NCBI RefSeq assembly: GCF_002094305.1
Contig: NZ_LWTX01000006.1
Coordinates: forward strand, 124,001-188,000
Direction: 5' to 3'
DNA from: Prescottella equi
GTDB taxonomy: Bacteria; Actinomycetota; Actinomycetes; Mycobacteriales; Mycobacteriaceae
Length of the DNA: 64,000 nt
Shown: piece after piece, positions 1 to 64,000 of the stretch
Numbering within the stretch: position 1 is the first letter of the stretch
Layout: the number at the start of each line of letters is the position of its first letter
Program-made: the position numbers and the translations under genes
Notes under the pieces: generated by a model
What the model was told of the DNA's origin: nothing
The model's input: the letters and a program-made list of their open reading frames with translations, nothing else
Databases searched by the model: none

Positions 1-737
1 CGGCGCTCGGCTCGCTCGAGCCCGCGCCCACCGGTCTCCAGACCGCCTACTTCAGCACCGACGCCCTCCTCGGCGGCGACTCGTACGAGGCCCGCAGCGG
101 CGGAAACGGCCTGCGCTGCTCGCTCGGCTTCAACGCCGTCGACCAGGCCGGCGCGCCCGTGAACATCAGCGCCGGACACTGCGATCCCAGCCCGGCGTCG
201 GCGGGAACCCCGTCCGCCTCCGTCGCCAACACCATGGTGGGCGGCCTGACGGGACCGACCGTCGGTACCTTCGAGAAGACCGTGCTGCGCGGAATGGACT
301 ACTCGATCATCCGGCCCAACCGCACGTCGGCGTCGCTGCTCGCGAACAACATGGTCCGCGTCCCCAACGCCGAGGCGCTGCGCATCACCGGCACCGCGAA
401 CCCCGTCGTCGGCGCCCCCGTCTGCAAGGCCGGTAGCACCACGGGCTTCAACTGCGGCGTCGTGACCAACGTCGGCCGGAGCATCACGGTCGGCGACCGC
501 GTCATCGACAACGGATTCGACACCGACATCTGCGCGCTCCGCGGCGACAGCGGCGGCCCGGTCGTCACCGGCACCCAGGCCCTGGGTATCTCCAGCGCCT
601 CGAACCTTGCTGCCGTGGCCACGTGCGACGCCACCGCGGTGCAGCAGGCCACCGGCGGAATGGGACCGATGCTGTCGGCCACGCCGATCAACTCCATCCT
701 GGGTGCCAACCCGGGGCTGGCGGTTCGCACCTCGTAA
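1..737 (+). CDS. S1-family secreted serine protease, 5'-truncated by window edge
   Basis: The C-terminal 244 residues of a chymotrypsin-fold (alpha-lytic/streptogrisin-like) protease are present; codons are in phase from base 3 and the start lies outside the window. All three catalytic residues are visible: His in SAGHCD (about fragment residue 59), Asp in MDYS (about 99) and Ser in GDSGGP (about 183). Cysteine pairs around the His and before the Ser fit the disulfides of this family. The protein presumably acts outside the cell, but its signal and propeptide cannot be seen. It is clearly paralogous to the complete protease at 55770-57020, sharing SAGHCDP, the GAPVCK segment and GDSGG. A strong hairpin terminator follows 15 bp after the stop. 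The TTG/ATG-type starts inside the fragment are internal. Confidence 0.9.
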   Translation, partial: ALGSLEPAPTGLQTAYFSTDALLGGDSYEARSGGNGLRCSLGFNAVDQAGAPVNISAGHCDPSPASAGTPSASVANTMVGGLTGPTVGTFEKTVLRGMDYSIIRPNRTSASLLANNMVRVPNAEALRITGTANPVVGAPVCKAGSTTGFNCGVVTNVGRSITVGDRVIDNGFDTDICALRGDSGGPVVTGTQALGISSASNLAAVATCDATAVQQATGGMGPMLSATPINSILGANPGLAVRTS

Positions 738-752
738 CTCCGAACGGACAAG

Positions 753-801
753 AGAAGGGGTTCGCTTCCTCCGAGTAATTCGGAGGAAGCGAACCCCTTC
801 T
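753..801. terminator. Bidirectional intrinsic terminator
   Basis: A perfect 22-bp inverted repeat (753-774 and 780-801) is separated by a 5-nt loop. It lies between the converging S1 protease gene and the secreted-protein gene at 837-1469. A short pyrimidine run (ttctt) follows on the plus strand, and the A-rich arm gives pyrimidines on the minus strand, so it can serve both genes. Confidence 0.85.
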
Positions 802-836
802 TCTTGTTCGGTGCCCGCTTCTCGTTAGGTGCCCGA

Positions 837-1469
837 TCAGCCCGCGGCGGGCGCCGGGGTGTTCATCGTCTGGTACACCTGCCAGCCGTTGTAGGCGAGG
901 ACGGGTCCGGCGGCGACGATGGTGCCGATGATTCCGCCGGCTCCGGCACCCGTCGCGATTGCGGCCGGGCACGCCGCGATTGTGGAACCCGCAAGGCCAC
1001 AGCCGACGACCGCTCCGATGATCGTGCCGATCAGCGAACCCACCGTGACCGCCGAGTCCACGCCCTCGGCCAGTTTGTCGAGCATCGACAGGTCGATGGG
1101 CAGCGGCGGCAGGGCCGGGCCGGCGACGTCGGCCATCGTGGCCTTCGCCGGATCGGTCTCGGGAGTGAGCGTGAGCTGACGGCCTTCGACGACGGGGGCG
1201 ATCGAGAACTCGCGGTCGCCGAGGCGGTAGGTCAACGGCAGCGTCTGGATGACCTGTCCCGCATCGTTGCGGATCTCGACGAACCTGCCGTCGGAGGTGA
1301 CGTGGAATCCACCGGCGTCGAGGACGGTCACGACGCTGCGCCCGTCGATGTGCGCCTGGTAGCCGACTCCGTCCTGGGCGGGTGCCGGCTGTGCGTACGC
1401 GGTGCCCGCGCCCACGCCCATCGCGGCGATCACGAGGGCCGACGTGGCGGCGAATTTCCGAAGCTTCAT
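837..1469 (-). CDS. Secreted protein of unknown function with C-terminal glycine-rich hydrophobic region
   Basis: A 210-residue protein. The start was set at the ATG at 1469 because it opens directly into a Sec signal peptide (Lys-Arg-Lys n-region, Ala/Gly-rich core, cleavage expected after TAYA, residues about 1-26). Longer in-frame extensions carry a non-signal-like leader. The mature N-terminal half is a small beta-rich domain (about 30-115). The C-terminal half (about 130-200) is hydrophobic and rich in Gly/Ala/Ile with two Cys, and could insert in or contact a membrane. The gene converges on the upstream protease and shares its terminator. I recognise the general type, common as hypothetical secreted proteins in Rhodococcus, but no biochemical function. 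Confidence 0.8.
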   Translation of the reverse strand: MKLRKFAATSALVIAAMGVGAGTAYAQPAPAQDGVGYQAHIDGRSVVTVLDAGGFHVTSDGRFVEIRNDAGQVIQTLPLTYRLGDREFSIAPVVEGRQLTLTPETDPAKATMADVAGPALPPLPIDLSMLDKLAEGVDSAVTVGSLIGTIIGAVVGCGLAGSTIAACPAAIATGAGAGGIIGTIVAAGPVLAYNGWQVYQTMNTPAPAAG

Positions 1470-1876
1470 TGGCTTTCGTTCCGTTCTGTGACTGCCACGA
1501 ATGGCCCCCCGAATTATTCGATTTTCGAAACCCGAGCCGTTCTCGCTACGCAGGTACCGGCTTCTACCAGCCGAAACGGGCGAGGAATGCAACCCGGGTC
1601 GCGGCGAATCATATCCCAGCCGGACATTGATCCGTCGCAGGATGAACCCGTCAAATTGCTAAACATACGTCCAATTGAATGTGTCCCGAATATGACCACG
1701 GGCGAGTTAGGACATCCTGTGCGACACCAGCCACATAGCACCGCATACCGTTAACTGAATACGACTCCGAGTCGCGACGGCCAGCCCCCGCCGCGACCCC
1801 GGATCGAAGGCTCCAACGGCCACGGCGCGCCGCATCGAGGAACCAGAAGATGCAGGAAACGACGCTTCGCGCTATG
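1470..1876. other. Intergenic region between divergent genes, no gene seen
   Basis: About 400 bp with no convincing reading frame. The part near 1500-1690 is AT-richer than its surroundings and presumably contains the promoter of the minus-strand secreted-protein gene. The last part, next to the Fe-S oxidoreductase gene, holds the tandem operator-like motifs listed separately. Confidence 0.5.
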
Positions 1877-1917
1877 TTACCGGTTAGTAGATGTTGCAAG
1901 TTACCGGCGAGTAACTT
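1877..1917. promoter_or_regulatory. Tandem TTACCGG operator-like motifs upstream of the Fe-S reductase gene
   Basis: TTACCGG occurs at 1877-1883 and again at 1901-1907, 24 bp apart. The second copy is the left part of an exact inverted repeat, AAGTTAC (1898-1904) six bases from GTAACTT (1911-1917). The first copy is an imperfect version of the same site. TTAC-spacer-GTAA symmetry is typical of TetR-type regulators of lipid catabolism in actinobacteria (family knowledge). That a TetR protein binds here is inference. The sites lie 70-110 bp before the ATG at 1988, where a promoter would be expected. Confidence 0.55.
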
Positions 1918-1987
1918 GTGAGCGGTTACGATCTGTGGGCTGACCCACAGGCGGCACGCGTGCTGCCCCGAAACGAAAGGCTTCGAC

Positions 1988-4900
1988 ATGAATGCCCTGA
2001 CGATTACGTTGGGCACCGTCGGCGTACTGCTGAGCCTCGTCTGTTGGGCCTCGTTCCTCAGCGGAGCTTGGCGGATGGCGAAGACCGTGCAGATCGGGCA
2101 GTCCGCGCCCGACCGCTGGCGCCCGTTCTTCCCCCGCTTCAAGCAGATGATCGTCGAGTTCATCGCGCACACCCGGATGCAGAAGTTCCGCACCGTGGGC
2201 TGGGCGCACTGGCTCGTCATGATCGGCTTCCTCGGCGGCGCAGCCCTGTGGTTCGAGGCGTACGGCCAGACCTTCGACCCGACGTTCCACTGGCCGCTGT
2301 TCGGCAACACGTGGGTGTGGCACCTGTGGGACGAGATCCTGGGTATCGGCACCGTGGTCGGCATCCTGACGCTGATCGTGATCCGTCAGCTCAACCATCC
2401 GCGCATCCCCGAGCGGCTGTCGCGCTTCGCCGGTTCCAAGTTCACGCCGGCGTACTTCGTCGAGGTCGTCGTCCTGCTCGAGGGCCTGGGCATGATCCTG
2501 GTGAAGGCCGGCCGCATCGCGATGACCGGCCACTCCAACCCGTGGACCGACTTCTTCACGATGCAGGTCGCCAAGCTGCTGCCCGCCAGCGCCGTGATGG
2601 TCTCGATCTTCGCGTTCGTCAAGCTGATGTCGGGCATGATCTGGCTCTTCGTCGTCGGCCGCAACATCACGTGGGGCGTCGCGTGGCACCGCTTCTCGGC
2701 GTTCCCGAACATCTACTTCAAGCGTGAGGACGACGGCGGCGTCGCCCTGGGCGCTGCCAAGCCGATGATGTCCAAGGGCCGCGCCCTCGACATGGAGAAC
2801 GTCGATCCCGACACCGACACGCTCGGCGCCGGGCGCGTCGAGGACTTCTCGTGGAAGGGCTGGCTGGACTTCACGACGTGCACCGAGTGCGGTCGCTGCC
2901 AGTCGCAGTGCCCCGCGTGGAACACCGGCAAGCCGCTGTCCCCGAAGCTGCTCATCATGTCGCTGCGCGACCACGGCTACGCCAAGGCCCCGTACCTGCT
3001 GGCCGGTGGCCGCAAGGACATGGGCGGCGACGAGGTCGGCCTGGTCGACGCCGAGGGCAATGCCGACGAGGCCGCGCTCGCCAAGATTCCCGAAGCTGCC
3101 CGCGCCGAGGCCGAGCGTCCGCTGGTGGGCGAGTCGGTAGAGGGCGAACTCGGCGGCATCATCGACCCCGAGACGCTGTGGTCGTGCACCACGTGTGGCG
3201 CGTGCGTCGAGCAGTGCCCGGTCGACATCGAGCACGTCGACCACATCATCGACATGCGTCGCTACCAGGTGCTGATCGAGTCGGAGTTCCCGTCCGAGCT
3301 CGCGGGTCTGTTCAAGAACCTCGAGAACAAGGGCAATCCGTGGGGCCAGAACTCCAAGGACCGGCTCAACTGGATCAACGAGATGGACTTCGAGATCCCG
3401 GTCTACGGCCAGGACGCGGATTCCTTCGAGGATTACGAGTACCTGTTCTGGGTCGGCTGCGCCGGCGCCTACGAGGACCGTGCGAAGAAGACCACCAAGG
3501 CCGTCGCCGAGCTGCTCGCGACCGCCGGCGTGAAGTTCATGGTCCTCGGTGCCGAGGAGACCTGTACCGGTGACTCCGCTCGCCGTGCCGGTAACGAGTT
3601 CCTCTTCCAGCAGCTCGCGATGCAGAACATCGAGACCCTGAACGCGGTGTTCGACGGCACCCCGGAGAGCAAGCGCAAGATCGTCGTCACGTGTGCGCAC
3701 TGCTTCAACGCGCTCGGCAACGAGTACCCCCAGGTCGGCGGCGTCTACGAGGTGGTCCACCACACGCAGCTGCTCAACCGCCTGGTCCGGGCCAAGAAGC
3801 TGGTTCCGGTCGCCAAGCTGAACGAGGACGTCACCTACCACGACCCGTGCTACCTGGGCCGTCACAACAAGGTGTACGACGCGCCGCGTGAGCTGATGGA
3901 GGCGTCCGGCGCCAAGCTCAACGAGATGCCGCGTCACGGCGAGCGGTCCATGTGCTGTGGTGCCGGTGGCGCCCGCATGTGGATGGAAGAGCAGCTCGGC
4001 AAGCGCATCAACATCGATCGCGTCGACGAGGCGCTGACGACCTCGCCGAAGAAGATCGCGACGGGTTGCCCGTTCTGCCGCGTCATGCTCACCGACGGCG
4101 TCACCGCCCGTCAGGAGCAGGGCCAGGGCGAGGGCGTCGAGGTTGTCGACGTCGCGCAGATGATGCTCGAGACCGTCACGCGCCTCGATTCCACGCAGCT
4201 CACCGCGAACCTCAAGGTCGAGCAGCGTGAGAAGGCGCCGGTCGCTGCCGCACCGGCGGCAGCCGAGGCCGTCGCCGAGGTCAAGGAAGCCGAGCGGGTG
4301 CAGGAGGTCGAGGAGGCTGCGGCCACCCCGTCCGCGCAGACAGCTCCCGCCGGCAAGGGCCTGCAGATGAAGGGCCTCGCCAAGGCTCCCGGCGCGAAGG
4401 CACCGGGCGGCAAGGGCCTCCAGATGAAGGGCGCCGCCAAGGCTCCGGGTGCCAAGGCCGAGGCCGCTGCACCTGCCGCCGACGCTGCTCCCGCTGCCGA
4501 AGCGCCGGCGACGCCGACCGCCAAGCCCGGCGGACTGGGCATGAAGGGCGGGGCCAAGGCACCCGGCGGCAAGGGCCTCCAGATGAAGGGCGCCGCCAAG
4601 GCTCCCGGCGCGAAGGCACCTGCGGCTCCCGCTGCTCCCGCGGCCGAGGCACCCGCCGCCGAAGCACCGGCTGCACCCGCAGCACCGGCCGCCAAGCCCG
4701 GCGGACTCGCCATGAAGGGCGGAGCCAAGGCACCCGGCGGCAAGGGCCTCCAGATGAAGGGTGGGGCGAAGGCTCCGGGCGCGAAGGCACCTGCTGCTGC
4801 GGCCGCTCCGGCAGCCGAGCCCGAGGCACCTGAAGCTTCGACCGCTCCGGCAGCCGAGGCACCGGCGGCGCCCGCCGAGGCCAAGCCGGTCCCGCAGGCG

Positions 4901-5185
4901 AAGGCAGGCGGACTGGGCTTCAAGTCCGGCGCGAAGGCTCCGGGCGCCCGCAAGGCCGCCCCGGCCGCACCGGCTCCGGCTGCCCCGGCGGCTGAGCCGG
5001 CCACCGAGCCCGAGCCCGCCGAGCCCCAGGCCGAGGCCGCACCGGTCGAGGCACCTGCTGCCGAGACTCCCGCTGCCGAGGCGCCCGCGCCGAAGCAGGA
5101 GGAGTCGACTCCGCCTCCGCCGCAGGCCAAGCCCGGTGCACTGGGCTTCAAGGCCGGCGCGAAGGCTCCCGGCCGCAAGAAGTAG
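1988..5185 (+). CDS. Membrane-anchored (Fe-S)-binding oxidoreductase with repetitive C-terminal tail (Rv0338c-like)
   Basis: A 1065-residue protein. Residues 1-250 hold several membrane helices, resembling the quinone/haem-facing part of NarI/HdrE-like proteins. Two ferredoxin-type [4Fe-4S] motifs follow: CTECGRCQSQCP (about 298-309) and CTTCGACVEQCP (about 400-411). Two CCG (cysteine-rich) domains come next, the first with ETCTGDSARR and CAHCFNALG (about 487-580), the second with YHDPC, SMCCGAGG and GCPFC (about 618-705), as in GlpC/HdrD/LutA-type electron-transfer proteins. From about 740 on the chain is Ala/Pro/Lys-rich with eight copies of a 12-residue motif ending AKAPG. The Mycobacterium tuberculosis homologue Rv0338c is shorter. 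A purine-rich AAAGG lies 8 bases before the ATG. Role: probably passes electrons between a cytoplasmic donor and the quinone pool. The electron donor is not known. Confidence 0.9.
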   Translation: MNALTITLGTVGVLLSLVCWASFLSGAWRMAKTVQIGQSAPDRWRPFFPRFKQMIVEFIAHTRMQKFRTVGWAHWLVMIGFLGGAALWFEAYGQTFDPTFHWPLFGNTWVWHLWDEILGIGTVVGILTLIVIRQLNHPRIPERLSRFAGSKFTPAYFVEVVVLLEGLGMILVKAGRIAMTGHSNPWTDFFTMQVAKLLPASAVMVSIFAFVKLMSGMIWLFVVGRNITWGVAWHRFSAFPNIYFKREDDGGVALGAAKPMMSKGRALDMENVDPDTDTLGAGRVEDFSWKGWLDFTTCTECGRCQSQCPAWNTGKPLSPKLLIMSLRDHGYAKAPYLLAGGRKDMGGDEVGLVDAEGNADEAALAKIPEAARAEAERPLVGESVEGELGGIIDPETLWSCTTCGACVEQCPVDIEHVDHIIDMRRYQVLIESEFPSELAGLFKNLENKGNPWGQNSKDRLNWINEMDFEIPVYGQDADSFEDYEYLFWVGCAGAYEDRAKKTTKAVAELLATAGVKFMVLGAEETCTGDSARRAGNEFLFQQLAMQNIETLNAVFDGTPESKRKIVVTCAHCFNALGNEYPQVGGVYEVVHHTQLLNRLVRAKKLVPVAKLNEDVTYHDPCYLGRHNKVYDAPRELMEASGAKLNEMPRHGERSMCCGAGGARMWMEEQLGKRINIDRVDEALTTSPKKIATGCPFCRVMLTDGVTARQEQGQGEGVEVVDVAQMMLETVTRLDSTQLTANLKVEQREKAPVAAAPAAAEAVAEVKEAERVQEVEEAAATPSAQTAPAGKGLQMKGLAKAPGAKAPGGKGLQMKGAAKAPGAKAEAAAPAADAAPAAEAPATPTAKPGGLGMKGGAKAPGGKGLQMKGAAKAPGAKAPAAPAAPAAEAPAAEAPAAPAAPAAKPGGLAMKGGAKAPGGKGLQMKGGAKAPGAKAPAAAAAPAAEPEAPEASTAPAAEAPAAPAEAKPVPQAKAGGLGFKSGAKAPGARKAAPAAPAPAAPAAEPATEPEPAEPQAEAAPVEAPAAETPAAEAPAPKQEESTPPPPQAKPGALGFKAGAKAPGRKK
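4345..5182 (+). repeat. In-gene degenerate tandem repeats encoding the Lys/Ala/Pro tail
   Basis: Imperfect direct repeats inside the Fe-S reductase gene. A unit of about 36 bp encoding the GLQMKGxAKAPG-type motif recurs eight times, separated by variable GCN/CCN-rich stretches encoding Ala-Pro. The blocks near 4399, 4558 and 4728 are almost identical at DNA level (ggcaagggcctccagatgaa), so unit gain and loss by slippage or recombination is likely. Confidence 0.85.
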
Positions 5186-5196
5186 TTCCCCACGTC

Positions 5197-5228
5197 AGCG
5201 CCCCCACCGTTCGCGGTGGGGGCGCTTT
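5197..5228 (+). terminator. Intrinsic terminator of the Fe-S reductase gene
   Basis: A 13-bp perfect GC-rich stem (5197-5209 with 5214-5226) closed by a TTCG tetraloop, followed by a short T run, starts 11 bp after the stop codon. Confidence 0.9.
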
Positions 5229-5251
5229 CGTGTCCGCGCTCCCCCCAGCAC

Positions 5252-5324
5252 CACACACCTTTTCCTGGCGTCACACACGGTTTCGCTGCGGAAGGCCTGT
5301 GTGAACCCGGCAGAACGTGTGTGG
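5252..5324. repeat. Cluster of CACACA/TGTGTG motifs, left flank of the DUF559-type gene
   Basis: CACACAC-type motifs at 5252-5259 and 5272-5278 face TGTGTG-type motifs at 5298-5304 and 5317-5324, giving an inverted arrangement upstream of the broken DUF559-type gene. A similar cluster lies beyond its 3' end (6367-6464). The block ccacacacc with a preceding gca is shared by both flanks. Confidence 0.5.
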
Positions 5325-5421
5325 GTCCACGCTGTGCACAGCTCCGCGCCTATCCACAGGCTCGCCCGGGAACCCGCACGGACGGCCGTTCTACCGGCCG
5401 CGTCGACGGCACGATGCCGGA

Positions 5422-6386
5422 GTGGACTCACACATCATTCGACGTTCCGAGGCCCTGCAACGCGGGGCAGCCGACCATCAACTGCAACGGCAGTGCCGCA
5501 CCGGGGCGTGGCGGCGGATCCGGCCGGGCCGATACGCGTCGGCGGACGCGTTCGACGCTCTCGACACTCACGAGCGACACCGGCTCCGGGCGGTGGAAAC
5601 CCTGCGCGCGGCGTCCGCCGACGCTGTCCTCAGCCACCAATCGGCGGCGGTCGTCCACGGCCTGGACCTGTGGAACACACCACTGTCCGTCACACATCTG
5701 ACTCGTAACCGTCCCACCGGTGGGCGACGCACCCGGCATCGTCATGTCCACTCCGCGGTGCTTCGACCCGAGGAGATCGCGGACGTCGACGGACTGCCCG
5801 TCACGACCGTGGGCCGGACGGTGGCAGACCTCGCACGAACGTTGCCGTTCGAGCAGGCCGTCGTCGCCGGCGATCATGCGCTCCACGCGGCGGGACTGAC
5901 TTCCGAGGACGTTGCTGCTGCGGCGAACTCGCTGCCCCCCCACGCGGGACGGCAGCGCGTTCACCGCATCCTCGCGCAACTCGACGGCCGGTCCGAGAGC
6001 GTCGGCGAATCCCGCAGCCGGGTGTTGATGCTGCGCGAGCAGTTGCCGGTCCCCGAGTGGCAGCCCAACCTCTACTCGGCCGACGGCGATCATCTGGGAC
6101 GTGTGGACTTCCTGTTCGAGGAGTGCGCTGTCGTGGGCGAGTTCGACGGCCGCGGCAAGTACGGCCGGCTGGTCCCCGACGGACAGGTCCCGGCGGACGT
6201 GGTGTGGGCGGAGAAGGTTCGCGAGGACGCCATCCGGGACGCCGGCTGGCAGGTGGCGTGGCGCGGTGGACCTGGGACGAGCTCGAGGTCCCCGGCGTGG
6301 TGGCCCGCCGGATCCTCGACGCCGTTCGCCGGGCCCGGCTCTCACCGCCACCCACTGGACGCGTCGAACACACGCCGAGGCGCTGA
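5422..6386 (+). pseudogene. DUF559/AbiEi-like endonuclease-fold protein, broken by a 5-bp tandem duplication
   Basis: Read from GTG at 5422, the product begins with an AbiEi-like helix-turn-helix region (IIRRSEAL, then CRTGAWRRIRPGRY and SHQSAAVVHGLDLW, about residues 1-110). It ends with a DUF559-type PD-(D/E)xK-like domain (GRVDFLFEECAVVGEFDGRGKYG, about 225-250). Near the end the family motif QVxRWTWDEL is interrupted: TGGCG occurs twice in tandem (6254-6263). Removing one copy restores QVARWTWDEL and a frame that stops at 6386, about 320 residues, which is the normal length. As it stands the frame runs on as low-complexity sequence to 6579, into the convergent peptidase gene. Whether the protein still works is unknown because the core residues precede the break. 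CACACA/TGTGTG clusters flank the gene. Confidence 0.75.
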
Positions 6387-6464
6387 CCGGATCACACACA
6401 TCCTGCCCGCACCACACACCGCTTCACCATCGAATGCACGTGTGATGCCGACAAAGAGTGTGTG
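6367..6464. repeat. Cluster of CACACA/TGTGTG motifs, right flank of the DUF559-type gene
   Basis: CACACA-type motifs at 6367-6373, 6393-6400 and 6412-6420 are followed by the opposite orientation at 6438-6445 and 6458-6464. This mirrors the left flank at 5252-5324. The region also lies between two convergent genes and may contribute RNA secondary structure. Confidence 0.45.
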
Positions 6465-6487
6465 CAGCGGCGGTGATCACCCCCGAC

Positions 6488-8437
6488 CTACGGCCGCCAC
6501 AGCTCCAGCCGCGGCACCCCGGGCGTCTCGAAGCCCATCACCTGCCCGTAGAAGGACAGCTCGGCCTCGCGGGCGCTGACGATCGTCTCGACGCGCCGGA
6601 ATCCGTGCGCCTCACCCTCGTAGGCGAGGTATGCGTGCGGAATCTTCTTGTCCAGCAAAGCGGTACGGAATCGCTCGGCCTGCGACGGCGGGACGATCGG
6701 GTCGGACAGGCCCTGCAGCAGCAGTACCGGACACGACAGACCGTCGACGTTGTTGACGGGCGCGCGCCGGACGTACAGGTCGGCGGCGTCGGGCAGCGGA
6801 CCGATGAGGCCGTCGATGTACCGGGATTCGAAGTCGTGGGTCTCCTTGACGAACTCCATCAGTTCGGCGACGCCGTAGTACGACACGCCGCACGCGAAGA
6901 CGTCGGAGGTGGTGAGCGCCGACAGTACCGTCCATCCTCCGGCCGAGCCGCCCTCGATCGCGAGACGGTCGGGGTCGGCCAGGCCCGCGTCGGCGAGGCC
7001 GCGGACGGCCGCGACGGTGTCCTCGACGTCGACGATACCCCACTGCCCGCGCAGCCGGTTACGGTACTCGCGCCCGAAGCCGCTGGACCCGCCGTAGTTG
7101 ACGTCGACAACGCCGATACCCCGGCTGGTGAAGTAGGCGTACACCAGATGCACCGCGGGCGCGACGTGCGCGGTGGGGCCGCCGTGCACGAACGCGACGT
7201 ACGGCGGCAGTTCACCCTCGGGTGCAACGAAGTTCGGGTTGCGCGGGGCGTAGACGAGCGCATGGACCTCGCGTTCGGGGCCCTCGAAGGTGAGTGCCTG
7301 CGCTTCCGGGAGGTACTCGACGTCCGGCAGGTCGTCGACCGACAGCCGGACGTCGGTGAGCGTGCCGACACCGAGGTCGAGCAGTCGCAGACCCGAGGCG
7401 ACGCGGGCGCCGCCGCAGCGCAACAGGATCCGACGTCCGTCGGTGTCGCAGATCTGCACCGACGAGATGTCCTCGAGTTCGATGTCGCGCAGCGCACCGG
7501 TGGCCGGGTCGAGCAACGCGAGCGTGTCCGTCCCGACGGTCCGCGTGGTCAGGACGGTGCCGGCGTCGAGCTCGACGTGCCACACCGCCCCCAACTGCCA
7601 CAGTGGCGCACCGAAGTCCGCATCGATGGGGCGGACCGGCGCGACCTCACCGAACAGATTGACGCGGTACAGGTTCCACCATCCACTGCGGTCGCTGATC
7701 ACGCGCAGCGTCTCGTCGTCGATCCACTCGGGTTGCAGCACCGATTCCTCGGTCCCACCGAGGAGCACGTCGACCTCACCGGTGTCGAGGCGGAGCACGC
7801 GCAGTTCGGTTCCGTCCCAAGGCATCTGCGGGTGGTTCCATGCGATCCATGCGAGGTGCGAGCGGTCCGGCGACAGCCTCGGGTAGGCGAGGAAGTCGGA
7901 GCCGCCGACGATCGACCGCACAGCCGCCGTATCGACCGCGGCCGATCCGTCGAGCGGCACCGCGCAGATGTCGCGCACCGGTGACGCCGACACCCCGTGG
8001 CGCTCGCGCACGCACCACACCTCGTCGCCGACGATCGCGAGGTCCCCGTAGCGATCCGACGCCGGGACGGACGGGAGCGGCGTGATCGGGACCGGGGCGA
8101 CGTCGGTGCGCGGGTCGAATCGGTACAGCCGCTGGTCGCTGAACTCGGCGAACACCAGCACCCCGTCGCCGGTGACGGTCCACGCGCCGCCGCCGTACTC
8201 GTGGACGCGGGTGCGCGCGTTCCACGGTGCGGGCAGGACGTCGACGACATCGCCGTCGTCGCTGCGCCGCCGGATCGCGGTGCGTCCCCCCTCGGTGGGG
8301 CGCAGTTCCGACCACCACACCTGCTCGCCGACGAACCGACCACCGTCCACCGGGTGTCCGCTGGCAGCTAGGTCGGCGGCGCTGATCGGCGAGATCCAGG
8401 ATCCGTAGGGAGCAGTTGCGGCTGCGGCAGACGTCAT
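6488..8437 (-). CDS. Prolyl oligopeptidase-family (S9) serine peptidase
   Basis: A 649-residue cytoplasmic-type protein without signal peptide. The N-terminal two thirds (about 40-400) has the repeated WSELRP, DVLP, VFAEF-type strands of a beta-propeller, and the C-terminal third is an alpha/beta-hydrolase. The catalytic triad is visible: Ser about 498 in GGSAGG, Asp about 579 in GLSDPIV, His about 611 in GEAHGF. The family cleaves short peptides, often after proline, or acts as acylaminoacyl peptidase; the substrate cannot be told from sequence. The start was set at ATG 8437 (MTSAAAATAPYG) rather than the longer ORF, which would overlap the divergent promoter. It is divergent from the PPOX gene with only 48 bp between the starts. 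Confidence 0.88.
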   Translation of the reverse strand: MTSAAAATAPYGSWISPISAADLAASGHPVDGGRFVGEQVWWSELRPTEGGRTAIRRRSDDGDVVDVLPAPWNARTRVHEYGGGAWTVTGDGVLVFAEFSDQRLYRFDPRTDVAPVPITPLPSVPASDRYGDLAIVGDEVWCVRERHGVSASPVRDICAVPLDGSAAVDTAAVRSIVGGSDFLAYPRLSPDRSHLAWIAWNHPQMPWDGTELRVLRLDTGEVDVLLGGTEESVLQPEWIDDETLRVISDRSGWWNLYRVNLFGEVAPVRPIDADFGAPLWQLGAVWHVELDAGTVLTTRTVGTDTLALLDPATGALRDIELEDISSVQICDTDGRRILLRCGGARVASGLRLLDLGVGTLTDVRLSVDDLPDVEYLPEAQALTFEGPEREVHALVYAPRNPNFVAPEGELPPYVAFVHGGPTAHVAPAVHLVYAYFTSRGIGVVDVNYGGSSGFGREYRNRLRGQWGIVDVEDTVAAVRGLADAGLADPDRLAIEGGSAGGWTVLSALTTSDVFACGVSYYGVAELMEFVKETHDFESRYIDGLIGPLPDAADLYVRRAPVNNVDGLSCPVLLLQGLSDPIVPPSQAERFRTALLDKKIPHAYLAYEGEAHGFRRVETIVSAREAELSFYGQVMGFETPGVPRLELWRP

Positions 8438-8485
8438 GTGCACAACCCTAGCCACGAGCGTGCCTCCACCACGTAGCGTTTCCAC

Positions 8486-8908
8486 ATGGCTCCCGAGATG
8501 CCCGGGCCCCTGCCCTCACGGTTCGTGGACGCACCGGTCGCGCGGATGGCGACGGTGTCGGCGGACGGCGGCCCGCACCTGGTGCCGGTGGTGTTCGCCG
8601 CGGTCGGGGACGTCGTGTTCACGGCGGTGGACGACAAGCCGAAGTCCACCCGACGCCTGCGTCGGCTGGCGAACATCGCGGCAACGGGCCGGGTCAGCCT
8701 GCTCGTGGACCACTACGACGACGACTGGTCGCGGCTGTGGTGGATCCGCGTGGACGGGACCGGCGAGGTGCTGGAACCCGATTCGGACGTCGGGGTCGCG
8801 GCGATCGACGCGCTGGTGGCGAAGTACCACCAGTACGCGTCGATGCGACCGACCGGCCCCGTGATCGAAGTGCGGGTGTCCGGTTGGCGTGAATGGTCGG
8901 CGTCCTGA
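8486..8908 (+). CDS. PPOX-class F420/FMN-dependent oxidoreductase-like protein (TIGR03668 type)
   Basis: A 140-residue split-barrel protein. The start of the fold is seen as FVDAPVARMATVSADGGPHLVPVVF, followed by the KPKSTRRLRRLANI helix and the SLLVDHYDDDWSRLWWIRVDG strands typical of the actinobacterial TIGR03668 group. Such proteins bind F420 or FMN; the substrate of this group is not established. The ATG at 8486 gives the full-length family protein. The 48-bp gap to the divergent S9 peptidase start must hold both promoters or a leaderless start. Confidence 0.88.
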   Translation: MAPEMPGPLPSRFVDAPVARMATVSADGGPHLVPVVFAAVGDVVFTAVDDKPKSTRRLRRLANIAATGRVSLLVDHYDDDWSRLWWIRVDGTGEVLEPDSDVGVAAIDALVAKYHQYASMRPTGPVIEVRVSGWREWSAS

Positions 8909-9004
8909 CCCATTCGGGCATCGCACGCCCTTGTGACACAGGGCACATCGGGTTCACGATGGAAGGACCCTGTCTGTATTTCGTCCTGGAAGGACGGTCT
9001 TCTC

Positions 9005-9172
9005 ATGACACGCAGGATTGCCGGAATTCTCGCCGCGCTCGCGATGATGCTCTCGCTCGCCGCGTTCGCCGCACCGGCTGCATCGGCAGAGGAAGCGACA
9101 CCCGCGCAGGGGTCGGTGGGGCTGTGCCTCGTCATCCCGCTGGGATCGCTGGTGTATCCCATCTGCATCTGA
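9005..9172 (+). CDS. Tiny secreted peptide with two cysteines
   Basis: A 55-residue ORF. It begins MTRR followed by an Ala/Leu-rich hydrophobic core and an AAPAASA cleavage site near residue 28, i.e. a clear Sec signal peptide. The predicted mature peptide is only about 27 residues, with an acidic start (EEATP) and a hydrophobic end in which two Cys (in GLCLV and PICI) are 13 residues apart and could form a disulfide. A GGAAGGACGG ribosome-binding site lies at suitable distance before the ATG at 9005. An in-frame upstream ATG at 8933 would place 24 non-signal-like residues in front and lacks support. I do not recognise a family. It could be a secreted signal, bacteriocin-like peptide or short wall peptide. 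Confidence 0.7.
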   Translation: MTRRIAGILAALAMMLSLAAFAAPAASAEEATPAQGSVGLCLVIPLGSLVYPICI

Positions 9173-9261
9173 CCCCGACCGCGTCGCACCTGCGACGTTT
9201 GTGACGTTCCCGACGGCGCCCGAACGCACCCTCCGATATCCGTTTGCGCTCGAGTGGAAGT

Positions 9262-10524
9262 ATGGAGGCCGTGAGCACTCCAGAACCCGCCCGTCCCCGC
9301 CGGCCGCATCGCGCTCTCGAGCAGTCCACCAAGCTGCAGAACGTGCTGTACGAGATCCGCGGGCCGGTACACGCGCACGCCGCGCGGCTGGAGGCGGAGG
9401 GGCACCGGATCCTCAAGCTCAACATCGGCAACCCGGCGCCGTTCGGCTTCGAGGCCCCCGACGTGATCATGCGCGACATGATCGCGGCTCTGCCTTACGC
9501 GCAGGGCTATTCGGAGTCGAAGGGCATCCTCTCGGCGCGCCGTGCGATCGTCACGCGCTACGAGCTGGTGCCCGGGTTCCCGGAGCTGGATGTCGACGAC
9601 ATCTACCTGGGCAACGGCGTCTCCGAGCTCATCACGATGACGATGCAGGCCCTGCTCGACGACGGCGACGAGGTGCTCATCCCCGCGCCGGACTACCCGC
9701 TGTGGACGGCCATGACGAGCCTGTCCGGCGGCACACCGGTGCACTACCTGTGTGACGAGCAGAACGACTGGAACCCGGACATCGCGGACATCGAGTCCAA
9801 GATCACCGACAAGACCAAGGCGCTGCTGGTCATCAATCCGAACAACCCGACGGGCGCGGTGTACTCGGCGGAGGTCCTCACACAGCTCGTCGACCTGGCC
9901 CGCAGGCACCAGCTGCTGCTGCTGGCGGACGAGATCTACGACAAGATCCTCTACGACGACGCCAAGCACATCTCGTTGGCCACGCTCGCTCCCGATCTGC
10001 TCTGTCTGACGTTCAACGGGCTGTCGAAGGCGTACCGCGTCGCCGGCTACCGCTCGGGCTGGGTCGCGATCACCGGACCCAAGGAACACGCGGCCGGCTT
10101 CCTCGAGGGCCTGGACCTGCTCGCGTCGACGCGCCTGTGCCCCAACGTCCCCGGTCAGCACGCGATCCAGGTGGCGCTCGGCGGGCACCAGAGCATCGAG
10201 GATCTGATCCTGCCGGGCGGGCGTCTGCTCGAGCAGCGAGACGTCGCGTTCGAGCGGCTCAACATGATCCCCGGCGTCTCGTGCGTGAAGCCGCGCGGTG
10301 CGCTGTACGCGTTCCCGCGCCTCGACCCGAACGTGTACGAGATCCACGACGACGAGAAGCTGGTCCAGGACCTGCTGCTGCAGGAGAAGATCCTGATGGT
10401 CCAGGGCACCGGCTTCAACTGGCCGAACCACGACCACCTGCGCATCGTCACGCTGCCGTGGGCGCGTGACCTCGCGGTGGCGATCGAGCGGTTCGGCAAC
10501 TTCCTGTCGAGCTACAAGCAGTAA
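9262..10524 (+). CDS. alaA: PLP-dependent aminotransferase, alanine transaminase type (Rv0337c-like)
   Basis: A 420-residue class I/II fold-type-I aminotransferase. Seen: the NIGNPAPFGF N-terminal substrate segment, GYSESKG, NPNNPTGAVY, the ADEIYDKILYDD segment contacting the PLP ring and the Schiff-base lysine in GLSKAYRVAGYRSGW (about residue 256). The sequence closely follows the actinobacterial group that transfers the amino group between alanine and 2-oxoglutarate/pyruvate; the M. tuberculosis neighbour of Rv0338c, annotated aspC, is of this type. The ATG at 9262 was chosen over TTG at 9244; GTG at 9271 is also possible but its GGAGG is too close. It lies some 4 kb from the Fe-S reductase, so the mycobacterial pairing is kept but stretched by inserted genes. 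Confidence 0.9.
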   Translation: MEAVSTPEPARPRRPHRALEQSTKLQNVLYEIRGPVHAHAARLEAEGHRILKLNIGNPAPFGFEAPDVIMRDMIAALPYAQGYSESKGILSARRAIVTRYELVPGFPELDVDDIYLGNGVSELITMTMQALLDDGDEVLIPAPDYPLWTAMTSLSGGTPVHYLCDEQNDWNPDIADIESKITDKTKALLVINPNNPTGAVYSAEVLTQLVDLARRHQLLLLADEIYDKILYDDAKHISLATLAPDLLCLTFNGLSKAYRVAGYRSGWVAITGPKEHAAGFLEGLDLLASTRLCPNVPGQHAIQVALGGHQSIEDLILPGGRLLEQRDVAFERLNMIPGVSCVKPRGALYAFPRLDPNVYEIHDDEKLVQDLLLQEKILMVQGTGFNWPNHDHLRIVTLPWARDLAVAIERFGNFLSSYKQ

Positions 10525-10540
10525 CAGCCGCGCCGCACGT

Positions 10541-10566
10541 CCCGTCCGGGCCCGATCCCGGGCGGG
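10541..10566 (+). terminator. Possible terminator hairpin after the aminotransferase gene
   Basis: CCCGTCCGGG (10541-10550) can pair with CCCGGGCGGG (10557-10566), one pair being G-T, 17 bp after the stop. No T run follows, so it may only be a transcript-end stabiliser. Confidence 0.4.
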
Positions 10567-10651
10567 AGGTCCGCGGCGTTTCGTTACACGCTGACACGAC
10601 ACGAAAAAACGACCCCCCAATACTGCAGGATTGCTGCGGTATAGGTAGATT

Positions 10652-10765
10652 GACCGATTGGCACCCTCGGGTGCCCGTAAGCGCCTCGTCTTGCCCCCTC
10701 CCCCCCCTGGGCGACGAGGTACCGGTGGCGGGGACGACCCCCCCTGCTCCCCGCCACCGACGCTT
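10652..10765 (+). ncRNA. 6C RNA (actinobacterial small RNA with two C-loop hairpins)
   Basis: Two GC-rich hairpins each carry a loop with six or more cytosines, the defining feature of the actinobacterial 6C RNA family (called B11/ncRv13661 in M. tuberculosis). Hairpin 1 pairs CCTCGTC (10684-10690) with GACGAGG (10713-10719) plus an inner GCCC/GGGC, around a C-rich loop. Hairpin 2 pairs 10724-10734 with 10748-10758 perfectly (11 bp) around a loop with seven Cs. A small hairpin (10661-10666 with 10669-10674) lies at the 5' end. A TATAGGT box at 10640-10646 is a good -10 element for a start near 10652. In mycobacteria this RNA is reported to use its C-rich loops to pair with G-rich translation start regions. 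The exact 3' end is uncertain; hairpin 2 may be the terminator. Confidence 0.87.
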
Positions 10766-10808
10766 ACCGACGTCCTCGCTAGCCTGGTGCGGTGCGGAGA
10801 CGAATTCG

Positions 10809-12125
10809 ATGACCCCCGAACTGTTCTCCCGTCGTGACCGGAGTCCCGACCGTGGCCACGGACACGGGCATGGGCACTTCGACGGCCCGGCCCCAGTCGG
10901 GCCGACCGCGGCGCGCGTAGTCGTCGGCCTGCTCGCCGCCATCGCGATCGCCGCCGTCGCCGGGGCCGTCCTCCTGTGGCCGAACAAACAACAGATCGAC
11001 ATCCCGCTGCCCTTCCAGAACGCGGGCGGCGGCGCCGTGACCACGGAAGCCGGCACCGTCGTCGCACAGGACATCGCACCGTGCGGCAGCCCGTCCGCCG
11101 GACGGGCGTTCCCGGGCGATCCCGCCCCGGCACCGGACGCGGGCGCCGGGTTCGACTGCCACCGCAGCGTGGTGACGATCGACTCCGGCCCCCACGCCGG
11201 CACCCGCACACTCCTCGAGATCGTGCCCGGACCCGGACAACCGAATCTGAATGTGGGCGAACACCTCCGCCTGGTGCGACAGACGGATTCGTCGGGTGCG
11301 CCGATCTATTCGTTCAACGACTACGCCCGGGGTTTCCCGCTGCTCCTGATCGTCGCCGCGTTCGTCGTCGCGATCGTCGCCGTCGCGCGATGGCGGGGCG
11401 TGCGCGCGCTGCTGGGCCTGGGTATCGCGTTCGGCGTCTTGGTGGTGTTCACCCTCCCGGCACTGCTCGACGGCAAACCTGCCATGCCGGTGGCCCTCGT
11501 ATCGGGGGCCGCGATCCTGTTCGCGGTGCTCTACCTGGCCCACGGGGTGAACCTACGGACGAGTTCCGCCCTCCTCGGCACGCTCGCATCCATGCTCGTC
11601 GCGGCGGTGCTCTCGGTGATCGCGATCCGGATGACGCACCTGACCGGTCTCTCGGAGCAGCAGAACGCCGACGTCCAGGCCTACATCCAGCACGTGAGTA
11701 TCACCGGGCTCCTGCTGGCCGGGTTCATCATCGGATCGCTGGGCGTCCTCAACGACGTCACGATCACACAGGCCTCCGCCGCGTTCGAGATCGCGTCGAT
11801 GGACGAATCCGCCACGCGACGAACCATCTTCGCGTCGGCGATGCGGGTCGGACGCGACCACATCGCGAGTACCGTCTACACGCTCGTGCTCGCGTACGCC
11901 GGTGGCGCGCTCCCCCTGCTACTGCTCTTCAGCGTGGCCGGCGGCTCGATGGGGGACGTGCTGACGGGTGACGCCGTCGCGATCGAGATCGTTCGCTCGT
12001 CGGTGGGTGGCATCGCGCTCGCCCTCTCGGTGCCGCTCACGACCGCGATCGCGGCGCTACTTGCTCGCCCGCGCAGCGCGGCGAGCCCATCCGAACGACG
12101 CCGCGGCGGACGCCACGCACGCTGA
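10809..12125 (+). CDS. YibE/F-family integral membrane protein
   Basis: A 439-residue protein. A short His-rich N-terminus (HGHGHGH) precedes a first membrane helix (about 35-58). A soluble extracytoplasmic domain with two Cys and a VVTIDSGPHAGTRTLLEIVPG core follows (to about 170), then seven or so helices to residue 425. The run LLAGFIIGSLGVLNDVTITQASAAFEI is the signature of the YibE/F family. The role is unproven; transport is often assumed. The ATG at 10809 was chosen because GGAGA precedes it and the upstream frame runs through the 6C RNA. It converges with the Hsp70-like gene, with 10 bp between stops. Confidence 0.88.
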   Translation: MTPELFSRRDRSPDRGHGHGHGHFDGPAPVGPTAARVVVGLLAAIAIAAVAGAVLLWPNKQQIDIPLPFQNAGGGAVTTEAGTVVAQDIAPCGSPSAGRAFPGDPAPAPDAGAGFDCHRSVVTIDSGPHAGTRTLLEIVPGPGQPNLNVGEHLRLVRQTDSSGAPIYSFNDYARGFPLLLIVAAFVVAIVAVARWRGVRALLGLGIAFGVLVVFTLPALLDGKPAMPVALVSGAAILFAVLYLAHGVNLRTSSALLGTLASMLVAAVLSVIAIRMTHLTGLSEQQNADVQAYIQHVSITGLLLAGFIIGSLGVLNDVTITQASAAFEIASMDESATRRTIFASAMRVGRDHIASTVYTLVLAYAGGALPLLLLFSVAGGSMGDVLTGDAVAIEIVRSSVGGIALALSVPLTTAIAALLARPRSAASPSERRRGGRHAR

Positions 12126-12135
12126 CCGTCGAGCG

Positions 12136-13311
12136 TCAGAGCCCCGGGATCTGCGGGATCGGCGGCAGCGGCAACGATTCGAGCGGCGGTAGCGCATCGA
12201 GCGGGGGAAGCGGCGGCAGGTTCGGCAGCCCGGGGAGGGCGTCGAGCACGGTCCCCAGCGGATCCGGAGCCGGTTGCGCGGACGGGCTCTGCCGGGGTGC
12301 GCCGTTCGCAACCGGCCGACTGCCGGCCGGCGGCGCGAGGAGCGGCGCCTCCACCGGGAGGGATTCGGGGGTGGCCACCGGGCTCGACGGAGGCGCCGAC
12401 GGCGGTGCACTCGCGATCGTCACCGACGAGGTCACCGGCTTGCCCGCCGATTCGTCCGGCGCGGACCCGAAAAGGGTTCTGCCGTAGCCCAGCCCGAAAC
12501 CGATGACGGCGAGGAGGGCGAGCATTACCCCGGCCGCCCCGGCGCTGCGCACCTGACGGCGGGACACGGCGCGGCGAGAGCCGCGGCGACGCGCGCCGGG
12601 TCGGTGCCCTGTCCGTCGATGCGCTGTCGGTCGCAGCGACGACTCCGCCGGGGCCTGGGCGCTGCTCGCGACCATCGCGGCGCCCGACGCCGCCGACAAC
12701 TCGGGGTCCTCCGGCACGACGACGGGAAGCCCCGCCAGGTCGGCCACGCGCTCGCGGATCGCAGCGGCGGTGGCCCCGCCGCCGACGAGTACCACCGCGT
12801 CGGCGCCGCACCCCGTCTGCGTCAGCAGTTCGTCGGCGAGGTCGACCACTCCCCCGATTTCCGCGACGCACAGGGCGGTCCGCTCGGTGGCGCGGACGGT
12901 GCCGGACTCCACGTCGACGACGCTCACCGTCGATCCCGCGTACCCCAGGTCGAGCACCACGACGGCACCCAGCCCGGACAGCAACCCGGTCGCGGCCAAC
13001 TGCTCGAGAACGGCGGACAGCTCAGGGATCAGCCGGTAGTCGGCGACGCCCTCGCGCCGCATCGCGGCGTCCAAGGCGGCGGCCTGCGACTCGTCGGTGT
13101 AGGCGATGGCGACGGCGTCCGCCGAACCGGGGTCCTCGTCGCCCGCCAGCAGCACGCCGACCGCTTCCGCAGCCAGCTTCTCCGGGTCGTGGTCGCCCAC
13201 GACGAGCGTCCGGCACTCGCGCAGACCGGCAGCGCTGTGGGCACCGGGCGACGGGCGGCGCACGATCCGGACGAACCCGGATCCCACCGACACTCCCAGA
13301 ACCCCACCCAT
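12136..13311 (-). CDS. Hsp70-like (ASKHA-fold) membrane protein with proline-rich tail
   Basis: A 391-residue protein. Residues 1-215 look like a reduced actin/Hsp70 nucleotide-binding domain: the start GVLGVSVGSGFVR (phosphate 1-like), VVVLDLGYAGSTVSVVD (phosphate 2-like) and VVLVGGGATAAAIRERV (adenosine-like). A basic linker, one membrane helix (about 255-275) and a low-complexity Pro/Ala/Leu tail with PPLPPL repeats follow, expected outside the cell. No substrate-binding domain of a true DnaK is present. The architecture occurs in mycolic-acid bacteria as uncharacterised Hsp70-family proteins. ATP binding is inferred from motifs only. Confidence 0.75.
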   Translation of the reverse strand: MGGVLGVSVGSGFVRIVRRPSPGAHSAAGLRECRTLVVGDHDPEKLAAEAVGVLLAGDEDPGSADAVAIAYTDESQAAALDAAMRREGVADYRLIPELSAVLEQLAATGLLSGLGAVVVLDLGYAGSTVSVVDVESGTVRATERTALCVAEIGGVVDLADELLTQTGCGADAVVLVGGGATAAAIRERVADLAGLPVVVPEDPELSAASGAAMVASSAQAPAESSLRPTAHRRTGHRPGARRRGSRRAVSRRQVRSAGAAGVMLALLAVIGFGLGYGRTLFGSAPDESAGKPVTSSVTIASAPPSAPPSSPVATPESLPVEAPLLAPPAGSRPVANGAPRQSPSAQPAPDPLGTVLDALPGLPNLPPLPPLDALPPLESLPLPPIPQIPGL

Positions 13312-13406
13312 GAGCCGCCTTCGATCGAGGGCGCACCCGGTGGACGCTCGAACCCGGTGCGAACTGAACGAGCCGAGTCTATACAGTCGGACCTACACTC
13401 AGCGTC

Positions 13407-13922
13407 ATGCAGTTGCTCTTCGTGTGTACCGGAAACATCTGCCGGTCGCCCATCGCCGAGAGGCTCGCTTCGGCGTGGTCCGCACGTTCCGACACCATCG
13501 ACCTCACCGTGGCCAGCGCAGGTACCCGCGCGGTCGTCGGATCGCCGATGGAACCCAAAGCCGCGCAGGTTCTTTCCGATCTGGGGGGATCGCCCGACGG
13601 TTTCGTTGCACGGCAGATCAATCCGGCCGTGGCGTCGTCGGCGGATCTGGTCCTCACGATGACGGAAGAGCATCGCGACGCCGTCCTCAAACTGAGCCCG
13701 CGTCACCTCAAACGCACGTTCACGCTGCTGGAGGCGGCGCACATCGCCCGAGCCCTCGGCCGGGGAACGGTAGCCGAGCTGTCGGCAGCGCGGGGGTCCG
13801 TCGGCCGGCCCGAAACGACCGACGTCCCCGATCCGATCGGCCGCAGCGCGATCGTGTTCGGGGACGTCGGTAGCCGGATCGAGTCGGCGCTACTGGACCT
13901 GCTTCCCCGCCTGGACGGGTAG
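13407..13922 (+). CDS. Low-molecular-weight protein tyrosine phosphatase (Wzb-type)
   Basis: A 171-residue enzyme starting MQLLFVCTGNICRSP, with the P-loop CTGNICRS at residues 7-14 (nucleophile Cys7, Arg13) and the general acid Asp in DVPDPIG (about 142). The family dephosphorylates the tyrosine cluster of bacterial BY-kinases, which controls polysaccharide chain length and export. The gene converges on and overlaps the 3' end of the BY-kinase gene by 33 bp, a strong link to that partner. The start is the ATG at 13407, which gives the standard N-terminus. Confidence 0.92.
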   Translation: MQLLFVCTGNICRSPIAERLASAWSARSDTIDLTVASAGTRAVVGSPMEPKAAQVLSDLGGSPDGFVARQINPAVASSADLVLTMTEEHRDAVLKLSPRHLKRTFTLLEAAHIARALGRGTVAELSAARGSVGRPETTDVPDPIGRSAIVFGDVGSRIESALLDLLPRLDG

Positions 13923-15323
13923 CGGAGCCGGACTGACCTGCGTCGCAGGGCTTTCGATCTTCTGGACCGGTGCATCCGAGTCGTAATAGTACGAGTACTC
14001 GTAGGCGCCCTTGCCCTTCGACGGGGTCATCGTGAGGATCGTGCCCAGTACCGTCGCACCCACACTGCGCAGGTTTCCGACCGCTCGGGTCACCTGCTCC
14101 TTCTTCGTCTGCCCGTGCCTGACCACCACGAGTGCACCGTCGACCTTGACCGCGAGGACCGCGGCGTCGGTGACGGGCAGCAGCGGCGACGCATCGATCA
14201 CGACGAAGTCGAAACGGGAGCGCAGATCGGCGATCAGCTTCTCGGCATGCGTGGAGCCGAGCAGCTCGCTCGGGTTCGGCGGCAGAGCACCGGACGCGAG
14301 AACCGAGACGTTCGGGTAGGCGGACGACTGCAGGACGTCGTCCAGGTCCGCCTGACCGGCGAGGACGGTGCTGAGTCCGACCGAGCCGATGAGGTCCAGG
14401 TACTTGGCCACCCGGGGGCGACGCAGGTCGGCATCGACCAGAGCCACCGAGTAGCCAGCCTCTGCGATGGCGAGCGACAGGTTGATGGCGGTGGTCGTCT
14501 TGCCCTCGCCCGGAAGCGAACTGGTGATCGCGAGAACTCGCGGCGGATTGTCGACCTCGAGGAACTGCAGGTTCGTGCGCAGTTCGCGGAACGCTTCCGC
14601 ACTGCCCGAGTAGCCGTCGTGGAAGGCGATGGCCGCCTTCTGCTCACGCTCCTTGTCGAACGGCACCGAGCCCACCAGCCCGACGCCGGCGAGGTCGTCC
14701 AGCACCTCGCGGGACTTGACGGTGTTGTCGAGACGATCGCGGACGATCGCCAGGGCGATACCGGCGAGCAGACCCACGACGAAGCCCAGGGCCACGTTCC
14801 GCTTCGTCTTGGGGCTCACGGCGCTCGAAGGGGTCTTCGCCGCTTCGACGACCGTGGCTCGCGCGACCGGTTCGACGCCGGCTGCCGGCGCTTCGAGACC
14901 CTCGATCTTCACGACCAGCTGCGCGGCGATGGCGTCCGCCAGATCCCGGGCGAGCTCCGGCTTCGCGTCGAGGACGGAGATGTCGAACAGCACGGTGTCC
15001 GGAACTGCGGTGGCCTTCACACGTCCACCGAGGTCCGACGGAGTCAGATCGAGACCGCGCGATTCGATGGCGTCCTGCAGGACATCCTCGCCCGTTGCGA
15101 GCTTGGTGTACGACGCGACGCGCTGCTGCGAGAACAGGTTTCCCTGGTACGCCTCGTTGACCGAGGCGCCTGCCGCCGTCGAGACGAACAGGCGGGAGGA
15201 CGCCTGATACATCGGGGTCGACACGAGTGAGGCCGCCAGCGCCGCGAGTAGACCGACGACTGTCGCCAGCGCGATGATCCTCCACCGTGACTGCACGATG
15301 CGTACGTAGTCCTGTACTTCCAT
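13890..15323 (-). CDS. Wzz-domain/BY-kinase (CpsCD-type) tyrosine kinase for exopolysaccharide
   Basis: A 477-residue fused protein of the actinobacterial type. Wzz part: helix 1 (about 17-37), extracytoplasmic domain, helix 2 (about 175-195). Kinase part: Walker A in SSLPGEGKTTT (Lys about 275), Walker A' VDADLRRP (about 295), Walker B VVIDASPLL (about 374) and a C-terminal tyrosine cluster YEYSYYYD (about 443-450) as autophosphorylation target. Such proteins set polymer length and gate Wzx/Wzy export. The gene lies 62 bp downstream of the giant NRPS gene on the same strand and is probably read from the same transcript. Its last 33 bp overlap the convergent phosphatase gene. A GGACGGGGA-type ribosome-binding site precedes the ATG. 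Confidence 0.92.
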   Translation of the reverse strand: MEVQDYVRIVQSRWRIIALATVVGLLAALAASLVSTPMYQASSRLFVSTAAGASVNEAYQGNLFSQQRVASYTKLATGEDVLQDAIESRGLDLTPSDLGGRVKATAVPDTVLFDISVLDAKPELARDLADAIAAQLVVKIEGLEAPAAGVEPVARATVVEAAKTPSSAVSPKTKRNVALGFVVGLLAGIALAIVRDRLDNTVKSREVLDDLAGVGLVGSVPFDKEREQKAAIAFHDGYSGSAEAFRELRTNLQFLEVDNPPRVLAITSSLPGEGKTTTAINLSLAIAEAGYSVALVDADLRRPRVAKYLDLIGSVGLSTVLAGQADLDDVLQSSAYPNVSVLASGALPPNPSELLGSTHAEKLIADLRSRFDFVVIDASPLLPVTDAAVLAVKVDGALVVVRHGQTKKEQVTRAVGNLRSVGATVLGTILTMTPSKGKGAYEYSYYYDSDAPVQKIESPATQVSPAPLPVQAGKQVQ

Positions 15324-15385
15324 GAGCTCGATTCCCCGTCCTGTTCCTTTGCCAAGCTTTCGATAACTTTATGCGCGAGCGGATG

Positions 15386-18300
15386 TCACGGCTCGCCTCC
15401 CGTCGCGCCCTCCAGAAACTTCCCCACGCGATCGAGGACGGCGGCGGAACTCATGTCCGCGTGCGCGCAGTCCACCAGCTGCTCCGCCACCGTTCCCCTG
15501 ACGAACGGCTCCCACAGCTTGCCCAGTGCAGGACGCCCCTCGGACTCCCGCGTGGCGACGAACAGCGTCACATCGCCGTCGAATACGCGGGGTCGGTGGC
15601 GGTACGCCATCGTCTCGAGGGCCGCGCCGGTGCGCAGCACTCGCTCGGCGGTCCCCGGGTCCAGCCCGTCCGGCAGCTCCGTGACCGGCGCGGTGTCGGG
15701 TGCGCCGGCATCGGGGACGGCGGTGGCCGGCATCGCGTCCAGGATGGTCAGGCTCGCCACGTCCTCTCCGATGTCTTGCAACCGCACCGCCATCTCGTGC
15801 GCGATGTTTCCGCCCAGCGACCATCCCAGCAGGTGGTAGGGGCCCTGCGGCTGGATCGCCCGCACGCGGTCGACGTAGCGCGCCGCGAGCTCGCCGATCC
15901 CGTCGGGCATTCCGTCCTCACCCGTGGCCTGCAAGCCGTACAGCGGCCGACCGCCGGTCGACCCCGCCAGGCCCGCATAGGACCATGCGAGTCCGCTGAG
16001 GGGATGCACGCAGAACAGCGGTGGCTCAGCCGGATTCACAGGATCGTTGAGGGCCACTACGGTCGCGAGCGGATCCGCCTCGACACTGCCGGCGACGACT
16101 CGATCCGCGATCGAGGCGACGGACGGATCAGCGAGAAGTTCGCGCAGCGCCACGTCGTAGCCGTGGTCGTCGCGCAGTCGCGCCGCCAATCGTACGATGC
16201 CCAGGGAGGTTCCGCCGAGTTCGAAGAAGTTCCTGTCCCGGGGAACGGAACCACGGCCCAACACGTCGGCCATCGCAGCAGCCACCGCCCGTTCCACGGG
16301 CCCTTGCGGGGGCGTCGTCTCCTGATCGAGGACGCCCAGGTAGGGATCGGGGAGTGCGGCCCGGTCCACCTTGCCGCCGGGCGTCGTCGGAATCCGCTCC
16401 ACGTTCACCACGACGCTCGGAACGAGATGGCGCGGCAGGAGTCTCGCGAGATCGGCTCGGACCTGCGTCGCGTCGAGGTCGGCGCCGGCCCGTGCCACCA
16501 CGTAGGAGACAAGTGTGCGTTCACCGTTCGACTGCCGGATCGGCACGGTGGCCGACGTACGGATCGACGGGGCGGCGGCGAGGGCCGCGTCGACTTCGGA
16601 CGGTTCCACTCGCACCCCGTTGATCTGTACCTGATCGTCGCTGCGTCCCACGTACTCCACGGAGCCGTCCGCCCGCACCCGGGCGAGGTCGCCGGTCCGG
16701 AAGAGGCGCGCACCCGGGGCGAACGGGTCCGCCACGAACCTTCCCGCCGTTGCCGCGGGCGCACCGTGGTACCCACGAGCCAGTCCGGCACCGCCCACAT
16801 ACAGCTCCCCGACGACACCGGTGGGCACCGGCCGCAGTCGCGGGTCGAGAATCCGAACGGTCTTGCCCGCCATGGGTAGTCCGATGGTGACCGGCCCGCG
16901 GTGAGCGACCGGACCGAGCGTCGCTCCGACAGTGCACTCCGTGGGACCGTACCCGTTGTACAGGCGGTGACCGGCCCACGCGGCGGCCGTCCTCTCCGAG
17001 AGGACCTCGCCCGCCGACACCACCGTCAGCGATCGGCTGAACGCGGCGGGGTCCAGTGTGGCGAGCACAGTCGGTGTCAGATTGACGTGGGTGACGCCCT
17101 CGCGTTCGACGAATCCCTGCAGGTCGGTGCCGGCGTAGATCGACGCGGGCGCGCAGACCAGGGTGGCGCCGTGGGCGTGAGCCGCCAGCAGTTCGAACAC
17201 GCACGCGTCGAACGTCGGCGTGGCGGCCTGGAGCACCACTGCTTCCGGCGTGACGTCGAGTTCCCGTCGCTGCACGTCCACGAGTGTCGAGAGTCCCCCG
17301 TGGGTGACGGCGACACCCTTCGGGACGCCGGTGCTGCCCGACGTGAAGAGCAGGTACGCGAGGCCGTCACCCGACGCGCTCGCGGCGCCGTCGAGCAGAT
17401 TGCGACGACGTTGCTCGGGGTGCGACGGATCGATCGGCACCCAGGCCGCCCCCAGCCGGCTCAGCGCCCACACCTCGACCACCCAGCGCGCTCCGCGGAC
17501 CGCGTCGACGGGCACGATGTCGCCGGCCTGCACTCCGCGAGCCTTCAGTTCTTGCGAGCGATCCTCGGCTGCGGCAGCCAGTTCGGTGTAGGTCCAGCTT
17601 TCGTCGCCACAGCGGAGCGCCTCCCGGTCCGGGTACCGCTGCACGGTCTCGGCGAGAATCTCGGCCAGACCCAGCTCCGGCGGCGCCGTGTCCACGGTGA
17701 GCGGCGGGTGCTCCGGCAACGCCAGGTCGCCTACCGCCGTCGACATATCGGCCGCGGCCTGCTCGAGCAGCCCGACCCAGGCCGCTGCGAGACCGTCGAC
17801 GGTGGCGGCGTCGAACAGATCGGTGGCGTACACGACGCGGACGTCGACGCCTTGCCCGTCGGCGCGCTCGGTCGTGTCCCACACCAGGTCGAACTGCGCG
17901 GGCGGCGCACCCGGTCCGGCGTCGGCGAGGTCGAGGCCCGGTAGGTCGGGCAGTTCGGGTACGGCTGCCGAGTGCGCCAGCAGAACCTGGAACAGTGGAT
18001 GGTGCGCGCGGTTTCGGTGGGGTGCGACCCGCGCGACGACGTCGTCGAACGGGACGTCGGCGTGCGCGAGAGCACCCAGGTCGACGTCGCGGACCCGGCG
18101 GAGGAACTCGCCGAACGATTCGGCGCGGTCGACCACCGTGCGCAGCGCGAGCGTGCCGACGAACATGCCGACCACCGAGTCCAGGCGCGCGTCGGGGCGT
18201 CCGCTGACGACGGTGCCGATCGTGACGTCGTCGCGGCCGCCGTACCGCGCCAGCAGCGCGGCGAGGGCCGCGTGCAGGATCATGAACACCGTGACGCCCT

Positions 18301-21300
18301 GGCGGCGCGCGGAATCGACGAGCGCCGCGTGGAGTTCGGGGCCGACGACGGCGTGCACGGTGCCGCCGACGTGGGTGGGAACCGCGGGACGCGGACGGTC
18401 GAAGGGGAGCGCGAGCGGGCCGTCGGGTGCGCCGGTCAGGGCGCGCGCCCAGTACGCCAACTGCCGGCCGCCCACACTGTCCGGGTCGTCGAGGTCGCCG
18501 AGCAGTCGCACCTGCCAGTGCGCGAAATCGCGGTACCGCAACGGCAGGGACTCCCACTGTGGTGCGACTCCGCCTGCTCTCGCCGCGTACGCTCGCGCTC
18601 CGTCACCGAGCAGCGGGGTCACGGAGGCTCCGTCCACGGCGATGTGGTGCGTCACGACGACGAGAATCCACTCGGCCGACTCCGCCAGCAGCAGTGCCGC
18701 GCGCAGTGGCGGCCTCGACGTCAGGTCGAACGGCCGGGATGCCATCCGTGCGATCCATCGGTCGAGCTCGTTGCGGGACAAGGGCTCGTGGACGATCGCG
18801 ACCTCGACGTCCCCGCTGCTCGCGACCGCCTGACGCGTCTCGTCCGGGTAGTACGTCCGCAGCGCTTCGTGCCGATCCACCACGTCGCGGACGGCCGCGG
18901 CGAGCGCGCGCGGGTCGAGGGATTCGCCGAACCGGACGACGATCGGCATGACGTAGTCGGCACTGTCGGGTTCGGCGCGATGGAGCAGCCACAACCGGCG
19001 CTGTGCCGGAGCGATCGGCACCGGCTCCGTGTCGGTCCGGACGAGTTCGGAACGGGCGGAGGCGGCCCCGGTGTCGATCGTGCGGGCCAGCGCGGCGAGC
19101 GTGGGCGCCTCGAGCACTGCACGCGGCGCGACGTCCCGGCCGAGCGACTGCGCCAGGCGTCCGGCGACCTCGACGGCAGCGAGCGAATGCCCGCCGACTG
19201 CGAAGAACCCGGCGTCGACGTCGACACAGTGCCCGAGGACGTCGGAGACTACCGCGGCGACGACCGACTCCGTGCCGGAGAGCGGGCGATCGCTGGACGT
19301 GTCCGCGAGTTCGCGTGCGAGTTCGGTCAGCGACCGGAAGTCGGTCTTGCCGTTGCTCGTCGTCGGGAGCCGATCCAGTACGTGCAGACGTGACGGCACC
19401 GACGTCGGCGGCAACGTCCGAGTGACCGCGCGCAGCACTTCTTCGGGATCGATCCGGTCGCCACAGACGAAGGCGACGAGGGCGCCGTCCACCGCCGTCA
19501 CCGCCGCCCGCCGGACCGCGCTGTCCTGCAACAGTGCCGACTCGACCATCGCCGGCTCCACGCGTGCGCCGCGAATCTTGAGTTGGCGGTCGACGCGGCC
19601 GAGGAAGCGAAGCCGTCCGTCGAAGCCCACCCGAACCCGGTCGCCCGTTCGGTACATCCGTCCGGTTCCGTGCGTCGAGGCCACGAACCGCGCCGCCGTC
19701 TCCCCCGGGGCGCCCAGGTAGCCGCGAGCCAGACCGTCGCCGGTGAGGTACATCTCGCCGACGCCTCCGAGCGGAACCGGATGCAGAGCGGTGTCGAGCA
19801 CCAGCACCCCGGTGCCGGGGATGGGCTCCCCCAGAAGGATCTCGTCACCGATATCGGCGAGCAGGGCGACGACGGTCGACTCCGTCGGTCCGTACGCGTC
19901 GAGCATCCGGCGGCCGGTGCGCCAGGCCCGTACCGTCTCCGGCGCCAGGCTCTCACCGCCGCTGGCCACGACCTGCAAGTGGTCGAGGCCGTCGGCGTCG
20001 AGCGTCGCGAGTACCGCGGGGGTGGAAAGGAAGTGAGTGACCTGCTGTCGGCCCAGAAGATCGTGCAGCGGCGCTCCCGCGAACACGTCCGGCGGCGCGA
20101 CGACCAGTGTCGCACCCGACGTGTGGGCGAGCAGCATCTCGAGCAGCGCGGCGTCGAAGGCCGGATCGTAGCCGTGCAGCACACGGTCGCCGGGGCCGAC
20201 GCGGTAACGCCGGCGAGCCTCGGCGGCGAGCGCCGCCAGACCCCGGTGTGTCACGGCGACCTGCTTGGGGGTGCCGGTGGAGCCGGACGTCGTGATGACG
20301 TAGGCGAGCGTGTCGACGGCCGACGCAGCATCCACGAGTGACTTGCTGCCCATGCTGGAACGGTGGTCGTGTGCGCCGAACGCCGCCCCCGTCTTCGCCA
20401 CCGCCCACAGTTGCACCACACGCTCGATCGACCGTGTCGGTGGAAGCGCGACGACGTCCTCGGGACCGATCCCCTCCTCGTCGGACATTCGACGAGCCGA
20501 CGCGTCGGATCGCTCGTCGAGTTCGCGGTACGTGAGCGTGTTCTCACCGTCGGTCACCGCGTGCCGATCCGGAAACGCCGCCGCGGTGGCCCGCAGCATC
20601 GAGGCCAGGGTCGTCGGCTCGCAGTCGGCCTCGGACACCCGCGCCGGCGCGGTGAGCAACGGCAGATGCCCCACGGTGGTACCGGGAGCTGCGGCGGCAG
20701 CACCGACGACCGCGGTGAACTGCCGCGCCAGCAGCTCCGCGTCCGGGCGGGCGAAACGCGAGACGTCGTGCAGCAGTCGGCCCGTCAGACTACCGGATTC
20801 GTTGTGCCACAGCGTGAAGCGGATGTCGAAGTCGGCGGTGGCCGGTTCGGTTTCGTGTGCCTCGATGCTCAGATCACCCACGTGCAGCGCGGGGATCGTG
20901 AAGTCCTGGAGAGCGAGCGCCACCTGGGGTGTCGACAGTCCGGTCGACCGGAGCACGTCCTCGATCGGGGCCGCGGCGCGGTCCAGCGCCGCGACGTCGA
21001 AGTCGCGCACCTGTCCCAGCAGCCCGGCGAACGGCATCCCCGGTTCCACCCGGGCGCGCAAGACGACGGTGTCCACGAACGGCCCGACGACCGGAATCAG
21101 TTGCGGGTACCGGCGACCCGACACGACTGCGGCGATCCCCACGTCCGTCTGCCCCGAGAGGCGGGCCACGGTGGCCGCGAGTGCCGCGTGCAGGACCATG
21201 AACTCGGTCGCTCCACGCGAGGCTGCCAGGTGTGCCAGGTGTGCAGTGACGTCGGCGTCGATCTCGAAGTCGATCGAGCCGACCGGGCCCGGTTCCGTCC

Positions 21301-24300
21301 CGGGGGTGGTCACCGAGGGAAGCAGAGCCGGATCGAAGTCCGCGAGAGCATGCGTCCAGAATTCGGTGTCCCGGCCACGGGACGCCGTGTCGCGTTCCCA
21401 CAGCGCGTAGTCGACATACTGCACCGGCAACGGCGCCCAACGCGGCGCGTCGCCGACGAGCCGTGCCTCGTACGCCGTCACGAGGTCGGTCACCAGGATC
21501 GCGACCGACGCACCGTCCGCGGCAAGGTGATCGAGTTCGACCTCGAGCGTGTGGGTCCGGGGGCCATCGGCTCGGAGGGCCACACGCAACGGGACCGCGT
21601 CGTCGTGCGAGTCGGTACGTCCCGCGGTCCCGATCGACGCGTACGGGCCGGCGGCGTCGTGGGAGTAGAAGGTGCGCAGAATTTCGTGACGTTCCACGAC
21701 GTCCGTCAATGCGGCGTGCAAGGCGTCCGGAACCAGCGGACCGCGCAGTTCCACCCGCGCCCCCAGCCGATACCGTTCGACGCCGCCGGTCCGACGCTGG
21801 GTCCACATCCGTTGCTGGGCCCGGCTGAGCGGCAGACGCTCCGGCCGGTTGCCCGCGACGGGTCCGCCGTCGGCTGCCGCGAACCGGCCGCCCTCGATCG
21901 CGGCGGCGAGGCCCGCGACGGTCGGCTCGTCGAACAGCAGACGCAGCGGGACCTCGCGTCCGAGCCGTGCCCGCAGCTGGGACACGACGGCCGTCGCGAG
22001 CAGGGAATCGCCTCCGACGACGAAGAAGTCGTCCAGACGGTCCACGTCGGTCCCGAGCGCCACGGAGTACGCCTCCGCGACCAGGGCCTCGATGGGATTC
22101 GTCGGCGCGCCGCTTCGCTCCCGCACCGGCTTGGGGAGCCGACCGGCGTCGACCTTCCCGTTCGCGGTCAGCGGGATCGAGTCCGTCGTGAGGATGGCGG
22201 TGGGGATCATCGGCGCGGGCAACCGGTCGACGAGCGCCGCACGCAATCGTGCCGGATCGCAACTCTCCGGCACGACATACGAGTACAGGGCATGCCCGTC
22301 ACCGTGCTCGCGCGGGACGGTGACGGCGCTCCGCACGCCGGGCAGGCTCCGGAGTACGGCGTCGACCTCGGCGGGTTCGACACGCACTCCGCGAATCTTG
22401 ACCTGGTCGTCGCTCCGTCCGCGGAAGTCGAGCATCGCACCGGCCGGTGTCTCGATCCACCGCACGAGGTCTCCGGTCCGGTACAGGCGGCGGCCACCCG
22501 GCGCCGCAACGAACCGCTCCGCTGTCCGAGCACCGTCGCCGTCGTATCCGGCGGCGAGGCGGTCACCGGCCAGGTACAGCTCGCCGGTCACCCCCGGCGG
22601 CACAGGCTGCAGGCGTCGATCGAGCACGACGGCATCGATGCCGCGGGCGGGCCGTCCGATCAGCGGTCGGTCGGACGGGGCCAGTGGACCCGCCCACGTC
22701 GCGAAGGCCGTCGCCTCGGCCGGGCCGTACCCGATGAAGAGCCTGCGTCCCTCACCCCACCGTGCCGACACATCGTCGGTGACCCGCTCGCCGCCGAGCA
22801 TCAGCGTCGCAAGGTTCGGGAACGATCCGGCGGCGACGCTCGACGCGACGGACGGCGTCAGGCAGGCGTGGGTGACGCGTTCGGCGGCAATCAACTCGGT
22901 GAGTTCCGGCCCGCCGTAGGCCGATCCGGGAGCCACCACGAGTCGGGCGCCCGACATACCCGCCAGCAGCATCTCGAGCAGCGCCATGTCGAACCCGGGT
23001 CCTGCGACGTGCAGGACCCTCGAATCGGCGTCCGCAGCGAAGATCTCGGCGAGGTCGTCACCGAACGCGCCGAGGCCGCGCGCCGTGAGGACGACCGCTT
23101 TGGGGTGGCCGGTCGTGCCCGAGGTGAACACCACGTAGGCCGCGTCGTCCGGGTGAATTGCCGGCTCTCCCAGGACACCGGTGCCGGACGCAGCGACGTC
23201 GACCCATTCGACGCGCGACGGCAGGCTCACGACGCCCTCGGCGGTCGTCACACCTGTGCGTACACCGCACGCCTCGAGCATCAGCTGGATCCGAGCGGCC
23301 GGATGCTCCGGGTCGATCATCACCGGAGCTGCACCGGTGCGAGCGATCGCCCACACCGCCGTCACCGAGTCGAGCGAGCGCGGCACCGCACAGGCCACCC
23401 GGACGCCGGGTCCCGCGCCTCGGGCGACCAGCTCGCGGGCGAGTGACTCCGCGCGCACGACGAGTTGGCGATAGGTCACGGTGCGGTCGCCGGCAGCCAC
23501 CGCCACGCGGTCGGGGTGTTCGGCGGCACCGGCCGCCAGGACCTGCCACAGCCCGGCGACGGATCCGTCGGCGCCGGACGCCGGCACCAGACCGCGGCGC
23601 TCCGTTGCGGTCAGTAGGCCCACGTCACCGATCGGCAGGCCGGGATCCGCGGTGACATGGTCGAGGAAGAGGATCAGGCGCGCGGCGAAAGCCTCGATCG
23701 TGGCAGCTTCGTACAGGTCGCTGCGGTAGGCGAATTCGAAGTCGAGACCGTCGGGGTTCTCGGTCACGGTGACGTGCAGGTCGAACTGCGTGCTCGCCGA
23801 CTCGATCGGAGCCGCGGAGACCTCGAGACCCGGGAGGGTGAATCGCAGGCTCCCCGGCCGGCGGACGGCGAGCGCCACCTGGAAGATCGGGTGGCGCGCC
23901 GAATACCGTTCCGGTGCGACGCGTTCGACGATGCGCTCGAACGGGGTGTCGACCCGCGCGAAGGCCTCGATGTCCCGCTCCCGCACGTGCCCTAGCAGGT
24001 CCGCGAACGTCTGCCCGGCCGCGACGTCGGTGCGCAGAGGCAGCGTCGAGGCGAACATGCCCACGAGCGAATCCAGTCGCGGATCGCCGCGACCGGCGAC
24101 GGCCGTGCCGATCACTATGTCGTCGGTGTCGTTGTGCCGGGCCAGGACTGCGGCCAGTGCGGCGTGGATCGTCATGAACGTGGTCGAGCGATGTCGGCGA
24201 GCCGTCGCGGCGACCCGCTCGGCGGGTTCACCGTGAAGCGCGACGTGAACCGCGCCGACCTCGGGGTTCACCGTCTCCGATCGGACCCGGTCCGGCGGCA

Positions 24301-27300
24301 GCGACGATTCGGTGGGGGCGCCGTCGAGGATCTCCACCCAGTCGTCGAGGTTCGCGTCGACGCGTGTGTTCTGCCACCGCGCGTGGTCGAGATAGTCGAG
24401 CGGTAGCGGTGACCACTGCGGGCACCGCCCCTCGACGCGCGCGCGGTAGGCCTCCGCGAGGTCGGTCGACAACGGATCGAGGGACCATCCGTCGGCCACG
24501 ATGTGATGGACGACTATCGCCAGGACGTGCTCGGTGTCCGCAGTGCGATACAGCCGAAATCGCAGGGGCGCAGATGCTTCGAGGTCGAACGGCGTCCGGG
24601 CGAGAGAGCGCACGAAATCGTCCAGGCCGCCGCGCGGGACCGCAACCGGTGTCAGATCGACGGCGGGGCCGTCGCCCACGCGCTGCAGCGGGCCGTCGGG
24701 TCCCGTCGTGTACGTGGTCCGCAGGACTCGGTGCCGGCGCAGGACGTCGCGCACCGCTTCCTCCAGCGCGCCGATCACCAGGTCACCCGAGAAGCGCAGC
24801 GTGAAGGCCAGGTTGTACACGTCGGACGCGGGATCGAGGAGATGCTGGAACCACAGCCGGCGCTGGGCCGGAGAGAGCGGACCGGCGTCGAGCGGCGTTG
24901 TGCTCGCGCGCAGCTCGGAGCTGCCCACAGGCCGTGCCACCCGGGTCTCGATCGTCCTCGCCAGGTCCGCGGCGGTGGCGGCGTCGAAGACGTCGCGGAC
25001 GCCGATCTCGATACCGGTCGTCGATGTCAGCCGGCCGGCGACCTGAGTTGCGAGCAGGGAGTTGCCACCGACGTCGAAGAAGTCGTCGTCGCGGCCGAAA
25101 TCGGGGGCGCCGAGCAGGTCACTCCAGACGTCGAGCACCACCGCCTCGAGCGGGCTGCGCGCGCCGCCGGTCACGACGGACGGGACCGTGGCATCGACCG
25201 GGTCCGGCAGGGCCGCGGCGTCGACCTTGCCGTTCGCATTGAGCGGCAGCGTCTCCATCGTCACGACGGTCGCGGGGACCATGTAGTCGGGCAGCACGCG
25301 CCGGAGGGCCTGGATGATCGCCCGGTGCGCGAGGCTGTGCTCCGTACGGGCCGCGCCGACGACGTAGGCCACCAACCGCCCGCCGCGCACTGCCACTGCG
25401 GCATCGACGACGCCGGTGGTACCTCGTAGTGCCCGCACGATCTCGCCGGGTTCGATCCGGTGCCCACGCACCTGCAACTGGTCGTCCGACCGGCCGCGGT
25501 ACTCGTAGGTTCCGTCGTTGCGCAGACGCGCGAGATCGCCGGTCCGGTAACGGATTCTTCCATCCGGGGCGGCCACGAAACGCCCCGCGGTGAGTCCCGG
25601 TCGTCCACGGTAACCACGGGCCACCTGCGGGCCGCCGACGTACATCTCGCCGACGACTCCGGGCGGCACGGGGCGCAGCGATCGGTCCAGCAGGTCGACT
25701 TGCAGCCCCGGCAGCGGCACACCGATGACGCTGCGGTCGGCGGGTTCGGCCGGTGCGATGTCGGTCCACGTCGCGTGCACCGTGGTCTCGGTGATGCCGA
25801 ACATGTTGACTGCGCGAACCGTCGGGTGTTTGTCGAGCCACGGCGACACCCTGCGGACGTCGAGGGCCTCGCCTCCGAAGATCAGCAGTCGGAGAGCGAG
25901 ATCGTCGGCCTCCCCCGCCATGTCGACCAGTTGGGCGAACGCGGTCGGCGTCTGATTGAGGACCGATACCCGCTCCCGCACCAGTAGTTCACGTAGTTCC
26001 CGGGGGCTCCTCGCCACGAAATGATCGACCACCACGATGCTGCCACCCGTGCCGAGCGGACCCCAGATCTCCCACACCGAGAAGTCGAACGCCGGCGAGT
26101 GGAACATCGTCCAGACGTCCGACGGACCGAACCCGAAGCCTGCAAACGTGTTCGCCAGCAACGCCAGGACGTTCGCATGGGACACCGTCACGCCCTTGGG
26201 CCTGCCCGTAGACCCACTCGTGTAGATCACGTAGGCCGCCTGATCGTCCCGGACCGCAACGTCGAGCGGTCCGCATCGATCAAGATCCGGCCGCCCCGGT
26301 GGGGATGCGATCTCGAGCGAAGGACCGTCGCCGCCGAAGCCGCCGTCGTGCAGGATCAGTGCTGCCCCGACCTGGTCGATCAGCATGTCGAGGCGATCGC
26401 GAGGCTGGGTGCTGTCGAGCGGCAGGTAGGCGGCACCCGCACGAACGACCGCGATCATCGCGACGATCAAGTCCACCGAACGTGGCAGAACCAACGCCAC
26501 CACATCCTCGGTGGCTACCCCGGCCTCCGCGAGTCTGCCCGCGAGCAACCGTGACCGGGCATCGAGTTCGGCGTAGGTGATGCGTTCGTCGCCCGCCACC
26601 ACCGCCACCGCATCGGGATGTTCGGCTGCACGCTGGACGAACAACTCGCCCAGCGACGTCACCCCGGCACACACCCCACTGCGAGATTCGGTCACAGCCT
26701 CGGGTCGCCCACCGAGCACGCCACCGCGCGCGACCGGATCGATCGCGTCGACCACGACGGTCGGATCGTCGGTGACCGTCTCGAGCACCCGCACGAGCCA
26801 AGCCGCCCACCGGGCCACGGTCTCGTGATCGAACAGGTCCCGAGAGTACGTCAGCACGCCGTCGATCCCGGCCGCCTCACCCATACGGAGGTCTCGCTCG
26901 CGAAGGGTGACCTCGAGATCGAAACGTGTTTGTCCGCTGTGGATTTCATGGACACGAATGTCGAGTCCCGGCACCGGGAGCTCGGCGGGCACGAAGTTCT
27001 CGTACGCGAGCATCACCTGGAACAGAGGGTGGTGCGCACCCGAGGTTCGCGGTGCCACGCGTGCGACGACCTGGTCGAACGGCGTCTCCGCATGAGCGAG
27101 CGCGTCGAGGTCGTCGCGGCGGATCCCGCCGAGCAGATCGACGAAGGAACGAGTCTGATCGACGGTGGCGCGCAGCACGACCGTGCCGACCAGCATTCCC
27201 ACCAGGTCGTGCAGGCCGGGTCCGCTGCGTCCCGACACCGGGGTTCCGACGCTGACGTCGTCGCTCCCCGAGAGTCGGGCGAGCAGCACCACGAGCGCTG

Positions 27301-30300
27301 CGTGCACCACCATGAAGGGGGTGGCGTCGTACTCCAACGCCACCTTCTCCAGCGCGGCATGCAGTTCCGCCGGAATCGTGAAGGTCACCGTTCCGGCGGC
27401 GGCAGAACCGTACTCGCGGCTTCTCGATCGATCGGACGGCAGTTCGAGGACCTGCGGCGCCGTCTCGAGACGCTCGGTCCAGTACGCAAGATCCTCGTGC
27501 GCCCGGCTTCCCGGCTCCGACGAATCGCCGAGCAACTCCCGCTGCCACCGCGCGTAGTCGGTGTAGCGCATCCGGACAGGGCTCCAGCCCGGTTCGGTGC
27601 CGCGCCGTCGAGCCTCGAACGCCTCCGTCAGATCGCGGTACAGCGGCACCACCGACAGCCCGTCCAGCACCGCGTGGTGCGCGACGACGGCCAGAGTGTG
27701 GGACGTGTTCCCCGTGCGGTACAGGGCCAGGCGCACCGGCGCGGTCGAGGTGATGTCGATCGGACGGGCTGCCAACTCCTGCAACCGGTCCGCGCAGCCG
27801 TTCGGCGCCTCGATGACCTCGGGTACCGATGCTGCGGACTCGACCACCTGGACCGGACGTCCGTCGATCTCCCGGAAGACGGTGCGGAGCGCCTCGTGGC
27901 GTTCGAGCACGTCCGACACCGCGGTCCGCAGGACGCCGGTGTCGAGTTCTCCCTCGATCTCGAGTGCGAACGCGATGTTGTCCGCTGCGGACGTGTGCCG
28001 GCGCGCCAGCACCCACATCCGTTGCTGCGCCGGCGACAGCGGGGCCGGCTCGTCACTGTCACTCGGTTGCCACGGAACCGGTGAACCGTCGATCCCGTCG
28101 AGTATCCCGGCGAGGCCCGCGACGGTCGGGTTCTCGAACACGTCCCGCACGTCGATGCGCACGCCCGTCTCCGAGCCGATCCGGGACACGAGTTGCGTCG
28201 CGAGCAGCGAATTGCCGCCGTACACGAAGAAGTCGGAGTCACGTCCGAGGGCGTCGCCACCGAGCACCTCGGACATGAGTCGGGCCACCGTGCGCTGGCC
28301 TGCCGTGTGAAACTCCCTGGCGTCGGGACGGGGAGCGGCCGGAGCCGGCAGCGCGGCACGGTCGATCTTGCCCGCGACGGTCAACGGAACAGTGTCCAGC
28401 ACGGTCACCACACCGGGCACCATGTGCCGCGGTAGCCGCGCGGCAGCAAACCCCCGGAGACGTTCGACATCGAGGTGCCCCCGTCCGTGGACGAAAGCCG
28501 CGACCGTGCCCGCGTGTTCGACCGCGACCGCGGTGTCGACATCCGGGTGGGCGGTGAGCACGGCCTCCACCTCGCCGAGTTCCACGCGGAAGCCGCGGAT
28601 CTGGATCTGACGGTCGGATCGGCCGACGTACTCGTACTGGCCGTCGACCCGTCGGCGAACCAGATCACCTGTGCGGTACATGCGCCCGGGACCGAGCACC
28701 GAGGCGACGAATCGTTCGGCGGTGAGGCCGGGTCGGCCCAGGTATCCACGGGCCAGGCCGGGGCCTGCGAGGTACAACTCGCCGACCGCACCGACGCCGA
28801 CCGGACGCAACTCGGCGTCGAGCACGGCCACGGTCGACCCGTCGACGGGCACACCGATGGGCGGATTCGACAGCCCGTCGAGCGGGCGGCTGATCGTTGC
28901 GACGATGGACGACTCGGTAGGCCCGTACAGATTCAGCAGCGTCCGTCCGGGCGCCCATCGGGCGGCGGTGTCCCACGCCCACGCCTCTCCGCCGAGGCCC
29001 AGGACGCGCAGGTCGTCGAGGTCGTCGGGATCGATCTGCGCGGGCACCGCGGGGGTCGAGAACCAGTGGGTGACTCGTTGAGTCCGAACGATGTCGGCGA
29101 TCTCGTCGGGTCCGTACACGCCGTCCGGCACCACGACCAGGGTGGCGCCGGATCCGAGTACGAGCAGGTACTCGAGAATCGATGCATCGAACGCAGGAGA
29201 CGCGGCGTGCAGCACGCGGGATCGTTCGGTGATCGCGAACGCGCGCCGCAGGGTTGTCGTGAGCGGCCCGAGACCGCGGTGCGTGACGACCACACCCTTG
29301 GGTGTGCCGGACGAGCCCGAGGTGTAGATCGCATACGCCGCGGAGTCCGGGTGCGGAGTCGGAAAGGGCTCATGCTCCGCATGATTCGCGTCCACCAGCG
29401 CATCGGGATCGATCCGGTGGACACCGTCGGGCAGGTCCGCGTCCGCTCGGGCGATCACGAACCGCGCGCCACTGTCGGCGAGGATTGTCGCGATGCGGTG
29501 CGCTGGCTGGTGCGGATCGATCGGCACGAAGGCGGCTCCCGCACGCGCGACCGCGACAACAGCGGTGACGGCCTCGACGGAACGGGGCAGCAGGATACCG
29601 ACGAACTCCCCGCTCGCGACTCCCCGCGCTGACAAATGCCGGGCCAGCGCCTCCGCCGCGGGAGCGATGTTGCGTGCAGGCCCTTCCGCGTCCACGACGC
29701 GAGTGGCTCCGTTCGCGATCTCGGACAGCGTGACCGGCGTTCGAGGCGCGACGGGCCCGACGTCGGGAGTGCCGCCCGTCACCAGGTCCGCGATGCGCCG
29801 ATGCGGGTCCACGGCCACGCGGTCGAGGATGGTCCCGAGCAAGCTCGCCCAGCCCTGCACGGTTCGCCGGTCCAGGACGGACGAGTCGTACACGAACCCG
29901 ATCTCGAGGCCGGCTGCCGTCTCGCGCACCGCGATCTCGAGATCCGACCGGGCGTCCGTTCCGGGCACGGCCCGCCCTCGCACTTCCAGGCCCGGCCACA
30001 CGAGGGCCGGATCGGCGAAGCTCTCGTACGCGAGCATCGCCTGCAGCCGTACTCCCCCGCATCGCTCCTGGACGACGTCGAACGGCGTGGTGGCGTGGAC
30101 GAAGGCGTCGATGTCGGACGCCCGGACTGCGTCGACGAGGTCCGGGAAGGTCGCATCGCCGTGCACGTGCGCGCGCAGGGCCACGGTGCCCACGAACATT
30201 CCGACCAACTCGTCGAGCAGCGGATCGTTGCGGCCGGACTCCGCAGTCCCCACCAGGGTGTCCGGCGTGCCGGTGATCGCCGACAGCAGCACCGCGACCG

Positions 30301-33300
30301 CCGAATGCAACACCATGAAGGGCGTCGCGTCGATGCCCCTGGCCACGGCGCCGAGCGCCGTCCACACCTCACTGTCGAGGCTGGCCGTGACCCGCTCCGC
30401 GCGGCCGCGGACTGCCGACCGGGATCGATCCAGCGGCACACCGGGAACGGCTGGAGCCCCCTCGAGCACGCCTTCCCAGAACGCGAGATCGCTGTCACGG
30501 ATCCCCGAGTCCAGCAGTTCGTGCTGCCAGCGCGCGTAGTCCGCGTAATCCACCGGCAGAGGGGCCCACGGGGGCGTCCCGCCTGCGCGTCGCGCGGTGT
30601 AGGCCGCGGTGAGATCGGCGATCAGCGGCGCGAACGAGAGTCCGTCGAGAGCGATGTGATGCGCCACGACGACGAGTTCGTGACACCGGTCGCCGATTCG
30701 GTGCAGCGCGAACCGGATCGGCACGTCGGTCGCGAGGTCGAACGGTTCGGACACGAAGTCGTCGATCAACCGCTGGGATTCGTCACGATCGCGTACGTCC
30801 CGCGTACCGAGCACAGCGGCCCGGTCGACTTCCACGAGACGCGGCCGTGGTTCCCCGTCGGCGTTCTCGGTCAGCACCGTGCGCAACGGTGCGTGCCGCC
30901 GGAGGACGTCACCCAGAGCGTCCCGCAGCGCCTCCTCCGACAGCTCGCCCACGAGTTCGACGACGAACGGCACGTGGTAGGCAGTGCTCGAAGGATCGAG
31001 CTTGTGCTGCAACCACAATCGTCGCTGCGCCGGGGCGAGCGGTGCAGAGCGGTCATCGGCCGCAACGAGTGCCGGGCGCTCGGCCGCGCCCGCGACGACG
31101 GCAGCCAGACCCGCGGCGGTCCGACGGGTGAAGACGTCACGAACGGACACGCTGCGTCCGGTGACCGCGGAGACCCGCGCGGCGAGACGGGTGGCGCTCA
31201 GGGAGTTGCCGCCGTGGTCGAAGAAGTCCGTCGACGCGTTCACCTCGATACCGAGGATGCGCTGCATCTCGTCGGCGACGAGTTCCTCCACCACACCGTG
31301 CACCGATCGACCGTGGGCGCCGTCCGGTGTGGGTGCTCGGTCGACGAGCACGGCACGGTCGACCTTCCCACTCGCGGTGAGCGGCAGCGAGTCGAGCAAC
31401 ACCACTCGGGACGGAACGGCATGGGCGGGCAAGCGTTCCGCGAGCCACTCGCGCAGTCGATCCGGCCGCAGTCCGTCACCGCACGCGAAGGTCACCAGCC
31501 GTTCGTCGATGGCTACGGTCGTCGCGGCGCGGACACCCCGGTGGGTGACGAGGAGCGCATCGACCTCGCCTGGTTCGACGCGGATCCCGCGCAACTGGAT
31601 CTGATGGTCGACCCGTCCGACGATGTCGAGGGTCCCATTCGCGCGCCACCGGGCCAGGTCGCCGGTGCGGTACATCCGGCCGCCACCGAAGGGCGAGGCC
31701 ACGAAGCGTCCCGCGGTCGATCCGGCGTCGCGGGCGTACCCGCGGGCGAGCGACGGGCCCAGCACGTAGACCTCGCCGACGACGCCCGGCGGGCAGGCGC
31801 GTAGCCGCGGATCGAGGACGACGATCGACGAACCGTCCACCGGCCGGCCCACCGGAACCGACGTCGTCCCGGCCAGCATCGCGTCGTCGATGCGGCCGCT
31901 CACGGCCGCGAGAATCGTGGTCTCGGTCGGTCCGTACGCGTTGACCATCGCCCGGTTCTCGGACCACCGCCGAGCCACGGGCACCGGCAGCACTTCGCCG
32001 CCGGAATCCAGCATGCGCAGTGTCGGCACGGTGTCCGACGGCGTCGCCGCCAGCACGGCCGGTGACGACACGACGTGCGTCACGCCCTCCGCCGCAATCA
32101 GCTGCGCCAGCGGATCGCCCGCGACGACGTCGCCGTCGGCGATCACGAGGGTGGCACCGGCGTCGGCGGCGGTCAGGATCTCCTGGATCGAGGCGTCGAA
32201 CGACAGCGACGCGACGTGCAGCACGCGTGAGTCGGGAGTCGCCGCATACGTGGTCCGGAGCGTCGAGAGCAGACCCGCGATACCGCGGTGTGACACCACC
32301 ACGGCCTTGGGCTGTCCCGTCGACCCGGACGTGTGCACGATCCATGCGGGGTTCTCCGCACGGAGCGGTCGCAGCCGCTCGGCATCGGTGATCGGGGCGG
32401 TCGAGAAGCCCGGTGCGTCCGGGTCCACGAGCAGGACGCTTCCGGGCAGTTCCACCCCGCGGCCGATCGCGAAACCGACGACATCCAGGTGTTGCGCCAA
32501 CCGCAGCGGCGGAAGTTCCGGGTCGACCGGTACGTAGGCGGCTCCGGTCTTGGCGATGGCCCACAAGGCCACGACGGAATCGATCGACCGAGGCAGCAAC
32601 ACCGCGACCGCTTCCTCGGGTCCACACCCCAAGGAGATGAGACGCCGCGCGAGCGCCGACGAGCGAGCGTCGAGTTCGGCGTACGTGATCTCCACGCCGG
32701 CCGCGCGCACCGCAACACCACCGGATCCCGCGTGGCGGATCAGAACGTTCGGAAGCAACTCCTCCCGGCCCGGTACCGGCCGCCCCGCCGCAGGGGTCAG
32801 TCCCGCCGTCTCGCCGGGGAGGCCGAACGGCACATCGGACACGAGTTGAGCGCCGGACGCCGCGAACTCGGTGAGGAAGGCGAGCAGTCGGCTGTGATGC
32901 CGGTGCAGGGACTCGGTCGAGTAGCGGGACGGGTTCGCTTCGAAATCCAGGCGCGTGACCCTATCCGCGCCACCCGGGTAGACCGTCAGCGACAGGTCCT
33001 CGACCGGCCCGGTCGACAGGACGAACAGCTCTCCGGTGACCGGGCCGAACTCGACCGTCTGCGGGAACTGCAGGATGTTCACGACGGGCCCGAACACTCC
33101 GCCGAGCCCCGTGCGGCCCTCGCCGTCGGGCAGTTCGCGGAGCATGTCCTCGTAGCGGAACCGTTGGTGCCGCAGCGCACCCGTCATCTCGATCTGCACA
33201 CGTCGCACGAGGTCTGCGACCGTGTCCGACGGATCCACCCGCACTCTCAGCGGTACGACGTTCGACACCGAACCCGCCGATCGACGCAGCAATGCCGTCG

Positions 33301-34111
33301 TGCGCGCGGACACCGGCAAGCTCAACACGATGTCGCCCACGCCCAGTACCCGTGACAGATATGCGGCGAAGCCGGCGACGATCACAGGCACGTCGGGCAT
33401 CGCCGAACCGCTGCCACTTCCGGTGAGAGTGCCGGCGGGCAGTTCGCCGGGCGACCGCAGCGCGGGCGTCGTCACCGGGCCGGGACGATCTGCGATCGAG
33501 ACGGACGGCGGCAGGTCGCGCAGGCGCTCCCGCCAGTACTCGCGATCCGAGGCCTCCCTGGTGCTCCCGTTGTAGGCGACGACGCTGCGCCACACCTCTT
33601 CGACAGGTGCCGTCGAAGTCGGCGGCGGCGCGACGCCCTCGACCAGGGCGCCGTAGACCTCGGAGATGCGGTCGGTGAGAACCTGCGCCGCCGAACCGTC
33701 CATGACGATGTGGTGGGCGAAGTAGTGCAGGTAGTGGAGGTCGTCGCGCAGCCGGATCAGCGTCATTTCCGCGAGGCGGTCCGAGAACGGGTCGATCGGT
33801 CGGGCCGTCCGCTCGGTCATCCAGGTGAGCGCGGCAGCATGCGGATCATGGGCCCCCGACAGGTCGAGGAAGTGCGGACGATCGTCGATGTCCGGCACCG
33901 GGGTCTGCAGCACCTCGTCGTCGACCTCGACGAGAACCACGGTCCCCGAACCGATGTCGCGAGCTGCCTGATCACAGGCCTCGATGAACATTTCACTGTC
34001 GATTCCGCCGCGAACCTCCAGGTACTCCGCGACGGTCATGGCGATATTGGGCAACAGCTGCTGCGCGACCAGAAGCGCGTTCTGTGCCGGCGCAAGCGGG
34101 AACGGACGCAC
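15386..34111 (-). CDS. Six-module nonribosomal peptide synthetase (C-A-T)x6-TE
   Basis: A 6241-residue single chain. C-domain HHxxxDG motifs lie near residues 131, 1150, 2144, 3201, 4193 and 5154. A-domain TSGSTG-type motifs lie near 594, 1594, 2630, 3660, 4604 and 5588. T-domain GGxSL serines lie near 968, 1963, 3017, 4032, 4972 and 5965. The terminal thioesterase has GWSLGG near 6095 and His in CAHAD. No epimerisation, methylation or oxidation domain is seen, and spacing leaves no room for one. The first C domain opens the protein, as in starter-C acylating systems. Specificity residues read by eye: A1 DAQVDGAILK, A2 DALFGGLIVK, A3 DFWNIGMVHK (the known threonine code), A4 DMLCMGGAFK, A5 DALLAGAVVK, A6 DAFNVAGVGK; all but A3 unassigned. 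C5 has DHLAADG instead of HH, and A5 and A6 are about 35 residues short between motifs A2 and A3. GTG at 34111 was chosen for its AGAGGGGG site. No MbtH-like gene, phosphopantetheinyl transferase or peptide exporter is in the window. Confidence 0.93.
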
Positions 34112-34236
34112 GCCGACCCCCTCTGAATTCAACAGGCATCCCGACAACCCCGTCCGCGAACTGCCTTGCCGCCCCGACGAAGCCCATCCGACCCAACCTG
34201 CGGGAATCGGACAGAACCAACTTACTGTGCGCGAGA

Positions 34237-34257
34237 AGCGTTCACCACTTGAACGCT
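34237..34257. promoter_or_regulatory. Inverted repeat in the divergent NRPS/DUF4012 promoter region
   Basis: AGCGTTCA (34237-34244) and TGAACGCT (34250-34257) form an exact 8-bp inverted repeat with a 5-bp spacer. It lies in the 206-bp gap between the divergent NRPS (start 34111) and DUF4012 (start 34318) genes. A dimeric repressor or activator could act on both genes here; the regulator is unknown and no candidate gene is adjacent. Confidence 0.5.
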
Positions 34258-34317
34258 CGATCAGTCCGGATACGGGATAGCCTGCCAAACACACCACGAG
34301 CGAAGGGGGCTCACCGA

Positions 34318-36165
34318 GTGGAGCAGACCAAGTCCGAGGAGTCGTCCGTCGAAACCGCGACGGAAGCACCGTCACGACGGCGCACGAATCGGCGCAGAAC
34401 CGTTCAACCTGCAGCGACACAAAGGAAGCGCCGACGACGAATCGTCATCGGGACCGCATCCGCGGCGGCAGTCGCGGTCGCCTGGGGCGGCTACGTCGCA
34501 TACGAGGCCACTCAGATCAAGTTGAATCTTGAAGAGGCTGCCGAGTTCGCGACGCAGACGAAAGATGCTCTACTGGCGGGTAACTCGGAGGAGGCGGTCC
34601 GTTCCGCCGACGACGCCGCTCGCTACGCCGGGCGAGCCAAGGACGCCACCGATTCGGTGAGCTGGCGGATTGCGGCAGCGATCCCCGGTATCGGCGGTCC
34701 GTTCGACACCACCCGACAGATTTCCGACGTCGTCCAGGGCCTCGCGTCGGACGTGCTCAGGCCCGCCGTCGAAGCCGGCTCGGCCCTGTCTCCCGACCAA
34801 CTACTGCTGGACGGCGCGCGCATCGACCTCACCGGGCTACGGGACGCAGCCCCAGTGCTTGCCGAGACGGCAGCCGCGGCCGACGAACTGGCCGTGCGAG
34901 CATCGGAGATCGACAGCACGTTCGTGAGCCAGATCGACGGCCCACGACAAGAACTCGTGGGGCAGACCACGGACCTGTCGTCACTGCTCGGCAACGTATC
35001 GACCGCGGCGGAGATCGCGCCCGCGATGCTCGGCGCCGATGGGCCCCGCAGCTACTTCATCGGATTCCAGACCAATGCCGAGGCTCGCGGAACCGGCGGG
35101 CTCCTCGGAGGGTTCGGCGAACTGCACGCGGTAGACGGCGCTGTCCGCGTCGACGAACTCGCGAGCAACCGCGAACTGTCGCTCGCCGGGCGGCAGGGCA
35201 TCGACCTCGGTCCCGACTTCGAGCGTCAGTACGGTCAGAGCCGCCCCACCACCGACTTCCGCAACAGCAATGCCAGTTCACATTTCCCGTACGCCGCGCA
35301 GATCTGGCGATCACTGTGGGCCCAGGAGTCGGGAACGCAGGTCGACGGCGTCATCGCCACCGACCCCGTCGCGCTCAGCTACGTACTGAAAGTCGTCGGG
35401 CCGGTCGTCATGCCAGACGGCGAGAAGGTGACCGCCGACAACGTGGTGGAGTTGACGGAGTCGACGGCCTACACCCGGTTCGGCACCGACAACAACGCGC
35501 GAAAGCAGTACTTGCAGAACATTGCCGGCAAGGTTGTCGAACGCATGACCGGCAAGATCTCCCAGCCGCAAGCCTTGCTGGAAGCTCTCGGACGGGCCGC
35601 GAGTGAAGGCCGCCTCGCGGTGTGGAGTTCGCAGCCCGACGAGCAGGACGTGCTGGCCGATACGCCACTGGGGCACATCGTTCCGGACGACGACGCACCG
35701 TACGCCGGTGTCGTGGTCAACAACCTCGGCGGCAACAAGCTCGACTACTACCTGCAGCGCGAAATCGACTACACGGCAGACAGTTGCTCCGGAGACACCC
35801 GAGCAACCACCGTGAAGGTCCGGCTGACCAACACACTGCCGCCGGGCGACTACACGAAGTACGTCGCCGGGATGTTCGACAATCCGATGGGCGCACCGGC
35901 CGGAACCAACCTGACCAACCTGTCGCTCGTCGCCACCCAGGGCGCCAAGCTCGGCAAGGTGACCGTGGACGGCAAGCCGGCCTTCGCATTCACCGGGGCA
36001 GAGCGCGGCCACCCCGTCTTCGATCTCCAGTTCCCGATTCCGCAGGGCAAGACCGTCGAGGTGGTCTACCAGCTCACCGAGCCGGCGTCGGCGAAGGCGC
36101 CGGTCGTGCCGGTGCAGCCGCTTGTCGACGCGCCGGCGGTCAGCGTCCGAGTTCCACCCTGCTGA
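34318..36165 (+). CDS. DUF4012 domain protein, membrane-anchored, polysaccharide-locus associated
   Basis: A 615-residue protein. A very basic N-terminus (about 1-40) leads into one membrane helix (about 42-62), then a helical region with [18 protein letters not shown]-type heptads (about 70-130). The large DUF4012 domain (about 200-600) contains [25 protein letters not shown], its hallmark. DUF4012 proteins are frequent in exopolysaccharide loci of actinobacteria and chloroflexi and are thought to work outside the membrane, but their activity is unknown. GTG at 34318 is preceded by AGGGGG at good distance. The longer frame upstream crosses the divergent promoter. A strong terminator follows at 36203. 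Confidence 0.88.
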
Positions 36166-36202
36166 CGAATACCGCCGAATACGCACGAGACATGCGACGA
36201 AT

Positions 36203-36240
36203 GAGCCGCTGCACCCGAGCCCAGGGGCAGCGGCTCTATT
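36203..36240 (+). terminator. Intrinsic terminator of the DUF4012 gene
   Basis: GAGCCGCTGC (36203-36212) pairs exactly with GCAGCGGCTC (36227-36236), followed by tatt. A second, bulged hairpin near 36256-36281 (gtgctc...gagcac) may serve the converging acyltransferase gene. Confidence 0.75.
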
Positions 36241-36343
36241 CCGGTCGGAACCAATGTGCTCGAAGTCCGATTTTCGGAGCACTTTCCGGCCTGGTCGCCG
36301 AGTATGCCGAAGCGATGCACCCTCGGCACGAAGCTCGCTGTTG

Positions 36344-38341
36344 TCAGTGGTCGATCTCGAGCGCGGAGTACAAGCTGGCGGACATTGCCTGCGACGCTTC
36401 GACCGTGATGTGATGGTTGTCGCGGTACATTGCGACATCGCCCCTCACAACGGAGCACAATCCTGCTGGGCAGTACCATTCCCTGGTATCGATGAAGCGC
36501 CCGCCGGCCGTAACGGTCGCTTTCCGCACTTCATCCAATGCGACAAGATCCACGACATTCTCGATGGGTTCCGCACATTCCGCAGTCGCCTCGAGGTGCG
36601 CGGACAGACATACCGCTGGTTCGACGGGAAATGTCGGCCCGTCTCCTACAACGACCACGTCCGCCGTGGACGTGAGGCGCCGAACAGTGGTCTCGATTCC
36701 TTCTGCCCACAGGGACGAGGCATCGCCGGCCTGAGCGGGACGCTGCTTTCGATAGTCGGACATGACAATCAGATCCGGGTCAAGGGCAACAATCCTATTG
36801 AGCACTTTTTCGCGCCAAACATCACACGCGGTGTACGGCTGCTGAAGGTTCGAGTTCCAGGTCGTAATGTCCGCTGCCGGGCAGGACGACTTCGTGAAGG
36901 AGACAAGTCGAGATCCGGATTGGAGCGCGATCGCCTCGAGTGCAGGAAACCATTGGGCCGCATGAGAATCACCAAAAAGAACGATAGTTCTTCCGAACTC
37001 CTTAGCACCGTATGAGCAATCTTGCGGCTCGGTGACCGAGAAGCCCACGTGGCAGCCATCTGCATAGATGGGGGGCACACTATCGAGCGTGTCCTTTAGC
37101 GCGGGACGGAGATTGGAGGGGACGAATCCCGGGTCCGCAACCTCGGTAGCGAGTACACCCTCTGTCCACTGCCCTGCCGTGCGATCCGAGGTCAGTCGCG
37201 GGGTGACACCGGACGCCAGTGACAACGCGATCGCGGTGACAGTGGCAGCCGCGGCGGTGAGGTAGGTGCGAGCGTTCGTCGACGTGAGCCACCGACCACT
37301 GCGGAATGGCTTTTCGACGTAACGCTCGGTTAGCCAGGCCAGCAACACAGCCACCACAACCAGACCTGCTCGTTCCATCACCGAGAGTTCTGCTCGGTAC
37401 ATTGCGGGGATCACGAGAAGCGGCCAATGCCACAGGTACAGGGAATAGGATATGGTCCCGAAGAACTGGAATGGCTGGAGTTGTAGGAGAGCAACAGGAC
37501 CCGTGGAAGCCCTGGTAGCCCCGCCGAAGATCATCATTGCAGCACCGAGCGTCGGAAGCACTGCCGCATACCCCGGAAATACCGTCTCCTTTGTGTAGAC
37601 GACGGCTGCCGCCAACACCATCGCGAGCCCAACCCAGCCGACGACCGCAGCAAAGCGGGGCGACAATCGACCTGCGTACATCGCAGCCAAAGCAACAAGC
37701 CCCCCGATACCCAATTCCCATGCTCGCGCCGGCAGGGTGAAGAACGCGATCGGCTGACTGATCGATGTCATGGCGAGACCGAAAACAAAGGAGGCCGAGA
37801 CGATCACACCGAGTGCGATCAACAAGGAACTTCTAGATTTAAAGAATCTGACGAGAACAATCAAAATAAGTGGCCACACCAGATAGAATTGCTCTTCGAG
37901 CGCGAGTGACCAATAGTGCTGAAACACCGAAGGATCCGCGTTGGCGAGATAATCAGTCCCCGTATACGCGAACCACATATTAGCCAGGTAGGTCGCCGTA
38001 AAGGCAGCGTCGAGAGAGACCTCGCCCATAGCGAGGGGTGGGAGCATCACACGAGCGAGGATGAGCGTCGCGACGAGGACGAGGAGCGACGCTGGAAGCA
38101 ACCTGCGCATACGTCGCGCCCAGAACGAACCCAATTGTATGGTTCCGCGCTTCTCGAGTTCGCCGATCAGGTGGCTCGTTATCAAGTAGCCCGATATGAC
38201 GAAGAATACGTCGACTCCCACGTAACCACCGGGAATGAACGTTGCGCCCGCATGGTAGACCAGCACCAGAAGAATCGCAACAGCACGCATTCCTTGAATG
38301 TCTGGCCTGAATTTCCCACTAATGGCCGCGGCGTTCTTCAT
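36344..38341 (-). CDS. OafA/YrhL-type O-acyltransferase with SGNH domain
   Basis: A 665-residue protein. Residues 10-345 form an acyltransferase-3 membrane domain with about ten helices, beginning FRPDIQGMRAVAILLVLVYH with the conserved Arg/His region and GGYVGVDVFFVISGYLI. A further helix near 360 leads to a periplasmic-side SGNH hydrolase-like domain with GDSHAAQW (about 456) and the RDNHH Asp-x-x-His-type end (about 640). Such proteins move acetyl or other acyl groups onto sugars of surface polymers. It is the last gene of the minus-strand polysaccharide cluster and converges on DUF4012. GAGGAG precedes the ATG. Base composition is visibly lower in GC than flanking core genes. Confidence 0.9.
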   Translation of the reverse strand: MKNAAAISGKFRPDIQGMRAVAILLVLVYHAGATFIPGGYVGVDVFFVISGYLITSHLIGELEKRGTIQLGSFWARRMRRLLPASLLVLVATLILARVMLPPLAMGEVSLDAAFTATYLANMWFAYTGTDYLANADPSVFQHYWSLALEEQFYLVWPLILIVLVRFFKSRSSLLIALGVIVSASFVFGLAMTSISQPIAFFTLPARAWELGIGGLVALAAMYAGRLSPRFAAVVGWVGLAMVLAAAVVYTKETVFPGYAAVLPTLGAAMMIFGGATRASTGPVALLQLQPFQFFGTISYSLYLWHWPLLVIPAMYRAELSVMERAGLVVVAVLLAWLTERYVEKPFRSGRWLTSTNARTYLTAAAATVTAIALSLASGVTPRLTSDRTAGQWTEGVLATEVADPGFVPSNLRPALKDTLDSVPPIYADGCHVGFSVTEPQDCSYGAKEFGRTIVLFGDSHAAQWFPALEAIALQSGSRLVSFTKSSCPAADITTWNSNLQQPYTACDVWREKVLNRIVALDPDLIVMSDYRKQRPAQAGDASSLWAEGIETTVRRLTSTADVVVVGDGPTFPVEPAVCLSAHLEATAECAEPIENVVDLVALDEVRKATVTAGGRFIDTREWYCPAGLCSVVRGDVAMYRDNHHITVEASQAMSASLYSALEIDH

Positions 38342-38469
38342 TACACTCCTCGAGAATGTTCAGCTAAATTCCACAAACAGGGCGGCGTATCTATTCGGTG
38401 TCCCGCGCCCGGTTGGGGCTCCTGAGCCTTCAAGACTGGCCCCGACCTGGCCCCCCCAGCGCCGCGCTG

Positions 38470-39270
38470 TTACACCGCATTGACAGTCCACAAATCCCAT
38501 GGGAATGCGGCGAGCAGTTCGTCCTCCGACCAAGCAAGCGGCGTCTCACCGCCCATGCGAACGGCATCCTCGATGGAGCGCGCAGCCGAGAAACCCTCCC
38601 GCCCACTGCCGCGGTAGTAGTCCTCGTACTTGAACGAGGGTTCGTGCTCGGAAGAGATGAGGCGGGAAGGCACACCGAACGAGTCCGCAAGAACCATCGC
38701 GTGAAGCGAGCTGCCAACCACGAAGTCACTCGTGGCGATCCGTGCGATCGTCTCGAGCAGGGGACTGCAAGGGTGCCAGAAACCCGGATGTGATTGGTAG
38801 CGCATCACATCGTTCAGATTTGGTATAACGGTCAGCGGCACGGGTGCCATGGAGCCGACGAAGCTTTCTCGCGGCCAGAACCGGGCGACGAGGAGCCCCG
38901 GGTCACCGTAGATCGGGGGCACGTGAACACCCCGTTTCCTAAGGAATTCAGCGGTGAGCGGCCCTCTCACCGCGCGCACATCTACGTCTGCAACGTCGTG
39001 TCGCAAGTGAAGACTCTTCCCATTCACTCCAGATCCCCAGACCACGTCCCCGGGGCGAGCGAAATGAAGGATCGAACCAACCGCCAAGAGTCGTCGATCG
39101 ATACCGTTGCCGGCGGGATCGACGGCTCTCTCAGCCAGAATCTCGTCGACGATCCGAGGGCCGAGGAGATCACCAAAATTGTTTACGGGAGGGAGCTTCG
39201 GAAGGAGTCGACCGAGAATCCCCTTCATTCTCCGCTTCCTGGGGTTCCAGTTCACAACCTCTACAGACAA
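38470..39270 (-). CDS. Polysaccharide pyruvyl transferase family protein
   Basis: A 266-residue protein. NFGDLLGPRIVDEIL near the start, GDVVWGSGVNG, AVRGPLTAEFLRKRGV, YGDPGLLV and the end segment SDFVVGSSLHAMVLADSFGVPSRLI match the CsaB/WcaK-type pyruvyl transferase family, which adds pyruvate ketals to polymer sugars using phosphoenolpyruvate. It is somewhat shorter than the usual 300-400 residues. The start is TTG at 39270, immediately after the upstream Wzy gene stop (39274), with AAGGGG inside the end of that gene, so the two are translationally coupled. GTG at residue 7 is an alternative. Confidence 0.82.
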   Translation of the reverse strand: MSVEVVNWNPRKRRMKGILGRLLPKLPPVNNFGDLLGPRIVDEILAERAVDPAGNGIDRRLLAVGSILHFARPGDVVWGSGVNGKSLHLRHDVADVDVRAVRGPLTAEFLRKRGVHVPPIYGDPGLLVARFWPRESFVGSMAPVPLTVIPNLNDVMRYQSHPGFWHPCSPLLETIARIATSDFVVGSSLHAMVLADSFGVPSRLISSEHEPSFKYEDYYRGSGREGFSAARSIEDAVRMGGETPLAWSEDELLAAFPWDLWTVNAV

Positions 39271-39273
39271 CGT

Positions 39274-40620
39274 CTACCCCTTCGAAAAATCGGAACTGTC
39301 TTCCTTCGAGCACACAGCTCCCACTGCAACGACCACTCCGAACAGGATCCAGATCCCGATCGGCAAACCTCGGTTGGTGAATACGGGGACAGTCAACGAA
39401 GCTGTGATCGCGCTGACCAGAAGCGCGACCATCGGAATACGCCATCGCCCGCCCGCCTCGCAGGCGCCGCGAGAGATCATTCGCAGTGCGACGAGCAGTG
39501 CCAAGGCCAGAAGCGCAGTAACGACTACGCCGGATGCCACTGCGCTACCGAACCATTGAGACTCCGGAGATGTCCACCGCAAGATCGACGGCCGATCGGC
39601 CCTGGTCGCACTCGAGTAGATGTTCGTGCCCCACCCCGTCAACATTCGTTCCTCGATAGCGGGAATTGTCTGCTCGACCCATATCTCCCACCGGTATGCG
39701 ATCGTGTTCGGCACCCAGGACGGCACGTACACCGAGCTGAAGCGTGTTGTCTGCTGGTCGACTCGATCACTCAACTGCTCGCCGAACTGGAAGTACAGAA
39801 GGCCGCACAAAGCGACCAACGCAGCAATTCGACCGACCTTGGCCCCAACCGCGAAAACTGTTGCAACGCCGACGACCAACGCCGTGGCGACTACCGAGAT
39901 CGTCAGCGAGGACACCGCACCGAGCGCAGAGGCTGCAAGAATGCACTGGACAGACACAGGCGGCCTCCGGCCGGCACGCAAGAACAAGACGAGCGCGGTA
40001 CAAGCCGCCGCCAGTACCACGCAGAAGTAGAACCCCAGGCCGGTCCAGTGCCCGACGAATCCGGTCGCCCGAATCAGCCGGCCGTCAACGAGTCGACCCT
40101 CCAGCCCCGAACTCGGCGCGATACGCAGGAGCACTTCGTTCACAGACGGTGACCAGATCTGCAGAGCCGATATCAGTGCGATTGGAACAGCCGGAAGTCC
40201 GAACGCGATTAGAAGAGTCCTTGCCGACGAAAGGCTGCTGACAGCCAAACGCGCCGAGTAGAACCCGGCCAACATGAGGAACGGACTGAGGGCCGCAGCA
40301 GGCTCGAGGCGGAAGCCGAGATCACCAGCGTTGAAGTACTCCACCAGCAGGAAGGCCGAAGCGTAGACGAGAACCGAGATGTCCAGCGCTGTCACACGGA
40401 GACGCCGTAGACGCTGATCGGGGGCATCGACGACCGTGATGACCAGCGCGACTAGCACGAAAACGTGCCAGGGCCGAATCCCCAGTGACGGCACGAGCGA
40501 GGCAACGCCGGGTGTGGCCGCGGCGAGCCCGAGCAACAGACCAACAGCTGCGGACGAGCGCGGCCGGAACTCGTCGTCGACGCGCTGCTCCGCAGACAGA
40601 ATCGCTTGCCCGTTCGACAT
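39274..40620 (-). CDS. O-antigen ligase/Wzy-type polymerase membrane protein
   Basis: About 448 residues with ten to twelve membrane helices. A large extracytoplasmic loop (about 300-350) contains the family-like stretch WVPNTIAYRWEIWVEQTIPAIEERMLTGWGTNIY (Wzy_C/O-antigen ligase type). Its place beside flippase and glycosyltransferase genes makes it the likely polymerase that joins repeat units outside the membrane. The start is uncertain: ATG at 40620 (MSNGQ), or GTG at 40635 or 40647. The gene is 36 bp downstream of the GT4 gene stop. Confidence 0.82.
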   Translation of the reverse strand: MSNGQAILSAEQRVDDEFRPRSSAAVGLLLGLAAATPGVASLVPSLGIRPWHVFVLVALVITVVDAPDQRLRRLRVTALDISVLVYASAFLLVEYFNAGDLGFRLEPAAALSPFLMLAGFYSARLAVSSLSSARTLLIAFGLPAVPIALISALQIWSPSVNEVLLRIAPSSGLEGRLVDGRLIRATGFVGHWTGLGFYFCVVLAAACTALVLFLRAGRRPPVSVQCILAASALGAVSSLTISVVATALVVGVATVFAVGAKVGRIAALVALCGLLYFQFGEQLSDRVDQQTTRFSSVYVPSWVPNTIAYRWEIWVEQTIPAIEERMLTGWGTNIYSSATRADRPSILRWTSPESQWFGSAVASGVVVTALLALALLVALRMISRGACEAGGRWRIPMVALLVSAITASLTVPVFTNRGLPIGIWILFGVVVAVGAVCSKEDSSDFSKG

Positions 40621-40656
40621 AGTGTTAACGCTCACGACATCCACCACCCCATCGAG

Positions 40657-41829
40657 TCAACGTGCCGCGGCCGCGAGCACCTGCGCCGCGCGCGTGCGCC
40701 ACGAATGATCCCGCACCACCGACTGCCGACTCTCCTCGATCTCGGAATTGCTCCGCCGCTCCTCGCTGAGCACCGTGTCGAGCAGCCTCTCGAAGTCCTC
40801 CTTTCCGGAGAAAATCCGAACATCCGCTCCCGATCGAGCGATCGCACGAGCGTCCTGCGAATCCGTGCAGAGCACACTCATGCCCAGCGCTGTGTACTCG
40901 TAAAGTTTGAGTGGACTGTGATACATCGTGTCGCTGGAGGACTTTTGGTGGCTGGCAATACCGATGTCCCAGCCCGTCATGATGTCGAACGCATCGGAGG
41001 GTGCCACACGCCCCCTGAAGCGAACGAGGTCCGACAGGCCCTCCCGTTCGACCATCGCACGCAGATTCGGCAGATCGGCGCCGTCCCCGACAATTTCGAA
41101 TCGCAGGTCGGTTCCTCGCCTGTTCGCCACTGCGGCGATCGACTCGATGATCTCGTCAAGACGGTGCCACTTGACGACCGATCCGACGAATCCGATAACT
41201 CGTACCGAATCCGGCTTCCGCGGATACTCGGCCAGGTCGGCCCGCACACCGTTCGGAATAACGATGATCTTGTCGGGTTCTATGGACGCAAACTTGACCA
41301 GCTCGTCAGCCAAGTTCTGGCTCACGGCCACAACGATGTCGGCGCGGCGGAGCACACGCCGCTCGAGATAAGCCGCCAGACGCTCCGCTTTGAGAACATT
41401 ACGATCGCGCGCGGTCTCACGCGAGAGTACGCCATTCGCCTCGACGATTCGCACCGCCTGGCGCTTTCCGAAATGGAAGCTGGTAAGAGACTGCAGCACC
41501 GCAAGCCGCTCATAAATGATTTCAGGTCGAGGTGCAACCAACGACCGACAGAACACATTGAGCCCGCACCACACCGCAGCAGCCAGTCTCACTGCGTCCG
41601 CGAGCCAAACCTTCGACTCACTCGCCTTGGCATAGTCGGTCTGCTTGATCTGAGCGAATCTCTTCATGAAAGGAAATCCCGATGCAAGGAATATCCTGGT
41701 TGTACAGCCATTCTCGTCCAACCCGCGAACGAAGTTGACAATATGCGTGCGGGGGCCCGGTGTGGCCGACTCGGCACCGAGCGAAATCCGGAAGCCCCCC
41801 ACGAGGTAGTGGACCTGAAGTTTCGTCAT
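40657..41829 (-). CDS. GT4-family glycosyltransferase (GT-B fold)
   Basis: A 390-residue cytoplasmic enzyme. The N-terminal Rossmann half has the flexible acceptor segment VGGFRISLGAESATPGPRTHIVNFVRGL. The C-terminal half has VIPNGVR, GFVGSVVKWHRLDEIIES, FEIVGDGADLPNL and the donor-binding EYTALGMSVLCTDS (GT4 EX7E-type region with LKLYEYTA). It probably adds one sugar to the lipid-linked repeat unit; donor and linkage cannot be read. AGGTGA precedes the ATG at 41829, which overlaps the TGA of a 50-residue ORF by four bases (ATGA), indicating translational coupling. Confidence 0.88.
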   Translation of the reverse strand: MTKLQVHYLVGGFRISLGAESATPGPRTHIVNFVRGLDENGCTTRIFLASGFPFMKRFAQIKQTDYAKASESKVWLADAVRLAAAVWCGLNVFCRSLVAPRPEIIYERLAVLQSLTSFHFGKRQAVRIVEANGVLSRETARDRNVLKAERLAAYLERRVLRRADIVVAVSQNLADELVKFASIEPDKIIVIPNGVRADLAEYPRKPDSVRVIGFVGSVVKWHRLDEIIESIAAVANRRGTDLRFEIVGDGADLPNLRAMVEREGLSDLVRFRGRVAPSDAFDIMTGWDIGIASHQKSSSDTMYHSPLKLYEYTALGMSVLCTDSQDARAIARSGADVRIFSGKEDFERLLDTVLSEERRSNSEIEESRQSVVRDHSWRTRAAQVLAAAAR

Positions 41830-41978
41830 TTTTTCACCTGCGCTGCATCATTGTCGGCGTCCATCGTCGGATTATGCGAAATATTGACGAAGTCGATCGG
41901 TTCGTCCTTCCGAACCTGGAGACTTTTACTGGTCGGTTTGATAAAATCTGCTCGGCCACTAAAGGAATGGACGCTCAA
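41826..41978 (-). CDS. Small 50-residue ORF coupled to the GT4 gene
   Basis: The 186-bp gap between flippase and GT4 genes holds a frame of 50 codons from TTG at 41978. A textbook AAGGAGG lies 5 bases before the TTG, and its TGA overlaps the next ATG as ATGA. The product is soluble and mixed in charge (SGRADFIKPTSKSLQVRKDE near the middle, an Asp/Asn-rich stretch and Lys-Lys at the end), with no membrane helix or signal peptide. I know no family. The ribosome site and overlap are seen directly; that it is a functional protein rather than a leader that couples translation is inference. Confidence 0.55.
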   Translation of the reverse strand: MSVHSFSGRADFIKPTSKSLQVRKDEPIDFVNISHNPTMDADNDAAQVKK

Positions 41979-42015
41979 CGTCGCCTCCTTGAAGGTCCAG
42001 AATATCGACGCGCAC

Positions 42016-43509
42016 TCATACCTTGGACCTCACGAGCTCGACCACACCTCGAATGTCCCGCACATCCTGGCGATAGGTAGGAAATAGCGCTGCGGCGGCA
42101 ACCAGCACCGCAACCATCGCGAGTCCCCCCGCGGCGATCTGACCAAGCCCTCCGAAACCCACGTAGCGTCCCATCCAGTACGCGACGAGCGCACTGGCCC
42201 CGTAGAGCCCCAAGGTTCGAAGTCCACTGATGAACATTTTTCGAGCCGGAGCATCCGAAATTCGAGAGATCCAGAAGATGCCGAGCGGCCACGTCAGCGC
42301 AACTCCCAGCGCAAACGCCCCGGCGACGGCGGTTACTCCAATAAATGCGCCACCGACCAACAACGAGATGGACAATGTCCTTGCCACCACCGCGTACCTG
42401 AGCATGGACCTAGTGAGGCCTTTGGACAGGAACACCCAGTACGTTGCATAGCTGGCGCCTTGGAACGCCGCGCCGATCGCGATAAGCCGGAAGATCTCAG
42501 TCGACGCCAACCAGTTGTTGCCAAGGAGCACTTCGACGAAGGCGTCGGCCTGACTGGCCAAGAATAGGAAGCCCGCTACCACGACACTCATCAGCGTCGT
42601 CTGTCCGCGAAGAATGAAGCGATCATATCGCGGCTTATCGTCCTGGAGACGGGACAAGATCGGTAGGGCCACCGTTGTCGCCGGCACATTGATTTGGTTC
42701 AGCGGGCCGTTGACAATCTGGGTTGCGCGATTGTAGTACCCGAGATCCGTTGCACCGTACCGGCTACCGACCAGCACGGAGTCGATGTTCTTGCTGAGAT
42801 ACTGCAGCAGTTGGGTTGCCATCAAGTTCCAGCCGAACGACATCAACCCCCTCATCGATTCGCCACGCGCCGGCAGACTCGGGACCCAGCGAGAGAATGC
42901 GGCGGTAAGAACCAGGGTCAATCCCGACTGAACAATCTGTTGCCAAACAATGGACCAATAGCCGAAACCATTGGAAGCGAGGGCAATTCCTACGCCCAGG
43001 CCGGCGGATTGGGCCAGAACATCCGCGACCGCCAATTGGCCGAAACGCATTTCTCTGCTCAGGTGAGCGCGAAACTGAGTGGTCAATCCATTCATGAGGA
43101 AGGTAATGGCCAGAACCCGCGTCACAGCCACCAGTCGGTCGTCGTTGTACAGGCCTGCAATGAGCGGCGCCGACGCGGCGAACCCGACAGCGAGTAGGCC
43201 GCCGATGGAGGTATTGATCCAGAACAAGTTGCTGCGCTGACCTTGCGTCAGCGACTTCGCCTGGATTGCCGCCGAGGAAAGTCCGAAGTCGCGCAGGACT
43301 TCACCGACGCCCACGATTGCTGTAACCATGGCGACCAGTCCGAACGCCTCCGGTGTCAGCAACCGGGCGAGAATGAGGATCCCGCCGAACTGGATGACAA
43401 ACTTGGCAACCTGCCCGACAAGCGTGACTGCCGCACCTCGCGCTGCAACAGACCCGAGTCGACTCTTCGACTCGACAAGACTCTCAGCCACCGCAGTCGA
43501 CCGTTCCAC
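42016..43509 (-). CDS. Wzx-type flippase (MOP superfamily, polysaccharide transporter)
   Basis: A 497-residue protein with about fourteen helices. The opening AARGAAVTLVGQVAKFVIQFGGILILARLLTPEAFGLVAMV and the segment SKNIDSVLVGSRYGATDLGYYNRA are hallmarks of the PST/MOP lipid-linked oligosaccharide flippases. It moves undecaprenyl-linked repeat units across the membrane before polymerisation. GTG at 43509 overlaps the end of the upstream glycosyltransferase gene by 26 bp, so the two are coupled. The 37-nt gap downstream leads to the 50-residue ORF. Confidence 0.9.
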   Translation of the reverse strand: MERSTAVAESLVESKSRLGSVAARGAAVTLVGQVAKFVIQFGGILILARLLTPEAFGLVAMVTAIVGVGEVLRDFGLSSAAIQAKSLTQGQRSNLFWINTSIGGLLAVGFAASAPLIAGLYNDDRLVAVTRVLAITFLMNGLTTQFRAHLSREMRFGQLAVADVLAQSAGLGVGIALASNGFGYWSIVWQQIVQSGLTLVLTAAFSRWVPSLPARGESMRGLMSFGWNLMATQLLQYLSKNIDSVLVGSRYGATDLGYYNRATQIVNGPLNQINVPATTVALPILSRLQDDKPRYDRFILRGQTTLMSVVVAGFLFLASQADAFVEVLLGNNWLASTEIFRLIAIGAAFQGASYATYWVFLSKGLTRSMLRYAVVARTLSISLLVGGAFIGVTAVAGAFALGVALTWPLGIFWISRISDAPARKMFISGLRTLGLYGASALVAYWMGRYVGFGGLGQIAAGGLAMVAVLVAAAALFPTYRQDVRDIRGVVELVRSKV

Positions 43510-44536
43510 GTGTCTCGGCCGTTACCGGTATGCCGAGTAGTTCGGCGTATGCAGCGTAGTGCTTCTCGCCTATTCGATCCCAGTCTCGTGCCGAAAGGTC
43601 GGGACTGGAGGGGCGATCATCGGTCGCCACCATGTCGAGCGCCTGCCTGAGCGTGGCCGCGTCGATGACGGGATCGTCGTACAGGTAGATCCAGCCGGGA
43701 CCGACCTCATCTCTCAGGGCCCGGTTTGCGGGGGTATCAGGGACCAGCACCGGACGATTCATCGACAGGGCGAGGATCACGGAACCCGAGTTGTGCATTT
43801 CCCGATAGGGGAGGACGACGAGGGCCGAACGCGCAATTTCTTCTGCCAGCTCCGAATCTGGCACGTACGCAAGCTTGGTCGAGATCGAAGGGTTGTCGCA
43901 GCACAGTGAGCGGATTTCATTTGCCAATTCGTCGCTTTGAGGCTTGCCAACGATGCGCAGGTTCAAGTCGTCCGCACCGAGCGAGCCGAAAGCGGAAATG
44001 AGATCCTCGATGCCCTTGTAGGGACGAATGAGCCCAAAGTACAGCAGCCGATTCGGTTCGGACGGGGATGTGCTCTGGTAGTCGGGCCGATCACGGTAGT
44101 GGCCGTGGAGAATTACCGAATGTGGTTTTCCCTCCGGCACCTGTGTCGTGACGTTGAGGCAGATGAAGTGATCCGTCTTTCGATCACACCACCGCAGCAG
44201 AGCGGCCTCTATCGAGCTACCTGTCTCATGGGGTTCGATGTTGTGCGCTGTCCGGACGATCGGCGTACGCGTCATTCGGAGCCGAGCCACCAGGGCGACG
44301 AACAGGATCTTCTTGGCCACCCGGGCTGGAACCGTTTTCGCTCGGACCAGGTACTCGGGCCAATGAATGTGGAAGACATCGTACTTTCCGATCAGTGCGG
44401 TCTTCCACGACATCGGCAAGACCTCGAGCCCGGCCGGGGCGCTCTCGATCATGTGGTCGACGTAGCCTGTCGTGCCGTCCGGCTTCCGCAATGAATGCAG
44501 GACCGAAATTTTCGGTCGGAATTCAGTTTCGGTCAT
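43484..44536 (-). CDS. Glycosyltransferase (GT-B fold, GT4-like)
   Basis: A 350-residue cytoplasmic enzyme. Seen: the N-terminal SVLHSLRKPDGTTGYVDHMIES, KYDVFHIHWPEYLVR, TPIVRTAHNIEPHE, LYFGLIRPYKGIEDLISAF, LRIVGKPQ and the donor-site region REMHNSGSVILALSMNRPVLVPDT. This pattern is typical of exopolysaccharide GumH/GumI-like transferases. ATG at 44536 was chosen because GGGAG lies 7 bases upstream; in-frame ATG at 44602 or the longest frame (44671) lack such a site. The 107-bp gap to the preceding gene's stop holds nothing else obvious. Confidence 0.85.
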   Translation of the reverse strand: MTETEFRPKISVLHSLRKPDGTTGYVDHMIESAPAGLEVLPMSWKTALIGKYDVFHIHWPEYLVRAKTVPARVAKKILFVALVARLRMTRTPIVRTAHNIEPHETGSSIEAALLRWCDRKTDHFICLNVTTQVPEGKPHSVILHGHYRDRPDYQSTSPSEPNRLLYFGLIRPYKGIEDLISAFGSLGADDLNLRIVGKPQSDELANEIRSLCCDNPSISTKLAYVPDSELAEEIARSALVVLPYREMHNSGSVILALSMNRPVLVPDTPANRALRDEVGPGWIYLYDDPVIDAATLRQALDMVATDDRPSSPDLSARDWDRIGEKHYAAYAELLGIPVTAETRGTVDCGG

Positions 44537-44643
44537 GCTGACGCTCCCATTAATTTGTTCCGCAGCGGACACGCATGAATCGACGGTGGCAAGCTTTTCC
44601 ATGTTGTTGTCGCTGCTCCACACAGAACCAGACTTCTCGCCGT

Positions 44644-45603
44644 TCACGCCGGTACAGTGACGGCACCGCACGAGGCGGAACGGACGAACGTCTCACGGGA
44701 CGGCCGCGCCAAGTCCAACTCGAAGGCGAGGCCGCGAGACGTCATGGCTTCGGCGATCTGCCGCTGGTGATCGTCGACATGTTCCGCATGGGCTTGAGAT
44801 CGGACGACGATGGCCGGGGAAATACCCATGTCGAGGAGTTCCAGAATGCTCCCGACTCCGGCGTGCGTGATTGTCACATCGGACTCCTCCGCTAGTTTGC
44901 GGAAGTCAGCGGGAGTCAGCTCCCGGTGAACCGAGCCGGGCAGGTCGTCACGCTCACTACATCCCACTTGCCACGTCACTTCGTCGCCCGGCTCCAGGAC
45001 GGCGAGGATAGCGTCGATCGCTCGGTCGAACCGATACGGTCGAATCGTCCCGAGGGTCACGAAGAAGCGCCGGGGCTCGCGCCGCGTCCGCCGCTCTTCA
45101 GCGGCCCAGCTGTCGAGGATTGAGCCCTTCCACTGCCACTTCTCCGACGACCACCTTTCGTGCTGGGTGTAAGTGCGGATACGCGGAACGCGGCGTAGCA
45201 GCTTCCCGCTGAGCGATGGACCGTCCACCCGCGAGATACTCTCCACGTAGACGGTATCGATGCCGCGTGAAGCGGCGATCGGGAGGACTGAAACTGCAAG
45301 CGCAGCACCAGTGCTGATGCACAGGTCGTACTTTTCGTTCCTCAAGTGACCGGCCGCCCACCGTGCCGCCTTCGCGGCATTCCGGACATCCCGCGGTGCC
45401 ACGTAGTCGACGAAGTGCGCACGCTTTCCTTCGAGCGCGCCCAATGTCTGAGGATTCTCGAACGTCACCCAATCAGATTCGGGTGCCGCGTCAGCGGCGT
45501 TCGCTATGCGCATGAGCTGAGCGAAATGACCGCCCGAAGACGCCACCCACAACACACGCGCTTGGTGTGGAACGAGCTCAGCGAGTGGATGCTTACCGGT
45601 CAC
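44644..45603 (-). CDS. Fused Alg14-Alg13-like (PssD-PssE type) glycosyltransferase
   Basis: A 319-residue protein joining two parts that are separate in most bacteria. The N-terminal half (about 15-150) resembles Alg14/PssD/EpsE membrane-associating subunits: VLWVASSGGHFAQLMRI, YDLCISTGAALAVSVLPIA, VYVESISRVDGPSLSGKLL, TYTQHERW. The C-terminal half (about 180-300) resembles Alg13/PssE catalytic subunits of GT28: FFVTLGTIRPYRFDRAIDA, ITHAGVGSILELLDMG. It probably transfers an early sugar (often glucuronic acid, galactose or N-acetylglucosamine) onto the primed lipid. GTG at 45603 is preceded by AGGAG. Confidence 0.86.
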   Translation of the reverse strand: MTGKHPLAELVPHQARVLWVASSGGHFAQLMRIANAADAAPESDWVTFENPQTLGALEGKRAHFVDYVAPRDVRNAAKAARWAAGHLRNEKYDLCISTGAALAVSVLPIAASRGIDTVYVESISRVDGPSLSGKLLRRVPRIRTYTQHERWSSEKWQWKGSILDSWAAEERRTRREPRRFFVTLGTIRPYRFDRAIDAILAVLEPGDEVTWQVGCSERDDLPGSVHRELTPADFRKLAEESDVTITHAGVGSILELLDMGISPAIVVRSQAHAEHVDDHQRQIAEAMTSRGLAFELDLARPSRETFVRSASCGAVTVPA

Positions 45604-45634
45604 AAGGTCTCCTCGTCAGCGATGCGAATTGGTC

Positions 45635-45657
45635 GTCAGTCCCAGCACTGGGACGAC
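45635..45657 (-). other. Intercistronic hairpin between ugd and the Alg14/13-like gene
   Basis: GTCCCAG (45639-45645) pairs with CTGGGAC (45648-45654), extended by GTC/GAC across a one-base bulge. No T run follows on the minus strand, so it is more likely a processing or stability element than a terminator. Confidence 0.4.
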
Positions 45658-45667
45658 TGTCCGACAG

Positions 45668-46996
45668 TCAGCTCCGCCCCATTCCCCGGTAGCTCCAGCC
45701 GGCATCTCGCCACATGCTCGGCTGCAGGCAATTTCGCCCATCGATGATCGTCTTCTGGCGCACGAGCTTGCCCAGTCGGGCAGGCTTCAGCTCACAGAAT
45801 TGCTTCCACTCGGTGAGCACCAAGATGACATCAGCTCCCTCAACGGCCTCGTTCACGTCTGCGGCGTAGTTGAGCGTGGGGAAGATTCGTCGGGAGTTCT
45901 CGATGGCCTTCGGGTCGTAGACCGTGACGGTCGCGCCCTGGAGCTGGATCTGTCCCGCGACGTTGAGCGCGGGAGAGTCTCGCACGTCGTCGGATTCCGG
46001 TTTGAACGCCGCGCCGAGGATAGCGACACGCGTCCCCAGAAGCGTTCCGCCACAGGCCTCGCGAGCCATCTCAACCATCCGGGTGCGCCGGCGCATGTTC
46101 ACCGCATCCACCTCCCGAAGGAAGGTCAACGCATGATCCGCTCCGAGTTCGCCTGCGCGAGCCATGAAGGCGCGGATGTCCTTGGGGAGGCATCCCCCGC
46201 CAAAACCCAGCCCGGCATTGAGGAACCTACGACCGATACGGGCATCGTGGCCGATCGCGTCCGCGAGGACGGTGACATCAGCATCGACAGCTTCACAGAC
46301 CTCTGCCATCGCATTGATGAAGGAGATCTTCGTGGCAAGGAAGGCATTGGCGGAAGTCTTGACCAGTTCTGCAGTCGCGAGGTCGGTCACCAGGAAGGGA
46401 ATACGCTCGTCGAGAAGCTGAGCATAGATCTCGCGGGCGACTTCCTCGGCCCGTCCGGGCCGGTCACGATCGAGGCCCAGTACGAGGCGGTCGGGATGCA
46501 GAGTGTCCTGCACCGCAAATCCCTCGCGAAGGAACTCAGGATTCCAGGCCACCTCCACGTCGACGCCGGCCGGCGCCAATGCACGCGCTCGATGGCCGAG
46601 ACGAGCTGCCGTTCCGACGGGAACCGTCGACTTACCGAAGATGACCGCCGGGCGCTTCAGAAGGGGCGCCAACCTGTCGATCACCGCGTCGACATATGAC
46701 AGGTCTGCCGCGAACTCGCCCTTCTTCTGCGGGGTTCCGACGCCGATGAAATGAACATCGGCGAACTCCGCGGCCTCCTCGTAACTGGAGGTGAAGCGAA
46801 GTCGTCCCGCCTCGAGGTTCCGCTTGAGAACTTCTTCGAGCCCGGGCTCGTAGAAGGGAACCTCACCGGCCTCGAGCTTTGCCAACTTCGATTCGTCGAC
46901 GTCCACTCCGAGAACCTGGTGCCCAAGCTCCGCCATGCACGCGGCGTGGGTTGCGCCAAGGTAGCCGGTGCCGAATACCGCCATGGGAGTGCCCAT
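45668..46996 (-). CDS. ugd: UDP-glucose 6-dehydrogenase
   Basis: A 442-residue NAD-dependent enzyme making UDP-glucuronate from UDP-glucose. The N-terminal Rossmann motif is AVFGTGYLGATHAACMAELG. The catalytic Cys (about 269) lies in GFGGGCLPKD. The FGKSTVPVGTA, WNPEFLREG and C-terminal GAAFKPESDDVRDSPAL and DGRNCLQP segments are all present. It supplies uronic acid to the locus polymer. In M. tuberculosis the corresponding gene (udgA, Rv0322) lies next to dcd; here dcd is 2.4 kb away beyond the priming transferase. ATG at 46996. Confidence 0.93.
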   Translation of the reverse strand: MGTPMAVFGTGYLGATHAACMAELGHQVLGVDVDESKLAKLEAGEVPFYEPGLEEVLKRNLEAGRLRFTSSYEEAAEFADVHFIGVGTPQKKGEFAADLSYVDAVIDRLAPLLKRPAVIFGKSTVPVGTAARLGHRARALAPAGVDVEVAWNPEFLREGFAVQDTLHPDRLVLGLDRDRPGRAEEVAREIYAQLLDERIPFLVTDLATAELVKTSANAFLATKISFINAMAEVCEAVDADVTVLADAIGHDARIGRRFLNAGLGFGGGCLPKDIRAFMARAGELGADHALTFLREVDAVNMRRRTRMVEMAREACGGTLLGTRVAILGAAFKPESDDVRDSPALNVAGQIQLQGATVTVYDPKAIENSRRIFPTLNYAADVNEAVEGADVILVLTEWKQFCELKPARLGKLVRQKTIIDGRNCLQPSMWRDAGWSYRGMGRS

Positions 46997-47037
46997 TTGA
47001 TCTTCCTCAATCCTCGTAGAGTGGGGTCGACGAAGTA

Positions 47038-47058
47038 CTGCTTCCGACGCAGAAGCAG
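47038..47058 (-). other. Intercistronic hairpin upstream of ugd
   Basis: CTGCTTC (47038-47044) and GAAGCAG (47052-47058) form an exact 7-bp stem with a 7-base loop in the 95-bp gap between the priming transferase and ugd genes. Its role is unknown; it could mark transcript processing or partial termination within the operon. Confidence 0.4.
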
Positions 47059-47091
47059 TTCGCCTTCCAGTGGTCGTTCGGGCCGAAGCTG

Positions 47092-48630
47092 TCAGTAAGC
47101 TCCGCTGCCCGCCGTTACGGCACGGACCGTCTTGCCGACGATCAGGACGTCCTGCATCATCGACCAGTTCTCGACGTACGAAAGGTCGAGTCGCACGGTC
47201 TCATCCCAAGACAGATCGCTGCGGCCGCTTACCTGCCACAGTCCGGTGAGGCCTGGCTTGACGAGCATCCGCCGACGGACGGTGCCGTCGTAGGCTTCCA
47301 CCTCGCGGCGCAACGGAGGCCGGGGGCCGACGACACTCATCTCACGCCGCAGGACGTTCACGAACTGGGGAAGCTCGTCGAGGCTATACTTGCGCAGGAA
47401 CTTTCCGACGGGGGTGATCCGAGGGTCGTCCTTCATTTTGAACAGGACCCCCGCGCCTTCGTTCTGGCCGAGCAGAGCCGAGACCTGCTTGTCGGCGCCG
47501 TCGACCATGGTGCGGAACTTCAGCATCGGGAACGGTCGGCCGTTGATGCCCATTCGCTCGGACTTGTAGAGGACCGGGCCCTTGCTCGTGGTCTTGACCG
47601 CGATCGCGGCGATCAGCATGACAGGAGAGAGCGCGATCAGAGCTGCGAGGGCGAAGCACATGTCGAAGGCGGTCTTACCGAAGCGCTTCGCGCCGTGGTA
47701 ACGCGGCTTCTCGACGTGGATCAGCGGGAATCCGGCAACGGGGCGCATCACGAGGCGCGGGCCGGCGACATCGACGACACCGGGTGCGACGACGAGATCG
47801 ACATTGAGCGGTTCCAGATCCCATACGAGGCCACGGATTCCGTCGTGCCCCAACTGCTCGGTAGCAGTTACCACGACGGTGTCGGCGCCACACGAACGCA
47901 GCGCGTCCACCACGGAGTACTCGTTGCCGAGCACCGGGATCGCGCGGCCGTCGACGACAACGTGCTCTTCCTCGCGGTGTCCGTAACCCGGCACACAGAC
48001 TCCGACGACGCGGTACCCGGAAGCCGAGTCACGCTCGAAGTTGCGTGTCATCGTCAGCACCGACTCACGGTTACCTACGACGAGCACCGATGTGTGGCAG
48101 TCGCCCTGGCGCCGCTTGTGGGTGACGACCTTGCGCATGGACCACCGGCCAAGCATGAGGCCGACCAATCCGACCGGGAAAGCGATCGCCAGGTAACCAC
48201 GCGCGATGTCGATACGGAACAGCAGGCTGATCATCGCGATGAGGCCGAACAGTTGGAAGGTGGCAACACCGATCCGCCGGTATTCCTCGGCGCCGGCACC
48301 GATGACTCGGGTCGACCGAGTGCGGTGGATGACCAGCATCGCGATCCACAGCCCCGCCAGCGCGACGGACATCATGGTGTAGCTGAAACCCGAGATGGTG
48401 TTCGTCGCGACCGACTGCGCCTCGGTCCCGAAGCGCACGACCTGAGCGGCGGCGACCGCACCCGCGACGACCACCGCATCGATGATCCGCAGACGACTGA
48501 CGTAGCAGTGCTCCCACTTGCTCCGCGAATTATGTTGGGGAGAAACTTCATCCACCAAGCGAAGCTGAGAGGACGACTCGTCCCCCGCTTCCAGCCCGGC
48601 ACCTGTTTCCAGGTAACGCGAAGCCGTCAC
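47092..48630 (-). CDS. Polyprenyl-phosphate sugar-1-phosphate transferase (WbaP/CpsA type)
   Basis: A 512-residue initiating transferase. Four N-terminal helices (about 45-165) come first, then a CoA-binding-like Rossmann domain (SVLVVGNRESVLTM, about 180-300), then a re-entrant hydrophobic helix (about 320-345) and the catalytic domain with LYKSERMGINGRPFPMLKFRTM, KYSLDELPQFVNVLRREMSVVGPRPP and PGLTGLWQVSGRSDL. It transfers a hexose-1-phosphate, probably glucose or galactose, to undecaprenyl phosphate and so starts repeat-unit synthesis. GTG at 48630 has GGAGG 7 bases upstream; the longer ATG start at 48651 would include that site in the coding region. This is the first gene of the operon. 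Confidence 0.9.
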   Translation of the reverse strand: MTASRYLETGAGLEAGDESSSQLRLVDEVSPQHNSRSKWEHCYVSRLRIIDAVVVAGAVAAAQVVRFGTEAQSVATNTISGFSYTMMSVALAGLWIAMLVIHRTRSTRVIGAGAEEYRRIGVATFQLFGLIAMISLLFRIDIARGYLAIAFPVGLVGLMLGRWSMRKVVTHKRRQGDCHTSVLVVGNRESVLTMTRNFERDSASGYRVVGVCVPGYGHREEEHVVVDGRAIPVLGNEYSVVDALRSCGADTVVVTATEQLGHDGIRGLVWDLEPLNVDLVVAPGVVDVAGPRLVMRPVAGFPLIHVEKPRYHGAKRFGKTAFDMCFALAALIALSPVMLIAAIAVKTTSKGPVLYKSERMGINGRPFPMLKFRTMVDGADKQVSALLGQNEGAGVLFKMKDDPRITPVGKFLRKYSLDELPQFVNVLRREMSVVGPRPPLRREVEAYDGTVRRRMLVKPGLTGLWQVSGRSDLSWDETVRLDLSYVENWSMMQDVLIVGKTVRAVTAGSGAY

Positions 48631-49405
48631 GCCTTCACCTCCATCGACCATTCACACGAAATGACCCCCGACGGGTCGATACGTTGTCGAACTCGGGCCC
48701 GCGTCCAACCGAAGTCGAACCGCTAACCCGACTCATCCGTTCCGGTCCCCCCGGCCCGGCGCCCGAAGGCGACGACACCGGTGGATGCCTCCACCACCAG
48801 ACTCCGAGCGAGGCTGGGAAGGCAGTGAATTCATCCCCGGAACAGATGCGCATCAGGTGCGAGATCGCTTTGCACCGTCCGCTGTACGCAAACGTTCTAA
48901 CACGCCCTGGTGCCCGCCAAAAGTCGAACGAGCCTGGTCCGGAAGTTGGGCGTTCGTCCGGTTCGACGACGACGCGGATTGGACAAACGTCCACAATGAC
49001 CCTCGGAAAGAGCACTAGGCCCCGCCCGAAAATAACGGGGAGGCTGACCTTTTAAGAAAACAGGTACGGCAGTACTACTACTGAGTAACCAGACCGACCT
49101 GCGGCGACCATCCGCACTCGGTGCCTGATCCACCGTCGCCCACTACCGAGAACGCACTACCGGAACCGCCGAGCGCACACCTGACGGGACCTTCGACTAG
49201 GCCCGCAGCCGTCTGAATCGATGCACAGAGTTCCAGAATCTCCGCAGGCGGAGACCACTTCTGGACACCTGTCAATGTGACGGAAAACACAAGAGCGGAC
49301 TTGGTTGACCGACCGGTCACCGAACCCGCGGATCGACCGCAGCGGCCGATACCTGAAACTTAAACTATGACAACGGAGCTCGCCCGCGAATGCTCACCGA
49401 CCCGC
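48631..49405. other. Gene-free 775-bp region ahead of the polysaccharide operon
   Basis: No frame here has a plausible protein, start site or codon pattern. It must contain the promoter and 5' leader of the minus-strand polysaccharide operon. An AT-rich patch lies at about 49040-49090 (ttttaagaaaac), next to the small inverted repeat CAGTA/TACTG at 49070-49083 and a ccccg/cgggg stem near 49020-49040. The long distance suggests a structured or regulated leader. I cannot place the promoter with confidence. Confidence 0.45.
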
Positions 49406-49993
49406 TCAGTTGGCGCGTCGACCGGGATGCGTGGGGAAGTTCAGGTATGCGCGCGACGGCGTCGGGCCGCGCTGCCCCTGATACTTGGATCCAACAGCCG
49501 AACTGCCGTAGGGATTCTCGGCGGCGCTGGTGAGCCGCAGCAGACAGAGCTGACCGATCTTCATCCCGGGCCACAACGTGATGGGCAGGTTGGCGACGTT
49601 GGACAGTTCGAGTGTGATGTGCCCGCTGAAGCCAGGATCGATGAAACCGGCAGTGGAATGGGTGAGCAGGCCCAACCTGCCGAGGCTCGACTTGCCTTCG
49701 AGGCGACCGGCCAGGTCGTCGGGAAGCGTGCACACCTCGAGCGTCGAACCGAGAACGAACTCGCCGGGGTGAAGCACGAACGGCTCCCCCGCGGCCGGCT
49801 CGACGAGTGACGTCAGTTCGTCCTGCTGCAGCGCCGGGTCGATGTGGGTGTACTTCGTGTTGTCGAAGACGCGGAACAGGCTGTCGAGCCGTACGTCCAC
49901 GCTCGAGGGCTGCACCATCTCGGAAACGAACGGGTCGATCCCGAGTCGTCCGGATGAAACCTCGGCGCGGATGTCACGATCAGAGAGCAGCAC
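49406..49993 (-). CDS. dcd: dCTP deaminase, probably bifunctional dCTP deaminase/dUTPase
   Basis: A 195-residue enzyme with [12 protein letters not shown] at the start, the [18 protein letters not shown] segment containing conserved Ser/Arg, and [15 protein letters not shown] with the catalytic glutamate. It deaminates dCTP to dUTP. The M. tuberculosis orthologue also hydrolyses dUTP to dUMP, and the close match suggests the same here (inference). ATG at 49993. Neighbours: tRNA-Gly on the other strand upstream, and the polysaccharide operon downstream, as in the mycobacterial dcd-udgA pair. Confidence 0.95.
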
Positions 49994-50152
49994 AGCACGA
50001 GGCTACCGGGACGATGAGAGTGATCGGCGCGGACCTCGCATTCCGACTCACAACCAGCAAGCCACCGAAGGGGCGAACACGCCCGTGTGAGGTTCTGCTA
50101 CAGTTGCCGCTTGCAGGGTCCGAATCGCCAGATCTCGGCAAAAGCCCTGCTC

Positions 50153-50223
50153 GCCGATGTAGTTCAATGGTAGAACATCAGCTTCCCAAGCTGAATACGC
50201 GGGTTCGATTCCCGTCATCGGCT
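50153..50223 (+). tRNA. tRNA-Gly (anticodon CCC)
   Basis: A 71-nt cloverleaf: acceptor stem GCCGATG (50153-50159) pairs with CATCGGC (50216-50222), discriminator T, and an encoded CCA at 50224-50226. The anticodon stem TCAGC/GCTGA encloses loop TTCCCAA, giving anticodon CCC. The T-arm is GCGGG-TTCGATT-CCCGT. A TACAGT box near 50098-50103 could be the -10 element. Confidence 0.96.
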
Positions 50224-50233
50224 CCACACCGAG

Positions 50234-50269
50234 CGCCCTGTCCCGCCGATCACGCGGTCAGGGCGTTTT
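50234..50269 (+). terminator. Intrinsic terminator of tRNA-Gly
   Basis: CGCCCTG (50234-50240) pairs with CAGGGCG (50259-50265), with an inner CCGC/GCGG stem, followed by TTTT. Confidence 0.88.
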
Positions 50270-50333
50270 GTTCTATTCGCTCGCAGCAACGTCCGCCGGC
50301 AGAGAATTAAAAGTGGCGGCGGGGACGGGGCCG

Positions 50334-50999
50334 CTATTCCTCGATGGGGGCGTACCAGTCGGCGTTCTTCAGCAAAACCCGCGTACCCAGGTCCCGGTTC
50401 CACTGTGGCTCGATGCCGTGGCGACGCAGCACAGGGAAGACGGCGTCGTCGAGTAGGCGCGTCACATCGGCCGAGTAGAGGGCTTCCTTCGCCTTCTCGC
50501 TGAGCGCGTCGTAGGCGGCCTGGTCGAAGGTCTCGGGCGGAAACGCGCCGTAACCGATGTGGGTGCAGCCGTCCTCCACCAGGCGGGCGGTGTCCTGCTG
50601 GTGGAAGTACACGTACCCCGCCCAGTGACGGGTGTCGTCGCGCTCGTCCCAGATCTCACCGGACGCACAAGTCCCGCAGCAGGTGAAGTCGGCGCGTGCC
50701 ACCACACCGTTGGCGTTGAGCTCCGCGAAAGCGGCGGCCGTGCGCGACGTGCGGGTTCCGATCTCCGCCTGCTGACGCAAGCGAGCCGTGCGCAGCGCCT
50801 CGAACGCCGACTCGAGCTGTTCCTCGGTGAGTTCGTAGTCGTCGCCGTGGAAATCGATGAAGTCGTCGACATCGCCACGCCCGGTGATTAACAGGCTCCA
50901 GATGTCCCGGCAGAGATCGGTGCGCTCGTCCTCGTCGAGCGGGAGATCGGGTAGAACTGCGTACGGCGGGAACGCGTTCGGGTCGGACCACGCACTCAC
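50334..50999 (-). CDS. DUF6891-type protein of unknown function
   Basis: A 221-residue soluble acidic protein. The body has DERTDLCRDIWSLLITGRGDVDDFIDFHGDDY near the N-terminus, then ADFTCCGTCASGEIWDERDD with two close Cys pairs, HWAGYVYFHQQDTARLVEDGCTHIGYGAF and a conserved end LGTRVLLKNADWYAP. This matches the DUF6891 family of actinobacteria and proteobacteria, with no known function. The Cys residues could bind metal or form disulfides. GTG at 50999 was chosen because GGAGG lies 7 bases upstream; the long upstream extension is antisense to the next gene. Confidence 0.82.
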   Translation of the reverse strand: MSAWSDPNAFPPYAVLPDLPLDEDERTDLCRDIWSLLITGRGDVDDFIDFHGDDYELTEEQLESAFEALRTARLRQQAEIGTRTSRTAAAFAELNANGVVARADFTCCGTCASGEIWDERDDTRHWAGYVYFHQQDTARLVEDGCTHIGYGAFPPETFDQAAYDALSEKAKEALYSADVTRLLDDAVFPVLRRHGIEPQWNRDLGTRVLLKNADWYAPIEE

Positions 51000-51180
51000 T
51001 GCGCTACCTCCAGACAAAAGCGGAACCGGGCAGAGCACCCGCTGGCGAGAGCCTACCGAGCGGGTGTCCGGGGTCGGACGCGCAGGCGGATGCCTGCGGC
51101 CCGCGACTGTCGTTCGCACCCGGGTACGACGAATCTGCGCTCGGGGTAATGAAAACGGCACACGGCACGATGTTCCGGGC

Positions 51181-51714
51181 ATGAAAACTTCACATCGACT
51201 CGTTTCAGCCGCAGCCGCCGGGACCCTCGGCGCTGCAATGTTCGTCGCGGCGCCGGGCGTGGCCAGTGCCGCCGATCCGTGCATGCTCGGATGGTCGAAT
51301 GTGGGACCACGGACGTGCGCGATGACCGACGTCGGGATGGCCCCGGTCTGGACCCTCGGCGACGGATTGTGCGCCGGCATGCTGACAGCCTCGGGCAATG
51401 CGTTCGACGGCCCGTTGTGGGAGTACTCCTCCGCGCCGGGTGCCGTGCACTCCGTCGAACTCCGCATCGCGCAGGGCTTCTCGCCGCTGGGCGAGTGGGC
51501 GTCGACCACTCTCGCCTGCGACGTGACCGCCATCGTCGACTGGCAGAACTTCGACACCGGCCGCTCGGGCACGGTGAGTCGGTACGTACCGGCGAGCAAC
51601 AACAGCACCAGCCCGGCGTTCGTTCAGGTGGACACCGGTCCGGGCCGGGTGCGCCTCACCATGCGGACCGACCATCCGAGTATCCCGGTCTCGACGGACA
51701 TCGTCGTTCCCTGA
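51181..51714 (+). CDS. Secreted protein of unknown function
   Basis: A 177-residue protein beginning MKTSHRLVSAAAAGTLGAAMFVAAPGVASA, a clear Sec signal peptide cleaved near residue 30. The mature part (about 147 residues) has four Cys and a beta-rich pattern with LACDVTAIVDWQNFDTGRSGTVSRYV and a C-terminal VRLTMRTDHPSIPVSTDIVVP, resembling small beta-sandwich secreted proteins of Rhodococcus and Nocardia. The function is unknown. It is divergent from the DUF6891 gene (181 bp apart) and ends at a strong bidirectional terminator. Confidence 0.82.
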   Translation: MKTSHRLVSAAAAGTLGAAMFVAAPGVASAADPCMLGWSNVGPRTCAMTDVGMAPVWTLGDGLCAGMLTASGNAFDGPLWEYSSAPGAVHSVELRIAQGFSPLGEWASTTLACDVTAIVDWQNFDTGRSGTVSRYVPASNNSTSPAFVQVDTGPGRVRLTMRTDHPSIPVSTDIVVP

Positions 51715-51743
51715 CAGGCACCGAGGATCGGTCGCACCGCGAC

Positions 51744-51777
51744 GGGAGGGGCAGAGCACACATGCTCTGCCCCTCCC
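51744..51777. terminator. Bidirectional intrinsic terminator
   Basis: A perfect 15-bp stem (51744-51758 with 51763-51777) closed by a CACA loop, placed between the converging secreted-protein gene and the membrane-protein gene at 51788. A long T run is lacking, but stem strength and position are convincing. Confidence 0.78.
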
Positions 51778-51787
51778 GCTCTCGGAA

Positions 51788-52585
51788 CTACCGATCCGAT
51801 CCGTCGGTGCCGGCCGACCGCCCCGCCAGCAGCGGCGGCCACGGCCAATGCCGACCGAGGGTGGACCGCGCCCGCAGGAAGCCGAGCCCCAACACCAGCC
51901 CGAAGATCAGGTGCCCGATCAGCGACAGCGTGACCGTCCTCGTCGTGAGGGGGAACATGTCGTGTTCCCCGCTCGGCGACAGGGCGACCGTTCCGATGAG
52001 CCCGGCCCAGACCGGGAAGACCGCGCCGGTGACGAACGCGGCCAGGACGGTGCGGCGGGACCGGTGCTGCAGTCCGAGCGCGAGGGCGATGAGGAAGAAG
52101 GCGATGCCGATGCCGCCGCCGTCGCCGAAGTAGCGCCACAGGTAGCCGACGATCGCGCCCGTCTGGGTGTCCGTGCCCGAGTGGAGCCAGGTGCCCATCT
52201 TCGGGATGAAGTCGTCCCACAGACCGAGCAGGTACACGGTGTCGAGCCGGAAGACGTCGTAGACCAGGCACGCGAACATCCCCCAACCCAGTCCGTGCCC
52301 GACGATGCGGTCGATCGGGTGCGGGGCGATGACGCACGCTACGACGAGGACGGCCGCGAGCGGAATGATCACCAGCGCACCCGTGGCGTTCATCGACACG
52401 ACGCCGAACACCTGCGCGGAGATCGCGAGCAGCGGCAGCGACGCGAGCAGCAGGTACAACCCGATCCGGGCGAAGGTCCAGTGGTGACGTGTGGTCGTCC
52501 CGACGGGTTCGGCGGCGGTCGGAGGTCCGTGCTCGTGCAGGTCGGCGACGACGGTGGGGACGGAGATACCGAGAATGCGTGGCAT
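51788..52585 (-). CDS. Six- to seven-helix membrane protein of unknown function
   Basis: A 265-residue protein. A short cytoplasmic N-terminus with a His pair (TTTRHHW) is followed by helices at about 45-70, 75-95, 105-125, 150-175, 180-205 and 225-245, with a DDFIPKMGTWLHSGTDTQTG loop. The family was not recognised. ATG at 52585 has AAAGGACC in front; a longer start is possible but would add an unlikely hydrophilic leader. It is 149 bp downstream of the Imm5-like gene on the same strand, possibly co-transcribed. Confidence 0.75.
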   Translation of the reverse strand: MPRILGISVPTVVADLHEHGPPTAAEPVGTTTRHHWTFARIGLYLLLASLPLLAISAQVFGVVSMNATGALVIIPLAAVLVVACVIAPHPIDRIVGHGLGWGMFACLVYDVFRLDTVYLLGLWDDFIPKMGTWLHSGTDTQTGAIVGYLWRYFGDGGGIGIAFFLIALALGLQHRSRRTVLAAFVTGAVFPVWAGLIGTVALSPSGEHDMFPLTTRTVTLSLIGHLIFGLVLGLGFLRARSTLGRHWPWPPLLAGRSAGTDGSDR

Positions 52586-52734
52586 GAGGGCGGGTCCTTT
52601 CGGTCGAGGAGCCTCTCTCGACATGTCGTCGAGTTCCGGCATCCAGCGTCCGTCGGGCCCCCTACCTGCGGATAGCCCCCCGAGGGGTGGTGAGCGCCCC
52701 CCATGCGCGTCCGGCTGCGGGCGTCGCGCCGCCC

Positions 52735-53250
52735 TCAGCAGTCGAACACCGACCAGCAGATGTCGTTCCGCACCCGCTGGTCGTCGATGACGAGCTCGCG
52801 AATCGGGTCCGGAAGCTGGTCGCGCTGCCACCGGCATTCGCGTCGGCCTGCCGCCTCGGCCGCACCGTCCGGTGCGGCGGCGCGGGCGGCCTTGATCGCG
52901 TACGCGGCCGCACCCAGATCGTGGGCGGCCACGTGGGCCACCGCTCCCGCCTGGCCGGCGGCGTAGGCGGCATGACGGGGCGCCCCGCGCAGGTCCCGGG
53001 CCGCGCCCATCGCGTGACCGCCCGCAGCGCGAGCCTGCATCATCGTCATCTCGCCGCGCACCCACGCCCGGGCCGCCTCGATCGCCTGCCGGGGCCGCGG
53101 GTCGTCCGGTCGGGCCGCCTCGAACAGGTCCAGGACATGCTCCGCGCACAACGCCGACCACAGCGCCAGGAGGTGGTGATCCGCATCGGTCAGAGTTCCG
53201 CCGCGGCGGATCGTCACGAGACGGGGGTCCCGGATCTTCGGGAGAATCAT
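52735..53250 (-). CDS. Imm5-like putative immunity protein
   Basis: A 171-residue helical protein. The opening DPRLVTIRRGGTLTDADHHLLALWSALCAEHVLDLFE, followed by RPDDPRPRQAIEAARAWVRGEMTMMQAR and Ala-rich helices, matches the Imm5-like family named in databases as putative immunity protein. The family was defined by its presence near polymorphic toxin genes in other genomes. No toxin gene is seen here: neighbours are a membrane protein and mqo. It may be an orphan immunity gene or have a different role. ATG at 53250. Confidence 0.78.
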   Translation of the reverse strand: MILPKIRDPRLVTIRRGGTLTDADHHLLALWSALCAEHVLDLFEAARPDDPRPRQAIEAARAWVRGEMTMMQARAAGGHAMGAARDLRGAPRHAAYAAGQAGAVAHVAAHDLGAAAYAIKAARAAAPDGAAEAAGRRECRWQRDQLPDPIRELVIDDQRVRNDICWSVFDC

Positions 53251-53324
53251 CGATCCGCGCTCCTTCCGCGCACGCTCGGGGCGAACATACCGCTCCCGAC
53301 TCGGTGTGGGCTGCCGATCGACGG

Positions 53325-54743
53325 CTAGTGCATTTCGACGACACCCGGCACGAGTTCGCGCAGGATCGGATCCCAGATTTCACGACGTTCCGGAAAACAG
53401 GTGCCGAGAAGCTCGATCATGACCGCCGGCGCAATGGATGCACCCGGCGATGCTCCGAGTAGGCCTGCGATGGACCCTTCTGCGCCGGTGACGATCTCGG
53501 TCCCGAAGGTCAGGACGCCGAGCTTGCGCGGATGGGGTCTTATCAGCTGGGCACGCTGTCCCGCCTGCACCAGCTCCCAATCGGCAAGGTTCACCTCGGG
53601 ATAGAACCGCTGCAACTGAGCGAACTTCTGCTTCTTCGACGCCGTCAGCTCACCGATCAGGTAGCGAACCAACGACAGGTTCCGGATGCCGACGGCCAAC
53701 AGAGGCGCGACGTTGTGGGGCCGGATCGTGGTGAACAGATCAGACAGTCGCCCGCGTTTGAGCAACCTGGTGCTGAAGGTCGCGTAGGGCCCGAACATCA
53801 ACGCCGGCTTACCGTCGACGACACGTCGGTCCAGATGAGGCACCGACATCGGCGGAGCACCAACGGCGGACTGGCCGTACACCTTCGCATCGTGCTTGGC
53901 GACGACGCCGGGGGCCGCCGTCCGTAGGAACTGTGCCCCGATGGGGAACACCGCATAGCCGCGCACCTCCGGGATTCGAGCCCTCTGAAGCAGTTTGAGC
54001 GCACACCCTCCGGCACCCACGAACACGAATCGTGCCGAGATCTCGAACCGCTGTCCCCCAACACGTTTCCGCCCCGTAACCGTCCACCGACCGTCGACTG
54101 TCCGCCGCAGCCGAGTCACCTCGTGACCTAATCGAACGTCGGCGCCGTGCGCGGCGGGCACACCGATCAAGGTCTTGGTCAGCGCGCCGAAATCCACATC
54201 GGATGCTCCTTCGTAGCGTGTCGCGGCCATCGGCACGGACCGGTCCCGCCCACCCATCACCAGTGGCGCCCACTCACGGATCACGTCGGGGTCCTCGCTG
54301 AACTCCATCGCGGAGAACAACGGCAGACGTCGCAGAGTGGCGAACCTGCGCCGCAGGTAGGCCACGTCACGATCGCCGAACACGACGTCCATGTGCGGCG
54401 TCGGGTTGACGAAGGACGCCGCGACCGGGATGTCACCGGAATCGACAAGCGACGCCCAAAGCTGGCGAGAGAGTTGAAACTGCCGCGCGATTTCCTCCGC
54501 TCTGCTCGGATCTTCCGGGTCGGGCATGTAGTTGAGTTCGCACAGGCCCGCATGCCCGGTGCCGGCGTTGTTCCACGAACCCGAACTCTCCTCCGCCAGC
54601 GCATCGAGCCGCTCGAGCACAATGATCGACCAATCGGGTTGCAGCTTGGCGATCAGGGCACCAAGCGTCGCCGACATGATGCCGCCGCCGATCAGGACGA
54701 CGTCGACTGTTTCTCCCGCACTTGCCGATCCCTTGCCGCGCAT
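53325..54743 (-). CDS. mqo: Malate:quinone oxidoreductase
   Basis: A 472-residue FAD protein that oxidises malate to oxaloacetate and reduces the quinone pool as a peripheral membrane enzyme. Seen: the dinucleotide motif VVLIGGGIMSATLGALI (about 14-30), SSGSWNNAGTGHAGLCELNYMP, FVFVGAGGCALKLLQ, PIGAQFLRT, GKVYGQ-like VYGQSAVGAPPMSVPHLD and the end GLLGASPGASIAPAVMIELL. ATG at 54743 has GGAAGG upstream; the 27-residue longer form is unlike the family. It is divergent from a LysR gene 93 bp away, the usual arrangement for a regulator of its neighbour. Confidence 0.94.
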   Translation of the reverse strand: MRGKGSASAGETVDVVLIGGGIMSATLGALIAKLQPDWSIIVLERLDALAEESSGSWNNAGTGHAGLCELNYMPDPEDPSRAEEIARQFQLSRQLWASLVDSGDIPVAASFVNPTPHMDVVFGDRDVAYLRRRFATLRRLPLFSAMEFSEDPDVIREWAPLVMGGRDRSVPMAATRYEGASDVDFGALTKTLIGVPAAHGADVRLGHEVTRLRRTVDGRWTVTGRKRVGGQRFEISARFVFVGAGGCALKLLQRARIPEVRGYAVFPIGAQFLRTAAPGVVAKHDAKVYGQSAVGAPPMSVPHLDRRVVDGKPALMFGPYATFSTRLLKRGRLSDLFTTIRPHNVAPLLAVGIRNLSLVRYLIGELTASKKQKFAQLQRFYPEVNLADWELVQAGQRAQLIRPHPRKLGVLTFGTEIVTGAEGSIAGLLGASPGASIAPAVMIELLGTCFPERREIWDPILRELVPGVVEMH

Positions 54744-54836
54744 CGGACCCACCTTCCTCGTCGGGGCGTTCGATCCCAGGGTCCCCGCATCACATTCATC
54801 CGTCCAATGAGTAGAACACCGCACTATGATCCGAAT

Positions 54837-55757
54837 ATGGAACGGTTCATCGGGGACGAAGCGGCGGCTGCCGCCCCTCTACTCGCGGCCTTCGACGCCG
54901 CCGCGCGCGAGGGCCACATCACCCGCGCAGCAGAGTCGCTCGGAGTACCGCAGTCATCGGTGAGCCGGAGACTGAAGTCCCTGGAGCAGATCGTCGGCGT
55001 TGCCCTGTTCCAGCCCGTCGGACGCCGCGTCGCATTGACCCCCGCCGGTCGTGAACTCCATGCGCGGACCCGTGACCTGGTGTGGACCCTGGACGACGCC
55101 ATCAGCGCTGTACGTGGCCATGCAGATCCCGACAGCGGCCTGGTGCGCTTCGGATTCCCACTCACGCTCGGGCCCGTGAGCATCCCGTCCCTGCTAGCCG
55201 AGTTCCACCGGGCCGCACCGCGGATCCGCCTTCACCTCGTGCAGGCACACGGCGAGGCACTCACCGCGATGGTGCGCGACGGCCGACTCGATCTGGCGGT
55301 CGTCATCCCACCGCCCCACGATCTCCCAGTGACGGTCCTGGGTCACCAGCGGTTGCTGCTACACCTTGCACCCGGCCACCGGCTGGCCGGGCGGTCGCGG
55401 GTCGACCTCCACGAGCTGGAATCCGAGCAGTTCATCGCCAGCCCACGGTCGTTCCACCTGCGTCGCTATCTCGATTCATGTTGCGCCGAGGCCGGATTCG
55501 AGCCCCAGGTCGTGTTTGAGATCGGCGAGTTCGAGACGATCCGTGCCCTGGTCGCACAGGATCTCGGCGTCGCCGTGCTGCCCGACGCCGAAACACCGCA
55601 TCCGGATCTGGTCGCCGTCCCGCTCGCCGGTGTCGGAGCACGCACGATCGGCCTGGTGACCGGAAACGTCCGGCACACGGGACCCGTTGCGCGCCTCCGG
55701 GAACACATCACCGATCATGGCTCGGACTACCTCACCGGCACGCTCCCGTCGCGTTGA
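54837..55757 (+). CDS. LysR-family transcriptional regulator next to mqo
   Basis: A 306-residue protein. The winged helix-turn-helix covers about 15-75 (HITRAAESLGVPQSSVSRRLKSLEQIVGVALFQPVGRRVALTPAG), followed by a linker helix and a periplasmic-binding-like effector domain (about 95-300). ATG at 54837 was taken; ATG at 54807 is in frame and would add ten residues. The divergent placement suggests that it controls mqo, with a malate-like effector possible (inference). Confidence 0.9.
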   Translation: MERFIGDEAAAAAPLLAAFDAAAREGHITRAAESLGVPQSSVSRRLKSLEQIVGVALFQPVGRRVALTPAGRELHARTRDLVWTLDDAISAVRGHADPDSGLVRFGFPLTLGPVSIPSLLAEFHRAAPRIRLHLVQAHGEALTAMVRDGRLDLAVVIPPPHDLPVTVLGHQRLLLHLAPGHRLAGRSRVDLHELESEQFIASPRSFHLRRYLDSCCAEAGFEPQVVFEIGEFETIRALVAQDLGVAVLPDAETPHPDLVAVPLAGVGARTIGLVTGNVRHTGPVARLREHITDHGSDYLTGTLPSR

Positions 55758-55769
55758 ACCGGGTAGGCC

Positions 55770-57020
55770 TCAGCTACCGAATGACAATGAGCCGGAGCCA
55801 CTTTCGACACCGCAGCTCGCGAGGCCCGCGGTATTGGCGGCGGTGCGGAGCGTGACACAGCCGTTCGACGACTGATTCACCCTCGCGAGGACCGCCTGAA
55901 TCGGGATGCCGAGACTCATGACGCCCTCGGGATTCTCGGCTGTCGCGGTGGCACAGTCCCTGTACTGCGCGACGCTCGATCCACTGGTGATGCCGAGCGC
56001 GAGCGTGCCGGTGACGATCGCGCCGCCGCTGTCGCCACCGAGGGTGCACGCGGTGGTCGAGAATCCACGCACGTTCCAGCTCTCGCCGTCGTCTCCGCCG
56101 AGAAGGGTGCTGTAGTCCGCGAAATCGATCGTCCCGCAGGTGTATCCGGACGTCTGACCCGACTTGCACACCGGGGCCCCGGCCACCGGAACCGCGGTCC
56201 CCGTGATGGTGAGCGTGCTGCCGTTCTCGCCGCGGACCGTCGGCTGTCCGAGACCGGTCGTCGGGACGACGTCGGCGACCAGCCCGATCACGGAGTAGTC
56301 CAGGTTCCCGCCCTCGTCTCCGATGCCCGACTCCGCGAAACTGCCCACCAATCTGCTGTTTCGCAGGTCTCCGATCTTCGGCTCGTACACTCCCGCCGCA
56401 TTCGACGTGCCGGTCGCGGGCCGGTTCGGGTCGCAGTGACCGGCACTGAGCGCCAGGGGCTTGCCCGCCGAGTCGGCCGCAGCGAACCCGAACGAACACA
56501 CGAGGTACGACGACGCCGACGCGATGGGCGCTGCGGCGGTGATGTAGGAGTCGCCGCCCATCGTGGACGGCGTCGTGCCGGTCGCGACGTGGAAGCTCGG
56601 CGGCGGCGTGGACCGCCGGTTCGGCACCGTCGGCGCCGACTCCAGACCGCTGGTCGAGAGCGGAACCATCTGGGCCCGATAGCCGGCGGCGGCAACTCGG
56701 TTGGCCGCCGCCTGCGTGGTGACCGCGACGGTCGGCGTCCCGTCCTGCGCGAGCCATGCGCCACCGACCCCAACCGAATCCGATCGGCGCTGCTCGCTCG
56801 CGTACGCGGCGACCCGTTGCGCAGCGGCAGCGCGGTCGAGGTACTCCTGCGGCGTCATGTTCAGGTCGCGTTGCAGTGCCACGGCGAGATCGTTCGGCAG
56901 AGGGGCCGACGACGGCTGAGCCGAATCGGGTGCGGCTTGGACACCTGCGGTGGCCGACAACGCTGCCGCCACGATCGTGGCGGGCACAACAACAGCGGAA
57001 CGCATGAGCCTCGAACGCAT
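55770..57020 (-). CDS. Complete S1-family secreted serine protease (paralogue of the first gene)
   Basis: A 416-residue preproprotease. Signal peptide about 1-36 (MRSRLMRSAVVVPATIVAAAL, cleavage near VQAA), then a propeptide-like region with DLAVALQRDLNMTPQEYLDRAAAAQRVAAYA (about 45-85), as in streptogrisin/alpha-lytic proteases. In the protease domain His about 195 (SAGHCD), Asp about 241 (LDYS) and Ser about 331 (GGDSGGA) form the triad. Paired Cys flank these as usual. ATG at 57020 has GAGGGG directly upstream. It converges with the LysR gene (12 bp between stops). The fragment at the window start is a close paralogue. Confidence 0.92.
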   Translation of the reverse strand: MRSRLMRSAVVVPATIVAAALSATAGVQAAPDSAQPSSAPLPNDLAVALQRDLNMTPQEYLDRAAAAQRVAAYASEQRRSDSVGVGGAWLAQDGTPTVAVTTQAAANRVAAAGYRAQMVPLSTSGLESAPTVPNRRSTPPPSFHVATGTTPSTMGGDSYITAAAPIASASSYLVCSFGFAAADSAGKPLALSAGHCDPNRPATGTSNAAGVYEPKIGDLRNSRLVGSFAESGIGDEGGNLDYSVIGLVADVVPTTGLGQPTVRGENGSTLTITGTAVPVAGAPVCKSGQTSGYTCGTIDFADYSTLLGGDDGESWNVRGFSTTACTLGGDSGGAIVTGTLALGITSGSSVAQYRDCATATAENPEGVMSLGIPIQAVLARVNQSSNGCVTLRTAANTAGLASCGVESGSGSLSFGS

Positions 57021-57143
57021 ATCGCCCCTCGGGTGGGTGCCGTCAATAGGTGACCGCACCCCGCCGCGGGTCGACGACCTGGGCGCCGAGCGGCATGGCA
57101 AAGATACGGCACGACACCGGGTCTGTACCGCGGTTCCGCGCAG

Positions 57144-57743
57144 TCAGTTCCGGGTAGGCCGCAACAGTTCCTCGGCCATCCGTCGACCGAGGTGGATCGG
57201 TTCCTCCGAATGCGTGAACTTGGAGCCGGCGAGCGCGCCGTCGTAGATCAGCTGGACCCGAGCCGCGACCGCCTCCGCATCCGGGACGGCAGCCTCCGCG
57301 AGGTTCTCGACGATCCGCCCGAGCACCCACTCCCGGTGCGCCTGCACCGGCGCGAGCATCGGGACCTCGTCGCCCGGGAACTCGGTTGCCGCGTTGAGGT
57401 ACTGGCATCCGCGGAAGTTGCGCACCGGCGCGGACGCGGCAGCCAGGTCGAAGAAGGCGAGAACCCGATCCAGCGGCGCGGCGACGTCGGCGACCGCCCC
57501 CTCCCAGCGGGTGCGGTCCCGGAGGTCGAGTGCCTCGAGATAGGCGTGCACGAGGCCGTCCTTGGACCCGTACGAGGAATACAGGGTGGCCTTCGCCACC
57601 CCCGACTCGGCAAGGATGCGATCGATCCCGACCGCGCGGATCCCGTTGGCTGCGAACAGTTCCGTCGCGGCCGCGAGCAGTCGCTCGGCAGGCGACGCCA
57701 CGTCCGTCGGGGTCGGTTTCCGCAGTTGCAGGGATGGAGACAC
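57144..57743 (-). CDS. TetR/AcrR-family transcriptional regulator
   Basis: A 199-residue repressor-type protein. The helix-turn-helix (about 18-62) reads RLLAAATELFAANGIRAVGIDRILAESGVAKATLYSSYGSKDGLVHAYLEA. The C-terminal ligand domain contains GCQYLNAATEFPG. GTG at 57743 was chosen because the fold begins soon after; the longer ATG start would run through its own operator. The exact palindrome at 57785-57804 lies 41 bp upstream, in the shared promoter with the sulfur-type operon, so it probably controls both itself and that operon. Confidence 0.9.
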   Translation of the reverse strand: MSPSLQLRKPTPTDVASPAERLLAAATELFAANGIRAVGIDRILAESGVAKATLYSSYGSKDGLVHAYLEALDLRDRTRWEGAVADVAAPLDRVLAFFDLAAASAPVRNFRGCQYLNAATEFPGDEVPMLAPVQAHREWVLGRIVENLAEAAVPDAEAVAARVQLIYDGALAGSKFTHSEEPIHLGRRMAEELLRPTRN

Positions 57744-57784
57744 CAGGACAGCGTAGCGACCCCGGTCGCGCCACCGTGCACGAG

Positions 57785-57804
57785 TAGACAGACAGGTCTG
57801 TCTA
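57785..57804. promoter_or_regulatory. TetR-type operator palindrome
   Basis: TAGACAGAC (57785-57793) and GTCTGTCTA (57796-57804) are exact inverted repeats with a 2-bp centre. The site lies between the divergent TetR gene (start 57743) and the leader peptide ORF (57822), overlapping where the operon promoter should be. AGACAGAC-type half sites are typical of TetR repressors. Confidence 0.85.
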
Positions 57805-57821
57805 TGCCTAGACTGCTGCCC

Positions 57822-57908
57822 GTGACCCGCAGTTTCCTCACCCGCCGCCTGCACCTTGATCTGGTGCGGGTCGCCGGCGCTGCGTGTCGTCGTCCCATGA
57901 TGCGCTGA
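57822..57908 (+). CDS. Cysteine-type leader peptide upstream of sulfur-acquisition operon
   Basis: A 28-codon ORF from GTG. It contains LTRRLHLDLVRVAGAAC followed by Arg-Arg, the pattern (RRxHxDLxRVxxxxC) of the short leader peptides found upstream of sulfur-metabolism genes in actinobacteria, where slow decoding of Cys codons under cysteine shortage is thought to open the downstream genes. An in-frame ATG at 57804 would overlap the operator and is less likely. The GTG may be leaderless, because a -10-like TAGACT lies just upstream. The next 150 bp before the DUF4242 gene contain GC-rich inverted segments that could provide the attenuator. Confidence 0.8.
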   Translation: MTRSFLTRRLHLDLVRVAGAACRRPMMR

Positions 57909-58061
57909 TCTCAGCGACCCCGGACCCGCCTCTCTGCCATCGGCGTTCGCTCACGCCTGTCTGCAGCTGCCGTTCCTTCGGCTCTTCGCGCCACCGTCGC
58001 ACGACCTCCGTCGGCGCGGCCCCGCGGCGGTGTCCACAACCCACTCCCGGAAGGTTCCGTC

Positions 58062-58601
58062 ATGTCCTCGAAGGCCCTGTACCTGTACGAGATCGCCCCC
58101 AGCGCCGCGCGCCGGGACCAGATCGAGCAGATCATCAAGGAGTTCGACTCCTCCACCGCAGCTGCCGGCGGCGAGCTGATCGAGACCCAGGTGACCAAGG
58201 GCGGCGAACGCATCTTCGCCATCACCGAGTTCGACGGCTGCGCAGCGCCGCTGCTCGACGCCGACGCCCTCGACGCCGCAGAACTCGACGGCCCGCACCT
58301 GGTTCGCATCGTCGGCGCGGACATCGAGGAGATCAAGGCGGCCCGCCCCGACGCCGGCTACCTGGTCGAGTGGGACATCCCGGCCGAGATCGACATGGAG
58401 ACCTACCTGACCCGCAAGAAGGAGAAGTCGCCGCTCTACGCGAACATCCCGGAGGTCAGCTTCCTGCGGACGTACGTCCGCGAGGACACCGCCAAGTGCC
58501 TGTGCTTCTACAACGCCCCCGACGAGGACGCCGTGCGCCGCGCCCGCGAGGTCGTCAGCACCCCCGTCAGCCGCCTGCACCAGCTCGACACCGAACGGTA
58601 G
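58062..58601 (+). CDS. DUF4242-type protein, first structural gene of the sulfur-type operon
   Basis: A 179-residue soluble protein. The C-terminal part (about 120-175) with VSFLRTYVREDTAKCLCFYNAPDEDAVRRAREV resembles the DUF4242 fold, a ferredoxin-like alpha/beta barrel unit (Streptomyces SCO4226 of this family binds nickel). The N-terminal half (about 1-100) looks like a second, diverged copy. The family's activity is not known. Its place between a cysteine leader and a flavoprotein/ABC importer suggests a role in using an organosulfur compound (inference). GGAAGG lies before the ATG. Confidence 0.82.
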   Translation: MSSKALYLYEIAPSAARRDQIEQIIKEFDSSTAAAGGELIETQVTKGGERIFAITEFDGCAAPLLDADALDAAELDGPHLVRIVGADIEEIKAARPDAGYLVEWDIPAEIDMETYLTRKKEKSPLYANIPEVSFLRTYVREDTAKCLCFYNAPDEDAVRRAREVVSTPVSRLHQLDTER

Positions 58602-58609
58602 AACCTCCC

Positions 58610-59659
58610 ATGACCGCGATCATCTCTTCCACGCACACCCCGCAACGGGTGCAGGCTCGTGCCTTCGTGCGCGATCGGGCCGTCCAGCTCGACCGGGGCG
58701 AGACCGACACCCGCGAGGATGTCGCGCTGCTCGGTTCCCTCGGGCTGCTCGACCTCGGATTCGGAGAAGGACCGCTCGCGGAGATGGTCGCGGTCATCGA
58801 GGACGTCGCCGCGGAGAGCCTGAGCGCCGGTTTCGGCGTGTGGGCGCACCGGATGTGCCTCGAGTACGTCGACCGGGGGCCGGCCGCCGTGCGTGAGCGG
58901 TACCGGGACCGCCTGGCATCCGGCAACACGATCGGTGTGACCGCGATGGCGGCCGGACTGCGGCAGGCCGCCGGCCTCGGCGACGTCCCGCTCATCGCCA
59001 CGACGGTGGACGGCGGCATCGAAGTGAACGGCCCGATCCGCTGGGCGTCCAACGTGTTCGACGATGCCGTGATCGTGTTCCCGGCACGCGGCGACGACGG
59101 GTCCACGTACGTCGCGGTGGTCGATGCAGACTCGTCGGGGGTCTGCATCAATCCCGCGCCGGAGCTCCTCGCACTCGGCGCCACCGCCTCGACGTCCCTG
59201 GTCTTCGACCGGGTGTTCGTGCCCGCGTCGCAGATCATCAGCACCGAGCTGACCCCGTTCTGCCGGTCCATCCGGCCCACCTTCCTGGCGCTGCAGACGT
59301 CGTTCTGCAGTGGCATCGCGGGCACGTCGCTGACCGAGAGCGCGGCGCTGCTGACGGGCCTCGGCGAGGAGTTCGTCGACGAGCACGCGAGACTCGAGAA
59401 CGACTGTCGTTCGCTGCGAAATCGGTTGTACGACTTCGCCACGCGAATCGACGACACTCCTGTTCGGGACCTGATCCAGCTCCGCCTGGACGGATCGCAG
59501 GTCGCGGTCGCGGCCACACGTCTGGAGGCGACGCTACGCGGCGGCGCCGGGTACGCCGCGAAGCACCCGACCAACCGGCGCTTCCGCGAAGCCGCCTTCC
59601 TGCCCATCCAGTCACCCTCGGAAGGACAACTGCGGTGGGAACTCGCGCAGTATCGATAG
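58610..59659 (+). CDS. Acyl-CoA dehydrogenase-like flavoprotein (SfnC/DszC-like)
   Basis: A 349-residue member of the acyl-CoA dehydrogenase fold. LLGSLGLLDLGFGEGPLAEMVAVIEDVAAESLSAGF forms the N-terminal helical domain, IGVTAMAAGLRQAAGLGDVPLIATTVDGGIEVNGPIRWASN the middle beta domain, and RGGAGYAAKHPTNRRFREAAFLPIQSPSEGQLRWELA the C-terminal helices. The family's catalytic Glu of true dehydrogenases is not evident, and several relatives in sulfur operons are FMNH2-dependent monooxygenases that desulfurise sulfones or thiophenes. A monooxygenase role is therefore plausible but inferred. It starts 9 bp after the DUF4242 stop and its end overlaps the ATPase gene by 25 bp. Confidence 0.82.
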   Translation: MTAIISSTHTPQRVQARAFVRDRAVQLDRGETDTREDVALLGSLGLLDLGFGEGPLAEMVAVIEDVAAESLSAGFGVWAHRMCLEYVDRGPAAVRERYRDRLASGNTIGVTAMAAGLRQAAGLGDVPLIATTVDGGIEVNGPIRWASNVFDDAVIVFPARGDDGSTYVAVVDADSSGVCINPAPELLALGATASTSLVFDRVFVPASQIISTELTPFCRSIRPTFLALQTSFCSGIAGTSLTESAALLTGLGEEFVDEHARLENDCRSLRNRLYDFATRIDDTPVRDLIQLRLDGSQVAVAATRLEATLRGGAGYAAKHPTNRRFREAAFLPIQSPSEGQLRWELAQYR

Positions 59660-60381
59660 CCGACGGCCGCAAGAGTTTCCACGGTCGTCGCCGACCCGTC
59701 CTGGACGGGGTGAATCTCGACGTCGAATCGGGCGAGATCCTCGCGATCGTCGGCAGCAGTGGAAGCGGCAAGTCGACCCTGCTCCGGATCATCGCGGGGC
59801 TCGACGAATTCGACTCCGGCACGATCGACTGGGACGGAGTGCGCGGCGACACCCGTCCGCGCACCGGCGTCGTGTTCCAGAAGCCTCTCCTGATGCCGTG
59901 GCTCACGGTCCGCGAGAACGTCCGGCTGGGCGGAAGATTCGCCGCCAACGACGCCGTCTTCGATCCGTCGTACGCCGACGACCTCCTGGACCGTTTCGGA
60001 CTCGCCGAGCTGGCCGACGCGTACCCGGACGAACTCTCGGGCGGTCAGGCGCAGCGTGTCGCGGTGATCCGCGCGGTGTCGATCCGCCCCCGCCTGCTGC
60101 TGCTGGACGAGCCGTTCAGCGCCCTCGATCCCGCGATCCGTGGCGATCTGCAGCACTGGCTCGCGGGCGTCGCCGAGGACCTCGGCTGCACCACGATCCT
60201 CGTCACGCACGACATCGACGAGGCGATCGTCCTGGGACACCGCATCGTCCTGATCGGGGAAGGCGGCACTGTTCGACGCGAATGGGACTGCGCGACAGCC
60301 ACCGTCGACGATGACGCATTGCGGAGCGACATCCTGTCGGCCTACCGCACGTCCACACTGGTCGGGGCGCCCCGACCGTGA
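59635..60381 (+). CDS. ABC importer ATPase (NrtD/SsuB/TauB type)
   Basis: A 248-residue ATPase. Walker A GSSGSGKST (about 41-49), Q-loop VVFQKPLLMPWLTVREN, signature LSGGQAQR (about 130), Walker B LLLLDEPFSALD (about 150) and the H-loop VTHDIDEA are all present. The MPWLTV segment is typical of nitrate/sulfonate/taurine importers. GTG at 59635 overlaps the flavoprotein gene, and its end overlaps the next gene by 4 bp, so the operon is tightly coupled. Confidence 0.9.
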   Translation: MGTRAVSIADGRKSFHGRRRPVLDGVNLDVESGEILAIVGSSGSGKSTLLRIIAGLDEFDSGTIDWDGVRGDTRPRTGVVFQKPLLMPWLTVRENVRLGGRFAANDAVFDPSYADDLLDRFGLAELADAYPDELSGGQAQRVAVIRAVSIRPRLLLLDEPFSALDPAIRGDLQHWLAGVAEDLGCTTILVTHDIDEAIVLGHRIVLIGEGGTVRREWDCATATVDDDALRSDILSAYRTSTLVGAPRP

Positions 60382-61550
60382 GCGGAGGAGCGCTGAGCCG
60401 GCGCACGCTGCTGCAGGGCGCGGTGGGACTGGCCGCGGCCGGCGGGATCGCCGGGATCGTCGACCTCGCGCGGACCGCCGGAACCAGCCGGGCGAACACC
60501 ACCGGGCACCTACGGGTGGGTTACCTGCCCATCACCGACGCGGCCCCGTTGCTGATCGCTCACAACACCGGATCGTTCGACGGCAACCCGGTGAGCCCCA
60601 CGCAACCGGTGATGTTCCGCAGCTGGTCGAGCCTTGCCGAGGCGTTCATGAGTCGGCACGTCGACGTCGTGCACCTGCTGATGCCGATGGCGGTGCAGTT
60701 GCGCTACTCGCTCGGCGGCGCGGCGCGTGTCCTGGGTTGGAACCACACCAACGGGTCCGCGCTGACCGTGGCGCCCGAGATCACCGAACTAGGTCAACTC
60801 GCAGGACGCCAGGTCGCGATCCCCTTCTGGTGGTCGATCCACAACATCGTGTTGCAGAAGTTGCTGCGCGCGGGCGGCCTCCGTCCGGTGGTGCGCACCG
60901 CCCCGTCGAGATCGGACGGCACGGTGGGTCTTGTCGTGATGAGCCCGTCCGACATGCTCCCCGCCCTGGCGAACGGTGCGATCGGCGGTTACACGGTGGC
61001 CGATCCGTTCAACGCGGCCGCAGAGATCAAGGGCGTCGGCCGAATCCACCGCTTCCTCGGCGACGTGTGGCGCGACCATGCCTGCTGCGCTCTGCTCGTG
61101 CACGAGGACGTGATCGACCGCGACCCCGCCGGCGTCCAACGCCTCACCGACGCCGTGACGTCGGCGCAACTGCGCATCGACGCCGACCGCAAGCACGCCG
61201 CCGAGACGTTGAAGACGGGACGCTATCTGCCGCAGCCGCTCCCGGCGATCACGAAGGCGCTCACCTACCCGGCCGACGCGTACCCCGTCAGCCACCAGGC
61301 CTGGCAGCCACAGCGCATCGGCTACCAGCCCTTCCCGTTCCCCAGCTTCACCCAGGCCCTGGTCGAAGCGATGCACGACACCGAGGTGGACGGCGATCGG
61401 CGCTTCCTGTCCCGACTCGATCCGGCCTCCGTCCACGCCGATCTGGTGGACGACCGTTTCGTGCGGCAGTCCCTGACGATCGCCGGCGGCCCGGCCACGT
61501 TCGGGCTCCCCGCACACCTGACCCGTACCGAGGAAGTGGATCCCACGTGA
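60378..61550 (+). CDS. ABC importer substrate-binding protein, Tat-exported (NrtA/SsuA type)
   Basis: A 390-residue protein. The N-terminus has a twin-arginine motif SRRTLLQGA followed by an Ala/Gly-rich core (about 1-30), so export by the Tat path is likely. The mature part starts LRVGYLPITDAAPLLIAHNTG, typical of the NMT1/NrtA-like binding fold for anionic organic ligands, and contains VAIPFWWSIHNIVLQKLL and GGYTVADPFNAAAEI. The ligand is unknown; sulfonate- or sulfone-type compounds fit the context. GTG at 60378 overlaps the ATPase stop (GTGA). Confidence 0.86.
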   Translation: MSGGALSRRTLLQGAVGLAAAGGIAGIVDLARTAGTSRANTTGHLRVGYLPITDAAPLLIAHNTGSFDGNPVSPTQPVMFRSWSSLAEAFMSRHVDVVHLLMPMAVQLRYSLGGAARVLGWNHTNGSALTVAPEITELGQLAGRQVAIPFWWSIHNIVLQKLLRAGGLRPVVRTAPSRSDGTVGLVVMSPSDMLPALANGAIGGYTVADPFNAAAEIKGVGRIHRFLGDVWRDHACCALLVHEDVIDRDPAGVQRLTDAVTSAQLRIDADRKHAAETLKTGRYLPQPLPAITKALTYPADAYPVSHQAWQPQRIGYQPFPFPSFTQALVEAMHDTEVDGDRRFLSRLDPASVHADLVDDRFVRQSLTIAGGPATFGLPAHLTRTEEVDPT

Positions 61551-62362
61551 GCAGTCGGCAGCCCTCCCGTTCACGGTGGTCCGCATGGTGGCCGCCTCTC
61601 ACCGCGATCGCCGTCGCGGTGCTCCTGTGGTGGTTCGCCACCACGATCCTGGCGTCGGACGACTCACTGATCCGCGAGTTCGCACCCCAGGAGGTGCTGC
61701 CCGCGCTCGGTGGCCTGATCGAACGCGGGGTGCTGCTGCCGGACACCGCCGCCAGCATGTGGCGTCTGCTCGTCGGATTGTCGATCGCCGCCGTGATCGG
61801 CATCCCGCTCGGTCTGCTCATCGGCCTCAATCCGACGGTAGACCGTGCCGTGCGGCCCGTCACGCAGTTCCTGCGGATGATCTCCCCACTGTCGTGGGCG
61901 CCGATCGCCGTGGCACTGTTCGGAATCGGGCACCGGCCCGTGTTCTTCCTCATCGCGGCGGCGGCTGTCTGGCCGATCGTCATCAACACCGCCGCGGGCG
62001 TGCACGCGATCGATCCCGGACACCTGCTGGTGGCCCGCTCGATGGGCGCGACGCGCACCGAACGGCTCACGGCCGTAGTCCTTCCTGCGATCCGCGGCCA
62101 TCTGCAGACCGGGCTGCGCGTCGCGCTCGGCATCGCGTGGGTGGTGCTGGTGCCGGCCGAGATGCTCGGAGTGCAGTCGGGGCTGGGCTACCAGATCCTC
62201 AACGCCCGCGACCAGCTCGCGTACGACCAGGTCATGGCCGTCATCCTGGTGATCGGACTCCTCGGGTTCCTGCTCGACTCCGCGGCCCAGCGCCTGCTCA
62301 CGACCAAGCGTCGTCGGCGCCCGGACACCGCATCCGCGCCCACCCCGGTCCCGATCGGCTGA
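61547..62362 (+). CDS. ABC importer permease (SsuC/NrtB type)
   Basis: A 271-residue membrane protein with six helices. The EAA-type loop reads DPGHLLVARSMGATRTERLTAVVLPAIRGHLQTGLRVALGIAW, the ATPase contact of this importer family; RMISPLSWAPIAVALFGIG precedes it. It completes the importer with the two genes before it. GTG at 61547 overlaps the preceding TGA. It ends with a basic tail (TTKRRRRPD). Confidence 0.9.
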   Translation: MSSRQPSRSRWSAWWPPLTAIAVAVLLWWFATTILASDDSLIREFAPQEVLPALGGLIERGVLLPDTAASMWRLLVGLSIAAVIGIPLGLLIGLNPTVDRAVRPVTQFLRMISPLSWAPIAVALFGIGHRPVFFLIAAAAVWPIVINTAAGVHAIDPGHLLVARSMGATRTERLTAVVLPAIRGHLQTGLRVALGIAWVVLVPAEMLGVQSGLGYQILNARDQLAYDQVMAVILVIGLLGFLLDSAAQRLLTTKRRRRPDTASAPTPVPIG

Positions 62363-62556
62363 CGCCCGCCGCCGGCTGCCCCACGGTTCGCACACCGGCA
62401 CACTTGACCGGTGCAGTGTGGCCGCCGACGAGCGAACCCACTCGCCGCGGCCTACCATTCGAGAACCTCACGCTCTGCGGGGCGGTCTCCGGTCGAGCAC
62501 GCAAACCGATGTTCGACACCGGTACCGCGTTGCCACAAGTCGCCACAAGGAGTCCC

Positions 62557-62859
62557 ATGAACCACGCACTCGACGATCAGGTCATCACCTCGATCAAGGG
62601 CGACGTCGTCTTCGTCGGCAGGTCCGCAGCGCTGGACGAGGCCCGCGAGCTGGCCCTCGCACTCGGCTACGGTCGGGCACAGACCGCCGACGCCGGCGTC
62701 GACTGCGCGGTGGTCGACGACGATGCCCTCGACGGAATCTGCAGCCCGGCCGACGCCCTGCTGCTGGCGCAGGTCCGCACCCTCGGAGTGCCCGTCCTGA
62801 CCGTGAGCGAGGCCCGGAACCGCTTCCGCGTCGGCGCCCCGACGCTGTCCCTCGCGTGA
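62557..62859 (+). CDS. Small BRCT-like protein
   Basis: A 100-residue soluble acidic protein. The pattern GDVVFVGRSAALDEARELALALGYGRAQTADAGVDCAVVDD, then ADALLLAQVRTLGVPVLTVSEA, follows the beta-alpha-beta order of BRCT domains as in NAD-dependent ligase C-termini, but the match is weak and the typical Trp is absent. An AAGGAG lies before the ATG at 62557. The gap to the permease gene (194 bp) contains caccgg...ccggtg inverted segments, so it is probably a separate unit. Confidence 0.65.
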   Translation: MNHALDDQVITSIKGDVVFVGRSAALDEARELALALGYGRAQTADAGVDCAVVDDDALDGICSPADALLLAQVRTLGVPVLTVSEARNRFRVGAPTLSLA

Positions 62860-62916
62860 GCTAGCTCTCAAGCAATACTTCAACTTTTCACAGGTCCCGG
62901 TGCTAGAAAAATAAAC

Positions 62917-63090
62917 ATGTCTTGGCTGTGGATCGCACTGAGCGTGTGGCTCGTGGTTGCCCTCGGTGCATCCGTGCTGATCGGACGCGGTATCCGACGC
63001 GCCGACCGCGAGGAACTCGGCTCCACCATGGACTGGGACGTCCGGACCATCACCCCCGAGGAAGCCCACCCTCGCGATTCGCGTCCGTGA
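62917..63090 (+). CDS. Small single-helix membrane protein, 57 residues
   Basis: Starting at ATG 62917, the product is MSWLWIALSVWLVVALGASVLIG followed by a basic then acidic tail ending HPRDSRP. One membrane helix (about 3-23) with positive residues after it is predicted, so the tail is cytoplasmic. Similar one-helix proteins are common in Rhodococcus and unnamed. Upstream bases are AT-rich (agaaaaataaac) with no strong ribosome site. It is too small for confident family assignment. Confidence 0.6.
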   Translation: MSWLWIALSVWLVVALGASVLIGRGIRRADREELGSTMDWDVRTITPEEAHPRDSRP

Positions 63091-63302
63091 GAACGTCCGG
63101 TCGTCGGCGCCGGTGACCTAAAGTCCGGACCAAACGGACGAACACTCGGACAGTTCCGACAAACTCCGAAAAACACCTATTTACCTGGACATTCGCACAG
63201 GTGGCGCGTCCGCCGAGGATCACGTACAACTGACTGCACACTGTGATCCATGACACTGCGGACGGCATCGGTCGGCCCGCCATTCCCGAAGGGCGACCCC
63301 GT

Positions 63303-64000
63303 ATGCCGCTCCCCATGTCACCGGCCAGCTCCGTCTTCCTGCTCGGTGAATCACGGGAACATCCGCTGCACGTCGGTGGACTGGTACTGCTGCAACCGCC
63401 GGACGGCGCCGACGCCCGCAGCGTCCGCAGCATGCTGGACGACTCGATGTCCCGGCGCGAGGTGACCCCACTGCTGCGCAAGCGGGCCCGCCGCTCGGCC
63501 TCGTCACTCGGACAGTGGTTTTGGGACGACGACGACCAGTTCGACATCGGCCACCACATCCGGCACGATGCGCTGGCACATCCCGGCGGGATGACGGAAC
63601 TGTCGGCCCTCGTCTCCCGCCTGCACGGCGGGCTGCTCGACCGGAACCGACCGCTGTGGGAGATGCACCTGATCGAGGGACTCGCGGACGGCCGCTTCGC
63701 GGTGTACACCAAGATTCACCACAGTGTGGCGGACGGTGTCGGCGCGATGCGCCTGTTACGCCGATCCCTGACAGTCGACGCCGACAAGCGGGACATGCCC
63801 GCGCCGTGGGAACCCCGTACGCGGATCCCACAGCGTCGCAACACGCCTGGACTTCTCGATCTTCCTGTTTCGGCGGTCCGCACCGCGATCGATGCCGCCG
63901 CGGAGGCGACCGGACTGGTCCCCGCGCTCGCCGGCAGCGTGCTGCGCGCGCTGCGCAACCAGGGCGGCCCGATGTCCTTCTCGGCGCCCCATTCCGCGCT
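63303..64000 (+). CDS. WS/DGAT-family wax ester synthase/diacylglycerol acyltransferase, 3'-truncated
   Basis: The first 232 or so residues of a protein normally about 450 long. The start MPLPMSPASSVFLLGESREHPLHVGGLVLL and the active-site motif HHSVADG (about 141-147, in KIHHSVADGVGAM) identify the family, which joins acyl-CoA to fatty alcohol or diacylglycerol to make storage wax or triacylglycerol. GAAGGGCGA precedes the ATG at 63303. The gene leaves the window. The 212-bp gap before it has an AT-rich section (gaaaaacacctatttacc) that probably holds the promoter. Confidence 0.9.
   Translation, partial: MPLPMSPASSVFLLGESREHPLHVGGLVLLQPPDGADARSVRSMLDDSMSRREVTPLLRKRARRSASSLGQWFWDDDDQFDIGHHIRHDALAHPGGMTELSALVSRLHGGLLDRNRPLWEMHLIEGLADGRFAVYTKIHHSVADGVGAMRLLRRSLTVDADKRDMPAPWEPRTRIPQRRNTPGLLDLPVSAVRTAIDAAAEATGLVPALAGSVLRALRNQGGPMSFSAPHSA

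Follow-up and report, generated by a model that had tools for sequence, protein, structure and literature searches.

A six-module nonribosomal peptide synthetase co-inherited with the Wzz/BY-kinase of a rhodococcal polysaccharide locus

Introduction

Why should a locus for an envelope polysaccharide carry the gene of a giant peptide synthetase? The products of nonribosomal peptide synthetases (NRPSs) are usually interpreted as diffusible metabolites, and the NRPS considered here lies inside a Wzx/Wzy-type polysaccharide locus of Prescottella equi, within a stretch of 64,000 nucleotides at contig positions 124,001-188,000 (hereafter the window, to which all other coordinates refer). An original prediction, made from the letters of this DNA, described a synthetase of about 6240 residues with the architecture (C-A-T)x6-TE, situated 62 bp before the Wzz/BY-kinase, and proposed that its peptide could belong to, or be co-regulated with, the surface polymer. 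In this study, we mainly focus on the anatomy of the gene, its inheritance across rhodococcal genomes and the partners with which it is most consistently found.

The synthetase and the surrounding locus

The NRPS gene occupies positions 15386-34111 on the minus strand. The open frame extends from 15386 to 34420 on that strand without internal stops, and a GTG start at 34111 yields a protein of 6241 aa; the predicted size, architecture and position of the synthetase are confirmed. Pfam and custom HMMs recover six C, six A and six T domains and one TE, and the ordered C-A-T modules with a terminal TE are those of a type I modular NRPS. The catalytic second His of the HHxxxDG motif is kept in all six C domains, including the fifth, where the motif reads DHLAADG and the first His is replaced; GGxS is present in all six T domains, and the last T domain is followed by a thioesterase with the motif GWSLG (together 15386-16321, minus strand). 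By sequence, the closest solved relatives of the first C domain (32789-34111, minus strand) are CDA synthetase I, 7c1k, EntF and ObiF1, entries that we take to be starter-type C domains, whereas the third C domain matches other C domains in the same comparison. These neighbours support the earlier description of the first C domain as starter-like, and they predict a putative acyl transfer and an N-acyl peptide as the product. The absence of an MbtH-like protein, noted in the original prediction, was borne out for the whole contig; the two MbtH genes of the genome, on contigs C2 and C4, could work in trans. Neither an acyl ligase dedicated to the NRPS nor an exporter was recognised, and no MmpL/Gap exporter was found among the ORFs scanned, a subset of the total.

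The 5.2-Mb genome contains 60 condensation-domain matches, seven of them in this gene, and several further NRPS genes. The original prediction had called NRPS genes rare in polysaccharide loci, and it is indeed the location that is notable here; NRPS genes as such are not rare in this genome. The G+C content is about 0.60-0.64 in the glycan genes and 0.68-0.73 across the NRPS.

The end of the NRPS gene is separated by 62 bp from the start of the Wzz/BY-kinase gene (13890-15323, minus strand; PF02706), which encodes a chain-length determinant with tyrosine autokinase and scores 174.8 bits against TIGR01007 (cut-off 108). Convergent with the kinase is a Wzb-like low-molecular-weight phosphotyrosine phosphatase (13407-13922, plus strand), which is also a member of the polysaccharide locus, and adjoining the phosphatase is an FGGY_C/MreB-like protein (12136-13311, minus strand) with relatives at the equivalent position in many loci. 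On its other side, the NRPS shares a divergent intergenic region (34112-34317) with a gene for a DUF4012 protein (34318-36165, plus strand), a neighbour that was absent from the earlier account. The glycan genes (36344-48651) lie beyond DUF4012 as seen from the NRPS, all on the minus strand: an Acyltransferase_3-SGNH O-acyltransferase (36344-38341), a polysaccharide pyruvyl transferase (38470-39270), a Wzy-like polymerase candidate (39274-40647; PF04932 at 30.2 bits, just under the cut-off of 31.7), a glycosyltransferase (40657-41829), a Wzx flippase (42016-43509; PF13440), a second glycosyltransferase (43484-44671), a glycosyltransferase 28/Alg14-like protein (44644-45603), a UDP-glucose/GDP-mannose dehydrogenase (45668-46996) and a priming sugar-phosphate transferase (Bac_transf, 47092-48651). 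The parts of a Wzx/Wzy locus are thus present, namely Wzx, Wzy (below its cut-off), the Wzz/BY-kinase, the phosphatase and the priming transferase.

Co-inheritance with the chain-length kinase

A family-wide search of 301 genomes returned a kinase match in 141, and the DNA upstream of the best kinase copy was examined in 95 of these, comprising all 82 genomes of four rhodococcal genus groups and 13 of the 59 from other genera. The four groups are Prescottella (the R. equi group, g1), g23 (including R. globerulus), g27 (including R. gordoniae and R. coprophilus) and g6 (including Rhodococcoides kyotonense). An NRPS ends at most 1.3 kb upstream of the kinase in 58 of the 82 rhodococcal genomes, with one gene in between in nine of the 58; by group, this arrangement occurs in 12/12 Prescottella, 18/24 g23, 15/17 g27 and 13/29 g6 genomes, the last denominator including G234, which offers just 1.1 kb of sequence, too little for a verdict. 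The other 24 genomes, with G234 counted among them, have the kinase without an upstream NRPS, as do all 13 examined genomes of other genera (g29, g20, g2, g28 and g17). In view of this tally, an accidental or local event in a single genome was rejected.

Within Prescottella, 12 of 14 genomes possess an ortholog of the kinase, and all 12 carry an NRPS terminal module directly upstream of it, the module being a more distant one in G002 and G004. DUF4012 is found in the same 12 genomes and missing from the same two, which yield weaker TE matches only. Among 24 named loci (L059-L082), the NRPS stands by the kinase in 20, including those of R. jostii, R. koreensis, R. opacus, R. wratislaviensis, R. 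globerulus, R. gordoniae, R. rhodnii and Rhodococcoides kyotonense; the loci without it are those of R. coprophilus, R. sp. 105337 (no more than a TE-like remnant) and one Mycobacterium, together with the ambiguous locus L081. When the last T domain and TE were searched against the 301 genomes, the best 34 matches (E up to 4.4e-60) all lay beside the kinase, as judged from hit lists compared by eye. Furthermore, the distance matrices of kinase and NRPS correlate at r 0.73, a value reached in none of 2000 permutations, across 28 loci (36 usable of 51 tried, minus identical kinases); the kinase and the phosphatase correlate more closely, at 0.94.

Two further arrangements were considered at these loci. 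Nine of the 13 NRPS-bearing g6 (Rhodococcoides) loci have a CMAS-family gene between the synthetase and the kinase, an arrangement suggestive of a peptide tailored with lipid; it is given no weight as support, because four NRPS-less g29 loci also have CMAS. Two g27 genomes without an upstream NRPS (G062 and G118) carry another NRPS, of five modules, on the downstream side of the kinase at a distance of about 7 kb; it was rejected as a moved copy since its adenylation codes do not match.

The NRPS lies away from the kinase in four genomes that appear to be of the R. erythropolis type (G092, G244, G158 and G128), whose kinase has no adjacent NRPS. Their synthetase belongs to the main clade of linked TEs, carries the penultimate code described below, and lies about 1.1 Mb (G092) or 2.2 Mb (G244) from the kinase or otherwise on another contig. 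That the NRPS occurs alone elsewhere in relatives, named in the original prediction as evidence against a tie to the polymer, is therefore true in part; in both genomes whose upstream flanks were read (G092 and G244), DUF4012 still divergently adjoins the relocated gene. In the TE tree, linked TEs fall into two separate lineages, so that either the terminal module may have been exchanged at least once with the penultimate code kept, or the linkage may have arisen more than once. We infer that a rhodococcal ancestor acquired the NRPS at a site between DUF4012 and wzz and that some lines later lost or moved it.

Conserved adenylation codes and variable sugar genes

The number of modules differs among the linked synthetases: three in two fully read g6 loci, five or six in Prescottella, six in four g27 loci, and seven or eight in two g23 loci. 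Adenylation codes, read via alignment to module 3, are constant at particular positions. The module-1 code DAQ[VI]DGA occurs in 16 of the 18 NRPSs compared (the exceptions being two from g23) and additionally in two g6 NRPSs. Of 37 kinase-linked NRPSs, 36 carry the penultimate code DALL[AG]GA and one is unreadable; this survey took in 38 of the 58 linked loci and met one frame that was too short. The same code is absent from 45 A domains of other NRPSs (from the source genome and two stretches of G237; four unreadable). Position 3, with the code DFWNIGMVHK, is the only one given a residue name; we take it to be a Thr code. None of six code strings searched for occurs in the open-access papers covered.

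Most other Prescottella loci have diverged counterparts of the window's glycosyltransferases, Wzx and Wzy, or none that were detected. The question whether NRPS and polysaccharide genes travel together has a divided answer: they do for the kinase, in the 58 of 82 genomes above and with overlapping stop and start codons in one clade, and they do not for the sugar genes, which vary, or in the four R. erythropolis-type genomes.

The DUF4012 protein

A divergent DUF4012 gene stands next to the NRPS in 22 of 23 loci (18/18 kinase-linked loci read over 40 kb, 2/2 g6 loci and 2/2 relocated loci), the exception being R. rhodnii G060, with no DUF4012 within 13 kb of the NRPS. The two genes form the tightest pair in the system, and DUF4012 and the kinase are better supported as partners of the NRPS than the glycosyltransferases. 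In six of six g29 genomes, DUF4012 directly precedes the kinase on the same strand and the NRPS is lacking; in the available part of an EPS gene table of Bifidobacterium longum, DUF4012 likewise stands next to wzz (PMC5412050). DUF4012 thus accompanies wzz in NRPS-free loci as well and is not dependent on the peptide.

The protein has an N-terminal hydrophobic helix and is probably membrane-anchored. Its core domain (residues ~225-450) is predicted from a structural model to adopt the fold of LCP glycopolymer transferases, with a putative transferase activity. An hhalign comparison of DUF4012 with LCP gave a score of 25.1 (P 0.0076, probability 5%), which was reached by 0/49 column shuffles and 1/50 block shuffles. 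The PF03816 (LCP) profile has no match in the protein, which matches DUF4012 and, weakly, other families only; no LCP protein appeared among the best 50 Foldseek matches of the whole model or when PDB sequences were searched with the profile of DUF4012.

Junctions, transcription units and an operator-like palindrome

In 14 of the 15 NRPS-bearing g27 loci, the stop codon of the NRPS overlaps the ATG of the kinase (TGATG or TAATG); the fifteenth, G230, has the same junction with the frame interrupted 121 nt earlier. The spacer measures 51-77 bp in the 12 Prescottella loci, and an alignment of nine of them reveals a conserved block that might be a separate promoter for the kinase alone. Sigma-70 promoter scans of this spacer and of the divergent NRPS-DUF4012 region found none, and the divergent region contains one terminator-like site, near chance level. 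NRPS and kinase are probably carried on one transcript. The glycan genes form a transcription unit of their own: DUF4012 runs in the opposite direction from the NRPS, about 206 bp away, which excludes a common transcript for the synthetase and the glycan genes. A tie to the surface polymer, as originally suggested, finds support on the kinase side, in co-inheritance and the stop/start overlap, and not on that of the sugar genes.

The divergent region also contains an operator-like palindrome, GCGTTCA-N5-TGAACGC (34238-34256), whose 14-bp core, GTTCAAGTGGTGAA, occurs once in the genome with one mismatch allowed. A palindrome score of at least 11/14 was obtained in 10/12 Prescottella, 4/4 g27 and 2/2 relocated loci, in 0/2 g23 and 0/2 g6 loci, and in 15 of 440 control windows, some of which possibly overlap the site.

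Discussion

What, then, is the synthetase doing in this locus? Most of the related genomes examined keep a like NRPS beside a capsule-control gene with one fixed code, which argues that its product probably belongs at the cell surface and is not an unrelated antibiotic. We lean, with somewhat better than even confidence, towards the view that the NRPS is inherited as part of the rhodococcal envelope-polysaccharide system and that its product is an N-acyl peptide that works there. The starter C domain would load an acyl chain, and the assembly line would add three to eight residues (six in the present NRPS), of which the penultimate is fixed, the first is fixed in most lineages and the others drift, before the thioesterase would release the N-acyl peptide. 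Synthesis would be coupled to the Wzz/BY-kinase, probably via one transcript, and to DUF4012 through the common divergent promoter region. The lipopeptide would then probably act at the cell surface alongside the capsule, where it would anchor, terminate or organise the polymer, while the sugar repeat differs between species. Against this reading stand the position of the NRPS away from the kinase in four genomes, the 24 of 82 genomes with no NRPS upstream of the kinase, the intervening gene in nine g6 loci, the separate glycan operon and the block in the Prescottella spacer that might be a kinase promoter. The same holds for the failure to recognise a dedicated acyl ligase or exporter, the NRPS-free loci with DUF4012 beside wzz, the two lineages of linked TEs and the lower correlation of kinase with NRPS than with phosphatase. 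A covalent joining of peptide and glycan is possible. Its most specific form appears unlikely: the DUF4012 protein with its predicted LCP fold would transfer the Wzy polymer from the lipid-pyrophosphate carrier onto the N-acyl peptide, the invariant penultimate residue would serve for attachment or recognition, and the NRPS product would thereby anchor or cap the capsule; we know of no chemistry in which a polymer is transferred onto an NRPS-made peptide.

The main rival is a freely secreted lipopeptide, be it a biosurfactant, an antibiotic or a signal, with a gene that shares no more than its regulation with the capsule; this rival has a real though minor chance of being correct. The domain architecture matches an ordinary lipopeptide synthetase encoded by a single gene, rhodococci harbour many NRPSs and putative lipopeptide clusters, and the four R. 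erythropolis-type genomes have the gene outside the polysaccharide locus; however, a penultimate code that is invariant across three- to eight-module versions, the stop/start overlap with the kinase and the nearly constant DUF4012 pairing speak against it. We regard it as improbable that the genes are passive neighbours, brought together by a chance insertion between DUF4012 and wzz and kept by linkage with no functional tie. The g29 arrangement indicates that the NRPS was probably inserted, and 24 of 82 genomes lack the gene or have it elsewhere, but its retention in the other 58, the fixed code, the overlap and the persistence of DUF4012 beside the relocated NRPS all speak for a functional tie. 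A siderophore synthetase would fit the putative FecB-like binding lipoprotein that lies beyond DUF4012 in both relocated loci read; it is nevertheless a very improbable identity, as the NRPS has no DMENLGLINK-like code (presumably of the hydroxamate type, and present at another NRPS of the genome), the contig has no MbtH and no uptake gene was seen among the ORFs scanned.

An envelope peptide of this kind would matter in several respects. In four genera, most of the genomes examined have the NRPS beside the chain-length kinase, and one code stays invariant amid changing sugar genes, which suggests a testable new role for NRPS products in envelope assembly. The arrangement may also hint at how capsules stay attached to a mycolic-acid envelope and at the function of DUF4012, which stands beside wzz in other actinobacteria too.

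Comparison with known systems

No report of a linkage between an NRPS and a capsule kinase was found in the open-access literature, although one may exist elsewhere; the linkage is unreported in the available parts of PMC5550956, PMC2947987, PMC11433410, PMC12024397, PMC12298843 and PMC5412050. As far as its available text goes, a 2025 survey of Rhodococcus EPS connected no EPS genes with biosynthetic gene clusters in its strains (PMC12298843). The humimycin-type NRPSs of Rhodococcus (IupU) are likewise starter-C lipopeptide synthetases; in the passages available, they are accompanied by MbtH, amidohydrolase and N-acyltransferase genes, a heptapeptide is predicted, and capsule genes are unmentioned (PMC5550956, PMC12024397). 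The module count of six and a contig lacking MbtH led us to reject identity with the humimycin synthetase. The present gene may be identical to NRPS-2 of Ceniceros et al., which the passages available describe without a polysaccharide linkage (PMC5550956). The EPS loci of B. longum are alike in their DUF4012-wzz neighbourhood, with no NRPS in the available part of the gene table (PMC5412050). The DUF4012 core resembles LCP (LytR-CpsA-Psr) transferases in its predicted fold and differs from them in the absent PF03816 match.

The GPL loci of mycobacteria combine an NRPS-made N-acyl peptide with glycosyltransferases, and their product belongs to the envelope. The present locus is similar in uniting glycosyltransferases with an NRPS that is predicted to make an N-acyl peptide. 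Its contig lacks MbtH, and the ORFs scanned include no MmpL. In GPL, sugars are attached directly to a short lipopeptide, whereas the present locus combines a single NRPS gene with a Wzx/Wzy polymer system and a BY-kinase.

Architecture of the NRPS and its variants at kinase loci

The fifth condensation domain of the NRPS (~20.6-21.9 kb) carries DHxxxDG in place of HHxxxDG, a substitution found in 13 of the 13 six-module NRPSs compared, with the catalytic second His retained. Within Prescottella, a five-module version is encoded at the kinase loci of P. defluvii Ca11 and R. hoagii AcN21-7 (L102, L108), and the TE domains of these synthetases cluster with those of Rhodococcoides-type genomes; this grouping suggests exchange of the locus, or of modules, across genera.

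In nine Rhodococcoides-type loci (L163, L166, L171, L173, L174, L175, L177, L178, and L179), the interval between NRPS and kinase holds a mycolic-acid cyclopropane synthase-family gene, its PF02353 assignment having been tested on one member. Genes of this family also lie near the kinase in four loci without an NRPS, from another kinase-bearing genus (g29).

Apparent loss and breakage

In the last 1.5 kb of L150 (R. sp. 105337), the interval from the DUF4012 gene to the kinase retains no more than a TE-like stretch, such as deletion of the NRPS would leave behind. Two genomes of the group that includes R. gordoniae and R. coprophilus (G062, G118; L311, L312) lack the upstream NRPS and carry a different, five-module NRPS ~7 kb downstream of the kinase. 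The NRPS frame lies in several pieces in G003 (L104, L105); these breaks are probably sequencing errors, because some adjacent genes are broken too and the assembly is 79% complete.

The sugar gene island

G+C content is ~0.60 over most of the glycan genes (36344-48651), versus ~0.66-0.73 in the flanks. This low-G+C stretch looks foreign and forms a sugar island that can probably be exchanged, with the NRPS (15386-34111, minus strand) outside it. The acyltransferase_3-SGNH protein encoded at 36344-38341 shows resemblance to the mycobacterial SucT acyltransferase model, with a score of 241 bits that is far under the model's cut-off of 1275.
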